NCBI RefSeq assembly: GCF_003095655.1 | Contig: NZ_CP029151.1 | Span: 1,735,001-1,799,000 of the forward strand | Direction: 5' to 3' | Source: Dokdonia sp. Dokd-P16 | GTDB lineage: Bacteria > Bacteroidota > Bacteroidia > Flavobacteriales > Flavobacteriaceae | Length of the DNA: 64,000 nucleotides | Part shown: in pieces, positions 1 through 64,000 of the stretch | Numbering within the stretch: position 1 is the first letter of the stretch | Layout: every line of letters starts with the position of its first letter | The notes under the pieces: generated by a model | Told to the model about the DNA's origin: nothing | Databases searched by the model: none | The model's input: only the letters and a program-made list of their open reading frames with translations | Made by a program: the position numbers and the translations under genes

Positions 1-173
1 ATATAGGAATAGGGATTAATGCAGGGCACGATTTGTCACTAGATAATATTGAATATTTTCATAATAGTATTCCAGATTTGCTAGAGGTTTCTATAGGTCA
101 TGCATTGATGGCAGAGTCTTTATATCTAGGTTTTGAAACAGTGGTAGCTTCGTATCTCAAAAAACTTCAATAG
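1..173 (+). CDS. pdxJ: Pyridoxine 5'-phosphate synthase, 3' end only
   Basis: The window opens inside this gene; the frame starts at base 3 and ends at TAG 171-173. The visible 56 residues contain the stretches GIGINAGHDLS and LLEVSIGHALMAESL. These match the last part of the PdxJ TIM barrel, where the GHD and SIGHAL segments help bind the phosphate of the substrate. PdxJ condenses 3-amino-1-hydroxyacetone 1-phosphate with deoxyxylulose 5-phosphate to give pyridoxine 5'-phosphate (vitamin B6). The next gene starts 3 bases after the stop, so the two are probably co-transcribed. The N-terminal part lies outside the window. Confidence 0.9.
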   Translation, partial: IGIGINAGHDLSLDNIEYFHNSIPDLLEVSIGHALMAESLYLGFETVVASYLKKLQ

Positions 174-176
174 ATC

Positions 177-941
177 ATGTTGCATTCTAATATCATAGGA
201 GAAGGTGAACCGCTCATCATATTGCACGGTTTTCTAGGGATGGGTGATAACTGGAAAACACTAGCAAAGCAATTTGCAGGAGACGGTTTTCAAGTGCATC
301 TTATAGACCAGCGTAATCATGGGCGTAGTTTCCATAGTGATGCCTTTAGCTATGAATTAATGGTAGAAGATCTCAAGTCTTATTGTGTAGCAAATGGACT
401 TGAAGAATTCCATTTGCTTGGACACTCAATGGGAGGTAAGGTGGCTATGCTGTATGCTGCCACCCATCCAGATATGGTAAAGAAATTAATCATAGCAGAT
501 ATAGGTGTAAAAGAATATCCGCAACATCACCAGATTATCCTTGAGGGACTAACTGCCTTGTCAAATGATGTTCAGGCAATGACGAGTCGTTCAGGAGCAG
601 ATGATTTTCTTTCAAGATATATTACAGATGATGGTACGAGAATGTTTTTGCTCAAAAACCTTTATTGGAAAGAAAAGGGTGTGCTAGGTTTTAGAATGAA
701 CCTCAAAGCACTTATAGAAAATATAGAACAAATAGGGAAGGCACTTCCCGTAGGAGCTTCATACGAAGGAGAGGTGCTTTTTTTAAGAGGAGATAGGTCT
801 AATTATATTCTTGATGAGGATGAAAAAGGTCTTTATAACGCTTTCGCGAAAGCGCAATTAATTACCATTTCAAATGCTGGTCACTGGCTTCATGCAGAAA
901 ATCCTAAAGATTTTTACAAAGAAGTGATAAATTTTTTATAA
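177..941 (+). CDS. Alpha/beta hydrolase (YbfF-like esterase)
   Basis: A 254-residue cytoplasmic alpha/beta hydrolase, the usual length for YbfF-type esterases. The oxyanion segment HGF is at about 17-19, the nucleophile elbow GHSMGG gives Ser84, a probable acid Asp is near 210 (RGD) and the catalytic His236 is in NAGHWLHAENP. No signal peptide is visible. The natural substrate is unknown; relatives cleave short acyl esters and thioesters. The gene follows pdxJ by 3 bases. Residues 222-226 (AFAKA) are encoded by an exact copy of the window-wide palindrome GCTTTCGCGAAAGC, so the repeat is tolerated inside this coding region. Confidence 0.85.
   Translation: MLHSNIIGEGEPLIILHGFLGMGDNWKTLAKQFAGDGFQVHLIDQRNHGRSFHSDAFSYELMVEDLKSYCVANGLEEFHLLGHSMGGKVAMLYAATHPDMVKKLIIADIGVKEYPQHHQIILEGLTALSNDVQAMTSRSGADDFLSRYITDDGTRMFLLKNLYWKEKGVLGFRMNLKALIENIEQIGKALPVGASYEGEVLFLRGDRSNYILDEDEKGLYNAFAKAQLITISNAGHWLHAENPKDFYKEVINFL
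840..853. repeat. Palindrome GCTTTCGCGAAAGC, copy 1 (coding)
   Basis: Exact copy inside the alpha/beta hydrolase gene, read as Ala-Phe-Ala-Lys-Ala. The 16-base form CGCTTTCGCGAAAGCG is complete here. Confidence 0.95.
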
Positions 942-954
942 CATTGTTTCAGCA

Positions 955-980
955 AATTTACTATGTATGCATAGTAAATT
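955..980. repeat. 11-bp inverted repeat behind the hydrolase gene
   Basis: Arms AATTTACTATG and CATAGTAAATT are perfectly complementary around TATG. There is no T-run, so it is a weak terminator at best; it may be a regulator site for the downstream porin operon. Confidence 0.5.
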
Positions 981-1013
981 GGTAATAAAACTATCAATCC
1001 CTTATAAATACTG

Positions 1014-1021
1014 TATTTTTG
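1014..1021 (+). promoter_or_regulatory. Probable -7 element of the FadL-type porin operon
   Basis: TATTTTTG fits the Bacteroidota -7 consensus TAnnTTTG and lies 49 bases before the ATG at 1071. No TTG stands at the expected 17-20 base distance upstream, so only half of the promoter is supported. Confidence 0.45.
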
Positions 1022-1070
1022 AGGATAGATTTTTAAGAATAACACATTTCCCTTAACCTTAAATTAAATT

Positions 1071-2342
1071 ATGAAAAAAGTATTAAGTGTCGTTGTGCTA
1101 CTACTCGTTTGTGCTGTAACGTATGCCGGTGGATACCGAGTAAGTTTACAAGGACAACGCGGTCTAGCGATGGGTCACACTGGTGTGGCAATGGTTAATA
1201 ATGCAGAGATTGCATTCTTTAACCCAGGAGGTCTAGTTCATCTAGAAGGAAAATTAAATATAGCCGTAGGAGGTTTTGGTGTATTCTCTGATGTAAAGTT
1301 CCAGAACGCTGAGTTTGGACAAACTTCACAAACAGAGAGTCCTACAGGAACGCCTTTGTATCTATATGCAAGTTATAACGTGAGTGAAAAACTAGCAGTA
1401 GGTCTAGCCGTATATACTCCTTATGGAAGTACTGTAGAGTACCCAACAGACTGGTCTGGATCACATCTTGTTAATAGTATTGATCTATCGGCTGTTTTTG
1501 TACAACCTTTGGTTTCTGTAAAATTACTTGAAGATTTAAGTATTGGAGGAGGACCTATCCTAGCTATTGGTGGGGTTAATTTTAATCGTAACCTATCTCG
1601 TAACCTTACAGATATTGATGGTAATCGTTCTAATGTTGAGCTTGACTCGCAAGGACTAACTGCTTTTGGTTTTTCTGTAGGAGCTTTGATTACTCCTAAT
1701 GATCAGTGGTCTTTTGGAGTTAACTACAGGTCTAGAATCGATATTGATGTAGAGCAAGGAGATGGTGATGCCGTATTCTCAAATGTGCCTAACTCTCCAC
1801 TTGCTCCTATTACTAACGGAACTTTTGACTTCACTGCAACTTTACCATTACCAGCTGAGTGGACAGTAGGAGTTTCTTACAAGCCATCAGATAAGTGGAC
1901 ACTTAACTTTGATTGGAATTATGCAGAGTGGGATGCTTATGAAGCATTAGATATTATGTTCCTTAATACAGATGGTTCTCTTGCACTAGAGTCTATTAAC
2001 CCTCGTAATTATAAGAACGCTTCTAGTTACCGTCTAGGTGCTCAGTTTGATGTAAGTTCAAAATTCGTTCTTCGTGGAGGTGTTTACTTTGATGAGTCTC
2101 CAGTACAAGATGGTTTCTTTGCTCCAGAAACTCCACGTAACGATTCTTACGGATTTACAGGAGGATTTACTTATAATGTAACTGATAAGTTAGCTATTGA
2201 CGCTTCTTTCCTTTACTTAACATTTAAGGAAATTGATGCTTCTTACGATTCTTATGTAGAAGGTGGAGAGCGTGTTCCTTTTGGAGGAACTTACAAATCA
2301 AGTGCATTTGCACCAGGTTTAGGTCTTAGTTATAAATTATAA
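1071..2342 (+). CDS. OmpP1/FadL-family outer membrane transporter
   Basis: A 423-residue outer membrane beta-barrel protein. Residues 1-19 form a signal peptide ending TYA. The mature start (GGYRVSLQGQRGLAMGHTG) is the typical N-terminal hatch of Bacteroidota FadL/OmpP1 proteins, and the C-terminus ends in alternating aromatic strands (LGLSYKL). FadL proteins carry long-chain fatty acids and other hydrophobic molecules through the outer membrane. The next gene, an esterase-like lipoprotein, starts 11 bases later, which suggests that a lipid is cleaved at the surface and its products imported. The exact substrate cannot be read from the sequence. Confidence 0.9.
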   Translation: MKKVLSVVVLLLVCAVTYAGGYRVSLQGQRGLAMGHTGVAMVNNAEIAFFNPGGLVHLEGKLNIAVGGFGVFSDVKFQNAEFGQTSQTESPTGTPLYLYASYNVSEKLAVGLAVYTPYGSTVEYPTDWSGSHLVNSIDLSAVFVQPLVSVKLLEDLSIGGGPILAIGGVNFNRNLSRNLTDIDGNRSNVELDSQGLTAFGFSVGALITPNDQWSFGVNYRSRIDIDVEQGDGDAVFSNVPNSPLAPITNGTFDFTATLPLPAEWTVGVSYKPSDKWTLNFDWNYAEWDAYEALDIMFLNTDGSLALESINPRNYKNASSYRLGAQFDVSSKFVLRGGVYFDESPVQDGFFAPETPRNDSYGFTGGFTYNVTDKLAIDASFLYLTFKEIDASYDSYVEGGERVPFGGTYKSSAFAPGLGLSYKL

Positions 2343-2353
2343 AAATAGCATTG

Positions 2354-3946
2354 ATGAAAAAATATTTCAATTATATAGCACTTCCGGCATTTGCACTTGG
2401 ATTAGTTGCGTGTGAGCCAGAATTTGATAACGACATCACAGAGAATCAAGATTTCTACACTAGCGGTAGTGCAGATTTCTCAAGCTACGTTTCTGTAGGA
2501 AACTCTCTTACTGCAGGTTTTGCAGATGGCGCTTTGTACATCACAGGTCAAGAAAACTCTTACCCTAACATTATGGCGCAGCAATTTGCGCTTGCAGGAG
2601 GTGGTAGTTTTTCTCAACCTTTAGTAAGTGATAACCTTGGAGGACTTACTCTAGGAGGTATGCAAATTACAGAAAATCGTTTTGTACTTGCTACAGACGC
2701 AGATGGTAACCCAGGGCCTGCACGTCTTGCAGGAACTCCTACTACAGAGGTTTCAAATATTGTTGCGGGACCATTTAACAATGTTGGTGTGCCGGGAGCA
2801 AAAAGTTTTCACCTTGTAGCACCAGGTTACGGTAATGTTGCTGGTGTAGCTACAGGTCAAGCAAACCCTTATTTTGCTCGTTTTGCTAGTACAGCAAATA
2901 CGACAGTAATGGCAGAAGCCCTTGCAGCAAACCCAACATTCTTTTCTTTATGGATAGGTAATAACGACATCTTAGGTTTTGCAACATCAGGTGGAGCAGG
3001 AGTTGATCAAACAGGAAATTTAGATCCATCTACTTACGGATCTAATGACATCACAGATCCTAACGTATTTGCAAGTGTATACTCTCAAGAAGTAGCGGCA
3101 CTTACAAGTACAGGGGCAAAAGGAGCATTAGTAAACATTCCAGATGTAACATCTATTCCTTTCTTTACAACGGTTCCTTCTCAAGCAATACCGCTAGATG
3201 AGGAAACAGCAGCAACACTTAACGCTAGTTTTATACTTTATAACACTCAAGTGTTGCCAGGTCTTGCTTCTTTTGGGGTTATTACAGCGGAAGAAGCTGC
3301 TGCTCGCCAAATTAACTTTAGTGCAGGAGCAAACTTTATCACTATTCAAGATGAGGATTTAACAGATATCTCTGCAATAATACAAGGACCTCCTTTTAAC
3401 TTAGATCCTATCACTGCTGCAACTCTTTCACAATTACGTCAAACTACAAATGACGATTTAATTCCACTTACAACTGCTGGAGTTTTAGGAACTATAGATG
3501 AGGCTTATGTAGGGTTTCTATTAGCTAATGTGCCAAATATATCCCCAGAACAAGCAGGATTAAGTGCAATAAGAGGTGTGTCTAGACCATTACAAGATCA
3601 GTTTGTGCTTACTACGCAAGAGCAAGCATTAGTTACTGCGGCTCAAACACAATATAATGCAACAATCCAAGCACTAGCAAGTGCAAATGGACTTGCTTTT
3701 GTAGATGCTAGAACTGCGTTACAAAATGTAGCAAACGGTGGTGTTGCTTTTAGTGGTGGTATTCTTTCTTCACAATTTGTGACAGGAGGTGCATTTTCAC
3801 TAGATGGAGTACACCCTACGCCTAGAGGTTATGCATTTACTGCAAATGCGGTTATTAATGCGATTAACAGTACTTATGGGTCAACGATTCCAGGAGTAGA
3901 TATAGGAAACTATGCTACGGTAACGATAAGCAATGATGTAAACTAG
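2354..3946 (+). CDS. SGNH/GDSL-like hydrolase, lipoprotein
   Basis: A 530-residue lipoprotein. The ATG at 2354 is preferred over the TTG directly before it. The signal peptide ends in the lipobox LVAC with Cys20. The SGNH blocks are visible: VGNSL with the probable nucleophile Ser51 (Asn replaces the usual Asp of GDSL), GNND near 202-205, and DGVHP with Asp484 and His487 near the C-terminus. These three blocks and the lipid anchor point to an outer-membrane-bound ester hydrolase. It sits directly behind the FadL-type porin, most likely in the same operon, and ends at a strong terminator. The substrate is unknown. Confidence 0.8.
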   Translation: MKKYFNYIALPAFALGLVACEPEFDNDITENQDFYTSGSADFSSYVSVGNSLTAGFADGALYITGQENSYPNIMAQQFALAGGGSFSQPLVSDNLGGLTLGGMQITENRFVLATDADGNPGPARLAGTPTTEVSNIVAGPFNNVGVPGAKSFHLVAPGYGNVAGVATGQANPYFARFASTANTTVMAEALAANPTFFSLWIGNNDILGFATSGGAGVDQTGNLDPSTYGSNDITDPNVFASVYSQEVAALTSTGAKGALVNIPDVTSIPFFTTVPSQAIPLDEETAATLNASFILYNTQVLPGLASFGVITAEEAAARQINFSAGANFITIQDEDLTDISAIIQGPPFNLDPITAATLSQLRQTTNDDLIPLTTAGVLGTIDEAYVGFLLANVPNISPEQAGLSAIRGVSRPLQDQFVLTTQEQALVTAAQTQYNATIQALASANGLAFVDARTALQNVANGGVAFSGGILSSQFVTGGAFSLDGVHPTPRGYAFTANAVINAINSTYGSTIPGVDIGNYATVTISNDVN

Positions 3947-3970
3947 AATACATTTACTTATAATATCTAA

Positions 3971-3999
3971 AAGCGCCTTTTAAAAGGGCGCTTTTTTTA
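3971..3999 (+). terminator. Rho-independent terminator of the porin/hydrolase operon
   Basis: Stem AAGCGCC/GGCGCTT, extended by the self-complementary CTTTTAAAAG, followed by seven T. Confidence 0.85.
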
Positions 4000-4012
4000 T
4001 GTGTAAATTTAC

Positions 4013-4026
4013 GCTTTCGCGAAAGC
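4013..4026. repeat. Palindrome GCTTTCGCGAAAGC, copy 2
   Basis: Exact copy between the terminator and the YvlD-type gene; the dyad extends to 22 bp (4009-4030). Confidence 0.95.
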
Positions 4027-4048
4027 GTAACCCTTAAAATTCAATCTT

Positions 4049-4399
4049 ATGAAATCTATAATCAAAATTTTACTAACAGCTGTTGCGGTAGTGGTGCTTT
4101 CAAAGCTGCTTCCAGGTGTAGCTGTAGATGGTTTTGTGACGGCAATAATTGTCGCTATAATACTAGCATTACTTAAATTTATCGTGAGGCCTATACTTGT
4201 TATACTGACGCTTCCGGTAACGATTTTGACCTTTGGTTTGTTTCTTTTTATCATCAATGCTTTCATAATCTTGATAGCAGATTACTTTATAGGAGGCTTT
4301 TCGGTGAGTGGTATTTGGGTGGCATTACTCTTTAGTATCTTACTTAGTATTTTTCAAAGTATATTGTTTTCACTAATTAAAGACGACAGCAAGAGCTAG
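4049..4399 (+). CDS. Small membrane protein, YvlD / phage-holin-IV type
   Basis: A 116-residue integral membrane protein with about four hydrophobic segments (roughly 4-22, 28-50, 55-80, 88-108). The central motif LKFIVRPILVILTLPVTILTFG is the signature of the YvlD-like family that databases call 'mycobacterial 4 TMS phage holin'. Most members are not phage genes; a link to envelope stress has been suggested for some. A palindrome copy lies 22 bases upstream. It reads in the same direction as tig, but tig has its own promoter starting just behind this gene. Confidence 0.8.
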   Translation: MKSIIKILLTAVAVVVLSKLLPGVAVDGFVTAIIVAIILALLKFIVRPILVILTLPVTILTFGLFLFIINAFIILIADYFIGGFSVSGIWVALLFSILLSIFQSILFSLIKDDSKS

Positions 4400-4421
4400 T
4401 TAAGCACATCTTAAAAGATTG

Positions 4422-4449
4422 TTGTACTCGTAAAAATATTGTATTTTTG
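4422..4449 (+). promoter_or_regulatory. Promoter of tig (TTG-17-TATTTTTG)
   Basis: TTG at 4422-4424 and TATTTTTG at 4442-4449 are separated by 17 bases, the Bacteroidota vegetative promoter. It excludes a tig start at the TTG within the -7 element and supports ATG 4471. Confidence 0.7.
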
Positions 4450-4470
4450 CGCCCTCAAAATTACATCATA

Positions 4471-5793
4471 ATGAATATTACAAAAGAGCAAATAGACGAC
4501 CTGAACGCAGTAGTAAAGGTAGAAATCGTTAAAGAAGATTATAACGAGAAAGTAGAGTCTATCCTTAAAAACTACCGTAAAACGGCAAATATTCCTGGTT
4601 TTAGAAAAGGTCATGTCCCTATGGGAATGATTAAAAAGCAGTACGGAACAGCTGTAAGAGTTGATGAGGTAAATAAAATACTTCAAGAAGCTTTAGGTAA
4701 GTTTTTACAGGAAGAAAAGCTAGATGTGTTAGGTAATCCACTTCCTAAAAACCAAGAAGGTTTTAATTGGGATACAGATGATTATAATTTTGAATTTGCA
4801 TTAGGAATGGCTCCTAAGTTTGATGTAAATCTTACGCCAAAGAAAGCCGTTACAAGTTATAAAATCAAAGTAGATGACAAGATGGTGGATAGCCAGGTCA
4901 CTACTATAAGAAAGCAATACGGTACGCTAGTTTCTCAAACTGAAGTTGCAAAGGATAGTGAAATCACTGGTACTTTTGTAAACGAAGAAGCAGGAATTGA
5001 TAACCAAGCGACTTTTGAAATAGAGCAAGTAAAAGGAAAGAAGAATGTAGATGCATTAGTAGGGGCAAAACCTGGTGATGTAATTACATTAAAAACTAAA
5101 AGTTTATTTTCTGAGCCTGGAACCTACCAAGCGGCTTTAAAGATCTCTGAAGATCAAGCAAAAGAAATGAATGCAGAACTTACTTTTACACTAGCCGAAA
5201 CAAATAAGCGTGAGCAAGCAGACCTTGATCAAGAGCTTTTTGATAAGTTATTTGGTAAGGATGTTGTAAAAAGTACAACAGAACTTAAAGAAAAGATTAA
5301 AGAAGATGGAGAGCGCCAGTTTGTTCAACAGAGCGATCAACAACTTATGAATGACGTTACTGAGCGTCTTATAGATGAAACTAAATTTGACCTTCCTTCA
5401 GACTTTCTTGCTAGATGGATACAGTCTAGTGGTGAGAAGCCTATGACAGATGAGGAGGCAAAAGAAGAGTTTACTCGTTCTGAAAAAGGATTGAGATGGC
5501 AGCTTATAGAAGGGAAAGTAGTTACAGATAATAAACTTCAAGTAACTTTTGAAGAATTAAAAGACTACGCAAAAGATATGATCAAATCGCAGATGATGCA
5601 GTATGGTCAAATGAACCCTGAAGATAAGGAGCTAGAAGATATCGCAGCGCGTATCCTTGGTAATCAAGAAGAAGTAAAGCGTTTATCTGAGCAGCTTATG
5701 AATGTAAAAATGCTTACATTCTTTAAAGAAAATGTAAAGCTTAAGGAGAAGGAAGTAACCTTTGACGAATTTGTTAAGGAAGTTTACAATTAG
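4471..5793 (+). CDS. tig: Trigger factor, ribosome-associated chaperone
   Basis: A 440-residue protein of typical length. The N-terminal ribosome-binding domain carries the signature GFRKGHVP (residues 43-50), which docks at ribosomal protein L23. A divergent FKBP-like middle domain follows at about 150-245 and a long helical C-terminal chaperone domain after it. Trigger factor shields nascent chains at the exit tunnel. ATG 4471 is chosen because an in-frame TTG eight codons upstream lies inside the -7 promoter element. The order tig-clpP-clpX is conserved in many bacteria and links folding of new proteins with ATP-dependent degradation. A terminator separates tig from clpP. Confidence 0.95.
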   Translation: MNITKEQIDDLNAVVKVEIVKEDYNEKVESILKNYRKTANIPGFRKGHVPMGMIKKQYGTAVRVDEVNKILQEALGKFLQEEKLDVLGNPLPKNQEGFNWDTDDYNFEFALGMAPKFDVNLTPKKAVTSYKIKVDDKMVDSQVTTIRKQYGTLVSQTEVAKDSEITGTFVNEEAGIDNQATFEIEQVKGKKNVDALVGAKPGDVITLKTKSLFSEPGTYQAALKISEDQAKEMNAELTFTLAETNKREQADLDQELFDKLFGKDVVKSTTELKEKIKEDGERQFVQQSDQQLMNDVTERLIDETKFDLPSDFLARWIQSSGEKPMTDEEAKEEFTRSEKGLRWQLIEGKVVTDNKLQVTFEELKDYAKDMIKSQMMQYGQMNPEDKELEDIAARILGNQEEVKRLSEQLMNVKMLTFFKENVKLKEKEVTFDEFVKEVYN

Positions 5794-5820
5794 AATACTT
5801 CCTAGATAATAAGTATCTTT

Positions 5821-5857
5821 AAAGCGTTTTACTTGTATAGGTAAAACGCTTTTTTTT
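5821..5857 (+). terminator. Rho-independent terminator of tig
   Basis: Perfect 12-bp stem AAAGCGTTTTAC/GTAAAACGCTTT with an 8-base loop and five further T. Confidence 0.9.
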
Positions 5858-5880
5858 AAAATATATATTGCTATAAAAAT

Positions 5881-6555
5881 ATGGATTACGGAAAAGAATT
5901 TAAAGATTTTGCAATCAAAGATCAGGGTGTAAACTCTAATTATTACGATAAAATTATTACGAGTATGTTGCCACAAGGGCTTACTCCTAATATCATTGAA
6001 GAGCGCCAGATGAACATCGCTATCTTTGATGTATTCTCTCGTTTAATGATGGATCGCATCATTTTCTTGGGAACAGGAATTAATGATCAGGTTGCAAATA
6101 TTGTACAGGCACAGTTACTATTTTTAGAAAGTACAGATGCAAATAAGGATATCCAGATTTACATCAACTCTCCAGGAGGAAGTGTGTATGCTGGTCTAGG
6201 TATTTATGACACTATGCAGTTTATCAAGCCAGACGTTGCTACCATCTGTACAGGTATGGCAGCATCTATGGGAGCTGTATTACTTTGTGCAGGCGCAAAA
6301 GGTAAGCGTAGTGGTTTACCACATAGCCGTGTGATGATTCACCAGCCTATGGGCGGAGCACAAGGTCAAGCATCAGATATCGAGATTACTGCAAAGGAGA
6401 TCTTGACTCTTAAGAAAGAACTTTACGATATTATTGCAAAGCATTCTGGTCAAGACTACGATAAAGTATATAACGATAGTGATCGTGATTACTGGATGAA
6501 AGCAGACAAAGCACTTGAATACGGTATGATAGACGAAATATTGAAGAGAGACTAA
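5881..6555 (+). CDS. clpP: ATP-dependent Clp protease, proteolytic subunit
   Basis: A 224-residue serine peptidase of family S14. The triad is complete: Ser129 in GMAASMGA, His154 in MIHQPMGG and Asp203 in SDRDYWM, with the same spacing as in E. coli ClpP. The first ~30 residues are probably a propeptide. Fourteen subunits form the barrel that degrades proteins fed by ClpX or other Clp ATPases in the cytoplasm. The gene lies between tig and clpX; the clpX start is 54 bases downstream with one palindrome copy between, so clpP and clpX are probably co-transcribed. Confidence 0.97.
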   Translation: MDYGKEFKDFAIKDQGVNSNYYDKIITSMLPQGLTPNIIEERQMNIAIFDVFSRLMMDRIIFLGTGINDQVANIVQAQLLFLESTDANKDIQIYINSPGGSVYAGLGIYDTMQFIKPDVATICTGMAASMGAVLLCAGAKGKRSGLPHSRVMIHQPMGGAQGQASDIEITAKEILTLKKELYDIIAKHSGQDYDKVYNDSDRDYWMKADKALEYGMIDEILKRD

Positions 6556-6565
6556 TGAGATTTAT

Positions 6566-6579
6566 GCTTTCGCGAAAGC
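6566..6579. repeat. Palindrome GCTTTCGCGAAAGC, copy 3
   Basis: Exact copy in the 54-base gap between clpP and clpX. Confidence 0.95.
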
Positions 6580-6609
6580 GTATAGTAATATCTCACAACA
6601 GTAAATAAA

Positions 6610-7842
6610 ATGGCAAAGGAAGATTTAGAATGTTCATTTTGTGGTAGAAAAAAACCGGAGACTAGCTTACTAATTGCTGGGCTTGACGCACACATCTGTG
6701 ATAGATGTATCGAGCAAGCGCATGGTATTGTAATAGAAGAGTCTAAGGATGTTGCTACAAATGATCTTGAAGGGGAGCTTAAGTTAAGAAAGCCACAAGA
6801 GATTAAGGAGTTTCTTGATGGATATGTTATAGGTCAAGAGTTTACAAAGAGAGTAATGTCTGTAGCGGTATACAACCACTACAAACGATTATTACAGCCT
6901 GCGACAGATGATGATATAGAGATCCAGAAGAGTAACATCGTGATGGTGGGACAAACTGGAACTGGTAAAACACTTATCGCAAAGACAATCGCTCGTATGC
7001 TTAATGTGCCTCTCGCAATTGTAGATGCTACAGTACTTACAGAAGCAGGTTATGTAGGTGAGGATGTTGAAAGTATTTTGACACGTCTTCTACAAGCAGC
7101 CGACTATAATCTTGAGAAAGCACAGAGGGGAATCGTTTTTATAGATGAGATTGATAAGATCGCTCGTAAGAGTGATAATCCTTCTATTACTCGTGATGTG
7201 AGTGGAGAAGGTGTGCAACAGGCGTTATTAAAACTATTAGAAGGTACCGTAGTAAACGTGCCGCCTAAGGGAGGACGTAAGCACCCAGATCAAAAGTTTA
7301 TTGAGGTAGATACGGAGAATATCTTATTTATCGCTGGAGGAGCCTTTGATGGTATTGAGCGCCACATTTCTAAGCGTTTAAATATGCAAGCAATGGGGTT
7401 TGTAGCGAGTAAAAGTGAAGATGTGGTAGAGAAGGATAATATGCTTAAATATATTATTCCTAAGGATCTTAAAGATTTTGGTCTTATCCCAGAAATTATA
7501 GGTCGTCTACCAGTATTGACACACATGGATCCACTAGATGCAGGAACATTAAGAGCTATACTTACAGAGCCTAAAAACGCTATTATAAAGCAATACAAGA
7601 AGCTTTTTAGCATGGATGATATAGAGCTTACGATTACAGATGAAGCGTTGGATTACATGGTGGGTAAAGCTATTGAGTACAAGCTTGGTGCAAGAGGATT
7701 ACGTAGTCTATGTGAGGCCATCCTTACAGATGCTATGTTTGATCTTCCTAGTTCTGACGAGAAATCGCTTAATGTAACTAAAACCTATGCAGAGGGTAAA
7801 TTGAATAAATCTACACTCAAAAAATTAAAAGCAGCTTCATAA
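6610..7842 (+). CDS. clpX: ATP-dependent Clp protease, ATP-binding subunit ClpX
   Basis: A 410-residue AAA+ unfoldase of standard length. The N-terminal zinc-binding domain has Cys8/Cys11 and Cys30/Cys33. The ATPase domain has Walker A GQTGTGKT near 115-122, Walker B FIDEID near 181 and the sensor-2 segment GARGLR near 358. The loop that docks into ClpP reads MGF near residue 263, where E. coli has IGF. ClpX unfolds tagged proteins and threads them into ClpP, encoded immediately upstream. A terminator follows. Confidence 0.97.
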
Positions 7843-7865
7843 TAATGAGGTCGCATAAATAGATT

Positions 7866-7895
7866 AAAAAGGTACTCTTATGAGTGCCTTTTTTT
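7866..7895 (+). terminator. Rho-independent terminator of clpP-clpX
   Basis: Stem AAAGGTACTC/GAGTGCCTTT (one G-T pair), 4-base loop, then a T-run. Confidence 0.85.
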
Positions 7896-7950
7896 ATGGT
7901 TTTGAGTTACCGTTTTAGGTTTTAGAAAGAGGATGTATTGTGGTGAGTAC

Positions 7951-7964
7951 GCTTTCGCGAAAGC
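7951..7964. repeat. Palindrome GCTTTCGCGAAAGC, copy 4
   Basis: Exact copy between the converging clpX and GH3 genes, in the full 16-base form. Confidence 0.95.
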
Positions 7965-8034
7965 GTAAAAAACCAACGATTTCGGTTAGTGATGAAGTTT
8001 ATTGTGTGAGATCTTTTGTAAAACTTGATTGATA

Positions 8035-9546
8035 TTATGCAAGTTCAAGCAGTGCTTCTACAAAATCTCTTTTGTTTGATAATCTAGGTACTTTGTGCTG
8101 GCCGCCAAGTTTGTTGTTTTCTCTAAGCCAGTCATAAAATAGATTTTCTCTAGCACTATGAATCGTGGGCGCGTTTAACGTAGTGTTGTTAAAACGTTTT
8201 GCTTGATAATCACTATTTACTTCTTGAAGTGCAAGGTCTAGTTTGTGATTAAAAAGTGCGATATCATCTGGCGGATTCTTAAATTCTATAATCCACTCGT
8301 GAGCACCTTTTTCCTTCCCATCCATGAAGATCGGTGCGGCTGTATAGTCTTTTATTTCGGCACCTGTCTCGCTTGTCGCTCTTTTGAGTGCTTCTTCTGC
8401 ATTCTCAATTATGAGTTCTTCTCCAAAAACGTTGATGTGATGTTTTGTTCTCCCCGTTACTTTAATTCTATATGGGCTGGTGCTTGTAAATCTTACGGTG
8501 TCGCCTATTTTATACCTCCACAACCCTGCATTTGTAGTGATAACAATCGCATAATTTACTCCTACTTCTACCTCTGTAAGTGGTATCACGTTTTGCCCAG
8601 GAGTTCCATAGGTAGTCATAGGTATAAATTCATAAAAAATACCATAATCTAGCATGAGCAATAATTCCTTAGAGTCATTCTGACCTTGTATGGCAAAAAA
8701 GCCTTCTGAGGCATTGTAAATCTCGTAATACTTGAAAGAATTAGACGGGATCAACTTTTGGTATTGCTCCATGTAAGGGTCAAAACTTACGCCTCCATGG
8801 AAGTAAACTTCAAGGTTAGGCCACACTTCAAGTAAATTTGACGCGCCTGTAGTCTCAAGAACATTATTTAACAAAACAAGCATCCATGAAGGAACACCAG
8901 AAAGACTTGTAACATCCTGCTGGATAGTCTCGTCTACAATGGCTTGCATTTTAGTTTCCCAATCACTTAGAAGGGAAACGCCGTTAGTTGGTGTACTACT
9001 GAACTCTGCCCAGAAAGGCATGTTGTCAATTAATATAGCCGAAAGATCACCATAAACAGTTCCATTATCTTGGTACAACTGCTTGCTGCCGCCTAGCCTA
9101 AGTCCTTTGCCAGAAAATAGTTGTGAGCCTTCGTTATTGTTGAGATACATACATAATAAGTCCTTACTTGCTGCATAGTGGCAGTTTTCAAGTGATTCTG
9201 GGCTTACGGGAATGTACTTGCTGCGAGCATTTGTAGTACCACTACTTTGTGCAAACCATTTTATAGGTGTAGGCCACATTATGTTTGTCTCACCTTTGCG
9301 GCTACGCTCTATATATTCTTGATTTTCCTCATAAGAGGTAACTGGAATGCGGTCTGCAAACTCACGATATGACTTGATAGATTTAAAGTCATAAGCCCTA
9401 CCTATCTCGGTATCTTTTGCTTTTTCTATGAGTTTAGTGCGCAATTCTTCTTGAACCTCAGAGGGGTACTTCATAAAAAGTTCCATCTGGTGAATGCGTT
9501 TTTTCAGGAACCAAGAAGCAATGGAATGCACTAAAGGGATAGCCAT
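8035..9546 (-). CDS. GH3-family acyl-acid amido synthetase-like protein
   Basis: A 503-residue adenylate-forming enzyme of the GH3 fold. The ATP-binding motif SSGTT is in FAQSSGTTNARSKYIP near 100-117, the second motif YNASEGFFAIQ is near 278-288, and the third region TTNAGLWRYKIGDTVRF is near 336-352. In plants GH3 enzymes conjugate jasmonate or auxin to amino acids. Bacteroidota carry many homologues of this length whose acid and amine substrates are unknown. No signal peptide is visible. The gene stands alone, divergent from the DUF2797 gene, with a palindrome copy between their starts. Confidence 0.85.
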   Translation of the reverse strand: MAIPLVHSIASWFLKKRIHQMELFMKYPSEVQEELRTKLIEKAKDTEIGRAYDFKSIKSYREFADRIPVTSYEENQEYIERSRKGETNIMWPTPIKWFAQSSGTTNARSKYIPVSPESLENCHYAASKDLLCMYLNNNEGSQLFSGKGLRLGGSKQLYQDNGTVYGDLSAILIDNMPFWAEFSSTPTNGVSLLSDWETKMQAIVDETIQQDVTSLSGVPSWMLVLLNNVLETTGASNLLEVWPNLEVYFHGGVSFDPYMEQYQKLIPSNSFKYYEIYNASEGFFAIQGQNDSKELLLMLDYGIFYEFIPMTTYGTPGQNVIPLTEVEVGVNYAIVITTNAGLWRYKIGDTVRFTSTSPYRIKVTGRTKHHINVFGEELIIENAEEALKRATSETGAEIKDYTAAPIFMDGKEKGAHEWIIEFKNPPDDIALFNHKLDLALQEVNSDYQAKRFNNTTLNAPTIHSARENLFYDWLRENNKLGGQHKVPRLSNKRDFVEALLELA

Positions 9547-9587
9547 AAAGTTGGTATATTTACACGTATATAACGGGATAGGTTATT

Positions 9588-9601
9588 GCTTTCGCGAAAG
9601 C
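9588..9601. repeat. Palindrome GCTTTCGCGAAAGC, copy 5
   Basis: Exact 14-base copy in the divergent region between the GH3 and DUF2797 genes. Confidence 0.95.
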
Positions 9602-9647
9602 TAATTTAACCTTATTTCCCCACATTTTGTAATCAAAGTTTTCTTAA

Positions 9648-10445
9648 ATGCAATACCAAGGTGTCCTTAGAAAAATGCAAACGGAGCACACAGATCCTAT
9701 AAATTACTATTTAGAAATGGATGGTGACTTCATACAAATGAACCAGCTCTTAGGAAAAAGGTTGCATATTGAATTTGTAAAATACGAATGCCTGGCTTGT
9801 GGCGAAAATAAAAAGATTTTCCGTCAAGGGTATTGCTATGATGACTTTTATAAAGTCCCACAAGCTGCCGATTGGATTATGAAGCCTGAGCTATCTAAAG
9901 CTCATCTAGGTGAAGAAGAACGAGATCTAGAGTATGAGAAGAAGGTGCAGTTACAACCACATATTGTATATCTAGCAAACTCAAGTAATGTTAAGGTAGG
10001 AGTGACTCGTAAGACCCAAGTGCCTACAAGGTGGATAGATCAAGGTGCGCATGAAGCAGTAGAGATTGTTGAAGTGCCTAATAGATACCTGGCGGGTATA
10101 ACAGAACTAGCACTAAAAGAGCATGTTTCAGATAAGACTAACTGGCGCAAGATGCTCAAAAATGATATAGAAGACTTAAGTCTCACAGAGTATAGGGATG
10201 CGCTTAAAAAATATATACCAGAAGAGGCGCAGCAGTATTTTATACCTAGCAATGAAGAAACTCACATTCATTTTCCAGTAGATAAATATCCCGAAAAACT
10301 AAAAACTCTTAATCTTGATAAAACTCCCGCTTATGAAGGTGTTCTAAAAGGAATTAAAGGACAGTATCTCATTTTTGAAGATGACACTGTATTTAATGTG
10401 CGTAGTTGGGAAGGATATGTGATACGCTTAGAAGTGCTTTCTTAA
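9648..10445 (+). CDS. DUF2797 family protein
   Basis: A 265-residue soluble protein matching the DUF2797 pattern: a Cys pair CLACG near 45-49 with a later Cys in QGYCYDDFY near 63, the segment HIVYLANSSNVKVGVTRKTQ near 103-122, and RWIDQGAHEA near 127-136. The VYLA...KVGVT segment resembles the GIY-YIG fold, and the Cys cluster may bind zinc. The function is not known. It converges with a LysE-type gene and the two stop codons overlap (10442-10445), with no terminator between them. Confidence 0.8.
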   Translation: MQYQGVLRKMQTEHTDPINYYLEMDGDFIQMNQLLGKRLHIEFVKYECLACGENKKIFRQGYCYDDFYKVPQAADWIMKPELSKAHLGEEERDLEYEKKVQLQPHIVYLANSSNVKVGVTRKTQVPTRWIDQGAHEAVEIVEVPNRYLAGITELALKEHVSDKTNWRKMLKNDIEDLSLTEYRDALKKYIPEEAQQYFIPSNEETHIHFPVDKYPEKLKTLNLDKTPAYEGVLKGIKGQYLIFEDDTVFNVRSWEGYVIRLEVLS

Positions 10446-11062
10446 ATAACAGTGAGCTTAATGACTTGCATACAGGCCAATATTATGAGCGTAATACCTA
10501 TGTAGCGATTAATATTACTTCCTGAAGAAGATTTCTTTTTTTGAATATGAGTGCCAAATCTACTATAACCGTATAGTGTAGCAACCTTTCCTATAAAAAC
10601 ACCACTAAGGAATAATATCAGCCATAAAGCTGAGTGAGATTCATTACTTGATAACCATCTACCTAGTAGAGAAAACACTAAAATCCAATAAATAAGAACA
10701 GGTGGATTGATGACGCTAAGAGTAAATCCTAGAAGATATTTCGATGACTTTTTTCTTTTAGACCTTGTGCTTTCTTTCTTGTTAAGGGCAAAGTAAAGTC
10801 CAACAGTTGCAAGAACTGCAGCAACTACATATTGTACCCAAAGATTCATCTCAAAAAAATCTTGCACAACCATACCAGAGGAAAATGCTATAAAGGCTAG
10901 TAATACTTCTCCTAGTCCAGCACCATAACTTATTTTTAATGACTCTCTGTGAGATTCATTTAGGGAGGTTTTGATTACAGCAAGATTTGACGCGCCAGGA
11001 GGAAGTGCTCCCAGAATGGTAGCGATAGTGCCAATAAGTAAAGCTGTAAGAATCATAAACAC
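10442..11062 (-). CDS. LysE-family exporter, paralogue 1
   Basis: A 206-residue membrane protein with about six hydrophobic segments. The N-terminal motif GALPPGASNLAVIK (near 18-31) is typical of the LysE/RhtB superfamily, which exports amino acids and related metabolites. A charged loop (NKKESTRSKRKKSSK) lies near 93-107 on the likely cytoplasmic side. The second LysE-type gene lies 45 bases upstream on the same strand, so the two are probably one operon and may form a heteromer or have diverged in substrate. The substrate cannot be predicted. Confidence 0.8.
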   Translation of the reverse strand: MFMILTALLIGTIATILGALPPGASNLAVIKTSLNESHRESLKISYGAGLGEVLLAFIAFSSGMVVQDFFEMNLWVQYVVAAVLATVGLYFALNKKESTRSKRKKSSKYLLGFTLSVINPPVLIYWILVFSLLGRWLSSNESHSALWLILFLSGVFIGKVATLYGYSRFGTHIQKKKSSSGSNINRYIGITLIILACMQVIKLTVI

Positions 11063-11107
11063 TTAGTGGTACACTTTTGAGAAAGCTTACTTATGATGAT
11101 CAAAATT

Positions 11108-11737
11108 TTAATCGATTATGAGTTTGATGGCTTGGATTGCTCCGGCAACAATAAGAACAACACCTATAATTTTATTGAGCGTTCCCTTGAACTTTGAAAA
11201 ATTTGAAGTCATATACTCGCTAGCTTTACCGTAAAGATAAAGTAGTCCAAATTTACCAGCAAAAACTCCGACTAAGAAAAATATGATGAGTAGCCATGGG
11301 GAGTTTTTGTCTAAAACAACATACCTAGAACTTATGGAAAATATAGCAGTCCAGTAAATAAACATTGGGATGTTAAGTCCGCCTAGTAAAAGGCCATTGA
11401 TAAATCGTTTAGGCCTACTAGAAGAGTCATTATCATTTTCTGTGTTCTTTTTAATAAGAAAATAGATCCCTACAGCTATCATGATAACGATAAAAGTAAT
11501 CTGTATCCACTCGTGTTTTTCAAATATTCTCTTTGCAAGCACGCCAAAAGCAAGAGCGAGTCCAGCAATTATGACCTCTCCTAGCGCAGCTCCATAGGCT
11601 AGGTGTAGTGCCTTAGTGAGATTTTTATCACTTGTGTATTTAACAACAGCAAGATTAGTCGCACTAGGCGGTAGCGTGGCGATTAGGGCTCCTATAAGTC
11701 CTATAGTAAGTGTAAGTATATATGCGATAATGATCAT
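11108..11737 (-). CDS. LysE-family exporter, paralogue 2
   Basis: A 209-residue LysE-type membrane protein with the motif ATLPPSATNLAVVK near 20-33, about six membrane segments and a polar loop (KKNTENDNDSSSRPKR) near 92-107. The pattern is close to the downstream gene, so the two arose by tandem duplication. ATG 11737 is chosen: the in-frame TTG four codons upstream overlaps the -7 promoter element TAGCTTTG, so it cannot sit on the transcript. The start is only a few bases behind the likely transcription start. Confidence 0.8.
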   Translation of the reverse strand: MIIIAYILTLTIGLIGALIATLPPSATNLAVVKYTSDKNLTKALHLAYGAALGEVIIAGLALAFGVLAKRIFEKHEWIQITFIVIMIAVGIYFLIKKNTENDNDSSSRPKRFINGLLLGGLNIPMFIYWTAIFSISSRYVVLDKNSPWLLIIFFLVGVFAGKFGLLYLYGKASEYMTSNFSKFKGTLNKIIGVVLIVAGAIQAIKLIID

Positions 11738-11746
11738 AGCAGATAG

Positions 11747-11778
11747 CAAAGCTACAGTATAACCATATGTATTGACAA
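11747..11778 (-). promoter_or_regulatory. Probable promoter of the LysE pair
   Basis: On the minus strand TTG (11776-11778) precedes TAGCTTTG (11747-11754). The 21-base spacing is slightly longer than usual, so the -7 element is the stronger evidence. Confidence 0.45.
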
Positions 11779-11874
11779 GAGTTTATCATATCCTTAGGAT
11801 ATAGGAAATTTACTTCCCAAAATGTTGGTATAAAGAGAACAATCATTTAAATGCATAAGACTGTAGATTAACGC

Positions 11875-11882
11875 TATCTTTG
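11875..11882 (+). promoter_or_regulatory. Probable -7 element of der
   Basis: TATCTTTG fits TAnnTTTG and stands 19 bases before the der ATG. No TTG is found at the usual upstream distance. Confidence 0.45.
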
Positions 11883-11901
11883 CACACCTAAAAAATTTAC
11901 A

Positions 11902-13209
11902 ATGAGTACCATAGTAGCTATCGTAGGACGCCCTAATGTAGGGAAGTCTACTTTTTTTAATCGTCTAGTGCAACGTCGTGAGGCGATTGTAGATGCCGTA
12001 AGTGGAGTGACGCGTGATCGTCATTACGGAAAAACAGACTGGAACGGTCGCGAGTTTACCGTTATTGACACAGGAGGATATGTAGTAGGAAGTGATGACG
12101 TTTTTGAAGCCGAAATTGATAAGCAAGTAGAACTTGCGATAGATGAGGCAGATGCTATTATTTTCATGGTAGATGTAGAGCACGGTGTAACGGGTATGGA
12201 TGAAGAGGTTGCAAAACTTCTTCGCAGATCAAAAAAACCTATTTTCCTTGCTGTAAATAAAGTAGATAATAATAAAAGAGCAGCAGATGCTGTTGAGTTT
12301 TATAACCTAGGACTAGGTGATTATTATACCATTGCCGCTACAAATGGTAGTGGGACTGGAGATCTACTAGATGCTGTTGTAGAAGCTCTTCCAGAGCAAG
12401 TAGAAGAGGAGGAAAAAGATGAATTACCAAGATTTGCTGTAGTAGGTCGTCCTAATGCGGGAAAATCATCTTTCATCAATGCGCTGATAGGTGAGGACAG
12501 ATATATTGTAACAGATATCGCTGGTACTACTCGTGACTCAATGGACACAAAGTACAATCGCTTTGGATTTGAGTTCAACCTTGTAGATACAGCAGGAATA
12601 CGCCGTAAGGCAAAAGTAAAAGAAGATCTTGAGTTTTACTCTGTAATGAGATCTGTAAGGGCTATTGAGCACGCAGATGTGATTTTACTAGTAGTAGATG
12701 CAACGAGAGGTTTTGATGGCCAGGTTCAAAATATATTTTGGCTAGCAGAGCGTAACAGAAAAGGAATCGTGATTCTTGTAAATAAGTGGGACCTTGTAGA
12801 AAAGGAGACCAACACGATGAAGAATTTTGAAAAGCACATCAGGCAACAGATAGAGCCTTTTACAGATGTACCTATTGTATTTATTTCTGTACTGGAGAAA
12901 CAACGTATCTTCAAAGCAATTGAAACTGCGGTAAAAGTATATGAAAGCAAAACGAAGCGTATTAAAACAAGCGAACTTAATGAGTTCTTCTTGCCGCTAG
13001 TAGAAGCATTCCCGCCACCAGCAATTAAGGGTAAATACGTGAAGATTAAGTACTGTATGCAACTTCCTACGCCACAACCTCAATTTGCGTTGTTCTGTAA
13101 CTTGCCACAGTATCTTAAAGAAGGGTATAGAAGATTTTTAGAAAATAAACTTCGTGCAGCTTACGACTTCTCAGGAGTGCCTATTTCTATCTATTTTAGA
13201 AAAAAATAA
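11902..13209 (+). CDS. der: Ribosome biogenesis GTPase Der (EngA)
   Basis: A 435-residue tandem GTPase of normal length. The first G domain has GRPNVGKST (9-17), DTGG and NKVD near 119. The second has GRPNAGKSS near 181-189, DTAG and NKWD near 294. A C-terminal KH-like domain (about 350-435) contacts rRNA. Der is needed for maturation of the 50S subunit in the cytoplasm. The gene is single, with its own -7 element upstream and a strong terminator downstream. Confidence 0.97.
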   Translation: MSTIVAIVGRPNVGKSTFFNRLVQRREAIVDAVSGVTRDRHYGKTDWNGREFTVIDTGGYVVGSDDVFEAEIDKQVELAIDEADAIIFMVDVEHGVTGMDEEVAKLLRRSKKPIFLAVNKVDNNKRAADAVEFYNLGLGDYYTIAATNGSGTGDLLDAVVEALPEQVEEEEKDELPRFAVVGRPNAGKSSFINALIGEDRYIVTDIAGTTRDSMDTKYNRFGFEFNLVDTAGIRRKAKVKEDLEFYSVMRSVRAIEHADVILLVVDATRGFDGQVQNIFWLAERNRKGIVILVNKWDLVEKETNTMKNFEKHIRQQIEPFTDVPIVFISVLEKQRIFKAIETAVKVYESKTKRIKTSELNEFFLPLVEAFPPPAIKGKYVKIKYCMQLPTPQPQFALFCNLPQYLKEGYRRFLENKLRAAYDFSGVPISIYFRKK

Positions 13210-13219
13210 TTGAAAGTAC

Positions 13220-13233
13220 ACTTTCGTGAAAAC
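13220..13233. repeat. Degenerate copy of the palindrome
   Basis: ACTTTCGTGAAAAC matches GCTTTCGCGAAAGC at 11 of 14 positions, directly behind der. It looks like a decayed copy. Confidence 0.5.
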
Positions 13234-13246
13234 GAAACATAAAACA

Positions 13247-13280
13247 AAAAGCTATCAGACATCTGATAGCTTTTGTTGTT
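13247..13280 (+). terminator. Terminator of der
   Basis: A perfect 13-bp stem (AAAAGCTATCAGA and its complement) with a 2-base loop, ending in TTTT. Symmetrical, so it may also stop minus-strand transcripts. Confidence 0.85.
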
Positions 13281-13331
13281 TATAATAGTTTTCTAACGGC
13301 TCCTTGCAGCCTGTAATACATCTCCCGAATA

Positions 13332-13451
13332 TTAGCCTAGTAACCCTAGAAGCCAGAAAATAATAAAGAAGATGATGATGGTGCTTATGCAACCGCCACC
13401 TAATTTTTTTGCTCCATATGCGGCAATAAGTCCTTTGATGATTTTATTCAT
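13332..13451 (-). CDS. 39-residue membrane miniprotein
   Basis: A short open frame from ATG (13449-13451) to TAA (13332-13334). It begins MNKIIKGLIAAYGAKKLGGG and continues with Cys21 and one strongly hydrophobic helix (STIIIFFIIFWLLGLLG). The basic N-terminal part would stay inside the cell and the helix would span the inner membrane. Support for its reality: a coherent amphipathic-plus-membrane architecture, a -7 element TAAGTTTG 27 bases upstream, and a region otherwise empty between der and the next gene. I do not recognise a named family. A chance ORF is possible but less likely. Confidence 0.6.
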   Translation of the reverse strand: MNKIIKGLIAAYGAKKLGGGCISTIIIFFIIFWLLGLLG

Positions 13452-13477
13452 GATAATTGGTTTAAGGGTTAGTTACA

Positions 13478-13485
13478 CAAACTTA
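13478..13485 (-). promoter_or_regulatory. Probable -7 element of the miniprotein gene
   Basis: TAAGTTTG on the minus strand fits TAnnTTTG. No clear TTG is seen at the usual distance. Confidence 0.4.
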
Positions 13486-13640
13486 CACTTCTCTATTTCT
13501 AGTATGAGTTAATAATCTGTTATGAGTTGAGATTTTAAGAAGAATAACTTGTTAAATATTTACTAAATTTTAACTGTCAGCATATCATTTGGAAGTAAAG
13601 ATTGTTTATTTGATAGACATCAATCAATCAACCGTTTATA

Positions 13641-16421
13641 ATGCGAATTAATCAACTAGTACTCCTTGCGATAGGGTTATGCTTATCTGTAGCTATGCAG
13701 GCGCAAAACTTTTCAATTACTGGAACTCTTAAAGACAAGGATTCAAAACAAACGCTAGAAGCAGCAACGGTATTCTTAGAGACCGTAAAAGACAGTACAC
13801 TCATTACGTATACGATTACAAACCAAGAGGGGTTTTTTCAACTAGAAGGTCGCGCACAAGAGAAAGATGCACGTGTGAATATCTCCTTTCTGGGTTATGA
13901 GAACTTTACAAAAAATGTAGATTTAAGTACGGGTGATATTGTGCTTGGAGATATAGAGGTAGCACCTTCTACAAACACCTTGGGCGAAGTTGTTGTAAAA
14001 AGTAGAGCTCCAGTAACCGTAAAAAAAGACACGCTAGAGTTTAATGTTTCTTCTTTTAAAACTAAGAAAGATGCAAATATAGAGGACTTGCTTAAGGAAC
14101 TGCCGGGCGTTGAGGTAGACGAGAGCGGTAAGATTTTAGTAAATGGTAAGGAAGTAAATAAAATCCTAGTTAATGGTAAGCCGTTTTTTGGTGATGATCC
14201 AACTATTGCTACACGCAACCTCACTAAAGAGATCGTAGAGAAAATACAAGTAGTAGATACTAAGACAGACGATGAGGCTTTTGCTGGCGAAGATGGTGAT
14301 CAAGAGAGTAAGACTATCAATCTCACTATCTCAGAAGAAAAGAATAAAGGAGTCTTTGGTAGAGTAGCTGCTGGTGGTGGGACAGATAATCGTTTTGAAT
14401 ATGCAGGTATTGTAAATGCCTTTGATAACGAGCGACGCATCAGCGTGCTAGCTGGTGGAAATAATATCAACTCTGCTGGGTTTAGTTTTGGAGAGATAAG
14501 AAAAATGTTTGGAGGAGGAAGAAGCGTTTACTTTAATGGCAACGGAAGCTTTGGTATTGACGGAAGAAGCTTTGGCGGCGGACAAGGAATTGTAAATAGC
14601 CGCAGTGTAGGAGCAAATTATACAGATGAGTATGCAAAAGGATTTGATGCCAATATGGATTATTTCTACTCGGCTGCAAATTCTTTTGATGAGACTCGTG
14701 TAGAGCGGGAGAATATTTTGCCAGACAGAAGATTCTTTACAAACAGCGATTCTCGTAATGACTCAAATTCAGATAACCATAGTATTAATACCACTATTAA
14801 TATTAAAAAGGATTCTACACTACTCATTAATATAAAACCAAAGTTCTCTTTTGCAAATAGTGAGACACGCTTCCGCCGTACAGAGGAGTCACTTAATGAA
14901 GACGGTGAGAGAATCAATGAGTCGGCAACAAACAACTTCGTGACAGACGAGGGGAAGAATTTTGAAAACACCTTAAGTGTTACCAAGAAATGGGGAGACA
15001 AAGGAGCTTATGTGAGAGCACGTGTACAAAACGAAATCAATAGACAAGAGAGTGAAGACTTTATAGTGTCAAACACAGAGATATTTGGCGATAACCCATC
15101 AGTAATTAATCGTAATCAGTTTACAGATGGAGAAACTAAACTTGACGGTTATAACCTCAACCTCACGTACAGAGTTCCTTTAGTTGCCAAAAAGTTATTC
15201 CTTGATGTAGATTTTGGTCACCGTAGTGATACTAGAAAACGGAAGCGAAGCACCTTTGACTTTGATGAGGTAACACAACAATATGCTATTCTCAATCAAG
15301 AACTAAGTACAGATTTTGAAGGTCGTAATTCGCGCACAACGCCTAAGCTGGGACTTAATTACGACAATGAGAAACTAAATGTGAACGTAAGTGCAGGATA
15401 TGTATTTCGCACCTTAGAGAATAACGACAACTTGCGCCCAGAACTAGACATCAAACAAAATTTTGAAGCTTTAGAACTTGATACGTACGTAAATTACAGG
15501 TTTAGCCCTAAAGCATCTATGTATGCAAGTTTAGGTAAGAGCAACAGACCTCCAGAAGTCACGCAGCTCAATCCATTTGTAGATGTGTCAGACCCACTTA
15601 ATATTGTGGAAGGGAATCCTAATCTTGCCCCATCAAATGATTATAATTTTTATGGAGGATTCAATAATTATGACTTTCAAAAAGGAGGAGGATGGTATCT
15701 CAATGGAAATGGAAGGTTTACAAACGATGCTATTGTGCGTAAAACGACCATAGATGATAACCTAGTAAGTCGCACTACTTATGTAAACGTAAATGGTAAT
15801 TATAGCGTAGGAGCAGGAGGAGGTTATAATAAAAACGTAAAAATAGATTCCTTACGTAGTATAAAATATGGCGGAGGTATTTACACAAACTTTGGACGTA
15901 ATGTAAACTTTAATAACGAAGTACAATATGCTAGTAAAACGAGATCTCTTACGCCGCGTGTAAATTTCACATACACTTGGAAAAAGTTATTTGAGGTTAG
16001 GCCTAGTTATAACATCTCGATTTCAAAAACTCAATTTGGTCTAGACGCATTTGAAGATCAAGATTTCATATCTCATAATGTTTCATTGGGAACGGCTTTG
16101 TTTGTTCCCAAAAATTGGGAGTGGCGCAATGATATTAACTATAATTACAACCCTAACATTACTTCAGATTTTCAGCGAAGTGCAGTGTTTTGGAACTCGA
16201 CACTTGCTTATTCATTTGCCAAAGAGCGCGCTACCGCAACCTTGAAAGTGTATGATGTACTAGATCAGAATACAAACGCAAGGCGTACTGCAAATGCAAA
16301 CTTTATACAAGATGTACAGAGCACCGTATTAGAGCAATACTTTATGCTTAGTCTTAGTTGGAAGTTCAATACGCTAGGAAAAAAAGGAGAAACAAATGAT
16401 GGTGGGGTATTTTTCTTTTAA
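13641..16421 (+). CDS. TonB-type outer membrane beta-barrel protein with CarboxypepD-like domain
   Basis: A 926-residue outer membrane protein. A signal peptide (1-21, ending MQAQ) precedes a carboxypeptidase-regulatory-like beta-sandwich (about 24-110: ITGTLKDKDSKQTLEAATV ... FLGYENF). A plug-like region follows (about 120-235: LGEVVVKSRAPV ... LLKELPGVEVDESGKILVNG), then a long barrel rich in aromatic and Asn residues to the C-terminus. This is the OMP_b-brl_3 type found throughout Bacteroidota; the ligand is unknown. The stop codon directly abuts a palindrome copy. No SusD partner is nearby. Confidence 0.85.
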   Translation: MRINQLVLLAIGLCLSVAMQAQNFSITGTLKDKDSKQTLEAATVFLETVKDSTLITYTITNQEGFFQLEGRAQEKDARVNISFLGYENFTKNVDLSTGDIVLGDIEVAPSTNTLGEVVVKSRAPVTVKKDTLEFNVSSFKTKKDANIEDLLKELPGVEVDESGKILVNGKEVNKILVNGKPFFGDDPTIATRNLTKEIVEKIQVVDTKTDDEAFAGEDGDQESKTINLTISEEKNKGVFGRVAAGGGTDNRFEYAGIVNAFDNERRISVLAGGNNINSAGFSFGEIRKMFGGGRSVYFNGNGSFGIDGRSFGGGQGIVNSRSVGANYTDEYAKGFDANMDYFYSAANSFDETRVERENILPDRRFFTNSDSRNDSNSDNHSINTTINIKKDSTLLINIKPKFSFANSETRFRRTEESLNEDGERINESATNNFVTDEGKNFENTLSVTKKWGDKGAYVRARVQNEINRQESEDFIVSNTEIFGDNPSVINRNQFTDGETKLDGYNLNLTYRVPLVAKKLFLDVDFGHRSDTRKRKRSTFDFDEVTQQYAILNQELSTDFEGRNSRTTPKLGLNYDNEKLNVNVSAGYVFRTLENNDNLRPELDIKQNFEALELDTYVNYRFSPKASMYASLGKSNRPPEVTQLNPFVDVSDPLNIVEGNPNLAPSNDYNFYGGFNNYDFQKGGGWYLNGNGRFTNDAIVRKTTIDDNLVSRTTYVNVNGNYSVGAGGGYNKNVKIDSLRSIKYGGGIYTNFGRNVNFNNEVQYASKTRSLTPRVNFTYTWKKLFEVRPSYNISISKTQFGLDAFEDQDFISHNVSLGTALFVPKNWEWRNDINYNYNPNITSDFQRSAVFWNSTLAYSFAKERATATLKVYDVLDQNTNARRTANANFIQDVQSTVLEQYFMLSLSWKFNTLGKKGETNDGGVFFF

Positions 16422-16422
16422 C

Positions 16423-16436
16423 GCTTTCGCGAAAGC
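16423..16436. repeat. Palindrome GCTTTCGCGAAAGC, copy 6
   Basis: Exact copy starting 2 bases after the stop codon of the outer membrane protein gene. Confidence 0.95.
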
Positions 16437-16503
16437 GTACCTCAACAAAACACTCATTTCTTAATTAAAAACCTTATTTTTCTGAGCTCAAAGAGAACCC
16501 ACA

Positions 16504-17421
16504 ATGCGAGCATTAGTCATTTCAGGAGGAGGAAGTAAAGGCGCTTTTGGCGGAGGCGTAGCCCAATACCTTATGCAAGAAATGGGTAAGGATTATGATA
16601 TGCTGGTGGGGACCTCTACAGGTAGTTTGCTAGTGCCACATCTTGCACTTCAAAACATCGAAAAGATAAAAGAAGTGTATACTTCTGTTAATCAGAATGC
16701 CATTTTTAATGTATGTCCATTTGTAATTAAAAAAGATAAATGGGGAGAGCAAACCATCGCTATTGATCACTGGAGTGTACTGCGTAATTTTCTTAAAGGC
16801 TCTAAGACTTTTGGAGAAAGTAAAAAGTTGAGAAAACTTATTGAAAAAACCTTTACAAGGGAAAATTATAAACAACTTCAGGATAGTGGCAAAGAAGTGC
16901 TAGTCACTGTTTCAAATCTATCTCTACATAAGACGGAGTATAAATCCAGTAAAGAAGAAACTTACGAAGATTTTTGCGATTGGGTATGGATGTCGTGTAA
17001 TTACATCCCTTTTATGAGTCTTGCTTCAAAAAACGGATGTGAGTATGCAGATGGTGGTTTTGGCGCGCTAGTGCCCATCAAGGAGGCTGTAGAACGCGGC
17101 GCAACCGAGATTGATGTAATCATACTTGAAACAGAGGTTACTTATTACAATAACCTCCCTTCTACTAATGTTTTTTCTCTGCTTAGTAACCTTCATGGTT
17201 TCATGATGGACCGTATCGAGAAGCAAAACATCACCATAGGTAAGTATGCAGCAAATCAAAAAGAGGCAATAATTAATTTCTATTATACGCCTACGGTGCT
17301 CACTACAAATTCACTCATTTTTAACAAAGAAAAAATGAAAATATGGTGGCAAAGCGGCTTTGACTATGCCAAGTATAAAAACGAAGAACTCAACGAGATT
17401 AAGGTGGATGATGAGGGGTAG
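16504..17421 (+). CDS. Patatin-like phospholipase
   Basis: A 305-residue patatin-family acyl hydrolase. The oxyanion loop GGGSKGAFGGG is near 8-18, the nucleophile is Ser40 in GTSTGS, and the second dyad residue is the Asp of DGG near 184. These are all the residues of the Ser-Asp dyad. No signal peptide is visible, so it probably acts on membrane lipids from the cytoplasm. It stands between two palindrome copies and is convergent with the AsmA-like gene. Confidence 0.88.
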   Translation: MRALVISGGGSKGAFGGGVAQYLMQEMGKDYDMLVGTSTGSLLVPHLALQNIEKIKEVYTSVNQNAIFNVCPFVIKKDKWGEQTIAIDHWSVLRNFLKGSKTFGESKKLRKLIEKTFTRENYKQLQDSGKEVLVTVSNLSLHKTEYKSSKEETYEDFCDWVWMSCNYIPFMSLASKNGCEYADGGFGALVPIKEAVERGATEIDVIILETEVTYYNNLPSTNVFSLLSNLHGFMMDRIEKQNITIGKYAANQKEAIINFYYTPTVLTTNSLIFNKEKMKIWWQSGFDYAKYKNEELNEIKVDDEG

Positions 17422-17427
17422 TATCTC

Positions 17428-17441
17428 GCTTTCGCGAAAGC
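17428..17441. repeat. Palindrome GCTTTCGCGAAAGC, copy 7
   Basis: Exact copy 7 bases behind the patatin stop, in the convergent gap before the AsmA-like gene. Confidence 0.95.
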
Positions 17442-17483
17442 AGCATATTTATATATCACATCATAACTTGAGTTACTACAGCA

Positions 17484-20165
17484 TTAATTAACCGTATCCT
17501 TCACCGTTTCTTTAGTTGTTTTCTTCTTCCCAAAAAGTCCTCCTAGAATATCTGTTGCTACATCTTTTATAGCCTCTTCTGCATTAGGCCTCGTAGTGCT
17601 ATTTTGAGGGGTTTGTGTGCCAGTAGTTGTACTATCTGTCGCAGTAGTGTCTGGCGTTGTTTTGTTTCCGCCTAAAAACCCTCCTAATACATCAGTAAGT
17701 TTATCTTCTACTTTGTCTTTTGCGCGTTGCTTCTGGATCTCTATAATCTGGTTAGTAAGCGCTGTGGTAGCTGCTTTTAGATTAAGATCTACCTTAGGCG
17801 CAGTAAAATTTCCCGAAAGGGAAACAGGAACGTCTATATGTATATTTTCTTTTTCGGCATCTGTGAGTTTTGATAATAGGCTGCTCACGTCACCTCCTAG
17901 GTATTTCGCAGGAAGATCAAGGTTGAGGGTGTAGTTCATCTCGTTTGTAAAGCTATGTCCACCGCTTACCTGTACATTGATTCCTTTTACATTAAAATCA
18001 AAAGGCTTTACAGTCACCTGGCCATCATTAAACGTGAGGCTGGTTTTGAGCTTGTCTAGTTTGAGGTCGTTAAGGTTTATAAAATCAAGTTTTTGCGATA
18101 AGAGATTAAGAAGCGGCATCTTATCTGCATCCACATCTGCAGTCAAAATTTCGGCAAATGCATCTCCAGAAATGGTGCTAAGTATAGGGCTGAAATTATT
18201 ATCAAGCTGTCCCTGTAATTGTATTTTAGTATTAAGAGCGCCTTGTAGGGCTTTTGCAATAGGAGCTAGACCTTGCAGCATATCGAGTTCCTTAAATGAG
18301 CGGTCTATATCTATACTACTCAAATCTACAGTCATATTAAAAGTAGGAGCACCGTTGCGTGTGGTGACAGAGCCAGAGAGCCCGGCCGCACCGCCAAAGA
18401 TGCCAGAGTTAAGATTGCTTAATGATGCTTGCTCGTTTGCAATAGTCACACTTCCTTTTGTATTGCTAAGTTCAAGACCATCATAAATCACCTTTGTAGC
18501 ATTAAAGTTTACAGAGGCATCTAGAAAGTCTGGAATTTTTATTGCTGTGTCGCTTGAGCTCTTGCTAGCTTGGGTAGTGCCAGATGTCGTTGCTGTACTA
18601 GTTGCAAAATCATCAAGATTAAACACCTTTGAGGTAACATCAAAACGACCTTTTAAATCCTCTTTAGACATTACAAACGGAATGAGATTTTCTATAGATC
18701 CCGTGGCATTTATATCTGAAGTCCCACTTGTGGCAGCAAATGAGTTAAGCGTGATATTGCCTGTTTTAAAACTTACAGCTGCATTTTGTATAGCAATGGG
18801 ATTTGGTAGTTCTGGAGTGCTGTAGGTGAAGTTACTAAGCGTAGCATTACCAGTGCTTTTTATATTTTGATACAGCTGCTTCTCAACCGAGTTCATATCA
18901 AAACTCGTCACCACATCTGCAACAAGTCTCCCCTGTAGTGGTTGGTCTAGATTAAGTGGGTAGACCTTGTCTATATTTCCCAAATCTAGCGCACCATCTA
19001 GGTCTAGATTTACTAGCATATTACCCATTAAATTCTTGAGCGTTCCCTTTGCGGTAAAGGTGTCTTGGTCAATTTTAAAACGTAAGTCGTTTATCTCAAT
19101 ATAAGTAAGTTCTGTGATGCCAGAATCATTTTTAATCTTTACATCTATATTGATGTTGTTCATCCTTTTAGGGAGATCTGGATACTTAAAAGAAGCATTG
19201 TTAGACACAATCTCAATATCAAGATTTGGGATGTTAGTCTCCGTTGTTTTTCCTTTTATAATTCCGCTTACGCGAAAATCGCCACTCGTCTCCACGCCGT
19301 CGAGATTTGCTCTATATTCCTTAGGAATTAAAGCTAGAAAGTTCTTAAAATCTGACGAAGGTGTTTTAAACGATAAGTCCATAAGATTGCCATCTTCTAG
19401 AAGCTGTATGAAGCCATTAAATTCTAGTGGGAGTTCGTTTATTTTGGCTAGGTTTTCTTTAAAGGTATACTTCTGCTTTTCTAGCTCCATTTGGATTACA
19501 GCTTCAAGGTCCAGATCGTGGCCGTCTAGATAGTGTGTGCCACCATAATCAAAAGAAACTACGGCGTGTGTCTTAGTATCTAGCGAACTCTCAATAGACG
19601 AAAAATCTCCAGAACCAGTATGATTTACTTCTGTAAGTTCTAGGTGGGTTTGTGTAGAGCGATCGTCATAAATTATTTTTGAGTCTATAAGACTGTATTC
19701 TTGTAAGTTAAAAACAAACGGTTCTGAGTTTTCCTCACTAGCGGTATCTGTAGTTGCTGTCTCTTTTACAATGTCATAATTTGCATTGCCTAAAGAATCT
19801 ACTTGTACGTGTACGTTTGCTTCCAGAAGTGATAATGCATCAATAGCAATAGGCTCATCTGCTGTGTTTTTAAAGAGTTGGGTGACGCCCATCTCAATGC
19901 GTATTTCTTTGCCAATCACAAGTGTGTCACCAGCAAATGGAGCGTTATTAATTACCGTAAAGTCGTTTACTATAACCGTAGCATCAGGAAAACTCCTAAA
20001 GAGGCTTAGGTCGAGAGAAGACCACTCTACCTGTGCATTTAAATTATTATTAATGGTTTTCTTGAGTAGGTCTTCTAGTTTTCCTCTAAAAAGGAATGGC
20101 GACGCTGCAAGCAGTATCACAACAACGAGAAGTATAATACCTGTAATTTTGAGTGCTTTTTTCAT
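17484..20165 (-). CDS. AsmA-like envelope protein
   Basis: An 893-residue protein with one N-terminal membrane anchor (ITGIILLVVVILLAASPFLF, about 8-27) and a long beta-rich periplasmic part. Residues 28-120 resemble the AsmA N-terminal domain and about 560-800 the AsmA C-terminal domain (SGNFTAPKVDL near the end). Residues 820-893 are low-complexity Thr/Ser/Pro-rich with a Lys-rich tail. AsmA-like proteins form bridge-like channels thought to move phospholipids between the membranes; a similar role here is inferred. The gene stands alone and begins 67 bases from a palindrome copy. Confidence 0.8.
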   Translation of the reverse strand: MKKALKITGIILLVVVILLAASPFLFRGKLEDLLKKTINNNLNAQVEWSSLDLSLFRSFPDATVIVNDFTVINNAPFAGDTLVIGKEIRIEMGVTQLFKNTADEPIAIDALSLLEANVHVQVDSLGNANYDIVKETATTDTASEENSEPFVFNLQEYSLIDSKIIYDDRSTQTHLELTEVNHTGSGDFSSIESSLDTKTHAVVSFDYGGTHYLDGHDLDLEAVIQMELEKQKYTFKENLAKINELPLEFNGFIQLLEDGNLMDLSFKTPSSDFKNFLALIPKEYRANLDGVETSGDFRVSGIIKGKTTETNIPNLDIEIVSNNASFKYPDLPKRMNNINIDVKIKNDSGITELTYIEINDLRFKIDQDTFTAKGTLKNLMGNMLVNLDLDGALDLGNIDKVYPLNLDQPLQGRLVADVVTSFDMNSVEKQLYQNIKSTGNATLSNFTYSTPELPNPIAIQNAAVSFKTGNITLNSFAATSGTSDINATGSIENLIPFVMSKEDLKGRFDVTSKVFNLDDFATSTATTSGTTQASKSSSDTAIKIPDFLDASVNFNATKVIYDGLELSNTKGSVTIANEQASLSNLNSGIFGGAAGLSGSVTTRNGAPTFNMTVDLSSIDIDRSFKELDMLQGLAPIAKALQGALNTKIQLQGQLDNNFSPILSTISGDAFAEILTADVDADKMPLLNLLSQKLDFINLNDLKLDKLKTSLTFNDGQVTVKPFDFNVKGINVQVSGGHSFTNEMNYTLNLDLPAKYLGGDVSSLLSKLTDAEKENIHIDVPVSLSGNFTAPKVDLNLKAATTALTNQIIEIQKQRAKDKVEDKLTDVLGGFLGGNKTTPDTTATDSTTTGTQTPQNSTTRPNAEEAIKDVATDILGGLFGKKKTTKETVKDTVN

Positions 20166-20232
20166 AATATTTGTTGGCTCTTTCGAGCAAGATTTACATC
20201 CCTTTTTTATTGTACTACTTTATTTTTAGTAC

Positions 20233-20246
20233 GCTTTCGCGAAAGC
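20233..20246. repeat. Palindrome GCTTTCGCGAAAGC, copy 8
   Basis: Exact copy between the AsmA-like gene and the transporter gene, full 16-base form. Confidence 0.95.
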
Positions 20247-20273
20247 GTATCTGTAATTCTTATAAACAACCTC

Positions 20274-20987
20274 CTAAATAGGCAGCTTTAGTTCCTCACC
20301 TTCCTCTAGTTTAAATCTCTTTTTAAATAATCCTACACCTAGGTATAGAAATGGGGTGTCTAAAGCGGCAACAATCACTTTAAATAGAAAACCTCCTAAA
20401 AGAAGACCTCCAAACAACTGCCACTCAATGAGTCCAAAGATACAGAGTAAAGAAAGGACCGAAAATGTATCTATAAATTGAGAAAAGAACGTAGAAAAAT
20501 TATTTCTGAGCCAAAGGTGTTTGCCTTTTGTGATACGTTTCCAAAAGTGATAGATATGAATATCTACGTATTGTGCTAGTAGATAGGCAATCATACTTGC
20601 GAAAACTGCGAGCGCAGTGACCCCAAAAACCTTAGTAAACAGTGTATCATCTACGGGAGACCAGCTTGTAGCAGGAACAGCGTCACCTACATAAACGATT
20701 AAGAGCGAAAATAAGGAGGCAAAAATACCAGCAGTAACCATTTGGTTTGCTTTTTTCTTACCATAAATCTCGCTTACGACATCTGTAATTAAAAAGGTAA
20801 TTGGGTAGGGAAGTATCCCTACCGAAATCTCAAAGGTGTAGATTCCGAAAAAATTCCACGAAAAGAATTTTTGGAATATTAAATTGGACACAACTAATGC
20901 ACAGATAAAAAGAGCGCCTAGAATGACATAAATGCGATACGCAAGTTGTAAATCCTTTGTATTTAAATCTTTAGAGGGTAGTTGCAT
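20274..20987 (-). CDS. Queuosine precursor transporter-like protein (VUT/YhhQ family)
   Basis: A 237-residue inner membrane protein with six to seven hydrophobic segments. Diagnostic stretches are PYPITFLITDVVSEIYGKKKAN near 60-81 and NNFSTFFSQFIDTFSVL near 161-177, typical of the DUF165/VUT family, whose E. coli member YhhQ imports queuosine precursors. No queuosine genes lie nearby, so the substrate is inferred from the family alone. It is divergent from the folK-dNK gene with a 60-base gap. Confidence 0.85.
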   Translation of the reverse strand: MQLPSKDLNTKDLQLAYRIYVILGALFICALVVSNLIFQKFFSWNFFGIYTFEISVGILPYPITFLITDVVSEIYGKKKANQMVTAGIFASLFSLLIVYVGDAVPATSWSPVDDTLFTKVFGVTALAVFASMIAYLLAQYVDIHIYHFWKRITKGKHLWLRNNFSTFFSQFIDTFSVLSLLCIFGLIEWQLFGGLLLGGFLFKVIVAALDTPFLYLGVGLFKKRFKLEEGEELKLPI

Positions 20988-21007
20988 TTTCTTGATAACT
21001 TCGATTT

Positions 21008-21015
21008 CAAAATTA
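21008..21015 (-). promoter_or_regulatory. Possible -7 element of the VUT transporter gene
   Basis: TAATTTTG on the minus strand, 20 bases upstream of the ATG, fits TAnnTTTG. No TTG partner is found. Confidence 0.3.
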
Positions 21016-21047
21016 GCGCATTGTGATTTTGATTTCCTTAATTTGTT

Positions 21048-22220
21048 GTGAAATGTTATTCTCGTAAATCAATAGCTAGATCTTTGCATACCACATTCTT
21101 ATCATTAGGCAGTAATCAAGGAAACACTTATGAAGCACTCGATAAAGCGATACAATTGCTTTTTGAGCGTGTAGGTAGGGTTGTAAAAATTTCTCCTGTG
21201 TATCAAAGTCCTGCTTGGGGTTTTGAGGGGCCAGATTTTCACAACTGTGTGGTGAGGATGGAAACATCACTACCTATTAAAAAACTCTTAGACACGACAC
21301 AATCTATAGAGCAATTACTAGGTCGCAAGGAAAAGGAAGGAACCGCTTATCAATCAAGAATAATAGACATAGATATATTGCTTTATGACGATGTTGTAAG
21401 GCATTCCGACCAACTCACAGTTCCTCATAAACATATGCAAGAGCGTTTGTTTGTGCTACAGCCACTTGCAGATATCGCAGGTGATGAGGTATGTGAGGCA
21501 TTATCTACAGCTGAAAACCCAGTCACTTATTTAGGGTTATTAGAAGCTTGTATTGATGATAGTATACTTACTAAGCAGGCTAAGTGGCTCAAAAAACCAC
21601 AAGATAGTATTGATCTAGGTGGTTACAACTATATTACCATAGAAGGAAATATAGGAGCAGGAAAAACAAGCCTCGCCACGATGATCTCTGAGGAGTTTAA
21701 TGCAAAGCTTATACTTGAGCGCTTTAAGGACAATCCTTTTTTGCCTAAATTTTATAAAGACCCAGATAGATTTGCCTTCCCTCTAGAAATGTCTTTTCTA
21801 GCAGATAGATACCAGCAGCTTCTAGATGATTTAGGGCAATATGATCTTTTTAAGGATTTTATGTGTGCAGATTATGATCGTTATAAATCGCTCATATTTG
21901 CACAGGTAACGTTGCAGGAGGAGGAGTTTTTACTTTATAAACGTCTTCATGAAATGATGTATAAAGATATGCCGCAGCCAGACTTATACGTGTACCTTTA
22001 TCAAAATACAGAGCGTTTACTTAAGAACATAAAGAAGCGTGGTCGTAGTTATGAGAAGAGTATCGATCCTACATATTTAGAAAAAATAAATCAAGGATAC
22101 CTAGATTTTATAAAGACTCAACATAATCTTAATGTAAAGATTATTGATATTTCGGAGTTAGATTTTGTCAAAAATAGAGCTGATTTTTTATCAATTATCA
22201 ATCAATTTACAAACGAGTAA
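21048..22220 (+). CDS. folK: FolK-deoxynucleoside kinase fusion protein
   Basis: A two-domain protein of up to 390 residues. The N-terminal part (about 16-165) is 6-hydroxymethyl-7,8-dihydropterin pyrophosphokinase: FLSLGSNQGN, the segment SPVYQSPAWGF and RIIDIDILLYDD are its signatures; it makes the folate precursor. The C-terminal part (about 194-390) is a deoxynucleoside kinase with P-loop GNIGAGKT near 201-208 and the lid-like segment KRGRSYE. The fusion is known from Flavobacteriia. The start is uncertain: GTG 21048 gives the full frame, and the in-frame TTG at 21084 would still keep the whole FolK domain. It ends 1 base before the convergent CotH gene. Confidence 0.88.
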   Translation: MKCYSRKSIARSLHTTFLSLGSNQGNTYEALDKAIQLLFERVGRVVKISPVYQSPAWGFEGPDFHNCVVRMETSLPIKKLLDTTQSIEQLLGRKEKEGTAYQSRIIDIDILLYDDVVRHSDQLTVPHKHMQERLFVLQPLADIAGDEVCEALSTAENPVTYLGLLEACIDDSILTKQAKWLKKPQDSIDLGGYNYITIEGNIGAGKTSLATMISEEFNAKLILERFKDNPFLPKFYKDPDRFAFPLEMSFLADRYQQLLDDLGQYDLFKDFMCADYDRYKSLIFAQVTLQEEEFLLYKRLHEMMYKDMPQPDLYVYLYQNTERLLKNIKKRGRSYEKSIDPTYLEKINQGYLDFIKTQHNLNVKIIDISELDFVKNRADFLSIINQFTNE

Positions 22221-22221
22221 T

Positions 22222-23634
22222 TTAGAGTTTAGAAATATAATCATCTAGAAACGCAAGTCTTTCTTTAGTCCATTGTTGCATATAGTCTAGCCCTTCTCGG
22301 TCAGATTTAAAATCTTTCCATACCAGCTGTTCTCTTTCAAAAACTAGATTAGATGAGAGTTTTTCATATACATTTTGTTGCCTAGTGAGTAATTCTTCTT
22401 GACTCAATACTTGAGCTCGAAGTGTTTTCCATCGTTTTTTAAAACGCGTGTTAAAATCATCTGCATTTGTTTTTATAAGTCTTCTCACGAGACCATTTGT
22501 GAGAAAATCATCGGTGGTTTTTATTCGTTTACCACTAAAAATAGTCCCGAAGCTTCCATCTAGATCCCATGGTGCATAGAAGTAAGGTTCTCCTGCATCG
22601 TAACGTATGAGATATAAATTCTTGCCTAAATTATCTGGCGCGCGCACAGCATTGATATATAGGAAATAATCAATCGCGTTATTGATTACAAATTGTTCTG
22701 AAATTCCTTTCGCGAAAGCGTTATCATCACTATGCACTACAAAATCTGTAAAAGGGTATACATTATCCCAGGGAGCATTAGTGTCAGAAGGGTATTTAAT
22801 ATCATAACCGCCCCAGCTTGCTAAGAAATTCTTTTTAGGAGATATGGAGTCAAAAGAGCTAGCGCCTAGGTAGCGCGCCCCTTGAAAAATCTCACCACGC
22901 ACCGTGTCACCACGATTCTTTTTTACTTGTACGAGTTTGCGATCTATTTGTTCTTGTAGTAAGAAGATGCCTTGGTAGCTCCCGTTTACAAAAACCTCGG
23001 CATAGGCTGCTGTTGCGCCAGCTTTGGCTGTTGGTTCTTTATCTAGATAATGCGGTTTGTAAATATCATTCCATAAATTGAGAGAGAGGTAAGAACGCAT
23101 ACGTAGCGGCTCGTTGTAAAGCCCATCCAGAATCCAGTCATCATCATTGCGCATACCTGCAAGCTCATAATCTTGATTTTCAAAACCTAGACTGTCTTTA
23201 TAAAAGTTGAGGTCGTACGTCTTTTTAGGAAACACAAGAGAGCTGCTTCCTCTCAGTTCTATCCCTGCATAACTTGTAAACTGCGTGTCTTTATCTGCAT
23301 AAGAGATTGTTGCCATACGTTTAGGCTCATTTACAATCCCCTGTGGAGCATCTATCTGTATGAGCGGATATGAAGTGAGATAGGTTTTATAAGTAGTAGC
23401 GCCACGCTTTAATTGGTGAGAAGCAGTATAAATAGCATCCTTACTTGAAAGAGTAAGAGTGTATGATAGTCCGCTAATCTGGAAATCTGCATCTGTTACT
23501 GTGATCCCTTTAGGTATTTGGATAATGGCAATATTAAGAGAATCGTCTATTGCCACGCTTTGTGGAGTAAAGGATACTTGGGCACAAGAGTTAATAGAAA
23601 TTGCTAGTACTAATAAAAAAATTGAATATCTCAC
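22222..23634 (-). CDS. CotH-family kinase-like lipoprotein
   Basis: A 470-residue protein starting at GTG 23634. An in-frame TTG 15 codons upstream (23679) is excluded because it is the TTG element of the gene's own promoter. The signal peptide ends in the lipobox NSC, so it is a lipoprotein. The CotH features are SYQGIFLLQEQIDRKLV, the catalytic-type segment PWDLDGSFG, and RGSSSLVFPKKTYDL near the N-terminus. CotH of Bacillus is an atypical secreted kinase; the target here is unknown. Residues AFAKG are encoded by a palindrome copy with one mismatch (22706-22719). Confidence 0.82.
   Translation of the reverse strand: MRYSIFLLVLAISINSCAQVSFTPQSVAIDDSLNIAIIQIPKGITVTDADFQISGLSYTLTLSSKDAIYTASHQLKRGATTYKTYLTSYPLIQIDAPQGIVNEPKRMATISYADKDTQFTSYAGIELRGSSSLVFPKKTYDLNFYKDSLGFENQDYELAGMRNDDDWILDGLYNEPLRMRSYLSLNLWNDIYKPHYLDKEPTAKAGATAAYAEVFVNGSYQGIFLLQEQIDRKLVQVKKNRGDTVRGEIFQGARYLGASSFDSISPKKNFLASWGGYDIKYPSDTNAPWDNVYPFTDFVVHSDDNAFAKGISEQFVINNAIDYFLYINAVRAPDNLGKNLYLIRYDAGEPYFYAPWDLDGSFGTIFSGKRIKTTDDFLTNGLVRRLIKTNADDFNTRFKKRWKTLRAQVLSQEELLTRQQNVYEKLSSNLVFEREQLVWKDFKSDREGLDYMQQWTKERLAFLDDYISKL
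22706..22719. repeat. Palindrome copy with one mismatch (coding)
   Basis: CCTTTCGCGAAAGC inside the CotH-type gene. On the coding strand it reads Ala-Phe-Ala-Lys-Gly, the same phase as in the hydrolase and adaptor genes. Confidence 0.8.
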
Positions 23635-23651
23635 AATAGATTGATTTACAG

Positions 23652-23679
23652 TAAAGATAAAGCAATTGAAATGCCACAA
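23652..23679 (-). promoter_or_regulatory. Promoter of the CotH-family gene (TTG-17-TATCTTTA)
   Basis: On the minus strand TTG is at 23677-23679 and TATCTTTA at 23652-23659, spaced by 17 bases. The GTG start is 17 bases beyond. Confidence 0.65.
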
Positions 23680-23697
23680 ATGAATGTTAAGGAAATT

Positions 23698-23725
23698 TTG
23701 AGAGTCTTATAAAATTGTACTTTTA
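23698..23725 (+). promoter_or_regulatory. Promoter of the unknown secreted protein gene (TTG-17-TACTTTTA)
   Basis: TTG 23698-23700, 17 bases, then TACTTTTA 23718-23725. The ATG at 23730 lies only 4 bases behind the -7 element, so the message may be nearly leaderless. Confidence 0.55.
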
Positions 23726-23729
23726 TGCT

Positions 23730-24215
23730 ATGAGATTGATAATTAGTTTTTTACTCTGCCTTTCTGCTACTATTTTGATGGGGCAAGAAAGTGCAAAATC
23801 AAGTATAGCGCTTGGTCCTCCTAACCCAAAACCAGGGGTTTGCTACCTTTCACGTGACGGTGTAGGAGAAGATAAACTATGGAAAGCGGTACTCTGTGAG
23901 TGGAAAGAATATCAAACTTTAGAGATTCTTAGTGATAGTATGGATCCGCGATTATCTAATTATGATAAACATTACATTAATAAACGAGTGCGTTTATTAC
24001 TGGAACGTAAGCTCTCATTAGAAGTAGAAAGCTATTATTCATCAAGTGCTAGTGACACCACAGATGCTTGCCTTGCTCAGGCAAGAGCTAGGGAGGTAGG
24101 AGAATATCTTATAAGTCAGGGACTAGAAAGAAATCAGCTTAAGATTACCGTGCTCCCTGTTAAAGACAGCGTGGGATTAAGTTTGAGAGTAAGGGCAATT
24201 AATTCATTACCATAG
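23730..24215 (+). CDS. Secreted protein of unknown function
   Basis: A 161-residue protein. ATG 23730 gives a clear signal peptide (MRLIISFLLCLSATILMGQ); a longer frame from TTG 23715 would overlap the promoter. I do not recognise a family with certainty. The C-terminal half (SYYSSSASDTTDACLAQARAREVGEYLISQGLERNQLKI) has the rhythm of an OmpA-like peptidoglycan-binding domain, in which an A-x-RA-x-x-V-x-x-YL-x-x-x-G helix follows the sugar-binding loop. The strands are too divergent to be sure. It contains three Cys in the mature part. It converges with the prenyl synthase gene, with 12 bases between the stops. Confidence 0.65.
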   Translation: MRLIISFLLCLSATILMGQESAKSSIALGPPNPKPGVCYLSRDGVGEDKLWKAVLCEWKEYQTLEILSDSMDPRLSNYDKHYINKRVRLLLERKLSLEVESYYSSSASDTTDACLAQARAREVGEYLISQGLERNQLKITVLPVKDSVGLSLRVRAINSLP

Positions 24216-24227
24216 CATTACGTTTTC

Positions 24228-25211
24228 TTAGTAAGTACGCTTCATTAAACTCTCTCCAAAAAGTCGCAATACCTCTTTCTTATCTTCAGAGATATCAACG
24301 TTATCTAGTGCTGTAAATGCTTTCTGCGTGTATTTGGCGATTTCTTGTTCTGTAGCTTTTGCTGCTCCAGAATCTAAAAACTGTTGCTTTACGGTTTCTA
24401 TTTTATCGGCAGGATCTGCTGGTGAGATAGAGAAGAAATGCTCTAGTTGTTGTGCATCATCTTTATCAGAATTGATAAGCGCAGTAAGGTATAGGAAGGT
24501 TTTTTTATTTTCTATAATATCACCGCCCACTTGCTTCCCAAAACTCTCTGGATCGCCAAAGGCATCTAGATAATCATCTTGTAGTTGGAATGCTAGACCT
24601 AGATCTCGTCCATAGTTATAAATTGCTTCTTGACAAGTCTTTGAAGCACCAGCAACTATAGCTCCCATTTTAAGAGCAGCGCCCACGAGTACAGCTGTTT
24701 TGTACTCAATCATTTTCATATATTCTGGGATGGTAACATCGTCACGAGTCTCAAAATCTACGTCATATTGTTGCCCTTCACAAACCTCAATTGCCGTTTT
24801 AGAAAAGAGTTTTGCTAGTTCTTTAAAGGTATCACCTTCATAATTTTCAAAGAGTTGGTACGCCCTTATGAGCATTGCATCTCCAGAAAGGATCCCAGTG
24901 TTTATATCCCATTTTTCATGTACAGTTTCCTTACCACGACGCAGTGGAGCATCATCCATAATATCATCATGTACTAATGAAAAGTTGTGGAAAATTTCTA
25001 TGGCTAGTGCAGCATCAAGTGCGATAGCATGGTCTTTTTCAAACAGCTCACAAGCCATAAGTGTAAGCACAGGACGCAGTCTCTTACCTCCTAAGCCAAG
25101 TATATAATTTATAGGGTCATATAAATTTTTCGGCTCTTTCTCTAAGGTGTGTTTATTTAAATAATCAATAAATACCTCTGTGTACTCTGGAATGCTGCGC
25201 ATGAATTGCAA
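24228..25211 (-). CDS. Polyprenyl (isoprenoid) diphosphate synthase
   Basis: A 327-residue trans-prenyltransferase. GGKRLRP (41-47), the first Asp-rich motif DDIMD (82-86) followed by Arg91/Arg92, and the second motif QDDYLDAFGD near 208-217 are all present. It chains isopentenyl diphosphate into geranylgeranyl or longer all-trans diphosphates in the cytoplasm. Product length cannot be fixed by eye; a small Ser residue upstream of the first motif (NFSLVHDD) would allow a longer product. ATG 25211 is used; ATG 25202 is an alternative. Confidence 0.9.
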   Translation of the reverse strand: MQFMRSIPEYTEVFIDYLNKHTLEKEPKNLYDPINYILGLGGKRLRPVLTLMACELFEKDHAIALDAALAIEIFHNFSLVHDDIMDDAPLRRGKETVHEKWDINTGILSGDAMLIRAYQLFENYEGDTFKELAKLFSKTAIEVCEGQQYDVDFETRDDVTIPEYMKMIEYKTAVLVGAALKMGAIVAGASKTCQEAIYNYGRDLGLAFQLQDDYLDAFGDPESFGKQVGGDIIENKKTFLYLTALINSDKDDAQQLEHFFSISPADPADKIETVKQQFLDSGAAKATEQEIAKYTQKAFTALDNVDISEDKKEVLRLFGESLMKRTY

Positions 25212-25256
25212 TTTTTTTGTAAAAATAAGTGATAAGAGATGATTATGCCCTATTAC

Positions 25257-25270
25257 GCTTTCGCGAAAGC
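25257..25270. repeat. Palindrome GCTTTCGCGAAAGC, copy 9
   Basis: Exact copy in the divergent region between the prenyl synthase and TetR genes, full 16-base form. Confidence 0.95.
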
Positions 25271-25313
25271 GTACCCTAAAACCTTACAACTGTTAAAATT
25301 TGTGTAAAATAAT

Positions 25314-25343
25314 AGGAAACTATAAAAACTTTAAAAGTTTCCT
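25314..25343. promoter_or_regulatory. Candidate operator of the TetR-RND operon
   Basis: Inverted repeat AGGAAACT (25314-25321) and AGTTTCCT (25336-25343), enclosing a second dyad AAACTTT-A-AAAGTTT (25326-25340). It lies directly before the -7 element of the TetR gene, where a bound regulator would block RNA polymerase. Autoregulation by the adjacent TetR protein is inferred. Confidence 0.5.
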
Positions 25344-25346
25344 ACG

Positions 25347-25354
25347 TATTTTTG
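25347..25354 (+). promoter_or_regulatory. -7 element of the TetR-RND operon
   Basis: TATTTTTG fits TAnnTTTG and stands 10 bases before the ATG at 25365. There is no TTG at the usual position; this region is taken by the inverted repeat. Confidence 0.5.
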
Positions 25355-25364
25355 CACTCGAAAT

Positions 25365-25970
25365 ATGAAAGAACAATTATTAAATACTGCCACAGAGTTG
25401 TTTTTAAGCCAGGGGTTTAAGAGCATCACAATGGATGATATAGCCAAAGAAATGGGTATGTCTAAGAAAACAGTGTACAGCTACTATTCAAATAAAGAAG
25501 CAATAGTCTCTGCAAGTGCGATGCAGATGTTTACAGATATATGCGGAGGGATAGATACCATATTTGAGCGTGAGTTAAATCCTATTGAAGAATTATATGA
25601 CATTAAGAAATATGTACTTGAGCACATTAATGGAGAGCGTACTTCTTCTATGTATCAGCTTCAAAAATATTATCCTAAGATACACCAGACGCTTAGAAAG
25701 AGTCAGTATGATTACATGCAAAGTTGTGTGACTAGAAACGTGCTCAAAGGGATAGAACAAGAACTTTTTATAAGTGATATAAGTGTAGAGTTTGTAGTAA
25801 ATATTTACTTCACGGGAATGACCGGAATTAAGGATGAGACTATTTTTCCTAAATCTACATTTCCCGTGTCAGACTTATATGATATGTATCTAGAGTATCA
25901 CATACGTGGTATTGTAACACCTAAAGGAAGAAAAATTTTAAATAAACTCATCAAATCTAACCACAACTAA
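25365..25970 (+). CDS. TetR/AcrR-family transcriptional regulator
   Basis: A 201-residue regulator. The N-terminal DNA-binding domain (about 1-50) has the typical order ATELFLSQGFKSITMDDIAKEMGMSKKTVYSYYSNKEA, with the recognition helix around GMSKKTVYSYY. The remaining helices form the ligand and dimer domain and are not conserved enough to name an inducer. It is the first gene of the efflux operon and its stop overlaps the next start (TAATG). This suggests that it represses the pump genes and itself through the inverted repeat upstream. Confidence 0.92.
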   Translation: MKEQLLNTATELFLSQGFKSITMDDIAKEMGMSKKTVYSYYSNKEAIVSASAMQMFTDICGGIDTIFERELNPIEELYDIKKYVLEHINGERTSSMYQLQKYYPKIHQTLRKSQYDYMQSCVTRNVLKGIEQELFISDISVEFVVNIYFTGMTGIKDETIFPKSTFPVSDLYDMYLEYHIRGIVTPKGRKILNKLIKSNHN

Positions 25971-27310
25971 TGATACAGAGATTATCGATAGCGATATTAT
26001 TACTAGTAAGTGTTGCAACAATAGCACAAACTAGAAGTTTTACCGTAGAAGAGGCTGTAACCTTTGCTCTAGATAGCAATTATACAGCTATCAATAGCCG
26101 CCGAGATATCGCAAAGGCAATTAAGAGAAAATGGGAGACTACCGCTAGTGGATTACCACAGGTAAGCGCTAGTTTTGATTATAACTACCAGATAAAACAG
26201 CCTACACAGCTTATTCCAGCAGAATTTACGGGTGGTGAGCCTGGGACTTTTATTCCTGTAGTTTTTGGAACACAACAGAATGCTACTGCAACGGCAACAT
26301 TGAGTCAGCTTATTTTTGATGGTTCATACCTTGTAGGGTTACAAGCTGCCAAAACATTTCTTGAGTTTTCTAAAAATGCAAACGAGAAAACGCAGCTAGA
26401 AGTTCGTAAGGGTGTAATAAATGCATACGGAGGAGTACTGCTTGCAGAGGAAAGTGTGGCAATACTAGATAAGAATATTGCGACATTAGAAGACAACCTT
26501 AGGGAGACTAGAATCATTTTTGAAAATGGATTTGCAGAGGAGGAAGATGTAGAGCAGCTACAGATTACGTTTTTATCACTTAAGAATCAGCGCGCAAATG
26601 CAAAGCGTATGGTAACCATTGCAAAGCAAATGTTTAACCTAGCAATAGGGATTGATATAGATCAAGAAACGGTGCTCACGCAAACCCTAGAAGGACTAGC
26701 ATTACCTGCATTAGGACTTCTTAATGATACGGTAAACTTAGAGCAAAATGTAGATTACAAGATTGCAAATAATCTTAATGAACAACGTGAGCTCGAACTT
26801 AAACTTGAAAAAAGTAAAGCGCTGCCTACATTAGGTGCTTTTATAAATGTAGGAACATTTGCAGGGCGTAACGAGTTTAACTTCTTTGATAGTGACGAGA
26901 AGTGGTTTCCGCAATCTATTACCGGTTTCCAACTTAACATTCCAATTTTTAGTTCTGGAATGCGTAATGCAAGAACTGCGCAAGCGGCAATAGCGCTAGA
27001 TCAAGCCAAAACTCAAAAAGAGGAGACAGAACAGCAAATTAAACTTGCATATGCATCTGCCAAAAGTGATCATGAGCTTGCCATAGATAACTACAATACA
27101 TCTCTTAAGAATATCACGCTAGCAGAGCGTATCGAGAATAAAAACCAAGTAAAATTTAGAGAAGGCTTGAGTACGAGTTTTGATTTGAGACAAGCTCAGA
27201 CACAGCTTTATCAAGTGCAACAGGAGTTGCTACAAGCAATGTTGCAAATAATCACAACAAAGGCAGATCTTGAGACCATACTTAATGTGCCTAATTATAC
27301 CAATAACTAG
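25970..27310 (+). CDS. TolC-family outer membrane efflux protein
   Basis: A 446-residue protein with signal peptide 1-20 (ending ATIAQ) and the duplicated OEP architecture: two halves of long coiled helices separated by barrel strands (for example VFGTQQNATATATLSQLIFDG near 91-111 and FFDSDEKWFPQSITGFQLNIPIFSSG near 304-329). It forms the trimeric outer membrane exit duct of an RND pump. Its start overlaps the TetR stop, and the adaptor gene follows after 46 bases. Confidence 0.92.
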   Translation: MIQRLSIAILLLVSVATIAQTRSFTVEEAVTFALDSNYTAINSRRDIAKAIKRKWETTASGLPQVSASFDYNYQIKQPTQLIPAEFTGGEPGTFIPVVFGTQQNATATATLSQLIFDGSYLVGLQAAKTFLEFSKNANEKTQLEVRKGVINAYGGVLLAEESVAILDKNIATLEDNLRETRIIFENGFAEEEDVEQLQITFLSLKNQRANAKRMVTIAKQMFNLAIGIDIDQETVLTQTLEGLALPALGLLNDTVNLEQNVDYKIANNLNEQRELELKLEKSKALPTLGAFINVGTFAGRNEFNFFDSDEKWFPQSITGFQLNIPIFSSGMRNARTAQAAIALDQAKTQKEETEQQIKLAYASAKSDHELAIDNYNTSLKNITLAERIENKNQVKFREGLSTSFDLRQAQTQLYQVQQELLQAMLQIITTKADLETILNVPNYTNN

Positions 27311-27356
27311 TTTTCTTAACAAGGAATTTTAATAGAGTACCAACCAGAAATAAACA

Positions 27357-28526
27357 ATGATGAAAAAATATATAACACTTGCTATCTTAAGTATTGCACT
27401 CGTTTCTTGTGGAGGAGACACTAGCGGAAAATCTGTAGAAGCACTCATAGAGTCTGGCTCAGTAGAAGAGCTTCAAGCTAAGAAAGAAGCACTTAAGGCA
27501 GAGATAACAACTAGTAATAATCAACTTGCACAAATAGAAAAAGTGCTAGAAGAAAAAACACCAAGAGACAAGAAAGAGGTTCTTATTACTACAATGACGG
27601 TTAAGGATACTTTGTTTAATCACTTTATTGAAGTACAAGGTAATGTGGAGACTAAGCAAAATGTGCTTATTTATCCAGAATACCAAGGGACGCTTTCAAG
27701 AGTACTTGTAAAGGAAGGGCAACGTGTGAGAAAAGGACAAACACTAGCTCGCATAGATGATGGAGGTTTAGGTAGTCAAGTAGCACAAATGGAATCACAA
27801 CTTGCACTTGCCAAAACTACCTTTGAACGCCAGCAACGTTTATGGGATCAAAAAATAGGATCTGAAATTCAATACCTACAAGCAAAAACTCAATATGAAT
27901 CTTCACAAAATATGGTGAGTCAAATTAGAAGTCAGCTGGGTAAGACTACTGTAAATGCACCTTTTTCTGGTGTGATAGACCAAGTAATTACAGACCAAGG
28001 AACGGTAGTTGCTCCAGGAATGGCGTTATTTAGAATTGTAAATCTTGACAATATGTATGTAGCTGCAGAGATTCCTGAGAGCTACTTACCTACAGTAACT
28101 GCTGGTAAAAAGGTAAAAGTAGATTTTCCTGTATTAGGAGAGACGGTTGAGACTACTGTGCGTCAGACTGGTAATTACATTAAACCATCAAACAGAAGTT
28201 TTGCTATAGAAGTAGATGTTCCTAATAAAGATGGTAAGGTAAAACCTAACCTTACTGCGCGACTTTCTATTAACGATTATACAGCAGATAACGCGATTTT
28301 AATCCCTCTCAATGTAATTAATGAAAATGCAGACGGTGAGCAATTTGTATATATCGCTTTCGCGAAAGCGGACGAAATGATAGCGCAGCAAAAAATAATT
28401 ACTACTGGTAAATCTCAAGGAGATCGCATTGAAGTGCTTTCTGGAGTAGAAGTAGGCGATAAAATCATTGTAGAAGGAGCGCGATCTGTAAAAGACAACC
28501 AAGCTGTAAAAATCTTAACATACTAA
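27357..28526 (+). CDS. RND efflux periplasmic adaptor lipoprotein
   Basis: A 389-residue membrane fusion protein. Two Met codons open the frame; the lipobox LVSC places Cys at residue 18, so it is lipid-anchored. An N-terminal coiled coil (about 25-70, VEELQAKKEALKAEI) precedes the lipoyl half-motif (VYPEYQGTL-like segment with VKEGQRVRKGQTLARID near 117-133), the hairpin, and the second lipoyl half (VNAPFSGVIDQVI near 198-210). A beta-barrel and membrane-proximal domain follow. It joins the pump to the TolC-like duct. Residues 334-338 (AFAKA) are encoded by an exact palindrome copy. Confidence 0.92.
   Translation: MMKKYITLAILSIALVSCGGDTSGKSVEALIESGSVEELQAKKEALKAEITTSNNQLAQIEKVLEEKTPRDKKEVLITTMTVKDTLFNHFIEVQGNVETKQNVLIYPEYQGTLSRVLVKEGQRVRKGQTLARIDDGGLGSQVAQMESQLALAKTTFERQQRLWDQKIGSEIQYLQAKTQYESSQNMVSQIRSQLGKTTVNAPFSGVIDQVITDQGTVVAPGMALFRIVNLDNMYVAAEIPESYLPTVTAGKKVKVDFPVLGETVETTVRQTGNYIKPSNRSFAIEVDVPNKDGKVKPNLTARLSINDYTADNAILIPLNVINENADGEQFVYIAFAKADEMIAQQKIITTGKSQGDRIEVLSGVEVGDKIIVEGARSVKDNQAVKILTY
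28356..28369. repeat. Palindrome GCTTTCGCGAAAGC, copy 10 (coding)
   Basis: Exact copy within the adaptor gene, read as Ala-Phe-Ala-Lys-Ala, in the full 16-base form. Confidence 0.95.
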
Positions 28527-28529
28527 GCG

Positions 28530-31500
28530 ATGACAGATAAGAAAAAGAAAAATGTAGATAAGGAATTTGCAATCTCCAGCTGGGCGATTGATAATCCTAC
28601 CATTATTTACGTTCTTATGGCGCTGTTTCTGGCCTTAGGAATGGGGGCATACTTAGGTATGGCGCGTGAGAATTTCCCGGAAATTAACGAGACTAAAATT
28701 TATATTTCGGCCCCATATCCTGGGAACACCGCAGAGGATATTGAACGTCTCATTGTAGATCCGCTAGAGGATAAACTTCAGAACTTATCAGACGTGGTTG
28801 AGGTGCTTTCTACTTCGCAAGAAGATTATGCAATCATCACCATAGAGTTTAAGGAAGGAGTTGATGTACAGGAGGCAAAGCAACGAGTAAAGGATGAGGT
28901 AGATTCAGAAACGGCAAATGAAGACTGGCCTACGTTTAACAATGCAAAGGTAGAGCCTAACGTATTTGACTTAAGTATCTCTGAGGAGACACCTATTCTT
29001 AATGTAAACGTATCTGGTAACTATCCTACTATAAAGCTTAAGGAATATGCAGAGTACCTGCAGGATGAGATAGAAAGCCTTAAGGAAATCAAAGAAGCAA
29101 CTATACGTGGTGCGCAAGAGCGTGAGGTAGAAGTAGCAGTAGATGTGTATAAAATGATTGCTGCTCAAGTAAGTTTTAATGACATACTTGCTTCTATAGG
29201 TAATGAAAATATGACCCTATCTGCAGGTAATCTTGTGAGTAGCGGACAACGTCGTAACATTCGTGTGATAGGAGAAATCCAAAGCCCAGAAGAACTTGAA
29301 GATTTTGTAATCAAATCAGATAACGGGGCGGTATACCTTAAGGATATTGCAGAGGTAACTTTTTCTGAAGAGGATAAAACTACCTACGCTAGAGATCTCA
29401 CATTATATGAAGGAGATACTGTAAATGATGAGGAGATAAGCGAGACGGTGGTAATGCTAGATGTAAAGAAAAGATCTGGCGAAAATATGATTGAAGCTGT
29501 TGAGCAAATCAACGAGATTATAGCAAATGCTACGGCAGAGGTATTTCCTCCTGATGTTGTAGTGCGTACCGCAAATGATCAGAGTGCAAAGACAGAAAAC
29601 CAAGTAAACGACCTTGTAAACAATATCATCTTTGGTATTATTCTCGTGGTAGGCGTACTTATGTTCTTCTTAGGATTTAAAAATGCACTTTTTGTTGGGT
29701 TTGCAATTCCTATGTCTATGTTCATGAGTTTTATGATCCTCAACTTGATGGGTTATACCATGAATACCATGATTCTTTTTGCCCTTATTATGGGGCTTGG
29801 GATGCTAGTAGATAATGGTATTGTGGTAGTAGAAAATGTGTATCGTCTTATGGACGAAGAAGGAATGGGACGTATAGAAGCGGCCAAAAAAGGTATTGGA
29901 GAGATTGCATTCCCTATTATTATATCTACACTTACTACGGTAGCAGCTTTCGTACCATTAGGACTTTGGCCAGGGATTATGGGGCAGTTTATGATTTACT
30001 TCCCTATCACATTATCTGTGGTACTAGGGTCATCACTATTTGTAGCAATTTTTATAAACTCGATGCTCGTATCACAGTTTATGAAAACAGATGAGAAAGC
30101 GCTTTCGCGAAAATTTCTTATTCGTACCTCACTCATCATGTTGCCTATTGGGTTAATGATATTATTTTTAGGTGGAAGCATACGCGGACTAGGAAGTCTT
30201 GTGATTGCGACTATTATCTTCATGTGGATTTATAAATACGTACTTAAAGGTGCTGCCGATGCGTTCCAAAAACGTTTCTTAACGTGGTTAGAAGATGTTT
30301 ATAAGAGATTCTTAGGATGGGCGATTAAAGGGTATAAGCCTATAGGATTTGTAGTAGGGATTTTCTTAATGCTTATTTTAACTTTTATGGCTTTTGGAGG
30401 ATCTGTGAGTGCTGGTCGTACAGCTATAGAATTCTTCCCTGATAATAAGCCTAACCAGATTACGGTTTATATAGAATATCCAGAAGGTACAGCAATTACA
30501 AAGACAGATGCAATCACTAAAGAGATAGAGCAGCGTGTGTTCAAGGTCTTTAATGATGAGGCATACTTAGAAGGTGAAGATTACAATGCACTTGTAGAAA
30601 CTTCTGTGTCACAAGTAGGAGAAGGCGCAGGTAACCCACAAACAGACGGAGGAAGCGCCGCCGAAATGCCGCACAGAGCAAAAATTACAGCTACTATGCG
30701 TGAGTATAAGTACCGTAATGAAGCAGATAGTGAAGAGCTTCGTTTTAAGGTACAAGATGCAGTAAGAGGAGTATATCCGGGAGTTGTAATTACTGTAGAA
30801 AAAGATGCTGCAGGACCACCACAGGGATATCCTATCAATATTGAATTAGAAGGAAAAGATTATCAAGAACTCATCATCGCAGCAGAAAAGATGCGTAACT
30901 ATATCAATAGCCGCAACGTTCCTGGGGTAGATGAGCTTAAGATTAATGTAAATAGAGGTAAACCAGGAACAGAAGTTCTTGTAGATCGCCAGAAGGCAGG
31001 AGAGCTGGGTGTAGCTACTGGTCAAGTAGGGATGCAATTGCGTCGTTCTATCTTTGGTGATAAAGCTGGGGTTTATAAAAAAGATGGAGAAGATTATGAT
31101 ATTTACGTGCGCTTCAATGAAGAGCAGCGATATGATAAGTCGGCTTTATTTAATCAGAACATCACTTTTAGAGATCCTGCTACAGGTCAAGTAAAAGAAG
31201 TACCTGTAAGTGCAGTAACCACTACAAGAAACACATCTTCATTTAGTGCGATAAAGCACAGAGATTCTAAGCGTGTGGTGACAGTATATTCTAACCTTGC
31301 CGCTGGTTTTACAGATGCAGGTGTGGTAGTAGCTGCTGTACAAGAAGAGATGCAAAACTTCGACGAAATACCAAAGGATATTAAGGTAAACTATACAGGT
31401 CAAATTGAAGAGCAAGCAAAGGAAATGAATTTCTTGGTAAGTGCATTTTTTGGCGGACTGGCATTAATATTCTTCTTATTAATATTTCAATTTAGTTCCA

Positions 31501-32075
31501 TTTCAAAACCTATCATCATTATGATAGCCATTTTCTTAAGTTTTATAGGAGTATTTGGTGGTATCATCATAAGTGGGTCGCCATTTGTAATTATCATGAC
31601 CATGATGGGAATTATATCTCTTGCAGGTATTGTGGTAAATAATGGAGTGGTACTACTTGATTATACGCAGCTACTTGTAGATCGTAAAGAAGTAGCGCAA
31701 GATCTGGAAGGAAAGCAAATGCTTGATAAAAAGACCATGCAAGAACTCATTATAGAAGGTGGTCGTGCACGATTACGCCCGGTACTACTTACAGCGATAA
31801 CAACAGTACTTGGGTTGATACCACTTGCTATAGGTATTAATATTGACTTCTTTGGGTTGTTCCAAGAGTTTGATGCAGGTATTTATGTAGGAGGTGATAA
31901 CGTGATTTTCTGGGGACCACTAGCGTGGACCGTAATTTACGGATTAATCATAGCGACTTTCTTAACGCTTATTATTGTACCACTACTATACTACATAGTA
32001 TATCGTATTAAATTCAAAATACGAGGTGGTAAAGATGCGGAAGAAGAAGAAAAAGAGCTGCCAGAAGCAGCATAA
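28530..32075 (+). CDS. RND-family efflux pump, inner membrane permease
   Basis: An 1181-residue RND permease, longer than AcrB (about 1050). It has the expected two halves, each with one leading membrane helix, a large periplasmic loop and a block of helices (about 365-560 and 970-1160). The fourth-helix motif reads GMLVDNGIVVVENV (AcrB: VDDAIVVVENV), so the second proton-relay Asp is Asn. The tenth-helix motif reads VVNNGVVLLDY, where AcrB has the relay Lys. The Arg of RLRPVLLT is kept. A cytoplasmic insert near 515-600 and an acidic tail account for the extra length. The substrate is unknown. Confidence 0.92.
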   Translation: MTDKKKKNVDKEFAISSWAIDNPTIIYVLMALFLALGMGAYLGMARENFPEINETKIYISAPYPGNTAEDIERLIVDPLEDKLQNLSDVVEVLSTSQEDYAIITIEFKEGVDVQEAKQRVKDEVDSETANEDWPTFNNAKVEPNVFDLSISEETPILNVNVSGNYPTIKLKEYAEYLQDEIESLKEIKEATIRGAQEREVEVAVDVYKMIAAQVSFNDILASIGNENMTLSAGNLVSSGQRRNIRVIGEIQSPEELEDFVIKSDNGAVYLKDIAEVTFSEEDKTTYARDLTLYEGDTVNDEEISETVVMLDVKKRSGENMIEAVEQINEIIANATAEVFPPDVVVRTANDQSAKTENQVNDLVNNIIFGIILVVGVLMFFLGFKNALFVGFAIPMSMFMSFMILNLMGYTMNTMILFALIMGLGMLVDNGIVVVENVYRLMDEEGMGRIEAAKKGIGEIAFPIIISTLTTVAAFVPLGLWPGIMGQFMIYFPITLSVVLGSSLFVAIFINSMLVSQFMKTDEKALSRKFLIRTSLIMLPIGLMILFLGGSIRGLGSLVIATIIFMWIYKYVLKGAADAFQKRFLTWLEDVYKRFLGWAIKGYKPIGFVVGIFLMLILTFMAFGGSVSAGRTAIEFFPDNKPNQITVYIEYPEGTAITKTDAITKEIEQRVFKVFNDEAYLEGEDYNALVETSVSQVGEGAGNPQTDGGSAAEMPHRAKITATMREYKYRNEADSEELRFKVQDAVRGVYPGVVITVEKDAAGPPQGYPINIELEGKDYQELIIAAEKMRNYINSRNVPGVDELKINVNRGKPGTEVLVDRQKAGELGVATGQVGMQLRRSIFGDKAGVYKKDGEDYDIYVRFNEEQRYDKSALFNQNITFRDPATGQVKEVPVSAVTTTRNTSSFSAIKHRDSKRVVTVYSNLAAGFTDAGVVVAAVQEEMQNFDEIPKDIKVNYTGQIEEQAKEMNFLVSAFFGGLALIFFLLIFQFSSISKPIIIMIAIFLSFIGVFGGIIISGSPFVIIMTMMGIISLAGIVVNNGVVLLDYTQLLVDRKEVAQDLEGKQMLDKKTMQELIIEGGRARLRPVLLTAITTVLGLIPLAIGINIDFFGLFQEFDAGIYVGGDNVIFWGPLAWTVIYGLIIATFLTLIIVPLLYYIVYRIKFKIRGGKDAEEEEKELPEAA
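30101..30114. repeat. Palindrome copy with two mismatches (coding)
   Basis: GCTTTCGCGAAAAT in the permease gene. It is read in another phase (Ala-Leu-Ser-Arg-Lys) in the cytoplasmic region between the two permease halves. Confidence 0.6.
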
Positions 32076-32100
32076 GTAATTAGTTAGTTAATTAGTGTAG

Positions 32101-32137
32101 AAAAGCGCATTCGGCAATAAGCTGAATGCGCTTTTTT
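32101..32137 (+). terminator. Terminator of the TetR-RND operon
   Basis: Stem AAAAGCGCATTCGGC/GCTGAATGCGCTTTT with one G-T pair, short loop and T-run. Confidence 0.88.
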
Positions 32138-32150
32138 AATGAGTAATTAC

Positions 32151-32164
32151 GCTTTCGCGAAAGC
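32151..32164. repeat. Palindrome GCTTTCGCGAAAGC, copy 11
   Basis: Exact copy between two facing terminators. Confidence 0.95.
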
Positions 32165-32165
32165 A

Positions 32166-32200
32166 TAAAAAAACCCTCTCAATAGATATTGAGAGGGTTT
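32166..32200 (-). terminator. Terminator of the SusC/SusD operon
   Basis: On the minus strand a perfect 14-bp stem (AAACCCTCTCAATA and its complement) with a 2-base loop, followed by a T-run. Confidence 0.88.
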
Positions 32201-32219
32201 GAATGAATTAGATGTTTGT

Positions 32220-33527
32220 TTATTGATTCTCAGATAATGGTACTGGTAGTTCAGTAAATATGAGGTCTCCTTGTCTGTCAATAGGCAGTGTATTTTCAAG
32301 ATTATATCTTCTTACGTCATATAAACGAGAATTCTCTGACCATAAAGAGTATCTACGTTGCTTTAATAATTCATCTGTTAGCGCTTCTGGTGTCAAAGCA
32401 CCTGTATAATCATTTAGACTCGCACTATTGCGTATAATACTAAGAGCGGTTGCTGCATCATCAAAGTTACTAGCAAGAATACTAGCTTCTGCATATAGAA
32501 GGATTAACTCTTCGTTTCTCAGAATATCTATGCTTGAAAGTTGAGAGGCATAAAGTCTAGTTTCATTGGTCCCATTAAGATCATCTTGTCCTTGAGCATC
32601 TAAGCGAGTAGCTGTTTTAGTAGTTACCCTAGTATCACCAACTTCTGCATCCTCAATCCAACTATTGTGTACAATGATTTGATCACCATTTAAGTCAGGA
32701 GCACGGAACACAGGGTTTGCTTGATCTCCTGGGCTTAGACTAAAAATGTGTTTAGGTCCAGCGGTTAAAGAGCCATTAAGGTTAAAATAGGAATTAGTAA
32801 GAGCACTTAGTGCCTCTGTTCCATTACCTGAATAAACAGCGGTCATCGCTGCTACAGCTCTATTAAACTCTTGAAAAGATGATGGTGTATTGAAACCATC
32901 AAAACCATCACTCAATGTGAAAGCAAAACTAGCACCATTAAGAGTTGTAAAAGCGTCATCAAGCATATTTTTAGCAGCCATTAGAGCTTCGTCTGCACTT
33001 ACAATCGGACCTAGATTGTCTTCGTCAGCTACGTCCACACGCGCAACATTATAAGATTTTACAATTTGAATTAGTTCATAAGCAGCAAAAGTTTTGGCAA
33101 CACCTATATAGCCCTGTCTTTCTTCTTCTGTTATCGCTTCCGTATTCATTGCGGCATCAATAAGAATATTGGTGTTTTTTATGCAGCGGTAATTTCCATT
33201 CCATTGTGCAGTGCTATAAAAAGAGTTATTGTCAAGTGCAATACCATTTTTTCCTAGTAGATCACCTGTATTTCTCGGATCTGCATCAAATAGATATAAC
33301 TCTCTCGCTATGGTGCCACTAGCTGTAGTTTCAATGCCTAAGCCGTTTCTTAGTGTAGATTCTACACCTACTACAAGTTCGTTAAGTTGTCCTATGTTGG
33401 CGTTTTCTTGAACACCACCCAGGCTTGGTCTGTTGGGATCAACCACCTCGTCTATAGAACAGGCTGTTATAAAGCCTATGACCATCGCATAGCTTATATA
33501 TTTTATTGCTTTGTTATATGTTTTCAT
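32220..33527 (-). CDS. SusD/RagB-family nutrient-binding lipoprotein
   Basis: A 435-residue lipoprotein (lipobox ITAC, Cys23) of the SusD/RagB fold: Asn/Asp-rich N-terminal region, helical TPR-like core (LGPIVSADEALMAAKNMLDDAF near 158-179), and the C-terminal signature region with RNEELILLYAEASI and LKQRRYSLWSENSRLYDVRRY. It sits as a lid on the SusC partner encoded upstream with 9 bases between. At 435 residues it is shorter than sugar-binding SusD proteins (about 500-550); several peptide or unknown-substrate members are of this size. The substrate is not predictable. Confidence 0.9.
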   Translation of the reverse strand: MKTYNKAIKYISYAMVIGFITACSIDEVVDPNRPSLGGVQENANIGQLNELVVGVESTLRNGLGIETTASGTIARELYLFDADPRNTGDLLGKNGIALDNNSFYSTAQWNGNYRCIKNTNILIDAAMNTEAITEEERQGYIGVAKTFAAYELIQIVKSYNVARVDVADEDNLGPIVSADEALMAAKNMLDDAFTTLNGASFAFTLSDGFDGFNTPSSFQEFNRAVAAMTAVYSGNGTEALSALTNSYFNLNGSLTAGPKHIFSLSPGDQANPVFRAPDLNGDQIIVHNSWIEDAEVGDTRVTTKTATRLDAQGQDDLNGTNETRLYASQLSSIDILRNEELILLYAEASILASNFDDAATALSIIRNSASLNDYTGALTPEALTDELLKQRRYSLWSENSRLYDVRRYNLENTLPIDRQGDLIFTELPVPLSENQ

Positions 33528-33536
33528 ATGTATTTT

Positions 33537-36470
33537 TTAGAAGTTAACATTTAGGTGAAAGTAAACTTGTCTTGAGCTAGGGAAAGGTGTTACTTCAATT
33601 CCGCTTGATAAACCTGCACCACCATTTACAGATACTTCTGGATCATAACTACTATAATCTGTTATTGTAAAGATATTTCTACCGGAAACTCCAACTTTTA
33701 CGCCGCTTACACTTTCTCCAAATGCTTTTTCTATAGCTCCTGTAGGTATTCTATAATAAACAGCAGCTTCTCTCAGCCTGAGGTATCCTGCTGGTTCTAT
33801 AAATCGTACTCCAGTTGCTGGTAGATCTAGTCGTGCTTGACCAGCCGCTGTTTCAAGATCTGAGGATGTCTGACCTAAATCGCTTAAGAAGCGTGTAAGG
33901 TTAAGGTTATCCCCACCAGCTTTAAGTTGGAACAAAAATGAAACATCAATGTTATTCCACAAAGTAAGATTATTACTAAAAGCCATTTGAAAATCTGGTT
34001 CTACATTACCTATTTGAGTAGGAACTCCATCTATGTTTGTAACAATTTGAGTTACCGGCTGGCCTTCTTCAATAAAGAAAGTTCCTAGTCCAAGTCCAAA
34101 ACCTGCTCCAGGTTGTGCAAACGCAGGTACTCCTAAGCGTGTAACCTTAGACCTGTTGAGATAAAACTGTAACCCTGTATTCCATTGAAAAGCTTCTGTT
34201 TGAAAAACATTTGCATCTAAAGCAAGTTCGACACCTTGGTTTTGTAAATCTGCTAGGTTGGTTAACTCTGTAGTAAAACCTGATGATGATGGCAACTGGC
34301 GTTGTAATAAGAGGTCATCAACATTTTTATTGTAATAGGTGGCTTGTAAATTAAGTCTTCCTTCAAAAAAACCAGCGTCAAAACCAATTTCAAATTCACG
34401 AGCTGTTTCTGGTTCTACATTAGGATCACCTCTTAGACCAGCTAATGATTGGCCAATAGTTCCACCAATGTTTGTGGCAGTAAGTCCTGTAAATGTTGAT
34501 CCAAATCCAGCTGGATTTCCAGTTTCTCCATAAGCTGCACGTACTTTTAATTGGTTCATTGCTTCTAGATTCCAGAAATCAAAGTTTGCTAAGTTTACAG
34601 CTAGTGATGCTTTTGGGAATCCGTATAATTTGTTTGGATCACCATTTCTAGATGATTTGTCTAGACGATATCCTAATGTTCCTATGATTTGATCTTTGTA
34701 GTTACCCTCTACTTGTGTAAAGTATCCAAAGTCTTCTTCTTGGCTTAAAAATTGACTTGTAGCTTGAACACTAGATTGCTCAAGATTAGTTTGCCCCGCA
34801 GCTAAACCAGAGCCTCTTGCATTCACAAGATTTGCTTTTTGATTCAAATATGCAACACCCAATTGCGTTGTGAGCCCTAAGTCTCCATTGAGTGCATCAT
34901 TGTTCCATACCGCTATGGCTTGTGCATTAAATTGAGTGAAATTATTTTTACCCTGAGCAACAAATCCTGGGGCTTGGTTCCCTAGTTGCCCTTGGTGATT
35001 TTCTGGAACGTATACAAACGTTTCATTCGCTAAATAATCAACTCCTCCACTTGTAACTAATTTAATGCGATTTTTGTCATTTGTAAAGAGTTTACTTGTA
35101 AGAGAAAGACCTTGTATAAGTCTATTGTTACTATCTTCATTTTTTGCAACATCTCTTACAAAAAGAGGATTTCCAGGATAGTTAGGGTTCAGTGGGTAAT
35201 TTCCATTTTCATCTGGAAAAAGATTATTCCATGGGCGTGTAAAAGCTAGGTTGTAGCCATAACTTAAGCCTCCTTCATTTTCATTACCAGTAAAACTTCT
35301 GCTTGAATTACTTCTTACATAATTTGTTGTTGAGGTAACTTTAAAAATATCTGAAATAGTATGATCAAGGTTTGTTCTTAGAGATAAACGGTTAAACCCT
35401 GTATTTTTGATAATTCCTTCTTCATCTCTGTAGGAACCTCCTATATAAAATTTAGTTCTATCATCACCACCTGTTGCACTTATAGCTGTTTCAGTAATAA
35501 TACCTGTTTCTCCATAAATTTCGTCTTCATAGTCGTAGAGTTTGCCATTTTCTGCGATTGTAGCATTATATTTAGCTAATTCTTCCTCGCCAAAAGTCTC
35601 TAAAACAGAATCTGCTGTCCAAGGTCTCAAACCAAGAGGATTAGCGATACGAGTGATACCCAAATCTTGCTTAAAGTTAATCTTGGTTTTACCACCTTTT
35701 CCTCTTTTTGTAGTGATAATTACAACTCCGGCATTACCGCGTTGTCCGTAAATTGCAGCTGCCGATGATCCTTTTAGAATCTCGATATTTTCAATATCAT
35801 TTGGATCAATATCGGCAAGTCTATTTCCGGCGTTCTCTTCATTTCCTCCATTTGCTCCTGAAGCAAAACGAAGACCTGATGGAATTTCTACGTTATTTAC
35901 GTAAACACCATCTACAATAATAAGAGGCTGGTTGTTACCATTAATAGACGATACTCCACGTAATCTAAGTGCAAGTCCTCCTCCTGGAGCACCTGAAGAT
36001 GAGGTGATATTGACTCCTGGTACTTTTCCATAAAGTGCGCCGTCTATCGTAGTTTGTCCTGTTGTTCCAACAAGTTCTTCAGCTGAAACACTTGCTACAG
36101 CATTAGCAAGATTTGATCTCTTTACAGAAGATGCAAGTCCAGAAATCACTACTTCATCTAGTGACTCAGAGGATTCTTCTAGAGTTACGTTTAATGTTTG
36201 TGAGCTTGAAATTAATTTTTCTTGTGTAGCATACCCTAGATATGAAAATTCTAAGGTTCCAGAATTACCATTAAGTGTGATTGAATAATTGCCATCAAAA
36301 TCTGAGGTGGTTCCGTTTGAACTTCCTTTTTCAATAACATTGACAAAGGGAATTGGGTTATTTCCAGCATCTTTAATAACTCCTGTAACAACAGACTGAC
36401 CCATCAGGGCACAAGGAATTAAAAATAACAAGAAATAAACCATTTTGAGTAATGGGTACTTTTGTTTCAT
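33537..36470 (-). CDS. SusC/RagA-family TonB-dependent outer membrane transporter
   Basis: A 977-residue protein: signal peptide (about 1-24, ending LMGQ), CarboxypepD-like domain (about 25-110, VTGVIKDAGNNPIPFVNV ... FSYLGYATQ), plug with the SusC signatures LRGVSSINGNNQPLIIVDGVYV near 169-190 and ILKGSSAAAIYGQRGNAGVVIITTKRG near 234-260, then a 22-strand-type barrel ending YFHLNVNF. It imports a ligand captured by the SusD protein with TonB energy. No glycosidase, peptidase or regulator lies nearby, so this is an isolated pair. Confidence 0.93.
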   Translation of the reverse strand: MKQKYPLLKMVYFLLFLIPCALMGQSVVTGVIKDAGNNPIPFVNVIEKGSSNGTTSDFDGNYSITLNGNSGTLEFSYLGYATQEKLISSSQTLNVTLEESSESLDEVVISGLASSVKRSNLANAVASVSAEELVGTTGQTTIDGALYGKVPGVNITSSSGAPGGGLALRLRGVSSINGNNQPLIIVDGVYVNNVEIPSGLRFASGANGGNEENAGNRLADIDPNDIENIEILKGSSAAAIYGQRGNAGVVIITTKRGKGGKTKINFKQDLGITRIANPLGLRPWTADSVLETFGEEELAKYNATIAENGKLYDYEDEIYGETGIITETAISATGGDDRTKFYIGGSYRDEEGIIKNTGFNRLSLRTNLDHTISDIFKVTSTTNYVRSNSSRSFTGNENEGGLSYGYNLAFTRPWNNLFPDENGNYPLNPNYPGNPLFVRDVAKNEDSNNRLIQGLSLTSKLFTNDKNRIKLVTSGGVDYLANETFVYVPENHQGQLGNQAPGFVAQGKNNFTQFNAQAIAVWNNDALNGDLGLTTQLGVAYLNQKANLVNARGSGLAAGQTNLEQSSVQATSQFLSQEEDFGYFTQVEGNYKDQIIGTLGYRLDKSSRNGDPNKLYGFPKASLAVNLANFDFWNLEAMNQLKVRAAYGETGNPAGFGSTFTGLTATNIGGTIGQSLAGLRGDPNVEPETAREFEIGFDAGFFEGRLNLQATYYNKNVDDLLLQRQLPSSSGFTTELTNLADLQNQGVELALDANVFQTEAFQWNTGLQFYLNRSKVTRLGVPAFAQPGAGFGLGLGTFFIEEGQPVTQIVTNIDGVPTQIGNVEPDFQMAFSNNLTLWNNIDVSFLFQLKAGGDNLNLTRFLSDLGQTSSDLETAAGQARLDLPATGVRFIEPAGYLRLREAAVYYRIPTGAIEKAFGESVSGVKVGVSGRNIFTITDYSSYDPEVSVNGGAGLSSGIEVTPFPSSRQVYFHLNVNF

Positions 36471-37003
36471 TTGTTTTTTGATTTAGTTTATAATCCAAAT
36501 TATAAATAATATTTAACTTATTTAACTAATGATTAACTATTTGCTAATAATTTTCTAAAAATTACACGAAATAAGTGAATTTACCAATCGTTGTCTTGAT
36601 TCTTCAAATAAATCAGCTTTCTTTTGAGAACTTTTCATACAATATTTATTAGATATATGAGAACAAGGGTGTTGTGAAATAATCTCCAGCATTTTTAAGT
36701 TCACATTTTTTAAATAGGACCTTAAATTGTTAAATAATTAATCACTAAATTTTATCTATTGAATTTAAAGTTTTGATAACTATAATCTATTAAATTTCAA
36801 TCTCTAGGCTCTTTTTTAAGAGAAAATATTTAACTTAATTAACGAGACAGTCATGGCGGGCTCAAAGTGTTGTTAAAATGCTTTATTTTGCGCTTTCGCG
36901 AAAGCGTGTATATAAAATGTGGAAAAACTAAGAAAGTCTGATCATATTTGAGAAAGCCAACCCAATAGAATAACGTACTTTTATTTTTCTTAAAATAAAT
37001 GAT
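36471..37003. other. 533-base gene-free region
   Basis: An AT-rich stretch between the divergent SusC and mutS genes. I see no coding frame of convincing composition and no promoter with both elements; it holds one palindrome copy at 36892. It should contain the start regions of both transcripts. Confidence 0.6.
36892..36905. repeat. Palindrome GCTTTCGCGAAAGC, copy 12
   Basis: Exact copy 99 bases upstream of mutS, full 16-base form. Confidence 0.95.
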
Positions 37004-39622
37004 TTGGCTAAGAAAAAAGTGACCCCCTTAATGCAGCAGTATAATGGTATTAAAACAAAATACCCAGATGCGCTGTTGCTTTTTAGAGTAGGAGATTTTT
37101 ATGAAACCTTTGGAGAAGATGCTGTGAAAGCAGCGGGAATTCTCAATATTACATTAACAAGTCGTAATAATGGTGGAGATCGCACGGAACTTGCTGGCTT
37201 CCCACATCATTCATTAAATACTTACTTACCCAAGCTTGTAAAAGCAGGTTGTAGGGTGGCTATTTGTGACCAACTAGAAGATCCAAAGCAAACTAAAAAA
37301 ATTGTAAAGCGTGGGGTAACAGAGCTTGTGACGCCAGGGGTTGCAATGAACGATGATATACTTTCTGCAAAAACAAATAACTTTCTTGGGGCTGTTTTTT
37401 TTAATAGAGAAAAGGTAGGAGTTGCTTTCTTAGACGTGTCTACTGGTGAGTATCTTACAGCCCAAGGAGATGTAGCTTATGTAGATAAACTATTACAAAA
37501 TTTTGCACCTAGCGAACTGTTAGTATGTAAAAAGCAAAAAAAGACTTTTTTAGAAGCTTTTGGCTCAGATTATCATACTTTTTACCAAGAGGATTGGGTG
37601 TTTCATATAGACTATGCTACAGAATCTTTGCATAAACACTTTGATGTAAATTCTTTAAAAGGATTTGGGGTAGAGCACTTATCTGAAGGAGTGGTGGCTG
37701 CTGGCGCAGCGCTTCATTATTTAGGAGAAACACAGCATCACAAGCTACAGCATATCACAAGAATAAGCCGTATTGCCGCAGATGATTATGTGTGGATGGA
37801 CCGTTTTACCATAAGAAATCTCGAGCTTTATAACTCAGCTTCTGGAGTAAAAGCGATTACTTTAATAGATATAATAGATAAAACTACCTCTGCAATGGGA
37901 GGTCGCTTACTCAAACGATGGCTCGCTTTACCACTCAAACGTCTTGATGAGATTGAAAGGCGTCATGAGGTAGTATCTTTTCTCTCAGATAATGGGGAGA
38001 TATTTGATAAAATGCAGTCTAATATTAAGAAAATAGGAGACTTAGAACGTCTCATAAGTAAGGTTGCTACAGGTAAAATAAGTCCGCGAGAGGTTATACA
38101 GCTTAAGAATTCGCTAGAAGCAATTGTTCCTATAAAAGGACTTGCTCTTAGTACTGATAATGAGTCACTCAACATCATAGGAGAGCAACTTCAAGACTGC
38201 GTTGTGCTACGTGATAAAATAAAGGAAACACTTAAAGAAGAGGCTCCAGTTTCTATAATAAAAGGAGGAGCAATCGCAGCTGGTTTTCATGAAGAACTAG
38301 ATGAGTTAAGAGCGTTATCTCAAGGAGGTAAAGATTATCTAGAGCAAATGCTAGAACGTGAGACTAAGCGCACGGGAATCACCTCCCTTAAGATAGCATC
38401 AAATAATGTTTTTGGGTATTATATAGAGGTGCGTAACACACACCGTGACAAAGTACCAGAAGAGTGGATAAGAAAGCAAACGCTAGTTAATGCAGAGCGT
38501 TACATCACCGAGGAGCTTAAGGAGTACGAAGGTAAAATTTTAGGAGCCGAAGAGCGTATTCAGGCCATAGAACAGGAGCTATTTGTAGCACTGGTAAACT
38601 GGATGGGTAGTTTTATTCCTCAAGTGCAGGCAAATGCTTCCCAGATAGCACAACTAGATTGTTTGTTAGGTTTTACACAGCTCGCTAGAGAAAACAATTA
38701 TGTGAGACCTACGCTAGACGAGTCACAAGCAATAGATATAAAAGAAGGGCGACATCCAGTAATAGAAAAGCAACTCCCACTAGGTGAGGCTTATGTGACA
38801 AATGATGTGTATTTAGATAGTGATGATCAACAAATGATTATGATTACAGGGCCTAACATGTCTGGTAAGAGTGCCATCTTAAGACAGACAGCTTTAATAG
38901 TCTTGCTCGCCCAGATGGGGAGTTTTGTACCAGCGCAAGCTGCACATATAGGTGTTGTAGATAAAATATTTACAAGAGTAGGGGCAAGTGATAATATCTC
39001 TATGGGTGAGAGTACTTTTATGGTAGAGATGAATGAGACTGCAAGTATTCTTAATAACCTAAGTGACCGCAGTCTGGTCCTACTAGACGAAATAGGACGT
39101 GGCACAAGCACTTATGATGGGATATCCATTGCTTGGGCCATAAGTGAGTTTTTACATGAACATCCAGGAAGACCTAAAACGCTCTTTGCTACACATTATC
39201 ATGAGCTTAATGAGATGTGTGAGACATTTGAACGCATAAAGAACTATAATGTCTCTGTAAAAGAGCTTAAGGATAATGTATTGTTCTTACGTAAACTAGT
39301 TCCAGGAGGTAGTGCTCATAGTTTTGGAATACATGTCGCAAAGATGGCGGGAATGCCTCAACAGGTACTACGTAGAGCGACAAAAATGATGGAGAAGCTA
39401 GAAAAATCTCATGGAAGTGAGGAGCTTACAGGTAAACTTAAAGAAGCTGGCGAAGAAGAAATGCAGCTTAGTTTCTTTAATCTAGATGATCCGTTACTAG
39501 AAGATATTAAAGAGGAGATTTTACATATAGATATTGATACCCTTACTCCAGTAGAGGCGCTCATGAAGCTCAATGAGATAAAACGAATGCTCGTTAAAAA
39601 GAAAGGTGGCGCTATTTCTTAG
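37004..39622 (+). CDS. mutS: DNA mismatch repair protein MutS
   Basis: An 872-residue MutS of normal length. The mismatch-binding domain has the Phe-x-Glu motif in [13 protein letters not shown] near 28-40. Connector, lever and clamp domains follow, then the ATPase domain with Walker A GPNMSGKS near 616-623 and [12 protein letters not shown] near 695-706. It recognises mismatches and recruits MutL. The start is TTG 37004 (reads [13 protein letters not shown]); the ATG at 36999 is out of frame and closes after seven codons. The gene is followed by a symmetric terminator shared with the opposite-strand tRNA/GIY-YIG transcript. Confidence 0.96.
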
Positions 39623-39646
39623 AAGAATAATTAAACACTATAAAAT

Positions 39647-39677
39647 ACAAAAGGCTTCCTATATGGAAGCCTTTTGT
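39647..39677. terminator. Bidirectional terminator of mutS and the tRNA-Leu cassette
   Basis: A perfect 13-bp stem (ACAAAAGGCTTCC and its complement) with loop TATAT, T-rich on both strands. The same hairpin recurs at 40017-40044 and 41809-41834, each time directly behind a tRNA-Leu 3' end or its copy. Confidence 0.88.
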
Positions 39678-39716
39678 ACTCGAGACGGGTCCCGATAGCT
39701 ATCGGGATGAACCCGT
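39677..39716 (-). other. tRNA-Leu 3'-end copy with palindrome in the T-loop, no. 1
   Basis: On the minus strand it reads ACGGGTTCA, then TCCCGATAGCTATCGGGA (39690-39707, perfect 18-bp palindrome), then CCCGTCTCGAGTACA. The outer parts are identical to the T-arm, acceptor strand and following bases of tRNA-Leu at 41836-41919, in which only AGT stands between them. It starts at the stop codon of GIY-YIG copy 1. Confidence 0.85.
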
Positions 39717-39997
39717 TACTTGTATTTTTGAATTAGTTTTTGTGCTATTTCTTCGTGTTTTTTGATATTTACAAAGTATGTCGTGCTTTTCATACTCTTG
39801 ATGTGTTTTTCGATACTCCGTGCTTGTTGATATTCTAAATTGGTTATTTCAAAAAATATTTCCCAATCTTGAGTTCTGGCAGTAAATCCTTTGTATTTGT
39901 TAGATATGTGTTCTTGTATTCTTTGTGCTAGGTCTAAGCAACTACCTATGTAGTATTGATTAATCTTTTTAGAATAAAGTATGTAGACGGTTGCCAT
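39716..39997 (-). CDS. Small GIY-YIG endonuclease-domain protein, intact copy
   Basis: A 93-residue protein consisting only of a GIY-YIG domain: the first strand VYILYS (4-9), YYIGS (15-19) with the second half motif, the catalytic-type Arg26 in QRIQEH, and a helical C-terminal part rich in Lys. The length and motifs are those of the UPF0213/YhbQ-like group. Family members are nicking or cutting endonucleases, or of unknown activity. It lies behind tRNA-Leu on the same strand, ends within the tRNA 3'-end copy, and is a near duplicate of the interrupted gene in unit 2. A role in moving or duplicating the unit is inferred. Confidence 0.85.
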   Translation of the reverse strand: MATVYILYSKKINQYYIGSCLDLAQRIQEHISNKYKGFTARTQDWEIFFEITNLEYQQARSIEKHIKSMKSTTYFVNIKKHEEIAQKLIQKYK

Positions 39998-40016
39998 GGT
40001 TGAAATATATGAAAAT

Positions 40017-40044
40017 AAAAAAGGCCTCCTAATGGAAGCCTTTT
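40017..40044 (-). terminator. Hairpin behind tRNA-Leu 3'-end copy 2
   Basis: AAAAGGCCTCC / GGAAGCCTTTT with loop TAAT and one C-A mismatch, T-run on the minus strand. A diverged copy of the hairpin behind the real tRNA-Leu. Confidence 0.7.
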
Positions 40045-40045
40045 G

Positions 40046-40085
40046 TACTCGAGACGGGTCCCGATAGCTATCGGGATGAACCCGT
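40046..40085 (-). other. tRNA-Leu 3'-end copy with palindrome in the T-loop, no. 2
   Basis: Same arrangement as copy 1, with TCCCGATAGCTATCGGGA at 40059-40076 between the two halves of the T-arm. It starts at the stop codon of the interrupted GIY-YIG gene. Confidence 0.85.
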
Positions 40086-40302
40086 TACTTATATTTTTGA
40101 ACTAGTTTTTGTGCTATTTCTTTATGTTTTTTGATATTCACTAAGTATGTTGTGCTTTTCATACTCTTGATGTGTTTTTCGATGCTCCGAGCTTGTTGAT
40201 ATTCTAAATTGGTTATTTCAAAAAATATCTCCCAATCTAGAGCTCTAGTAGTAAACCCTTTGTATCTGTTTGTTGCGTGTTCTTTTATTCTTTGGTCTAA
40301 GT

Positions 40303-40310
40303 CTAAACAA
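40303..40310. repeat. Left 8-bp target site duplication of the IS
   Basis: CTAAACAA, identical to 41724-41731. The uninterrupted GIY-YIG copy has a single equivalent CTAAGCAA. Confidence 0.92.
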
Positions 40311-40374
40311 GGATCATTCTCAAAAGTTGTGTGTGAATTGGATAATTTTTAGATTTTTGTAATAAAGCCTAGCC

Positions 40375-40728
40375 TTGGACAACTATCTAGAATTACTAAA
40401 ACTCATTCTCCCAGAATTTCTCATTAACCACTTCGATCTGGTCAGAAACACCAAGAATGGTGAAGTAATGCATCTTTATTTTGAGGAGCGTAACGAGACT
40501 CCAAAAGAAGAATATATCCGCATACTTATTGCACACGGTTTTCACAAAGAGGTCACGATTCAAGATTTTCCTCTACGTGGCAATACTGTTTATCTCCACG
40601 TAAAGCGACGCAGGTGGATTGACAAGCAAACCAAAGAGATAGTTCAAAGAGACTGGAACCTAGTAGCACAGGGAACACGGATGACCGCCGAGTTTGCTGA
40701 TTTTTTAAAAGAAATTAGTCAATACTAG
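40375..40728 (+). CDS. IS transposase, N-terminal reading frame
   Basis: A 117-residue protein from TTG 40375 (MDNYLELLKLILPEFL) to TAG 40728. It matches the N-terminal regions of ISAon1-type transposases, with a helix-turn-helix-like DNA-binding part and the segment HVKRRRWIDKQTKEIVQRDW near 75-94. It ends DFLKEISQY. A run TTTTTTAAAAG (40701-40711) near the end could let ribosomes slip; the following frame is displaced by +1. Fusion by slippage to the next frame, or a separate DNA-binding product, are both possible. Confidence 0.8.
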   Translation: MDNYLELLKLILPEFLINHFDLVRNTKNGEVMHLYFEERNETPKEEYIRILIAHGFHKEVTIQDFPLRGNTVYLHVKRRRWIDKQTKEIVQRDWNLVAQGTRMTAEFADFLKEISQY

Positions 40729-41701
40729 AGCCTCGGACTGTCATACTATCGGGCGTTTTTATGGCGTTAATGGAAAGAAGCTACAGCGCCAGTACAAAGA
40801 TTATCTAAGTGACTTTAAAAACTGGGATCAAAAGAAGCACGCAAAACAGTACCTGATTTTTCCAGAGAATATAGGACCTTACTTATCTATAGACGAGACC
40901 GCATTATCCAAAGGAGAACTCTATACGATTATTACCAATAAAAAAGCCAAAGGAAAGAAAGGCAGTATTGTTGCCATCTTCAAGGGAACAAAAGCAGAAC
41001 CAATCATAGCACAACTGCTGAAAATATCTGCTAAGAAAAGAGCCAAGGTAATAGAGATAACCCTTGATATGGCTAACACTATGAAAACTATTTGTAAAAA
41101 ATGTTTCCCGAAAGCTATACAGGTTACAGACCGATTCCATGTACAAAAACTAGCACTAGAGGCGCTACAAGACATTCGTGTCAAACATAGATGGGAAGCA
41201 ATAGACCTAGAGAATGAAAACATAAAACTAGCACGAGTCAACAACACACCCCATCAACCTGAAATCTTTGAAAATGGTGATACCAGAAAGCAGCTTTTAG
41301 CAAGAAGTAGATATCTACTTTATAAAGCACCCAGCAAATGGACAAAAAATCAACACCACAGAAGTAAAGTTCTCTTCAAGGAATATCCAGATATAAAAAC
41401 TGCATTTAATCTAGTACAAGGTCTAATAAATATCTTTAATACAGGAAGATCAATAGAAACAGCATATACCAAATTAGCACACTGGTACAGTGACGTCGAA
41501 AAAACAGGTTACAAAGCATTTAATTCAATCGTAAACACGATAAGCCTTAACTATAGATCAATATTAAACTACTTTATAAATAGAAGCACAAACGCGTCAG
41601 CAGAATCATTCAATGCGAAAATCAAGGCGTTTAGAGCTCAATTTAGAGGTGTGAAAAATGTAGAATTCTTTCTTTATAGATTAACAACAATATTTGCATA
41701 A
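40709..41701 (+). CDS. IS transposase, DDE catalytic reading frame
   Basis: This frame is open from 40709 to TAA 41701 (330 codons) and has no good start codon at its head; the first ATG (41069) would lose the first catalytic Asp. The ISL3-type triad is visible: Asp in LSIDETALSKGELY, Asp in QVTDRFHVQKLALEAL and Glu in NASAESFNAKIKAFR. Conserved sequence begins at about 40733 (DCHTIGRFYGV), just behind the stop of the first frame, so the active protein is probably made by +1 frameshifting. The stop codon touches the right inverted repeat. Confidence 0.82.
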   Translation, partial: KKLVNTRASDCHTIGRFYGVNGKKLQRQYKDYLSDFKNWDQKKHAKQYLIFPENIGPYLSIDETALSKGELYTIITNKKAKGKKGSIVAIFKGTKAEPIIAQLLKISAKKRAKVIEITLDMANTMKTICKKCFPKAIQVTDRFHVQKLALEALQDIRVKHRWEAIDLENENIKLARVNNTPHQPEIFENGDTRKQLLARSRYLLYKAPSKWTKNQHHRSKVLFKEYPDIKTAFNLVQGLINIFNTGRSIETAYTKLAHWYSDVEKTGYKAFNSIVNTISLNYRSILNYFINRSTNASAESFNAKIKAFRAQFRGVKNVEFFLYRLTTIFA

Positions 41702-41723
41702 ACACAACAATTGGTCTTGATCC

Positions 41724-41731
41724 CTAAACAA
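41724..41731. repeat. Right 8-bp target site duplication of the IS
   Basis: CTAAACAA, the partner of 40303-40310. Confidence 0.92.
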
Positions 41732-41808
41732 CTACCTATGTAGTATCTATTAATCTTTTTAGAATAGAGTATGTAGACGGTTGCCATGGTTGAAATATAT
41801 GAAAATTA

Positions 41809-41834
41809 AAAAGGCTTCCTAGTGGAAGCCTTTT
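41809..41834 (-). terminator. Hairpin behind tRNA-Leu
   Basis: AAAAGGCTTCC / GGAAGCCTTTT, loop of 4, T-rich on the minus strand. It stands between tRNA-Leu and the interrupted GIY-YIG gene, so it may limit read-through into the unit. Confidence 0.75.
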
Positions 41835-41835
41835 G

Positions 41836-41919
41836 TACTCGAGACGGGACTTGAACCCGTACGTCCTAATGGACATTGGATTTTAAGTCCAACGTGTCTA
41901 CCAATTCCACCACTCGAGC
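41836..41919 (-). tRNA. tRNA-Leu (anticodon UAA)
   Basis: An 84-base class II tRNA: acceptor GCTCGAG/CTCGAGT (G1-U72 as in E. coli tRNA-Leu UAA), D-arm GTGGAATTGGTAGACAC, anticodon loop CTTAAAA, variable arm GTCCATTAGGAC, T-arm ACGGG-TTCAAGT-CCCGT, discriminator A. CCA is not encoded. It is the source of the 3'-end copies downstream. Confidence 0.95.
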
Positions 41920-41958
41920 ATTTTCACTTACGTGAAAAATTGGTATTTATTTTTATAC

Positions 41959-41972
41959 GCTTTCGCGAAAGC
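41959..41972. repeat. Palindrome GCTTTCGCGAAAGC, copy 13
   Basis: Exact copy between the two tRNA genes, inside the presumed tRNA precursor. Confidence 0.95.
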
Positions 41973-41990
41973 GTTATAATTTCAAACTAG

Positions 41991-42062
41991 AGCGAAAGAC
42001 GAGATTTGAACTCGCGACCCCCACCTTGGCAAGGTGATGCTCTACCCCTGAGCTACTTTCGC
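41991..42062 (-). tRNA. tRNA-Gly (anticodon GCC)
   Basis: A 72-base tRNA: acceptor GCGAAAG/CTTTCGC, D-arm GCTCAGGGGTAGAGC, anticodon loop TTGCCAA, T-arm GCGAG-TTCAAAT-CTCGT, discriminator T. CCA is not encoded. It precedes tRNA-Leu in the same transcript. Confidence 0.95.
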
Positions 42063-42103
42063 ATTGCATTCTATAAGAACGACGCTATTTCTCGTAGCGG
42101 ATG

Positions 42104-42132
42104 CAAATTTAATCTTTTTCTTCTTTTGGCAA
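42104..42132 (-). promoter_or_regulatory. Promoter of the tRNA-Gly/tRNA-Leu operon
   Basis: On the minus strand TTG (42130-42132), 18 bases, TAAATTTG (42104-42111). It would drive both tRNAs and, by read-through, the GIY-YIG units. Confidence 0.7.
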
Positions 42133-42464
42133 AGGGTTTTTGTGATTTTTTTCAAACTATTTTAGTTGTGATCACACAGTCTTTTTGAACGCATAATAAG
42201 GTTACGAAAAAGCCAAGTGAATATATTATAAGCCTATTATTCAATGATATTTATGTAGGAAATTACTATTTAATAAACATAGGCTGATGCTGTATTTGTG
42301 TAAATATCTGATTTTAAGTGCGTTGTTTATTAGTTGAAGTTACCATTCGTCGACAGAAAAGTGTATTTGGTCGAATTATACATGTAGAATATCTATTAAT
42401 GGTTAAATTTAATCGATTAAGTGTTTATTTTTAACAGTATACTGGTATAAAATTCTAATTTTGT

Positions 42465-42492
42465 TTGTGCAAATGTAAACGTGTTATTTTTG
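42465..42492 (+). promoter_or_regulatory. Promoter of the giant adhesin gene
   Basis: TTG (42465-42467), 17 bases, TATTTTTG (42485-42492). It predicts a leader of roughly 97 bases before ATG 42596. Confidence 0.65.
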
Positions 42493-42595
42493 ACTTTAAT
42501 TTCACATTGAGATAACGCAGAAAAGAAAATGATATCTGATGTTTGTTAAGGCCTCAGGTTGTATTAAAAGTTGAATTAAGTTATAATTTATATAT

Positions 42596-45500
42596 ATGGG
42601 AAAAATTACTATTCCTTCCGGACAGATTGAAAAGTTGCAATTGTCAATTATCTCAAAAAAGATAATTGTCCTAATTGTGGTATTTGGTTGTTTTACATCT
42701 TCCTTGTATGGTCAATGTGTGGGTACTGCTACAGATTGTGATGGTGATCTGGTGTCTAATACTCTGGATGAAGATGATGATAATGATGGGATTTTGGATA
42801 CTTTAGAGTGTCCATTTGTCGTTCCTACTGGTGGTGCAGTGCAGTCTGATGCAGTTTATTATACTAATGATGATGGTGTTCAGTTCTTTGCTATTGCAGG
42901 AAACACAAATGGATTAGGTTACTCCGAATCTGGATGGGATGTTTCTGTAACTAATACAGGTGCAACAATACAATCCGATTTAAATTTTTCTAATACAACG
43001 TTCTCAATTGGCTCTGTCTCTGGTTCAAATGATGCAGTAGATCCGGTTGCAAATAATTATAATGTTGCTTCTACAACAAATGCTTCTTTTATTTCTGGAG
43101 CAAGTGGGTCTGGATTGTCAATTGAGCCTGGAAGAGCTAATTTAGAAGGAGATAGTGACCTAGAGTTTTCAACTTTTATAAACTTTACCACGCCTGTTTA
43201 TGCTTTTGGGTTTGATTTAATTGATTTTATGGATCATGGTGCAGGTAATTATATTGATACTTGGCAGATTTATGTTGGTGGTGTTCTTTCTTACCAAATA
43301 GGTCCTGCTATTTCTGTTACTGCTGGTAATACCGGAACTTTTTCAGTTTTTGACGGTCAAGGAAATTCATTAGGTACTATTTTAGCAGGAGAAAATGTCG
43401 AATCCTTTTTTGGGTTTATTAGTATTACGCCTGTTTCTCAAGTAGAAATAAAAAGAAATTCAGTTTATAGTGGTGCTGGTGCTCCTGGGGAAGATTTTCA
43501 TGGTATTGATAGTTTTAGATTTACTACAGATGTTCCTTTTGATACAGATAATGATGGTATTGCAAATTGTTTTGATTTAGATAGTGATGGTGATGGTTGT
43601 AGTGATGTTTTAGAGTCTGGTGGATTAGATCCTGATGGAGATGGAGTACTTGGTGTACTGCCAACAACTGTTGATGGTGCTGGCCGTGTCACAGGTTCTG
43701 GGTCGGTAGCTGGAGGTTATAATGGGCTTAGTGGAAATGAGTTGAATGCGGTGCAAGTTAATGTTGCTGCTGGCAACCCTATGGATCAAAGTGTGTTTGA
43801 AGGTGATCCTGTGAGCTTTACAGTGTCAGCTAGCGCAGATGAAGCCACGTTTTATACCGGTGGTTCACCTACTTATAGTGTTCCTGGTAATGCAGATGGA
43901 GGTTTAAGCTATCAATGGTATATAGGTGATCCAGATGTTTCAGGAGTGCCTATTGCTCCTGGAGATACTAATTATAGTGGTGCAGACACAAATACGTTAA
44001 CAGTTAATGACTCTTCTGGATTAAACAATACTGAATTTTTTGTTATTGTTAGTCATGATGAAAATGTGTGTGTGTCCGAAAATAGATCGGCAGTGTTAAC
44101 ATTTCTTCCAGATCCGTGTGATGCACTAGCATCCGGAAATCCAGATAATGATGCTGATGGTATAAGTGATGTTTGTGATCTTGATGATGATAATGATGGT
44201 ATTTTAGATACAGTAGAAGAACGATGTGATCAACCTAATCTTGCAAACTCAAATGAAGGTACAGGTAACTTCCAAGATCAATTGTATATTTTTGATTGGT
44301 CTAGTATTGGAGGAACTTTAAATAATGGAGATACACAAACCTTTACGGTTAATGATTTAGAAATAACGGCTACTTTTTCTAATGTTGTTGTAAACGGAAC
44401 TGGAACTCAATCAATAGATACAAATGATTTAAATACTTTTGAATCTCCAACATTTGGTCAGTCTTTAATAAATTTATTATACAATACTCCAGGAAGTGCA
44501 GAAGCACTTTATGGAAATGTAGATACACAAGATTTTTCTTTTACAGTGGAATTCACTGCATTAAAAAACGGGATCCCTTATCCTTTAGATATTATTGCCA
44601 TTGATGCAGAAGCTACTACTCCTATCAACCAAGGTAATGGTCCAGAAACAATTTCTTTCCAAACTAATGGAGGTGATTGGACATTTTTAGAATCAATCCT
44701 TACAGGAGTATCACCAGGACAGTTTAATGTAAATAACCAAACTTTAGATGTTTTAGGAACTTATGATTTAGAAGGAAATGGTAATAGTTTGTATTTTTCA
44801 AAAAACACAACATCAATTGATGTGTCAGTTGAAAGTCCAGGTACAGCACAACAAGCTGTTGCTTTTGCTATTTACTTACGATGTGACTCAGATAATGATG
44901 GTATTATAAACTCCTTTGATTTAGATTCAGATAACGACTTATGTAATGACGTTTTAGAGTCTAGTGGATTAGATCCTAATGGTGATGGACGTTTAGGAGC
45001 GTTGCCTACTACTGTTAATAGTGATGGGCTTGTTACAGGAAGTTCTCCTGCAACGGGAGGCTATGATGGTGCAAGCGGAAATGAAATTGTAGCAACACAA
45101 GTTAATGTTACAGCAATGGAACCTGCCGACCAAACGGCTACAACAGGTGAGTCTGCTACGTTTACAATTACGGCAACAGCAGATAATTCGACTGGATTTA
45201 CAGCAGGTGTTCCAGATTACGGAACTCCTGGAAATGCAAATGCCGGAATAAACTATATGTGGTACATAGGTGATCCAGATACATCAGGAACTCTTATTAC
45301 TGCAGCCGATACTAATTATAGTGGGGAAAATACGGATTCATTAATAGTAAATGATGTAACAGGTTTAGGTGGTACAGAATATTTTGTTGTCATTACACAC
45401 GATGATAATGTGTGTTTTACAGAAACACGTTCAGCCACGCTTACTATTGCGCAGGCTGATGTGAGTATTGATAAAGTATTGGTTGATAGTAGTCCTTACG

Positions 45501-48500
45501 TAGTGGGGGGTACAGTGACTTATACATTAACAGTAAGTAATGCAGGTCCAGATGAAGCAACTAATGTTGTAGTTACAGATATTCCTGAAAATTTGACAAT
45601 TACAAATGTTTCGGATGGTTGTACTGCATTGCCTTGTACTATAGCAAGTATTGCTGCTGGAGTTGCCAATAATGTGACAATAACAGTTGAAGCAACAATT
45701 GATAGTGAGGGAGTCTTCTCAAATGGTGCTACTGTACAAGCAGATCAAGATGATCCGAATACTGCCAATAATCAAGATTTATCAACAGATGCAAATAATC
45801 AAGGAGCAGTTCCTAGTGTTCCACCAGTGGTACAAAATGATGTAAGTGCTCCGAGTACTCCAGGAGCTACAGTAAGTTTAGATCCAACCGCCGATAATGG
45901 TTTTGGAATAGATGATGATGCTGACGGTACATTAGATGTTACGAGCGTGAGCTTAGTAGTTCCAGCTGGATCTACGATGGTACAAACGGATGCAGATGGC
46001 GATATTATTGGGTACACAGTTCCTGGTGAAGGAGTTTGGGAAGTTAATCCTGTAAACGGTGAGATTAGTTTTGCACCAGTAGCTGGTTTTAATGATGATC
46101 CAACATCTCCTGCCACTTATACAATAGATGATAATGCGGGTAATACTTCTAATCAGGCTACAGTAACAATTGATTATGTTTCTGTTGCAACGGTAGATGA
46201 GATTACTGGCGTTATGCCTGGCATGGATGCTGTAATTGATGTATTAGCAAATGATGTTGATGGTGACCTTGTTGATCCTACTACAGTAATGATAATAGAC
46301 CCAGCAAATCCGGGAGTTCCCGTGACAAGTTTGGTAGAGCCTGGTGTAGGAGTATGGACTGTCGATCCTTCAAGCGGAGTGATTACGTTCGCACCTTGTA
46401 CTGCAGCCGGAGTTCCAGATGCTAGTTGTACAGGATTATTTGAAGGTAGTCCGATGGATATTATGTACGTAGTAGCAGATGATGAAGGGAATGTTTCTGA
46501 TCCTGCTACAGTAAGTGCAGCTTATGCTGTTCCACCAGTAGCACAAAATGATGTAAGTACTCCGAGTACACCTGGAGCTACGGTAAGCGTAGATCCAACC
46601 GCTGATAATGGTTTTGGTGTAGATGCCGATCCTGATGGAACTTTGGATGTAACGACTGTGAGTTTAGTAGTTCCAGCTGGAGCAACGATGGTACAGACGG
46701 ATGCAGACGGTGATATTATAGGATACACAGTACCTGGTGAAGGCGCTTGGGAAGTTAATCCTGTAACTGGTGAGATTAGTTTTGCACCAGAAGCTGGTTT
46801 TAACGATGATCCAACAAATCCTGCTAGTTATACGATAGATGATAATGATGGTAACCCATCGAATGTAGCTACTGTAACAATTGATTATGTTCCTGTTGCA
46901 ACGGTAGATGAGATTACTGGCGTTATGCCTGGCATGGATGCTGTAATTGATGTATTAGCAAATGATGTCGATGGTGACCTTGTTGATCCTACTACAGTAA
47001 TGATAATAGATCCTGCAAATCCGGGAGTTCCTGTGACAAGTTTGGTAGAGCCTGGAGTAGGAGTATGGACTGTCGATCCTTCAAGCGGAGCGATTACGTT
47101 CGCACCTTGTACTGCAGCCGGAGTTCCAGATGCTAGTTGTACAGGATTATTTGAAGGTAGTCCGATGGATATTATGTACGTAGTAGCAGATGATGAAGGG
47201 AATGTTTCTGATCCTGCTTCAGTAAGTGCAGCTTATGCTGTTCCACCAGTAGCACAAAATGATGTAAGTACTCCGAGTACACCTGGGGCTACGGTAAGTG
47301 TAGATCCAACCGCTGATAATGGTTTTGGTGTAGATGCCGATCCTGATGGTACTTTGGATGTAACGACTGTGAGTTTAGTAGTTCCAGCTGGAGCAACGAT
47401 GGTACAGACGGATGCAGACGGTGATATTATAGGATACACAGTACCTGGTGAAGGCGCTTGGGAAGTTAATCCTGTAACTGGTGAGATTAGTTTTGCACCA
47501 GAAGCTGGTTTTAACGATGATCCAACAAATCCTGCTAGTTATACGATAGATGATAATGATGGTAACCCATCGAATGTAGCTACTGTAACAATTGATTATG
47601 TTCCTGTTGCAACGGTAGATGAGATTACTGGCGTTATGCCTGGCATGGATGCTGTAATTGATGTATTAGCAAATGATGTTGATGGGGATCTTGTTGATCC
47701 TACTACAGTAATGATAATAGACCCAGCAAATCCGGGAGTTCCCGTGACAAGTTTGGTAGAGCCTGGAGTAGGAGTATGGACTGTCGATCCTTCAAGCGGA
47801 GCGATTACGTTCGCGCCTTGTACTGCAGCCGGAGTTCCAGATGCTAGTTGTACAGGATTATTTGAAGGTAGTCCGATGGATATTATGTACGTAGTAGCAG
47901 ATGATGAAGGGAATGTTTCTGATCCTGCTACAGTAAGTGCAGCTTATGCTGTTCCACCAGTAGCACAAAATGATGTAAGTGCTCCGAGTACACCTGGGGC
48001 TACGGTAAGCGTAGATCCAACAGCTGATAATGGTTTTGGAGTTGATGCCGATCCTGATGGTACTTTAGATGTAACGACTGTGAGTTTAGTAGTTCCAGCT
48101 GGAGCAACGATGGTACAGACGGATGCAGACGGTGATATTATAGGATACACAGTACCTGGTGAAGGCGCTTGGGAAGTTAATCCTGTAACTGGTGAGATTA
48201 GTTTTGCACCAGAAGCTGGTTTTAGCGATGATCCAACAAATCCTGCTAGATATACGATAGATGATAATGATGGTAACCCATCGAATGTAGCTACAGTAAC
48301 AATTGATTATGTTCCTGTTGCAACGGTAGATGAGATTACTGGCGTTATGCCAGGCATGGATGCTGTAATTGATGTATTAGCAAATGATGTTGATGGGGAT
48401 CTTGTAGATCCTACTACAGTGATGATAATAGACCCAGCAAATCCGGGAGTTCCTGTGACAAGTTTGGTAGAGCCTGGAGTAGGAGTATGGACTGTTAATC

Positions 48501-51500
48501 CTTCAAGCGGAGTGATTACGTTCGCACCTTGTACTGCAGCCGGAGTTCCAGATGCTAGTTGTACAGGATTATTTGAAGGTAGTCCGATGGATATTATGTA
48601 CGTAGTAGCAGATGATGAAGGGAATGTTTCTGATCCTGCTACAGTAAGTGCAGCTTATGCTGTTCCACCAGTAGCTCAAAACGATGAGAGTTTAGCAAAT
48701 ACACCTGGTGCCACGGTAAGTTTAGATCCCACCGCTGATAATGGTTTTGGTGTAGATGCCGATCCTGATGGAACTTTAGATGTAACGACTGTGAGTTTAG
48801 TAGTTCCAACTGGAGCTACAATGGTACAGACCGATGCAGACGGTGATATTATTGGATATACAGTTCCTGGGGAAGGAGTTTGGGAAGTTAATCCTATAAC
48901 TGGTGAGATTAGTTTTGCACCAGAAGCTGGTTTTAACGATGATCCAACAAATCCTGCTAGTTATACGATAGATGATAATGATGGTAACCCATCAAATGTA
49001 GCTACTGTAACAATTGATTATGTTCCTGTTGCAACAGTAGATGAGATTACTGGCGTTATGCCAGGCATGGATGCTGTAATTGATGTATTAGCAAATGATG
49101 TTGATGGGGATCTTGTAGATCCTACTACAGTGATGATAATAGACCCAACAAATCCGGGAGTTCCTGTGACAAGTTTGGTAGAGCCTGGAGTAGGAGTATG
49201 GACTGTTAATCCTTCAAGCGGAGTGATTACGTTCGCACCTTGTACTGCAGCCGGAGTTCCAGATGCTAGTTGTACAGGATTATTTGAAGGTAGTCCGATG
49301 GATATTATGTACGTAGTAGCAGATGATGAAGGCAATGTTTCTGATCCTGCTACAGTAAGTGCAGCTTTTGCTGTTCCACCAGTAGCACAAAACGATGAGA
49401 GTTTAGCAAATACACCTGGAGCTACGGTAAGCGTAGATCCAACCGCTGATAATGGTTTTGGTGTAGATGCCGATCCTGATGGAACTTTAGATGTAACGAC
49501 TGTGAGTTTAGTAGTTCCAGCTGGAGCAACAATGGTACAGGTGGATTCAGACGGAGATATTATAGGATACACAGTACCTGGGGAAGGAGTTTGGGAAGTT
49601 AATCCTGTAACTGGTGAGATTAGTTTTGCACCAGAAGCTGGTTTTAATGATGATCCAACAGATCCTGCTAGTTATACTATAGATGATAATGATGGTAACC
49701 CATCAAATGTAGCTACTGTAACAATTGATTATGTTCCTGTTGCAACAGGAGATGAGATTACTGGCGTTATGCCAGGCATGGATGCTGTAATTGATGTATT
49801 AGCAAATGATGTTGATGGGGATTTTGTAGATCCTACTACAGTGATGATAATAGACCCAGCAAATCTGGGAGTTCCTGTGACAAGTTTGGTAGAGCCTGGA
49901 GTAGGAGTATGGACTGTTGATCCTTCAAGCGGAGCGATTACGTTCGCACCTTGTACTGCAGCCGGAGTTCCAGATGCTAGTTGTACAGGATTATTTGAAG
50001 GTAGTCCGATGGACATTATGTACGTAGTAGCAGATGATGAAGGGAATGTTTCTGATCCTGCAACAGTAAGTGCAGCTTATGCTGTTCCACCAGTAGCTCA
50101 AAACGATGAGAGTTTAGCAAATACGCCAGGTGCAACGGTAAGTTTAGATCCAACCGCTGATAATGGTTTTGGTGTAGATGCCGATCCTGATGGAACTTTA
50201 GATGTGACGACTGTGAGCTTAGTAGTTCCAACTGGAGCTACAATGGTACAGACGGATGCAGACGGTGATATTATAGGATATACAGTTCCTGGTGAAGGAG
50301 TTTGGGAAGTTAATCCTGTAACTGGTGAGATTAGTTTTGCACCATTAGCTGGTTTTAATGATGATCCAACGAATCCTGCTAGTTATACCATAGATGATAA
50401 TGATGGTAACCCATCAAATGCAGCTACCGTAACGATTGATTATGTTCCTGTTACAACCTTAGATGAGAGTGCAGGTAATGACTCTGGTCTTCCAGTAGTG
50501 GTAGATGTACTTGGTAATGATATTGATGGAGATATAGTAGATCCAACCACTGTACAGATTGTAGGTACTTCAAATCCTGGCGATGACTTAGTGGTTGTCG
50601 GTGAGGGAACTTGGAGTGTTGATCCAGTAAGTGGAGCTATTAGGTTTACACCTTGTACGGTAGTTTCTTTACCTGATTGTCCTGAGATTTTCACAGCAGA
50701 CCCTACGGATATTGAGTATGTGGTTGCGGATGACGAAGGTAATGTTTCAGATCCTGCAAGTGTAAGTGTGAGTTTTGTTCCAGAACCACCAGTTGCGATG
50801 GATAATGCTAGTAATAATAATATGACTGGTGATCCAGTGATTATTGATGTTGCATTAAATGATATGGATCCTGATGGTACTTTAGATTTGACGACTGTTC
50901 AGATCGTTGGTACTGCTAATCCTGGTGATGATTTAGTAGAGCCTGGCGTAGGAGTTTGGAGTGTTGATCCAGTAAGTGGAGCCATTACTTTTACACCTTG
51001 TAGCGCAGCAGGAGTTCCTGATGCTAGTTGTGTTGGAGTATCTACCCAAGATCCACAAGACATTACTTATACAATAAATGATAATGATGGTAATGTATCT
51101 AATGCAGCTACGGTATCTGTGATGTATGATGCAGAGCCACCAGTAGCACAAAACGATGAGAGTTTAGCAAATACACCTGGTGCAACGGTAAGTTTAGATC
51201 CAACCGCTGATAATGGTTTTGGTGTAGATGCAGATCCTGATGGAACTTTAGATGTAACGACTGTGAGCTTAGTAGTTCCAACTGGAGCTACAATGGTACA
51301 GACGGATGCAGATGGCGATATTATAGGATATACAGTTCCTGGCGAAGGAGTTTGGGAAGTTAATCCTGTAACTGGTGAGATTAGTTTTGCACCATTAGCT
51401 GGTTTTAATGATGATCCAACGAATCCTGCTAGTTATACCATAGATGATAATGATGGTAACCCGTCAAATGCAGCTACCGTAACGATTGATTATGTTCCTG

Positions 51501-54500
51501 TTGCAACCTTAGATGAGAGTGCAGGTAATGACTCTGGTCTTCCAGTAGTGGTAGATGTACTTGCCAATGACGTTGATGGAGACATAGTAGATCCAACCAC
51601 GGTACAGATTGTAGGTACTTCAAATCCTGGCGATGACTTAGTGGTTGTCGGTGAGGGAACTTGGAGTGTTGATCCAGTAAGTGGAGCTATTACGTTTACT
51701 CCTTGTACGGTAGTTTCTTTACCTGATTGTCCTGAGATTTTCACAGCAAACCCTACGGATATTGAGTATGTGGTTGCGGATGACGAAGGTAATGTTTCAG
51801 ATCCTGCAAGTGTAAGTGTGAGTTTTGTTCCAGAACCACCAGTTGCGATGGATAATGCTAGTAATAATAATATGACTGGTGATCCAGTGATTATTGATGT
51901 TGCATTAAATGATATGGATCCTGATGGTACTTTAGATTTGACGACTGTTCAGATCGTTGGTACTGCTAATCCTGGTGATGATTTAGTAGAGCCTGGCGTA
52001 GGAGTTTGGAGTGTTGATCCAGTAAGTGGAGCCATTACTTTTACACCTTGTAGCGCAGCAGGAGTTCCTGATGCTAGTTGTGTTGGAGTATCTACCCAAG
52101 ATCCACAAGACATTACTTATACAATAAATGATAATGATGGTAATGTATCTAACGCAGCTACGGTATCTGTGATGTATGATGCAGAGCCACCAGTAGCACA
52201 AAACGATGAGAGTTTAGCAAATACACCTGGTGCAACGGTAAGTCTAGATCCAACCGCTGATAATGGTTTTGGTGTAGATGCCGATCCTGATGGAACTTTA
52301 GATGTAACGACTGTGAGCTTAGTAGTTCCAACTGGAGCTACAATGGTACAGACGGATGCAGATGGCGATATTATAGGATATACAGTTCCTGGCGAAGGAG
52401 TTTGGGAAGTTAATCCTGTAACTGGTGAGATTAGTTTTGCACCATTAGCTGGTTTTAATGATGATCCAACGAATCCTGCTAGTTATACCATAGATGATAA
52501 TGATGGTAACCCATCAAATGCAGCTACCGTAACGATTGATTATGTTCCTGTTACAACCTTAGATGAGAGTGCAGGTAATGACTCTGGTCTTCCAGTAGTG
52601 GTAGATGTACTTGGTAATGATATTGATGGAGATATAGTAGATCCAACCACTGTACAGATTGTAGGTACTTCAAATCCTGGCGATGACTTAGTGGTTGTCG
52701 GTGAGGGAACTTGGAGTGTTGATCCAGTAAGTGGAGCTATTAGGTTTACACCTTGTACGGTAGTTTCTTTACCTGATTGTCCTGAGATTTTCACAGCAGA
52801 CCCTACGGATATTGAGTATGTGGTTGCGGATGACGAAGGTAATGTTTCAGATCCTGCAAGTGTAAGTGTGAGTTTTGTTCCAGAACCACCAGTTGCGATG
52901 GATAATGCTAGTAATAATAATATGACTGGTGATCCAGTGATTATTGATGTTGCATTAAATGATATGGATCCTGATGGTACTTTAGATTTGATGACTGTTC
53001 AGATCGTTGGTACTGCTAATCCTGGTGATGATTTAGTAGAGCCTGGCGTAGGAGTTTGGAGTGTTGATCCAGTAAGTGGAGCCATTACTTTTACACCTTG
53101 TAGCGCAGCAGGAGTTCCTGATGCTAGTTGTGTTGGAGTATCTACCCAAGATCCACAAGACATTACTTATACAATAAATGATAATGATGGTAATGTATCT
53201 AATGCAGCTACGGTATCTGTGATGTATGATGCAGAGCCACCAGTAGCACAAAACGATGAGAGTTTAGCAAATACACCTGGTGCAACGGTAAGTTTAGATC
53301 CAACCGCTGATAATGGTTTTGGTGTAGATGCAGATCCTGATGGAACTTTAGATGTAACGACTGTGAGCTTAGTAGTTCCAACTGGAGCTACAATGGTACA
53401 GACGGATGCAGATGGCGATATTATAGGATATACAGTTCCTGGCGAAGGAGTTTGGGAAGTTAATCCTGTAACTGGTGAGATTAGTTTTGCACCATTAGCT
53501 GGTTTTAATGATGATCCAACGAATCCTGCTAGTTATACCATAGATGATAATGATGGTAACCCGTCAAATGCAGCTACCGTAACGATTGATTATGTTCCTG
53601 TTTCAACCTTAGATGAGAGTGCAGGTAATGACACTGGTCTTCCAGTAGTGATAGATGTACTTGGTAATGATATTGATGGAGACGTAGTAGATCCAACCAC
53701 GGTACAGATTGTAGGTACTTCAAATCCTGGCGATGACTTAGTGGTTGTCGGTGAGGGAACTTGGAGTGTTGATCCGGTAAGTGGAGCCATTACGTTTACA
53801 CCTTGTACGGTAGTTTCTTTACCTGATTGTCCTGAGATTTTCACAGCAGACCCTACCGATATTGAGTATGTGGTTGCGGATGACGAAGGTAATGTTTCAG
53901 ATCCTGCAAGTGTAAGTGTGAGTTTTGTTCCAGAACCACCAGTTGCGATGGATAATGCTAGTAATAATAATATGACTGGAGATCCAGTGATAATTGATGT
54001 TGCATTAAATGATATGGATCCTGATGGTACTTTAGATTTGACAAGTGTTCAAATCGTTGGTACTGCTAATCCTGGAGATGATTTAGTAGAGCCTGGCGTA
54101 GGAGTTTGGAGTGTTGATCCAGTAAGTGGAGCAATTACTTTTACACCTTGTAGCGCAGCAGGAGTTCCTGATGCTAGTTGTGTTGGAGTATCTACCCAAG
54201 ATCCACAAGACATTACTTATACAATAAATGATAATGATGGTAATGTATCTAACGCAGCTACGGTATCTGTGATGTATGATGCAGAGCCACCAGTAGCTCA
54301 AAATGATGAGAGTTTAGCAAATACACCTGGTGCAACGGTAAGTTTAGATCCAACCGCTGATAATGGTTTTGGTGTAGATGCCGATCCTGATGGAACTTTA
54401 GATGTAACGACTGTGAGCTTAGTAGTTCCAACTGGAGCTACAATGGTACAGACGGATGCAGATGGCGATATTATAGGATATACAGTTCCTGGCGAAGGAG

Positions 54501-57500
54501 TTTGGGAAGTTAATCCTGTAACTGGTGAGATTAGTTTTGCACCATTAACAGACTTTAATGATGATCCAACAAGTCCTGCTAGTTATACCATAGATGATAA
54601 TGATGGTAACCCATCAAATGCAGCTACCGTAACGATTGATTACGTTCCTGTTGCAACCTTAGATGAGAGTGCAGGTAATGACTCTGGTCTTCCAGTAGTG
54701 ATAGATGTACTTGCAAATGATGTTGATGGAGACATAGTAGATCCAACCACGGTACAGATTGTAGGTACTTCAAATCCTGGCGATGACTTAGTGGTTGTCG
54801 GTGAGGGAACTTGGAGTGTTGATCCAGTAAGTGGAGCCATTACGTTTACTCCTTGTACGGTAGTTTCTTTACCTGATTGTCCTGAGATTTTCACAGCAGA
54901 CCCTACCGATATTGAGTATGTGGTTGCGGATGACGAAGGTAATGTTTCAGATCCTGCAAGTGTAAGTGTGAGTTTTGTTCCAGAACCACCAGTTGCGATG
55001 GATAATGCTAGTAATAATAATATGACTGGTGATCCAGTGATAATTGATGTTGCATTAAATGATATGGATCCTGATGGTACTTTAGATTTGACAAGTGTTC
55101 AAATCGTGGGTACTGCTAATCCTGGTGATGATTTAGTAGAGCCTGGCGTAGGAGTTTGGAGTGTTGATCCAGTAAGTGGAGCAATTACTTTTACACCTTG
55201 TAGCGCAGCAGGAGTTCCTGATGCTAGTTGTGTTGGAGTATCTACCCAAGATCCACAAGACATTACTTATACAATAAATGATAATGATGGTAATGTATCT
55301 AACGCAGCTACGGTATCTGTGATGTATGATGCAGAGCCACCAGTAGCTCAAAATGATGAGAGTTTAGCAAATACACCTGGTGCAACGGTAAGTTTAGATC
55401 CAACCGCTGATAATGGTTTTGGTGTAGATGCCGATCCTGATGGTACTTTAGATGTAACGACTGTGAGCTTAGTAGTTCCAGATGGAGCTACGATGGAGGT
55501 GCTTGATGCAGATGGTGATATTATAGGGTATACAGTTCCTGGAGAAGGCGCTTGGGAAGTGAGTGAAACAACGGGTCAAATTAGCTTTATACCAGAAGCT
55601 GGTTTTAATGATGATCCAACGAATTCTGCTAGTTATACCATAGATGATAATGATGGTAACCCATCAAATGCAGCTACCGTAACGATTGATTATGTTCCTG
55701 TTGCAACCTTAGATGAGAGTGCAGGTAATGACTCTGGTCTTCCAGTAGTGGTAGATGTACTAGCCAATGACATTGATGGAGATATAGTAGATCCAACCAC
55801 GGTACAGATTGTAGGTACTTCAAATCCTGGCGATGACTTAGTGGTTGTCGGTGAGGGAACTTGGAGTGTTGATCCAGTAAGTGGAGCCATTACGTTTACT
55901 CCTTGTACGGTAGTTTCTTTACCTGATTGTCCTGAGATTTTCACAGCAGACCCTACCGATATTGAATATGTGGTTGCGGATGACGAAGGTAATGTTTCAG
56001 ATCCTGCAAGTGTAAGTGTGAGTTTTGTTCCAGAACCACCAGTTGCGATGGATAATGCTAGTAATAATAATATGACTGGTGATCCAGTGATTATTGATGT
56101 TGCATTAAATGATATGGATCCTGATGGTACTTTAGATTTGACGACTGTTCAGATCGTTGGTACTGCTAATCCTGGTGATGATTTAGTAGAGCCTGGCGTA
56201 GGAGTTTGGAGTGTTGATCCAGTAAGTGGAGCAATTACTTTCACCCCTTGTAGCGCAGCAGGAGTTCCTGATGCTAGTTGTGTTGGAGTATCTACCCAAG
56301 ATCCACAAGACATTACTTATACAATAAATGATAATGATGGTAATGTATCTAACGAAGCTACGGTATCTGTGATGTATGATGCAGAGCCACCAGTAGCACA
56401 AAACGATGAGAGTTTAGCAAATACACCTGGTGCAACGGTAAGTCTAGATCCAACCGCTGATAATGGTTTTGGTGTAGATGCCGATCCTGATGGAACTTTA
56501 GATGTAACGACTGTGAGCTTAGTAGTTCCAACTGGAGCTACAATGGTACAGACGGATGCAGATGGCGATATTATAGGATATACAGTTCCTGGCGAAGGAG
56601 TTTGGGAAGTTAATCCTGTAACTGGTGAGATTAGTTTTGCACCATTAACAGGCTTTAATGATGATCCAACGAATCCTGCTAGTTATACCATAGATGATAA
56701 TGATGGTAACCCGTCAAATGCAGCTACCGTAACGATTGATTACGTTCCTGTTGCAACCTTAGATGAGAGTGCAGGTAATGACTCTGGTCTTCCAGTAGTG
56801 ATAGATGTACTTGCAAATGATGTTGATGGAGACATAGTAGATCCAACTACGGTACAGATTGTAGGTACTTCAAATCCTGGCGATGACTTAGTGGTTGTCG
56901 GTGAGGGAACTTGGAGTGTTGATCCGGTAAGTGGAGCTATTAGGTTTACACCTTGTACGGTAGTTTCTTTACCTGATTGTCCTGAGATTTTCACAGCAGA
57001 CCCTACGGATATTGAGTATGTGGTTGCGGATGACGAAGGTAATGTTTCAGATCCTGCAAGTGTAAGTGTGAGTTTTGTTCCAGAACCACCAGTTGCGATG
57101 GATAATGCTAGTAATAATAATATGACTGGTGATCCAGTGATTATTGATGTTGCATTAAATGATATGGATCCTGATGGTACTTTAGATTTGACGACTGTTC
57201 AAATCGTAGGTACTGCTAATCCTGGTGATGATTTAGTAGAGCCTGGCGTAGGAGTTTGGAGTGTTGATCCAGTAAGTGGAGCCATTACTTTCACACCTTG
57301 TAGCGCAGCAGGAGTTCCTGATGCTAGTTGTGTTGGAGTATCTACCCAAGATCCACAAGACATTACTTATACAATAAATGATAATGATGGTAATGTATCT
57401 AATGCAGCTACGGTATCTGTGATGTATGATGCAGAGCCACCAGTAGCACAAAACGATGAGAGTTTAGCAAATACACCTGGTGACACGGTAAGTTTAGATC

Positions 57501-60500
57501 CAACCGCTGATAATGGTTTTGGTGTAGATGCAGATCCTGATGGAACTTTAGATGTAACGACTGTGAGCTTAGTAGTTCCAGCTGGAGCCCTAGACGTTGC
57601 TATTGATGCTAATGGAGACGTAACTGGTTACACAGTACCAGGAGAAGGGTCTTGGCAGGTGAATCCAATTACTGGTACAATAAGCTTTATTCCATTAGCT
57701 GGATTTAATGAGGATCCAACTTCGCCTGCTAGTTATACGATAGACGATAATGATGGTAACCCATCAAATATAGCTACCGTAACGGTGGATTACGTTCCTG
57801 TTGCAACTGCCGATGTAAGTGCAGATAATACAACTGGTCTTCCAGTAGTGATAGATGTACTTGCAAATGATGTTAATGGGGATGTTGTAGATCCATCGAC
57901 GGTACAGATTGTTGGTACAACAAATCCTGGTGATGACCTAGTTGAACCTGGAGTAGGAGTTTGGAGTGTAGACCCAGTAACGGGTACAATTACTTTTACA
58001 CCTTGTACTGCTGCTGGCATTCCAGATGCTACTTGTACAGGATTATCTGTAGAAGATCCAGCACCTATCGCTTATACAGTAATGGATAATGATGGGAATA
58101 TAAGTGATCCAGCAGAGGTTTCTGTTTCTTTTGACGAATGTAATGGACAAGGACTTGGAGATTGTGATGGTGATGGTGTTTCAAATGATGATGAAGTAAA
58201 TGGTGGTACTGATCCTAACGATCCTTGTTCTTATAATGCTATAGATCAAGATTTAACTATCGTTACAAATGAATGGAATAGTATTGATTGTGATATGGAT
58301 GGTCTTACTAACAATGAAGAGACTACAGGAATCGATGATCCTTCAACTCCAAATGATCCAAATGGTAATACAACAGATCCACAAAATCCAGACACGGATG
58401 GTGACGGTGTAACAGATGGTGATGAAGCTGGAGATATGACAGATCCTAATGATCCTTGTGCTCTTGAGATAGCTAGTCAGACAGTTACTCCTACAATGGC
58501 ATGGAATGATCTTGATTGTGATATGGATGGGTTAAATAACGGTGAGGAACTTACTGGAATCGATGATCCAACAACTCCTGGAGATCCAAATGGTAATATT
58601 ACAGACCCATTAGATATTGATACTGATGGTGATGGTGTAACAGATGGTCAAGAAGCTCTTGATGGTACAGATCCTAATGATAACTGTAGTCTAGTAGTAG
58701 CAAATCAGACAGAAACGACTGATGCTGCTTATAACAGTGCAGATTGTGATATGGATGGTCTTACTAACAATGAGGAGACTACGGGAATCGATGATCCTTC
58801 AACTCCAAATGATCCAAATGGTAATACAACAGATCCACAAAATCCAGACACGGATGGTGACGGTGTAACAGATGGTGATGAAGCTGGAGATATGACAGAT
58901 CCTAATGATCCTTGTGCTCTTGAGATAGCTAGTCAGACAGTTACTCCTACAATGGCATGGAATGATCTTGATTGTGATATGGATGGGTTAAATAACGGTG
59001 AGGAACTTACTGGAATCGATGATCCAACAACGCCTGGAGATCCAAATGGTAATATTACAGACCCATTAGATATTGATACTGATGGTGATGGTGTAACAGA
59101 TGGTCAAGAAGCTCTTGATGGTACAGATCCTAATGATAACTGTAGTTTAGTAGTAGCAAATCAGACAGAAACGACTGATGCTGCTTATAACAGTGCAGAT
59201 TGTGATATGGATGGTCTTACTAACAATGAGGAAACTACAGGAATCGATGATCCTTCAACTCCAAATGATCCAAATGGTAATACAACAGATCCACAAAATC
59301 CAGACACGGATGGTGACGGTGTAACAGATGGTGATGAAGCTGGAGATATGACAGACCCTAATGATCCTTGTGCTCTTGAGATAGCTAGTCAGACAGTTAC
59401 TCCTACAATGGCATGGAATGATCTTGATTGTGATATGGATGGGTTAAATAACGGTGAGGAACTTACTGGAATCGATGATCCAACAACTCCTGGAGATCCA
59501 AATGGTAATATTACAGACCCATTAGATATTGATACTGATGGTGATGGTGTGACAGATGGTCAAGAAGCTCTTGATGGTACAGATCCTAATGATAACTGTA
59601 GTTTAGTAGTAGCAAATCAGACAGAAACGACTGATGCTGCTTATAACAGTGCAGATTGTGATATGGATGGTCTTACTAACAATGAGGAGACTACAGGAAT
59701 CGATGATCCTTCAACTCCAAATGATCCAAATGGTAACACAACAGATCCACAAAATCCAGATACGGATGGTGACGGTGTAACAGATGGTGATGAAGCTGGA
59801 GATATGACAGATCCTAATGATCCTTGCGATTTACAAGTAAGTAGTCAATCTGTAGATCCTTCTCAGATGTGGAATGATCTTGATTGTGACCTTGATGGAT
59901 TAACTAATGCAGAAGAAATCACTGGAACAGATGATCCTGATACTCCTGCAGATCCTAATGGTAATACAACAGATCCTACTAACCCTGATACAGATGGTGA
60001 CGGAGTTTCTGATGGTGATGAAGCAGAAGATAAAACAGACCCTAACAGTCCATGTGATTTCTTAATAGATAGTGTTACACTACCTATGGATACTGATTTT
60101 GCTAGCCTTGATTGTGATGGCGATGGTGTAACTAATGCAGACGAAATAGCAGATGGTACAGATCCATTTGATGTTTGTGATTTAGTAGCAGATAGCCAGA
60201 CTGTAACAACAACAGCAGAGTTTAACAATGCAGATTGTGACAACGATGGGTTAACTAATGAGGAAGAGATTACTGGAATAGATAATCCGCTTACTCCTTC
60301 AGATCCTAACGGTAACACTACAGATCCTACTAATCCTGATACAGATGGAGATGGCGTATTAGACGGTAGAGAGGCATTAGACGGTACAGACCCTAATAAC
60401 TCTTGTAGTTTAGAAGTAGGTAGCCAGACACTTGCTGCTAGTCAAGAATTCCTTGATGGAGATTGTGACGGTGACGGTATTCTAAACGGTGAAGAACTAG

Positions 60501-60871
60501 GTGACGAGAATGATAATGGTATTCCAGACTTCCTAGAAGTAAATAATGGTAATCCAGATGCAACAGATGGATTAGAAGTATTTGATATTATGACTCCTAA
60601 TGGAGATGGTCTTAACGATGTCTTTGTAATAAGAGGTATCGAGCAGTATCCTAATAATAAGTTACGTATCTACAACAGATGGGGAGTGCTTGTTTGGGAT
60701 GCAGACGGATATGGACAAGATAACGTCTTCTTCAGAGGAGAGTCTAATGGACGTGTAGTTGTAGATCAAGACAGGTTATTACCTGTAGGTACTTATTACT
60801 ACGTACTTGACTATACAAACGATGCTGGTTCACTCAAGCAACTAGCAGGACCATTATATATTAATAGATAA
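42596..60871 (+). CDS. Giant secreted repeat protein with T9SS type B sorting domain
   Basis: A 6091-residue protein. A long-n-region signal peptide ends near residue 40 (SSLYGQ). Residues about 45-950 mix calcium-binding thrombospondin-3-like stretches (DEDDDNDGILDT, DSDGDGCSD) with lectin-like modules. A DUF11-type domain is at about 954-1070. Then come Ig/CshA-fibril-like repeats: six 237-residue units (1076-2497), seven 350-residue units (2498-4947) and one divergent unit to about 5181. Asp-rich type-3 repeats run to about 5990. The end (MTPNGDGLNDVFVI ... YNRWGVLVWD, about 5997-6091) is the gliding-motility-associated type B sorting domain. It is probably exported by T9SS and held at the surface as an adhesin, with the PorP- and OmpA-type proteins encoded next. 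Confidence 0.9.
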   Translation: MGKITIPSGQIEKLQLSIISKKIIVLIVVFGCFTSSLYGQCVGTATDCDGDLVSNTLDEDDDNDGILDTLECPFVVPTGGAVQSDAVYYTNDDGVQFFAIAGNTNGLGYSESGWDVSVTNTGATIQSDLNFSNTTFSIGSVSGSNDAVDPVANNYNVASTTNASFISGASGSGLSIEPGRANLEGDSDLEFSTFINFTTPVYAFGFDLIDFMDHGAGNYIDTWQIYVGGVLSYQIGPAISVTAGNTGTFSVFDGQGNSLGTILAGENVESFFGFISITPVSQVEIKRNSVYSGAGAPGEDFHGIDSFRFTTDVPFDTDNDGIANCFDLDSDGDGCSDVLESGGLDPDGDGVLGVLPTTVDGAGRVTGSGSVAGGYNGLSGNELNAVQVNVAAGNPMDQSVFEGDPVSFTVSASADEATFYTGGSPTYSVPGNADGGLSYQWYIGDPDVSGVPIAPGDTNYSGADTNTLTVNDSSGLNNTEFFVIVSHDENVCVSENRSAVLTFLPDPCDALASGNPDNDADGISDVCDLDDDNDGILDTVEERCDQPNLANSNEGTGNFQDQLYIFDWSSIGGTLNNGDTQTFTVNDLEITATFSNVVVNGTGTQSIDTNDLNTFESPTFGQSLINLLYNTPGSAEALYGNVDTQDFSFTVEFTALKNGIPYPLDIIAIDAEATTPINQGNGPETISFQTNGGDWTFLESILTGVSPGQFNVNNQTLDVLGTYDLEGNGNSLYFSKNTTSIDVSVESPGTAQQAVAFAIYLRCDSDNDGIINSFDLDSDNDLCNDVLESSGLDPNGDGRLGALPTTVNSDGLVTGSSPATGGYDGASGNEIVATQVNVTAMEPADQTATTGESATFTITATADNSTGFTAGVPDYGTPGNANAGINYMWYIGDPDTSGTLITAADTNYSGENTDSLIVNDVTGLGGTEYFVVITHDDNVCFTETRSATLTIAQADVSIDKVLVDSSPYVVGGTVTYTLTVSNAGPDEATNVVVTDIPENLTITNVSDGCTALPCTIASIAAGVANNVTITVEATIDSEGVFSNGATVQADQDDPNTANNQDLSTDANNQGAVPSVPPVVQNDVSAPSTPGATVSLDPTADNGFGIDDDADGTLDVTSVSLVVPAGSTMVQTDADGDIIGYTVPGEGVWEVNPVNGEISFAPVAGFNDDPTSPATYTIDDNAGNTSNQATVTIDYVSVATVDEITGVMPGMDAVIDVLANDVDGDLVDPTTVMIIDPANPGVPVTSLVEPGVGVWTVDPSSGVITFAPCTAAGVPDASCTGLFEGSPMDIMYVVADDEGNVSDPATVSAAYAVPPVAQNDVSTPSTPGATVSVDPTADNGFGVDADPDGTLDVTTVSLVVPAGATMVQTDADGDIIGYTVPGEGAWEVNPVTGEISFAPEAGFNDDPTNPASYTIDDNDGNPSNVATVTIDYVPVATVDEITGVMPGMDAVIDVLANDVDGDLVDPTTVMIIDPANPGVPVTSLVEPGVGVWTVDPSSGAITFAPCTAAGVPDASCTGLFEGSPMDIMYVVADDEGNVSDPASVSAAYAVPPVAQNDVSTPSTPGATVSVDPTADNGFGVDADPDGTLDVTTVSLVVPAGATMVQTDADGDIIGYTVPGEGAWEVNPVTGEISFAPEAGFNDDPTNPASYTIDDNDGNPSNVATVTIDYVPVATVDEITGVMPGMDAVIDVLANDVDGDLVDPTTVMIIDPANPGVPVTSLVEPGVGVWTVDPSSGAITFAPCTAAGVPDASCTGLFEGSPMDIMYVVADDEGNVSDPATVSAAYAVPPVAQNDVSAPSTPGATVSVDPTADNGFGVDADPDGTLDVTTVSLVVPAGATMVQTDADGDIIGYTVPGEGAWEVNPVTGEISFAPEAGFSDDPTNPARYTIDDNDGNPSNVATVTIDYVPVATVDEITGVMPGMDAVIDVLANDVDGDLVDPTTVMIIDPANPGVPVTSLVEPGVGVWTVNPSSGVITFAPCTAAGVPDASCTGLFEGSPMDIMYVVADDEGNVSDPATVSAAYAVPPVAQNDESLANTPGATVSLDPTADNGFGVDADPDGTLDVTTVSLVVPTGATMVQTDADGDIIGYTVPGEGVWEVNPITGEISFAPEAGFNDDPTNPASYTIDDNDGNPSNVATVTIDYVPVATVDEITGVMPGMDAVIDVLANDVDGDLVDPTTVMIIDPTNPGVPVTSLVEPGVGVWTVNPSSGVITFAPCTAAGVPDASCTGLFEGSPMDIMYVVADDEGNVSDPATVSAAFAVPPVAQNDESLANTPGATVSVDPTADNGFGVDADPDGTLDVTTVSLVVPAGATMVQVDSDGDIIGYTVPGEGVWEVNPVTGEISFAPEAGFNDDPTDPASYTIDDNDGNPSNVATVTIDYVPVATGDEITGVMPGMDAVIDVLANDVDGDFVDPTTVMIIDPANLGVPVTSLVEPGVGVWTVDPSSGAITFAPCTAAGVPDASCTGLFEGSPMDIMYVVADDEGNVSDPATVSAAYAVPPVAQNDESLANTPGATVSLDPTADNGFGVDADPDGTLDVTTVSLVVPTGATMVQTDADGDIIGYTVPGEGVWEVNPVTGEISFAPLAGFNDDPTNPASYTIDDNDGNPSNAATVTIDYVPVTTLDESAGNDSGLPVVVDVLGNDIDGDIVDPTTVQIVGTSNPGDDLVVVGEGTWSVDPVSGAIRFTPCTVVSLPDCPEIFTADPTDIEYVVADDEGNVSDPASVSVSFVPEPPVAMDNASNNNMTGDPVIIDVALNDMDPDGTLDLTTVQIVGTANPGDDLVEPGVGVWSVDPVSGAITFTPCSAAGVPDASCVGVSTQDPQDITYTINDNDGNVSNAATVSVMYDAEPPVAQNDESLANTPGATVSLDPTADNGFGVDADPDGTLDVTTVSLVVPTGATMVQTDADGDIIGYTVPGEGVWEVNPVTGEISFAPLAGFNDDPTNPASYTIDDNDGNPSNAATVTIDYVPVATLDESAGNDSGLPVVVDVLANDVDGDIVDPTTVQIVGTSNPGDDLVVVGEGTWSVDPVSGAITFTPCTVVSLPDCPEIFTANPTDIEYVVADDEGNVSDPASVSVSFVPEPPVAMDNASNNNMTGDPVIIDVALNDMDPDGTLDLTTVQIVGTANPGDDLVEPGVGVWSVDPVSGAITFTPCSAAGVPDASCVGVSTQDPQDITYTINDNDGNVSNAATVSVMYDAEPPVAQNDESLANTPGATVSLDPTADNGFGVDADPDGTLDVTTVSLVVPTGATMVQTDADGDIIGYTVPGEGVWEVNPVTGEISFAPLAGFNDDPTNPASYTIDDNDGNPSNAATVTIDYVPVTTLDESAGNDSGLPVVVDVLGNDIDGDIVDPTTVQIVGTSNPGDDLVVVGEGTWSVDPVSGAIRFTPCTVVSLPDCPEIFTADPTDIEYVVADDEGNVSDPASVSVSFVPEPPVAMDNASNNNMTGDPVIIDVALNDMDPDGTLDLMTVQIVGTANPGDDLVEPGVGVWSVDPVSGAITFTPCSAAGVPDASCVGVSTQDPQDITYTINDNDGNVSNAATVSVMYDAEPPVAQNDESLANTPGATVSLDPTADNGFGVDADPDGTLDVTTVSLVVPTGATMVQTDADGDIIGYTVPGEGVWEVNPVTGEISFAPLAGFNDDPTNPASYTIDDNDGNPSNAATVTIDYVPVSTLDESAGNDTGLPVVIDVLGNDIDGDVVDPTTVQIVGTSNPGDDLVVVGEGTWSVDPVSGAITFTPCTVVSLPDCPEIFTADPTDIEYVVADDEGNVSDPASVSVSFVPEPPVAMDNASNNNMTGDPVIIDVALNDMDPDGTLDLTSVQIVGTANPGDDLVEPGVGVWSVDPVSGAITFTPCSAAGVPDASCVGVSTQDPQDITYTINDNDGNVSNAATVSVMYDAEPPVAQNDESLANTPGATVSLDPTADNGFGVDADPDGTLDVTTVSLVVPTGATMVQTDADGDIIGYTVPGEGVWEVNPVTGEISFAPLTDFNDDPTSPASYTIDDNDGNPSNAATVTIDYVPVATLDESAGNDSGLPVVIDVLANDVDGDIVDPTTVQIVGTSNPGDDLVVVGEGTWSVDPVSGAITFTPCTVVSLPDCPEIFTADPTDIEYVVADDEGNVSDPASVSVSFVPEPPVAMDNASNNNMTGDPVIIDVALNDMDPDGTLDLTSVQIVGTANPGDDLVEPGVGVWSVDPVSGAITFTPCSAAGVPDASCVGVSTQDPQDITYTINDNDGNVSNAATVSVMYDAEPPVAQNDESLANTPGATVSLDPTADNGFGVDADPDGTLDVTTVSLVVPDGATMEVLDADGDIIGYTVPGEGAWEVSETTGQISFIPEAGFNDDPTNSASYTIDDNDGNPSNAATVTIDYVPVATLDESAGNDSGLPVVVDVLANDIDGDIVDPTTVQIVGTSNPGDDLVVVGEGTWSVDPVSGAITFTPCTVVSLPDCPEIFTADPTDIEYVVADDEGNVSDPASVSVSFVPEPPVAMDNASNNNMTGDPVIIDVALNDMDPDGTLDLTTVQIVGTANPGDDLVEPGVGVWSVDPVSGAITFTPCSAAGVPDASCVGVSTQDPQDITYTINDNDGNVSNEATVSVMYDAEPPVAQNDESLANTPGATVSLDPTADNGFGVDADPDGTLDVTTVSLVVPTGATMVQTDADGDIIGYTVPGEGVWEVNPVTGEISFAPLTGFNDDPTNPASYTIDDNDGNPSNAATVTIDYVPVATLDESAGNDSGLPVVIDVLANDVDGDIVDPTTVQIVGTSNPGDDLVVVGEGTWSVDPVSGAIRFTPCTVVSLPDCPEIFTADPTDIEYVVADDEGNVSDPASVSVSFVPEPPVAMDNASNNNMTGDPVIIDVALNDMDPDGTLDLTTVQIVGTANPGDDLVEPGVGVWSVDPVSGAITFTPCSAAGVPDASCVGVSTQDPQDITYTINDNDGNVSNAATVSVMYDAEPPVAQNDESLANTPGDTVSLDPTADNGFGVDADPDGTLDVTTVSLVVPAGALDVAIDANGDVTGYTVPGEGSWQVNPITGTISFIPLAGFNEDPTSPASYTIDDNDGNPSNIATVTVDYVPVATADVSADNTTGLPVVIDVLANDVNGDVVDPSTVQIVGTTNPGDDLVEPGVGVWSVDPVTGTITFTPCTAAGIPDATCTGLSVEDPAPIAYTVMDNDGNISDPAEVSVSFDECNGQGLGDCDGDGVSNDDEVNGGTDPNDPCSYNAIDQDLTIVTNEWNSIDCDMDGLTNNEETTGIDDPSTPNDPNGNTTDPQNPDTDGDGVTDGDEAGDMTDPNDPCALEIASQTVTPTMAWNDLDCDMDGLNNGEELTGIDDPTTPGDPNGNITDPLDIDTDGDGVTDGQEALDGTDPNDNCSLVVANQTETTDAAYNSADCDMDGLTNNEETTGIDDPSTPNDPNGNTTDPQNPDTDGDGVTDGDEAGDMTDPNDPCALEIASQTVTPTMAWNDLDCDMDGLNNGEELTGIDDPTTPGDPNGNITDPLDIDTDGDGVTDGQEALDGTDPNDNCSLVVANQTETTDAAYNSADCDMDGLTNNEETTGIDDPSTPNDPNGNTTDPQNPDTDGDGVTDGDEAGDMTDPNDPCALEIASQTVTPTMAWNDLDCDMDGLNNGEELTGIDDPTTPGDPNGNITDPLDIDTDGDGVTDGQEALDGTDPNDNCSLVVANQTETTDAAYNSADCDMDGLTNNEETTGIDDPSTPNDPNGNTTDPQNPDTDGDGVTDGDEAGDMTDPNDPCDLQVSSQSVDPSQMWNDLDCDLDGLTNAEEITGTDDPDTPADPNGNTTDPTNPDTDGDGVSDGDEAEDKTDPNSPCDFLIDSVTLPMDTDFASLDCDGDGVTNADEIADGTDPFDVCDLVADSQTVTTTAEFNNADCDNDGLTNEEEITGIDNPLTPSDPNGNTTDPTNPDTDGDGVLDGREALDGTDPNNSCSLEVGSQTLAASQEFLDGDCDGDGILNGEELGDENDNGIPDFLEVNNGNPDATDGLEVFDIMTPNGDGLNDVFVIRGIEQYPNNKLRIYNRWGVLVWDADGYGQDNVFFRGESNGRVVVDQDRLLPVGTYYYVLDYTNDAGSLKQLAGPLYINR
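45821..50086 (+). repeat. Six 711-bp tandem units in the adhesin gene
   Basis: Unit starts (codon pair for PPV) are at 45821, 46532, 47243, 47954, 48665 and 49376. Each 237-residue unit holds two Ig-like domains: PPVAQND...TVTIDYVP and VATVDEITGV...VSAAYA, the second with Cys-x9-Cys (CTAAGVPDASC). Units 2-4 differ by only a few bases. Confidence 0.93.
50087..57436 (+). repeat. Seven 1050-bp tandem units in the adhesin gene
   Basis: Starts at 50087, 51137, 52187, 53237, 54287, 55337 and 56387, all exactly 1050 bp. Each 350-residue unit has three Ig-like domains (PPVAQNDESLAN..., LDESAGND..., PPVAMDNASNNN...); the second has CTVVSLPDC and the third CSAAGVPDASC. Units 1 and 3 are almost identical. 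Confidence 0.93.
58286..59827 (+). repeat. 456-bp calcium-binding tandem units in the adhesin gene
   Basis: Starts at 58286, 58742, 59198 and 59654 (three full units and a partial one). Each 152-residue unit has two type-3-like modules (DCDMDGLTNNEE, DTDGDGVTDGDEAGD, DCDMDGLNNGEE). Repeated DxDxDG loops predict calcium binding; more diverged modules continue to about 60560. Confidence 0.92.
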
Positions 60872-60883
60872 TAAAACAATAAT

Positions 60884-60928
60884 ATTTGGTACGCTTTCGC
60901 GAAAGCAAAAAAAGAAAGTGTACCAAAT
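60884..60928 (+). other. Long hairpin between the adhesin gene and the porP-like gene
   Basis: ATTTGGTACGCTTTC (60884-60898) pairs with GAAAGTGTACCAAAT (60914-60928) over 15 bp with one G-T pair, leaving a 15-base loop. Its left arm includes half of a palindrome copy. No T-run follows. It could weaken transcription past the giant gene or protect the downstream message. Confidence 0.6.
60893..60906. repeat. Palindrome GCTTTCGCGAAAGC, copy 14
   Basis: Exact copy in the gap between the adhesin and porP-like genes. Confidence 0.95.
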
Positions 60929-60942
60929 TTAAATACACACCT

Positions 60943-61905
60943 ATGAAAAGAACATACATCGCCATAGTAGCCCTGGCAGTAGTCGTTTTAGGTCTTACAA
61001 CTGAAACTGCAGTAGCACAACAAGATGCTCAGTACACGCAGTATATGTATAATACATTAAGCATTAACCCAGCCTATGCCGGCGCAAGGGGAGGTCTAAG
61101 TGTATTAGGATTACACCGCAGTCAGTGGGTAGGTCTAGATGGAGCTCCTAGAACGCAAACAGTTTCCATACATTCTCCAGTAGGAGAGTCAAAACGTGTA
61201 GGACTAGGTTTAAATATTACTAATGATGAAATATTTATAAGTAACGAGACTTACATAGATGTAGATTTTAGCTATACGATACCTACCAGTGATGAGGGAA
61301 AGCTAGCTTTTGGATTAAAAGGTGGTGTGCATTTACTTGATATTAATTACAGCGAGGCAAACCCATTTCAAAATGGGGACAATCTAGCTACGGCTCAAAA
61401 TAATATTGACAACAAGTTTTCCCCACAAATAGGACTTGGTATGTTTTACTATACTGATAAATATTATTTAGGGTTAAGTGCTCCTAATTTATTGCGCACA
61501 GAGCATTTTGATGCTAGTGACAACTCAAATAGTACAAACTCGACGTTTCTAGCTCGCGAGAGAATCAATTACTACTTAACTACTGGATATGTATTTGACA
61601 TCACTCAAGACTTTAAGTTTAAGCCAGCAGGACTGGTAAAAGCCGTTCAAGGAGCACCACTTCAAGTGGACGTAACTGCAAATGCATTGCTTTATGATAA
61701 ATTAACCCTTGGACTTGCTTACAGATGGAGTGCTGCATTAAGTGGTCTTGTAGGCTTTCAGATTACAGATAGCTTAATGATTGGTTTTGCTTATGATAGG
61801 GAGAGCACAGAGCTACAACAGTTTAATAATGGTAGTTATGAAGTGTTCTTAAGGTTTGAAGTATTTAAGCAGCCTAAAAAATTAATATCTCCACGTTTCT
61901 TTTAA
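60943..61905 (+). CDS. PorP/SprF-family outer membrane protein
   Basis: A 320-residue protein from ATG 60943. A longer frame from TTG 60886 runs through the palindrome and would hide the signal peptide (MKRTYIAIVALAVVVLGLTTETAVAQ). The mature start QDAQYTQYMYNTLSINPAYAGARG and the segment LHRSQWVGLDGAPRTQTVSIHSP are the PorP/SprF hallmark, followed by a beta-barrel. SprF in Flavobacterium is needed to deliver the type B substrate SprB to the surface; PorP-type genes usually stand next to their cargo gene. Here that cargo is the 6091-residue adhesin immediately upstream. Confidence 0.92.
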   Translation: MKRTYIAIVALAVVVLGLTTETAVAQQDAQYTQYMYNTLSINPAYAGARGGLSVLGLHRSQWVGLDGAPRTQTVSIHSPVGESKRVGLGLNITNDEIFISNETYIDVDFSYTIPTSDEGKLAFGLKGGVHLLDINYSEANPFQNGDNLATAQNNIDNKFSPQIGLGMFYYTDKYYLGLSAPNLLRTEHFDASDNSNSTNSTFLARERINYYLTTGYVFDITQDFKFKPAGLVKAVQGAPLQVDVTANALLYDKLTLGLAYRWSAALSGLVGFQITDSLMIGFAYDRESTELQQFNNGSYEVFLRFEVFKQPKKLISPRFF

Positions 61906-61942
61906 TTCTTTATTTAGTAGAAGATTTTTAAAACACATATTT

Positions 61943-63892
61943 ATGAAACAAGTATTCCACTATATAATTATTTTATCCTTCATTTTTAGTGGTACCCTCG
62001 GGTATGCTCAAGAAGGTAAGGTTAAAGTTGCAGGAGAAAAATTTGAGGAATTTGCATACGTAAATGCACGTGATTTATACTCAAGAGTTGCAAATAGAGG
62101 GTTTACCTCTCCAGAAGTTTTTTCAAAGCTAGGAGACTCTTATTACTTTACAGCAGACTATGCAGATGCAGTGCAATGGTATGAGAAGTTAGTTACTACA
62201 GGAGAAGAAGTATCTCCTGAATATTATTTTAGATATGCACAGTCGCTTAAGAGTATTAAGAAATACGATAAAGCAGATAAAATGATGGCTGTATTCGTAC
62301 AAATGAGCGGGACAGATACTCGAGGGGAAATGTTTGAGAAAGAACGTGATTACCTTAAGGAAATAGAAGCACAGTCTGGACGTTATGCTATAGAGCAAGT
62401 TAATTTTAATACAGAGTTACAAGATTTTAGTCCAAGTTTCCTTGGTGAAAGAGTTGTGATTTCTTCAAACAGAAAGAGCAGTACTGGTGACTACATTCAT
62501 GATTGGAATAATCAGCCTTTCTTAGATCTATATGTAGTAGATAATGCAAAAAGCGATAATCCATCTATTGAAAAATTTTCAAAAAATATAAATACTCCAT
62601 ATCATGAGAGTAGCTCTGTCTTTACAGAAAGTGGAGATGAGATGTATTTTACACGTAACAATTACAGTAAAAAAACAAAGCTCAAAAGAGATGAAGCAGG
62701 AACTACGAAATTAAAGTTGTACCATAGCTATAAGCGAGGTGGTGTATGGAGTATTCCAGAAGAGCTTCCTTTTAATAGTGATGAATACTCTACGGCGCAT
62801 CCTGCATTGAGTCCTGATGGTACGATATTGTACTTTGCATCAGATATGCCAGGTACAAAAGGATTAAGTGATATATGGATGTCTACTATAAACGAAGATG
62901 GCACTTATGGAACACCTATAAATCTAGGAAGCGAGATTAACACAGAAGGAAGAGAAACCTTTCCATTTGTGAGTAGCGACAACAAATTGTTTTATGCCAC
63001 AGATGGCCACGTAGGTCTTGGAGGATTGGATGTGTTTGTTACTCAATTAAGTGATGATGGTAAAGTAGGAGCTTCATATAATGTAGGAAAGCCTGTTAAT
63101 AGTAGTGCAGACGATTTTGGACTTATTTTAAGCGAGTCTAGAGGAACTGGATATTTTTCTTCTAATCGTGCATCTGGTCTAGGTAACGATGATATTTATA
63201 GCTTTACAAGAGATAGAAAGATTTTGACTAATTGCGCTCAAAACATCGTAGGTACTACTAGAGATGTAAAGACAGATGAGATACTTCCGCAAACTACAGT
63301 GACATTAAGAGATAAGGTAAACCAAGTTGTAGCAACGGTAACAAGTGATGATCTAGGAAAATTTACTTTTAGTGATGTAAATTGTAGTGAAACTTATGTA
63401 GTGCGAGGTGCAAAGGATACTTATGAGCCACACGAAGTTATTTTAACTACAAGTAGTGATGTAGGTGGTATTATAAATCGTGATGTTTATTTGAAGCCTG
63501 GAGCTCAACTTGTTATAGGAGGAGATCTTACTAATATACTAGAACTTAATCCAATTTATTTTGACTTTGATAAATCAAACATACGCCCAGATGCTGCTCT
63601 TGAACTAGAAAAGGTGATTGCGGTAATGCAACAGTATCCTACGTTAAAAATTGACGTTAGGTCACATACAGATAGTCGTGCCCCAGATGCTTACAACATG
63701 AAGCTCTCTCAACGTAGAAATGTATCTACAATACGCTATATTGTGCAGCAAGGCGGTATAGATGCTTCTAGGCTTACAGGTCGTGGCTATGGTGAAACGC
63801 AGCTTACAAATGCTTGTGCAAATGGCATAGAATGCTCAGAAGAAGAGCACCAGCTTAATAGAAGGTCAGAATTTATTATAATGGCAAAGTAA
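61943..63892 (+). CDS. OmpA-family protein with TPR, PD40 and CarboxypepD-like domains
   Basis: A 649-residue envelope protein. Signal peptide 1-22 (ending GYAQ), TPR-like helices (about 40-125), WD40-like PD40 beta-propeller blades (about 165-425: PALSPDGTILYFASDMPGTKGLSDIWMS), a CarboxypepD-like domain (about 435-520), and the C-terminal OmpA domain (YFDFDKSNIRPDA ... SHTDSRAPDAYNMKLSQRR), whose Asp and Arg bind peptidoglycan. This order is that of PorE-type proteins that tie T9SS components to the cell wall. The gene lies 37 bases behind the porP-like gene, and a terminator follows, so adhesin, PorP-like and OmpA-like genes form one export-and-anchor module. Confidence 0.92.
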   Translation: MKQVFHYIIILSFIFSGTLGYAQEGKVKVAGEKFEEFAYVNARDLYSRVANRGFTSPEVFSKLGDSYYFTADYADAVQWYEKLVTTGEEVSPEYYFRYAQSLKSIKKYDKADKMMAVFVQMSGTDTRGEMFEKERDYLKEIEAQSGRYAIEQVNFNTELQDFSPSFLGERVVISSNRKSSTGDYIHDWNNQPFLDLYVVDNAKSDNPSIEKFSKNINTPYHESSSVFTESGDEMYFTRNNYSKKTKLKRDEAGTTKLKLYHSYKRGGVWSIPEELPFNSDEYSTAHPALSPDGTILYFASDMPGTKGLSDIWMSTINEDGTYGTPINLGSEINTEGRETFPFVSSDNKLFYATDGHVGLGGLDVFVTQLSDDGKVGASYNVGKPVNSSADDFGLILSESRGTGYFSSNRASGLGNDDIYSFTRDRKILTNCAQNIVGTTRDVKTDEILPQTTVTLRDKVNQVVATVTSDDLGKFTFSDVNCSETYVVRGAKDTYEPHEVILTTSSDVGGIINRDVYLKPGAQLVIGGDLTNILELNPIYFDFDKSNIRPDAALELEKVIAVMQQYPTLKIDVRSHTDSRAPDAYNMKLSQRRNVSTIRYIVQQGGIDASRLTGRGYGETQLTNACANGIECSEEEHQLNRRSEFIIMAK

Positions 63893-63910
63893 AACCCATT
63901 TATAACTTAT

Positions 63911-63947
63911 AAAAAAACCTCGCTCATATACTGAGCGAGGTTTTTTT
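63911..63947 (+). terminator. Terminator of the adhesin/porP/ompA cluster
   Basis: A 16-bp stem AAAAAAACCTCGCTCA with its complement, loop TATAC, then a T-run within the stem end. Strong on both strands. Confidence 0.88.
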
Positions 63948-64000
63948 ATGGGTAATGTTGAGCTTCTTAAACCATTGAGGAAATGAGCGTCAATTGATAT

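Follow-up and report, generated by a model that had tools for sequence, protein, structure and literature searches.

Behind the tRNA-Leu(UAA) gene of Dokdonia sp. Dokd-P16 stands a small GIY-YIG nuclease gene followed by a piece of the tRNA gene itself, and then the same arrangement again. Is this the debris of a local duplication, or a mobile element that lives on tRNA genes? The window analysed here is a 64,000-nt stretch of NZ_CP029151.1 (GCF_003095655.1; forward strand, positions 1,735,001-1,799,000), and all positions count within it, position 1 being its first letter.

A sequence-only reading of the window had described two units of 369 bp, each consisting of the tRNA's terminator hairpin, one GIY-YIG gene and a copy of the tRNA 3' end, and this layout is found in both units (Table 1). 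The acceptor/T-arm copies lie 369 bp apart; the second spacing is 1790 bp, and removal of 1421 bp (the IS plus one 8-bp CTAAACAA target repeat) gives 369 again. On the + strand the tRNA reads GACGGG-ACT-TGAACCCG and both copies read GACGGG-[18-bp palindrome]-TGAACCCG. Thus, the T-loop bases AGT are exchanged in both copies for the perfect palindrome TCCCGATAGCTATCGGGA, while the T-stem, acceptor strand and hairpin match the tRNA. With up to 3 mismatches allowed, this palindrome occurs twice at the locus, compared to a mean of 0.00 in 100 shuffles. A terminator hairpin stands behind all three tRNA ends, that of the functional gene and those of the two copies, and the TAA stop of the nuclease gene directly abuts the copied T-arm, as had also been claimed. 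We found no integrase in the unit and no ORF of at least 60 aa besides the GIY-YIG gene and those of the IS, leaving the 93-residue nuclease as the sole protein. The tRNA gene is contiguous and complete beside the cassette, rather than interrupted by a segment to be spliced out as with a group I intron or intein, and the match to the NCBIfam group I intron endonuclease model (26 bits) falls far below the cut-off of 56.05. Two other genomes of the genus carry one unit each, with spacings of 369 bp (G123) and 366 bp (G120). The two GIY-YIG copies of Dokd-P16 share 89.2% DNA identity over 222 bp; since they differ by ∼11%, a fresh tandem duplication in this genome is unlikely.

Table 1. Features of the tRNA-Leu(UAA) locus, in window coordinates
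Feature	Position	Strand	Basis or remark
Functional tRNA-Leu(UAA)	41835..41919	-	ARAGORN; same sequence in eight compared same-genus genomes, occupied and empty
Terminator hairpin of tRNA, first copy	41809..41834	-	Sequence reading
Unit-1 GIY-YIG gene, 5' piece, cut off by IS	41724..41787	-	Match E 1.7e-6
ISL3-family IS inside unit-1 GIY-YIG gene	40311..41723	+	ORFs 40375-40728, 41069-41701; PF01610 E 2.7e-39
8-bp CTAAACAA target repeats bordering IS	40303-40310 and 41724-41731		
Unit-1 GIY-YIG gene, 3' piece	40085..40310	-	Sequence comparison
Unit-1 copy of tRNA-Leu T-arm and acceptor strand	40046..40084	-	Palindrome 40059-40076 in place of T-loop AGT
Terminator hairpin copy behind unit 1	40019..40044	-	
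Unit-2 GIY-YIG nuclease, intact, 93 aa, single-domain	39716..39997	-	PF01541 E 4.6e-9
Unit-2 copy of tRNA-Leu T-arm and acceptor strand	39677..39715	-	Palindrome 39690-39707
Terminator hairpin copy behind unit 2	39649..39675	-	Runs into native sequence ahead of mutS

The Pfam match, conserved residues and predicted fold place the 93-aa protein in the GIY-YIG superfamily. Residues Y5, Y16, G18, R26 and E63 are unchanged across 20 sequences, and we take the Tyr, Arg and Glu among the conserved GIY-YIG residues to be catalytic. The predicted structure is one small domain (pLDDT 92.5). Known site-specific GIY-YIG homing enzymes have a separate DNA-binding domain, and neither a Pfam search nor the structure model revealed one here. 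Among proteins of solved structure, UPF0213 (E 6.3e-13) and SLX1 (2.8e-5) are nearest in sequence and rank above I-TevI (0.0063); Foldseek likewise ranks UPF0213 and Slx1 first, with no match at E < 0.001. Comparison of the unit-2 and G123 genes yields a dN/dS of 0.17 (the only value used, as the second and third comparisons were saturated), which, along with the invariant residues, indicates that the nuclease is kept under purifying selection.

Comparison of related strains for an empty tRNA-Leu site, proposed in the sequence-only reading, showed that such sites exist. A GIY-YIG gene lies within 1.5 kb at 4 of the 16 orthologous tRNA-Leu(UAA) loci of the genus; G123 has one unit, and G124 has none at the same site. 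Relatives thus differ in whether this one site is occupied, as expected of a homing element. A homing element also removes or alters its target, making the host immune, and here only the spare copy is altered: from the occupied G123 to G124, G127 and G135, which are empty, the terminator behind the tRNA changes at only a few bases. With the tRNA the same and the terminator nearly so in occupied and empty genomes, a tRNA-cutting nuclease should cut its own host. The unchanged functional tRNA argues against textbook homing immunity; the nuclease target may reach into the terminator. In the comparison with G123, identity to its unit is 98.2% for the 3' piece of unit 1 (223 bp), 95.3% for the 5' piece (64 bp) and 89.7% for unit 2, and the 3' end of mutS is 94.6% identical, a pattern that possibly reflects recent exchange. 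A unit could be lost cleanly if its repeats recombined, making gain and loss inseparable. A search for relatives in phages, plasmids and viral contigs found none. This negative search, the single domain, unlike known homing enzymes, and the unchanged host tRNA count against the selfish-element reading favored below.

The locus is no local oddity: the same layout occurs at many tRNA genes across Bacteroidota. Among the best 80 of 304 matches, taken as the set of related loci, an intact tRNA on the same strand adjoins the gene in 67 and one on the opposite strand in none; the background in these loci is 6 tRNAs in 449 kb. Ten of the 13 loci in this set that lack an intact adjoining tRNA contain tRNA fragments. 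No tRNA copy could be aligned in 5 of the 67 tRNA-bearing loci (L093, L098, L105, L120 and L134), two of which (L098 and L105) are cut short by the end of a contig; for L141 and L145 the sequence that matched best is a second intact tRNA-Asn. The duplicated piece is either a 3' copy behind the gene or a 5' copy ahead of it. Some loci form arrays of 3 to 5 units, 5 being the most seen. Some GIY-YIG copies contain stops, and one is split by an IS. Profile matches at E 1e-8 were obtained in 92 of 198 phylum genomes; linkage to tRNA at this scale was examined at 20 hand-picked loci of the 92 genomes, and at two of these (L236 and L238) no tRNA was found. The cassette adjoins a tRNA gene, comes and goes as a whole block among relatives and stacks in tandem. 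The original idea of a selfish or homing-like cassette that keeps to tRNA genes and leaves the tRNA complete is supported: linkage to tRNAs, copies of the tRNA end and empty sites were all observed.

Typically, one intact tRNA remains beside one partial copy broken by a GC-rich hairpin. Stems of at least 7 bp are present in 85 of 110 partial tRNA copies versus 14 of 110 intact tRNAs, a comparison in which copies had 25 extra bases and intact tRNAs none, and a single intact tRNA may serve several copies. Stems of at least 6 bp occur in 101 of the 110 copies and are absent from 9; when the margin is left off, they occur in 93 of 110, compared to 11% of shuffles. Inserts touch an unpaired position in 60 of 85 cases (expected 41.3, sd 4.4). 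The hairpin lies mostly in the T-loop of Leu copies and in the variable region of many Asn copies; the anticodon arm holds it in Val copies and in many Met ones, and the D-loop in copies of a 5' tRNA piece. The proposed selfish or homing-like cassette targeting tRNA T-arms therefore holds as to association with tRNAs and fails as to the T-arm as such. Other lineages have GC-rich hairpins of different, unrelated sequence.

The idea that the 18-bp palindrome is a signature belonging to the element was rejected. It is a dispersed repeat, with 18 exact copies in the Dokd-P16 genome; it occurs in 28 of 120 family genomes, at up to 53 exact copies per genome in that sample, and its 16-base core in 19 of 198 phylum genomes, all belonging to the class of the window. 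It is also found within attC-like repeat arrays and in other places. No GIY-YIG gene lies within 1.5 kb of 37 of the 39 palindrome loci examined (which overlap in part), and at many of the occupied loci found elsewhere the hairpin is a different one. Separation from tRNA ends, which had been named as grounds for dropping the cassette idea, is seen for the palindrome and not for the GIY-YIG gene; a lack of empty sites, also named as such, is contradicted by the empty sites observed. Complementary flanks of at least 6 bp surround 12 of 66 dispersed palindromes (2.5 expected), indicating a preference for hairpin loops rather than a rule that every dispersed palindrome sits in one. GIY-YIG matches were counted in 14 of the 28 palindrome-bearing family genomes versus 15 of the 92 others, a hand count with relatedness uncontrolled. 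Because the cassette itself carries palindromes, relatedness is uncontrolled and the palindrome-rich G088 (53 copies, 87% complete) has no GIY-YIG match, we rejected palindrome number as a read-out of nuclease activity and did not use it as evidence.

Does a given nuclease keep to a given tRNA? On a tree of 109 nucleases (105 different, some loci entering twice from one genome), 102 of them labelled, tRNA identity changes 14 times, compared to a shuffled mean of 51.5 and a possible minimum of 8; none of 200 shuffles was as low, although near-copies let any label cluster more readily, which counts against the signal. Fifteen labels were set by hand, from tRNA fragments or by choice, the upstream tRNA was used where tRNAs lay on both sides, and L044 carries the label Ser yet has a copy of a 5' piece of tRNA-Pro. 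Of the 102 inner branches 11 are starred, a low level of support. As judged from these sequences, the nuclease tree follows tRNA identity. The clade of the window's nuclease spans tRNA-Leu CAA, UAA, UAG and GAG. Its 36 loci require 10 changes of isoacceptor on the tree; only a small number of these are forced by well-supported branches.

A lone GIY-YIG gene with a hairpin-broken tRNA copy at many Bacteroidota tRNA genes points to an undescribed minimal selfish element. Our favored reading, to which we assign a probability of about 0.58, is that the cassette is such an element, phylum-wide and specialised on tRNA genes, whose sole protein is a single-domain GIY-YIG nuclease and which leaves the tRNA intact. 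We infer that the nuclease would break an unoccupied allele in or next to its tRNA gene, and that repair off the occupied allele would copy the cassette into the broken site. The tRNA copy would act as the second homology arm, so that, on this proposal, the host gene is rebuilt and not destroyed, and the hairpin would keep the spare copy from working as a tRNA and from serving the nuclease as a target. A given nuclease subfamily would be confined to a single tRNA identity (Leu, Asn, Met, Val or others), at differing isoacceptor loci.

A possible though less probable account is that an SLX1-like nuclease recognises folded DNA. It would act on its own hairpin-bearing tRNA copy, as a cruciform or single-stranded cloverleaf, and free or break the cassette, which would use the homology of its tRNA end and terminator to enter a further copy of that tRNA gene; specificity would then come from the homology arm rather than protein-DNA recognition. 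This account fits the single small domain, the greater nearness of UPF0213 and SLX1 than of I-TevI, in sequence and in Foldseek rank (none at E < 0.001), and the near-constant presence of hairpins whose sequence varies by lineage, and it accounts for a functional tRNA that stays as it is. Alone, it leaves unexplained why clades stay fixed on a tRNA identity while the isoacceptor locus changes, and similar hairpins are also found away from GIY-YIG genes. More doubtful is the generalization to a phylum-wide class of mobile elements in which a single protein of 80-95 residues would work on folded DNA, the tRNA-gene cloverleaf and spare-copy hairpins serving as the address and invasion proceeding by DNA shape and homology, not by an integrase or long recognition sequence; the dispersed palindromes might be by-products of the same chemistry.

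We consider it improbable that the nuclease is a useful host gene, acting in repair, tRNA dosage or defence, and that tandem duplication produced the tRNA copies as a side effect. Purifying selection and the wide spread (92 of 198 genomes, with linkage checked at the 20 loci) would suit such a role, but the few occupied loci in one genus, copies with stops or an IS, the several isoacceptor loci and the arrays of 3 to 5 units speak against it. Last, an old tandem-duplicated locus whose leftover tRNA pieces later received common palindromic repeats by chance is very improbable and was already disfavored: the palindrome is indeed dispersed, with some preference for complementary flanks, and tandem units exist, but empty sites beside occupied ones, hairpins in nearly all copies despite at most 53 exact palindromes per family genome, tRNA-specific nuclease subfamilies and unrelated hairpins in other lineages all weigh against it.

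If the selfish-element reading is right, an unnamed element, among the smallest autonomous ones, pervades a phylum, with subfamilies tied to tRNA identities; it spares the cell's most conserved genes, which stay intact. It would account for some tRNA-like fragments and some orphan "GIY-YIG nuclease" annotations, offer many small natural nucleases whose targets can be predicted, and make it testable how a nuclease lives on an essential gene with the host unharmed.

In the open-licence PMC literature, searched by title and abstract start, we found no description of GIY-YIG cassettes with tRNA copies in Bacteroidota, and the palindrome core was absent from the open-licence PMC papers searched. 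Several known systems resemble the cassette in part. Integrative elements using a tyrosine integrase enter tRNA genes, rebuild the 3' end and displace the old one. The cassette shares with them the rebuilt tRNA and direct repeat of its 3' end; in contrast, it has no integrase, its sole protein being the GIY-YIG nuclease, its displaced copy contains a hairpin, and a 5'-side version exists. In REP/RAYT systems, a Y1 HUH transposase is flanked by its own REP palindromes. Small dispersed palindromes, some near a nuclease gene, are a common trait, but the cassette protein is GIY-YIG, with no Y1/HUH transposase, and nearly all the palindrome loci examined lack the gene. UPF0213/YhbQ and SLX1 are the closest solved relatives of the protein domain; to our knowledge, they are not residents of tRNA-linked cassettes.

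SegB and other freestanding GIY-YIG homing endonucleases of T-even phages are co-located with tRNA genes and are believed to promote recombination and to cut DNA in which tRNA genes lie (PMC13096335). These are phage genes with no apparent isotype preference, and the sections of the source used here make no mention of partial, hairpin-bearing tRNA copies, rebuilt tRNAs or chromosomal arrays (PMC13096335).

Fungal mitochondrial mORFs are matched by the cassette in layout only, as both combine an endonuclease ORF with a replacement gene end. The new gene end of an mORF differs from the displaced native one and serves to resist cleavage, whereas the functional tRNA-Leu of occupied genomes matches that of empty ones. 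As described in the part of the source drawn on here, mORFs (Allomyces atp6, Rhizopus atp9, Glomus atp6/atp9/cox2/nad3) carry a replacement C-terminus of the host gene; the endonuclease ORF, GIY-YIG in Glomus atp9, lies near the gene's 3' end, a new end is brought in and the old end stands downstream (PMC3630166). Their hosts are mitochondrial protein genes rather than tRNA genes in bacterial chromosomes, the two ends are clearly unlike (63.5% nucleotide identity in Glomus atp6), the old end lies ∼1000 bp away compared to a cassette of ∼370 bp, and that part of the source does not describe a hairpin-broken copy (PMC3630166). Relative to mORFs, the cassette leaves its target unchanged, and either end of the tRNA may be duplicated.

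Two units of exactly 369 bp adjoin tRNA-Leu(UAA) in the window on its 3′ side, each made up of one GIY-YIG gene together with the terminator hairpin and a duplicated stretch of the tRNA that covers its T-arm and acceptor strand. Within this duplicate, in both units, the palindrome TCCCGATAGCTATCGGGA stands in place of the T-loop bases AGT. An IS of the ISL3 family, bordered by 8-bp target repeats, interrupts the unit 1 gene, and the unit 2 product has 93 residues and a good GIY-YIG match. The units, their GIY-YIG gene and tRNA-end copy, the palindrome and the presence of an IS had been described in the sequence-only reading and were found again.

Locations of the tRNA gene and of other segments discussed in the text
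Feature	Location	Strand	Remark
tRNA-Leu(UAA)	window 41835-41919	minus	
tRNA-Leu/tRNA-Gly spacer	window ~41940-41980		CGCTTTCGCGAAAGCG, apparently another dispersed palindrome
Segment upstream of the tRNAs	window ~42.3-42.8 kb		own genome nearer G124
Repetitive reading frame	window 42596-60871		6091 residues; adjoins the tRNAs; patchy alignment with two same-genus genomes
attC-like arrays	G000:C1 92-114 kb, 2582-2619 kb		L020, L022, L023; between small genes
Decayed-looking cassette	L062 (G103) 1480-1850		no GIY match

Insertion at this site is polymorphic within the genus. Searching 18 same-genus genomes (own included) with the tRNA-Leu/tRNA-Gly stretch, we recovered the orthologous tRNA-Leu locus in 16 (L158-L173); G130 and G131 gave short matches only. 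Among the matches listed, many short extra ones stem from the spacer portion of the query. A GIY gene lies within 1.5 kb in four of the 16 loci (own, G123, G120 and G129) and was not found within that distance in the other 12, so that empty sites, proposed earlier as a check, do exist in related strains. In five of the 12 (G124, G127, G135, G126 and G128), tRNA-Leu is followed directly by mutS, which in the window is the neighbour on the far side of the cassette. G123 carries one unit, with the tRNA end plus terminator repeated at its borders, and G124 has none in the same place; the other differences between these genomes here are substitutions and short indels affecting terminator and spacer. 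The 85-base tRNA-Leu is identical across the eight genus genomes whose sequences were compared.

Identity along the locus is patchy. The G123 unit matches the 3′ piece of unit 1 at 98.2% (223 bp), its 5′ piece at 95.3% (64 bp) and unit 2 at 89.7%; for the mutS 3′ end, identity between the two genomes is 94.6%. The own genome is nearer to G123 in the 3′ half of mutS and nearer to G124 upstream of the tRNAs (see table). This patchiness suggests exchange between lineages; presence or absence of a unit may reflect gain or loss.

Linkage to tRNA genes extends well beyond the genus. A contig profile search with seven nucleases confirmed at least 304 relatives, of which the best 80 were analysed; as labelled, 79 are from Bacteroidota and one (L147) from Chlorobiota. 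Within 700 bp before or 500 bp after the gene, an intact same-strand tRNA was present in 67 of these best 80 and an opposite-strand tRNA in none, against a background of 6 tRNAs per 449 kb elsewhere in the same loci. Clear tRNA fragments occur in 10 of the 13 loci without an intact linked tRNA, and no convincing fragment in two (L122, L125); L124 has 14-base tRNA matches on both sides of the gene. Matches were also found in 29 of 120 genomes of a separate family sample (E 1e-5) and in 92 of 198 of a phylum sample (E 1e-8). Among 20 phylum-sample loci, hand-picked for tandems and variety, ARAGORN placed a tRNA in 18 (none in L236 and L238), and no convincing hairpin copy could be aligned in L235 and L243. 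In these 20, tRNA-Ser, Pro, Asp, Ala and Thr join Leu, Asn, Met and Val as partners, and the longest arrays have five units. One 3.0-Mb phylum-sample genome (G189; one locus inspected) has 16 GIY matches, the highest of the 92.

An intact tRNA stands beside the cassette in either of two layouts. The order is intact tRNA, gene, 3′ tRNA copy (where a copy is visible) in 81 of 102 labelled loci, and 5′ copy, gene, intact tRNA in 16; five were assigned to neither. The copy is usually truncated on its gene-facing side. None could be aligned in 5 of the 67 tRNA-bearing loci, two of which stop at a contig edge, and L141 and L145 carry a second intact tRNA-Asn in place of a copy. The decayed-looking cassette in L062 has a 5′ tRNA-Leu copy with a D-loop palindrome, then an intact tRNA-Leu and, beyond it, a stray tRNA 3′ end.

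The spare copy is typically broken by a hairpin. From 132 loci we aligned 110 non-identical copies, excluding loci without a scored copy. Perfect stems of at least 6, 7 and 8 bp were present in 101, 85 and 65 of the 110 copies, taken with a 25-base margin, versus 28, 14 and 2 of 110 whole intact tRNAs; with the margin removed, stems of at least 6 bp were present in 93 copies versus 11% of shuffles. An unpaired cloverleaf position is touched by 60 of 85 inserted hairpins (random placement 41.3, sd 4.4, maximum 55 in 1000). At one site, stems from different genomes differ on both strands (e.g. CCCCGATAGCTATCGGGG versus CCCCGAAAGCTTTCGGGG in tRNA-Asn copies); hence the common feature of the hairpins is the fold, not the sequence.

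The palindrome had been thought to belong to the cassette, and this did not hold: 37 of 39 partly overlapping palindrome loci have no GIY gene within 1.5 kb, and the other two are both the window's own cassette. TCCCGATAGCTATCGGGA is not a cassette-specific sequence but either a resident repeat or a hairpin that is favoured. It occurs 18 times in the own genome, with 15 of these inside two repeat arrays resembling integron attC sites. Of the 120 family genomes, 28 contain it, and its reversed-sequence control matches none. Complementary flanks of at least 6 bp surround 12 of 66 non-redundant dispersed copies (2.5 expected), and mean flank stem length exceeds every one of 2000 permutations. Fifteen attC-like repeats have the 18-bp palindrome at their centre; the 22-base core of the longer repeat gives 25 matches (up to 3 mismatches), 22 of them inside the two arrays. 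In six loci (L071, L063, L075, L056, L208, L221), palindromes lie inside other palindromes or between complementary flanks, with stems of up to 12 bp, and some are terminator-like.

Conserved residues of the nuclease include Y5, Y16, G18, R26 and E63. Among solved sequences, UPF0213 comes closest (E 6.3e-13), followed by SLX1 (2.8e-5), with a weaker match to I-TevI (0.0063). The predicted structure is confident (pLDDT 92.5), and Foldseek ranks UPF0213 and Slx1 at the top, with no E-value below 0.001. For the unit 2 and G123 genes, dN/dS is 0.17. Such a nuclease would start copying of the cassette, and might do so with the spare copy, in folded form, as its substrate; its single small domain and nearness to SLX1 favour this route.

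Alternatively, the nuclease could break the unoccupied tRNA allele, a route favoured by the way tRNA identity stays constant from one isoacceptor locus to the next. Nuclease subfamilies follow target identity: on a tree of 109 sequences, 102 labelled by tRNA identity (fifteen by hand), identity changes 14 times (minimum 8; shuffled mean 51.5; 0 of 200 shuffles as low), with weak branch support (11 of 102 inner branches starred). The 36 loci of the Leu group lie at CAA, UAA, UAG and GAG genes; among them the isoacceptor changes 10 times (minimum 3; shuffled mean 15.7), and the starred branches of the group force at least 2 changes for CAA and at least 2 for UAA. With few identity changes and several isoacceptor loci, tRNA identity is largely conserved and the locus switches. 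Allele breakage, however, meets a real obstacle in the functional tRNA, which is unchanged: a sequence-specific enzyme would go on cutting the host, unless its site extended into the slightly variable terminator.

In the open-licence PMC literature searched, we found no description of tRNA-linked GIY-YIG cassettes of the present kind. Mitochondrial mORFs, according to the available part of their account, supply a replacement gene end (PMC3630166), and the cassette likewise brings one along. Phage SegB genes share its proximity to tRNAs, but differ in that no isotype preference is apparent in the portion of the source available (PMC13096335). Beyond what the available parts of both accounts contain (PMC3630166, PMC13096335), the cassette has a hairpin-broken tRNA half and occurs in chromosomal arrays.
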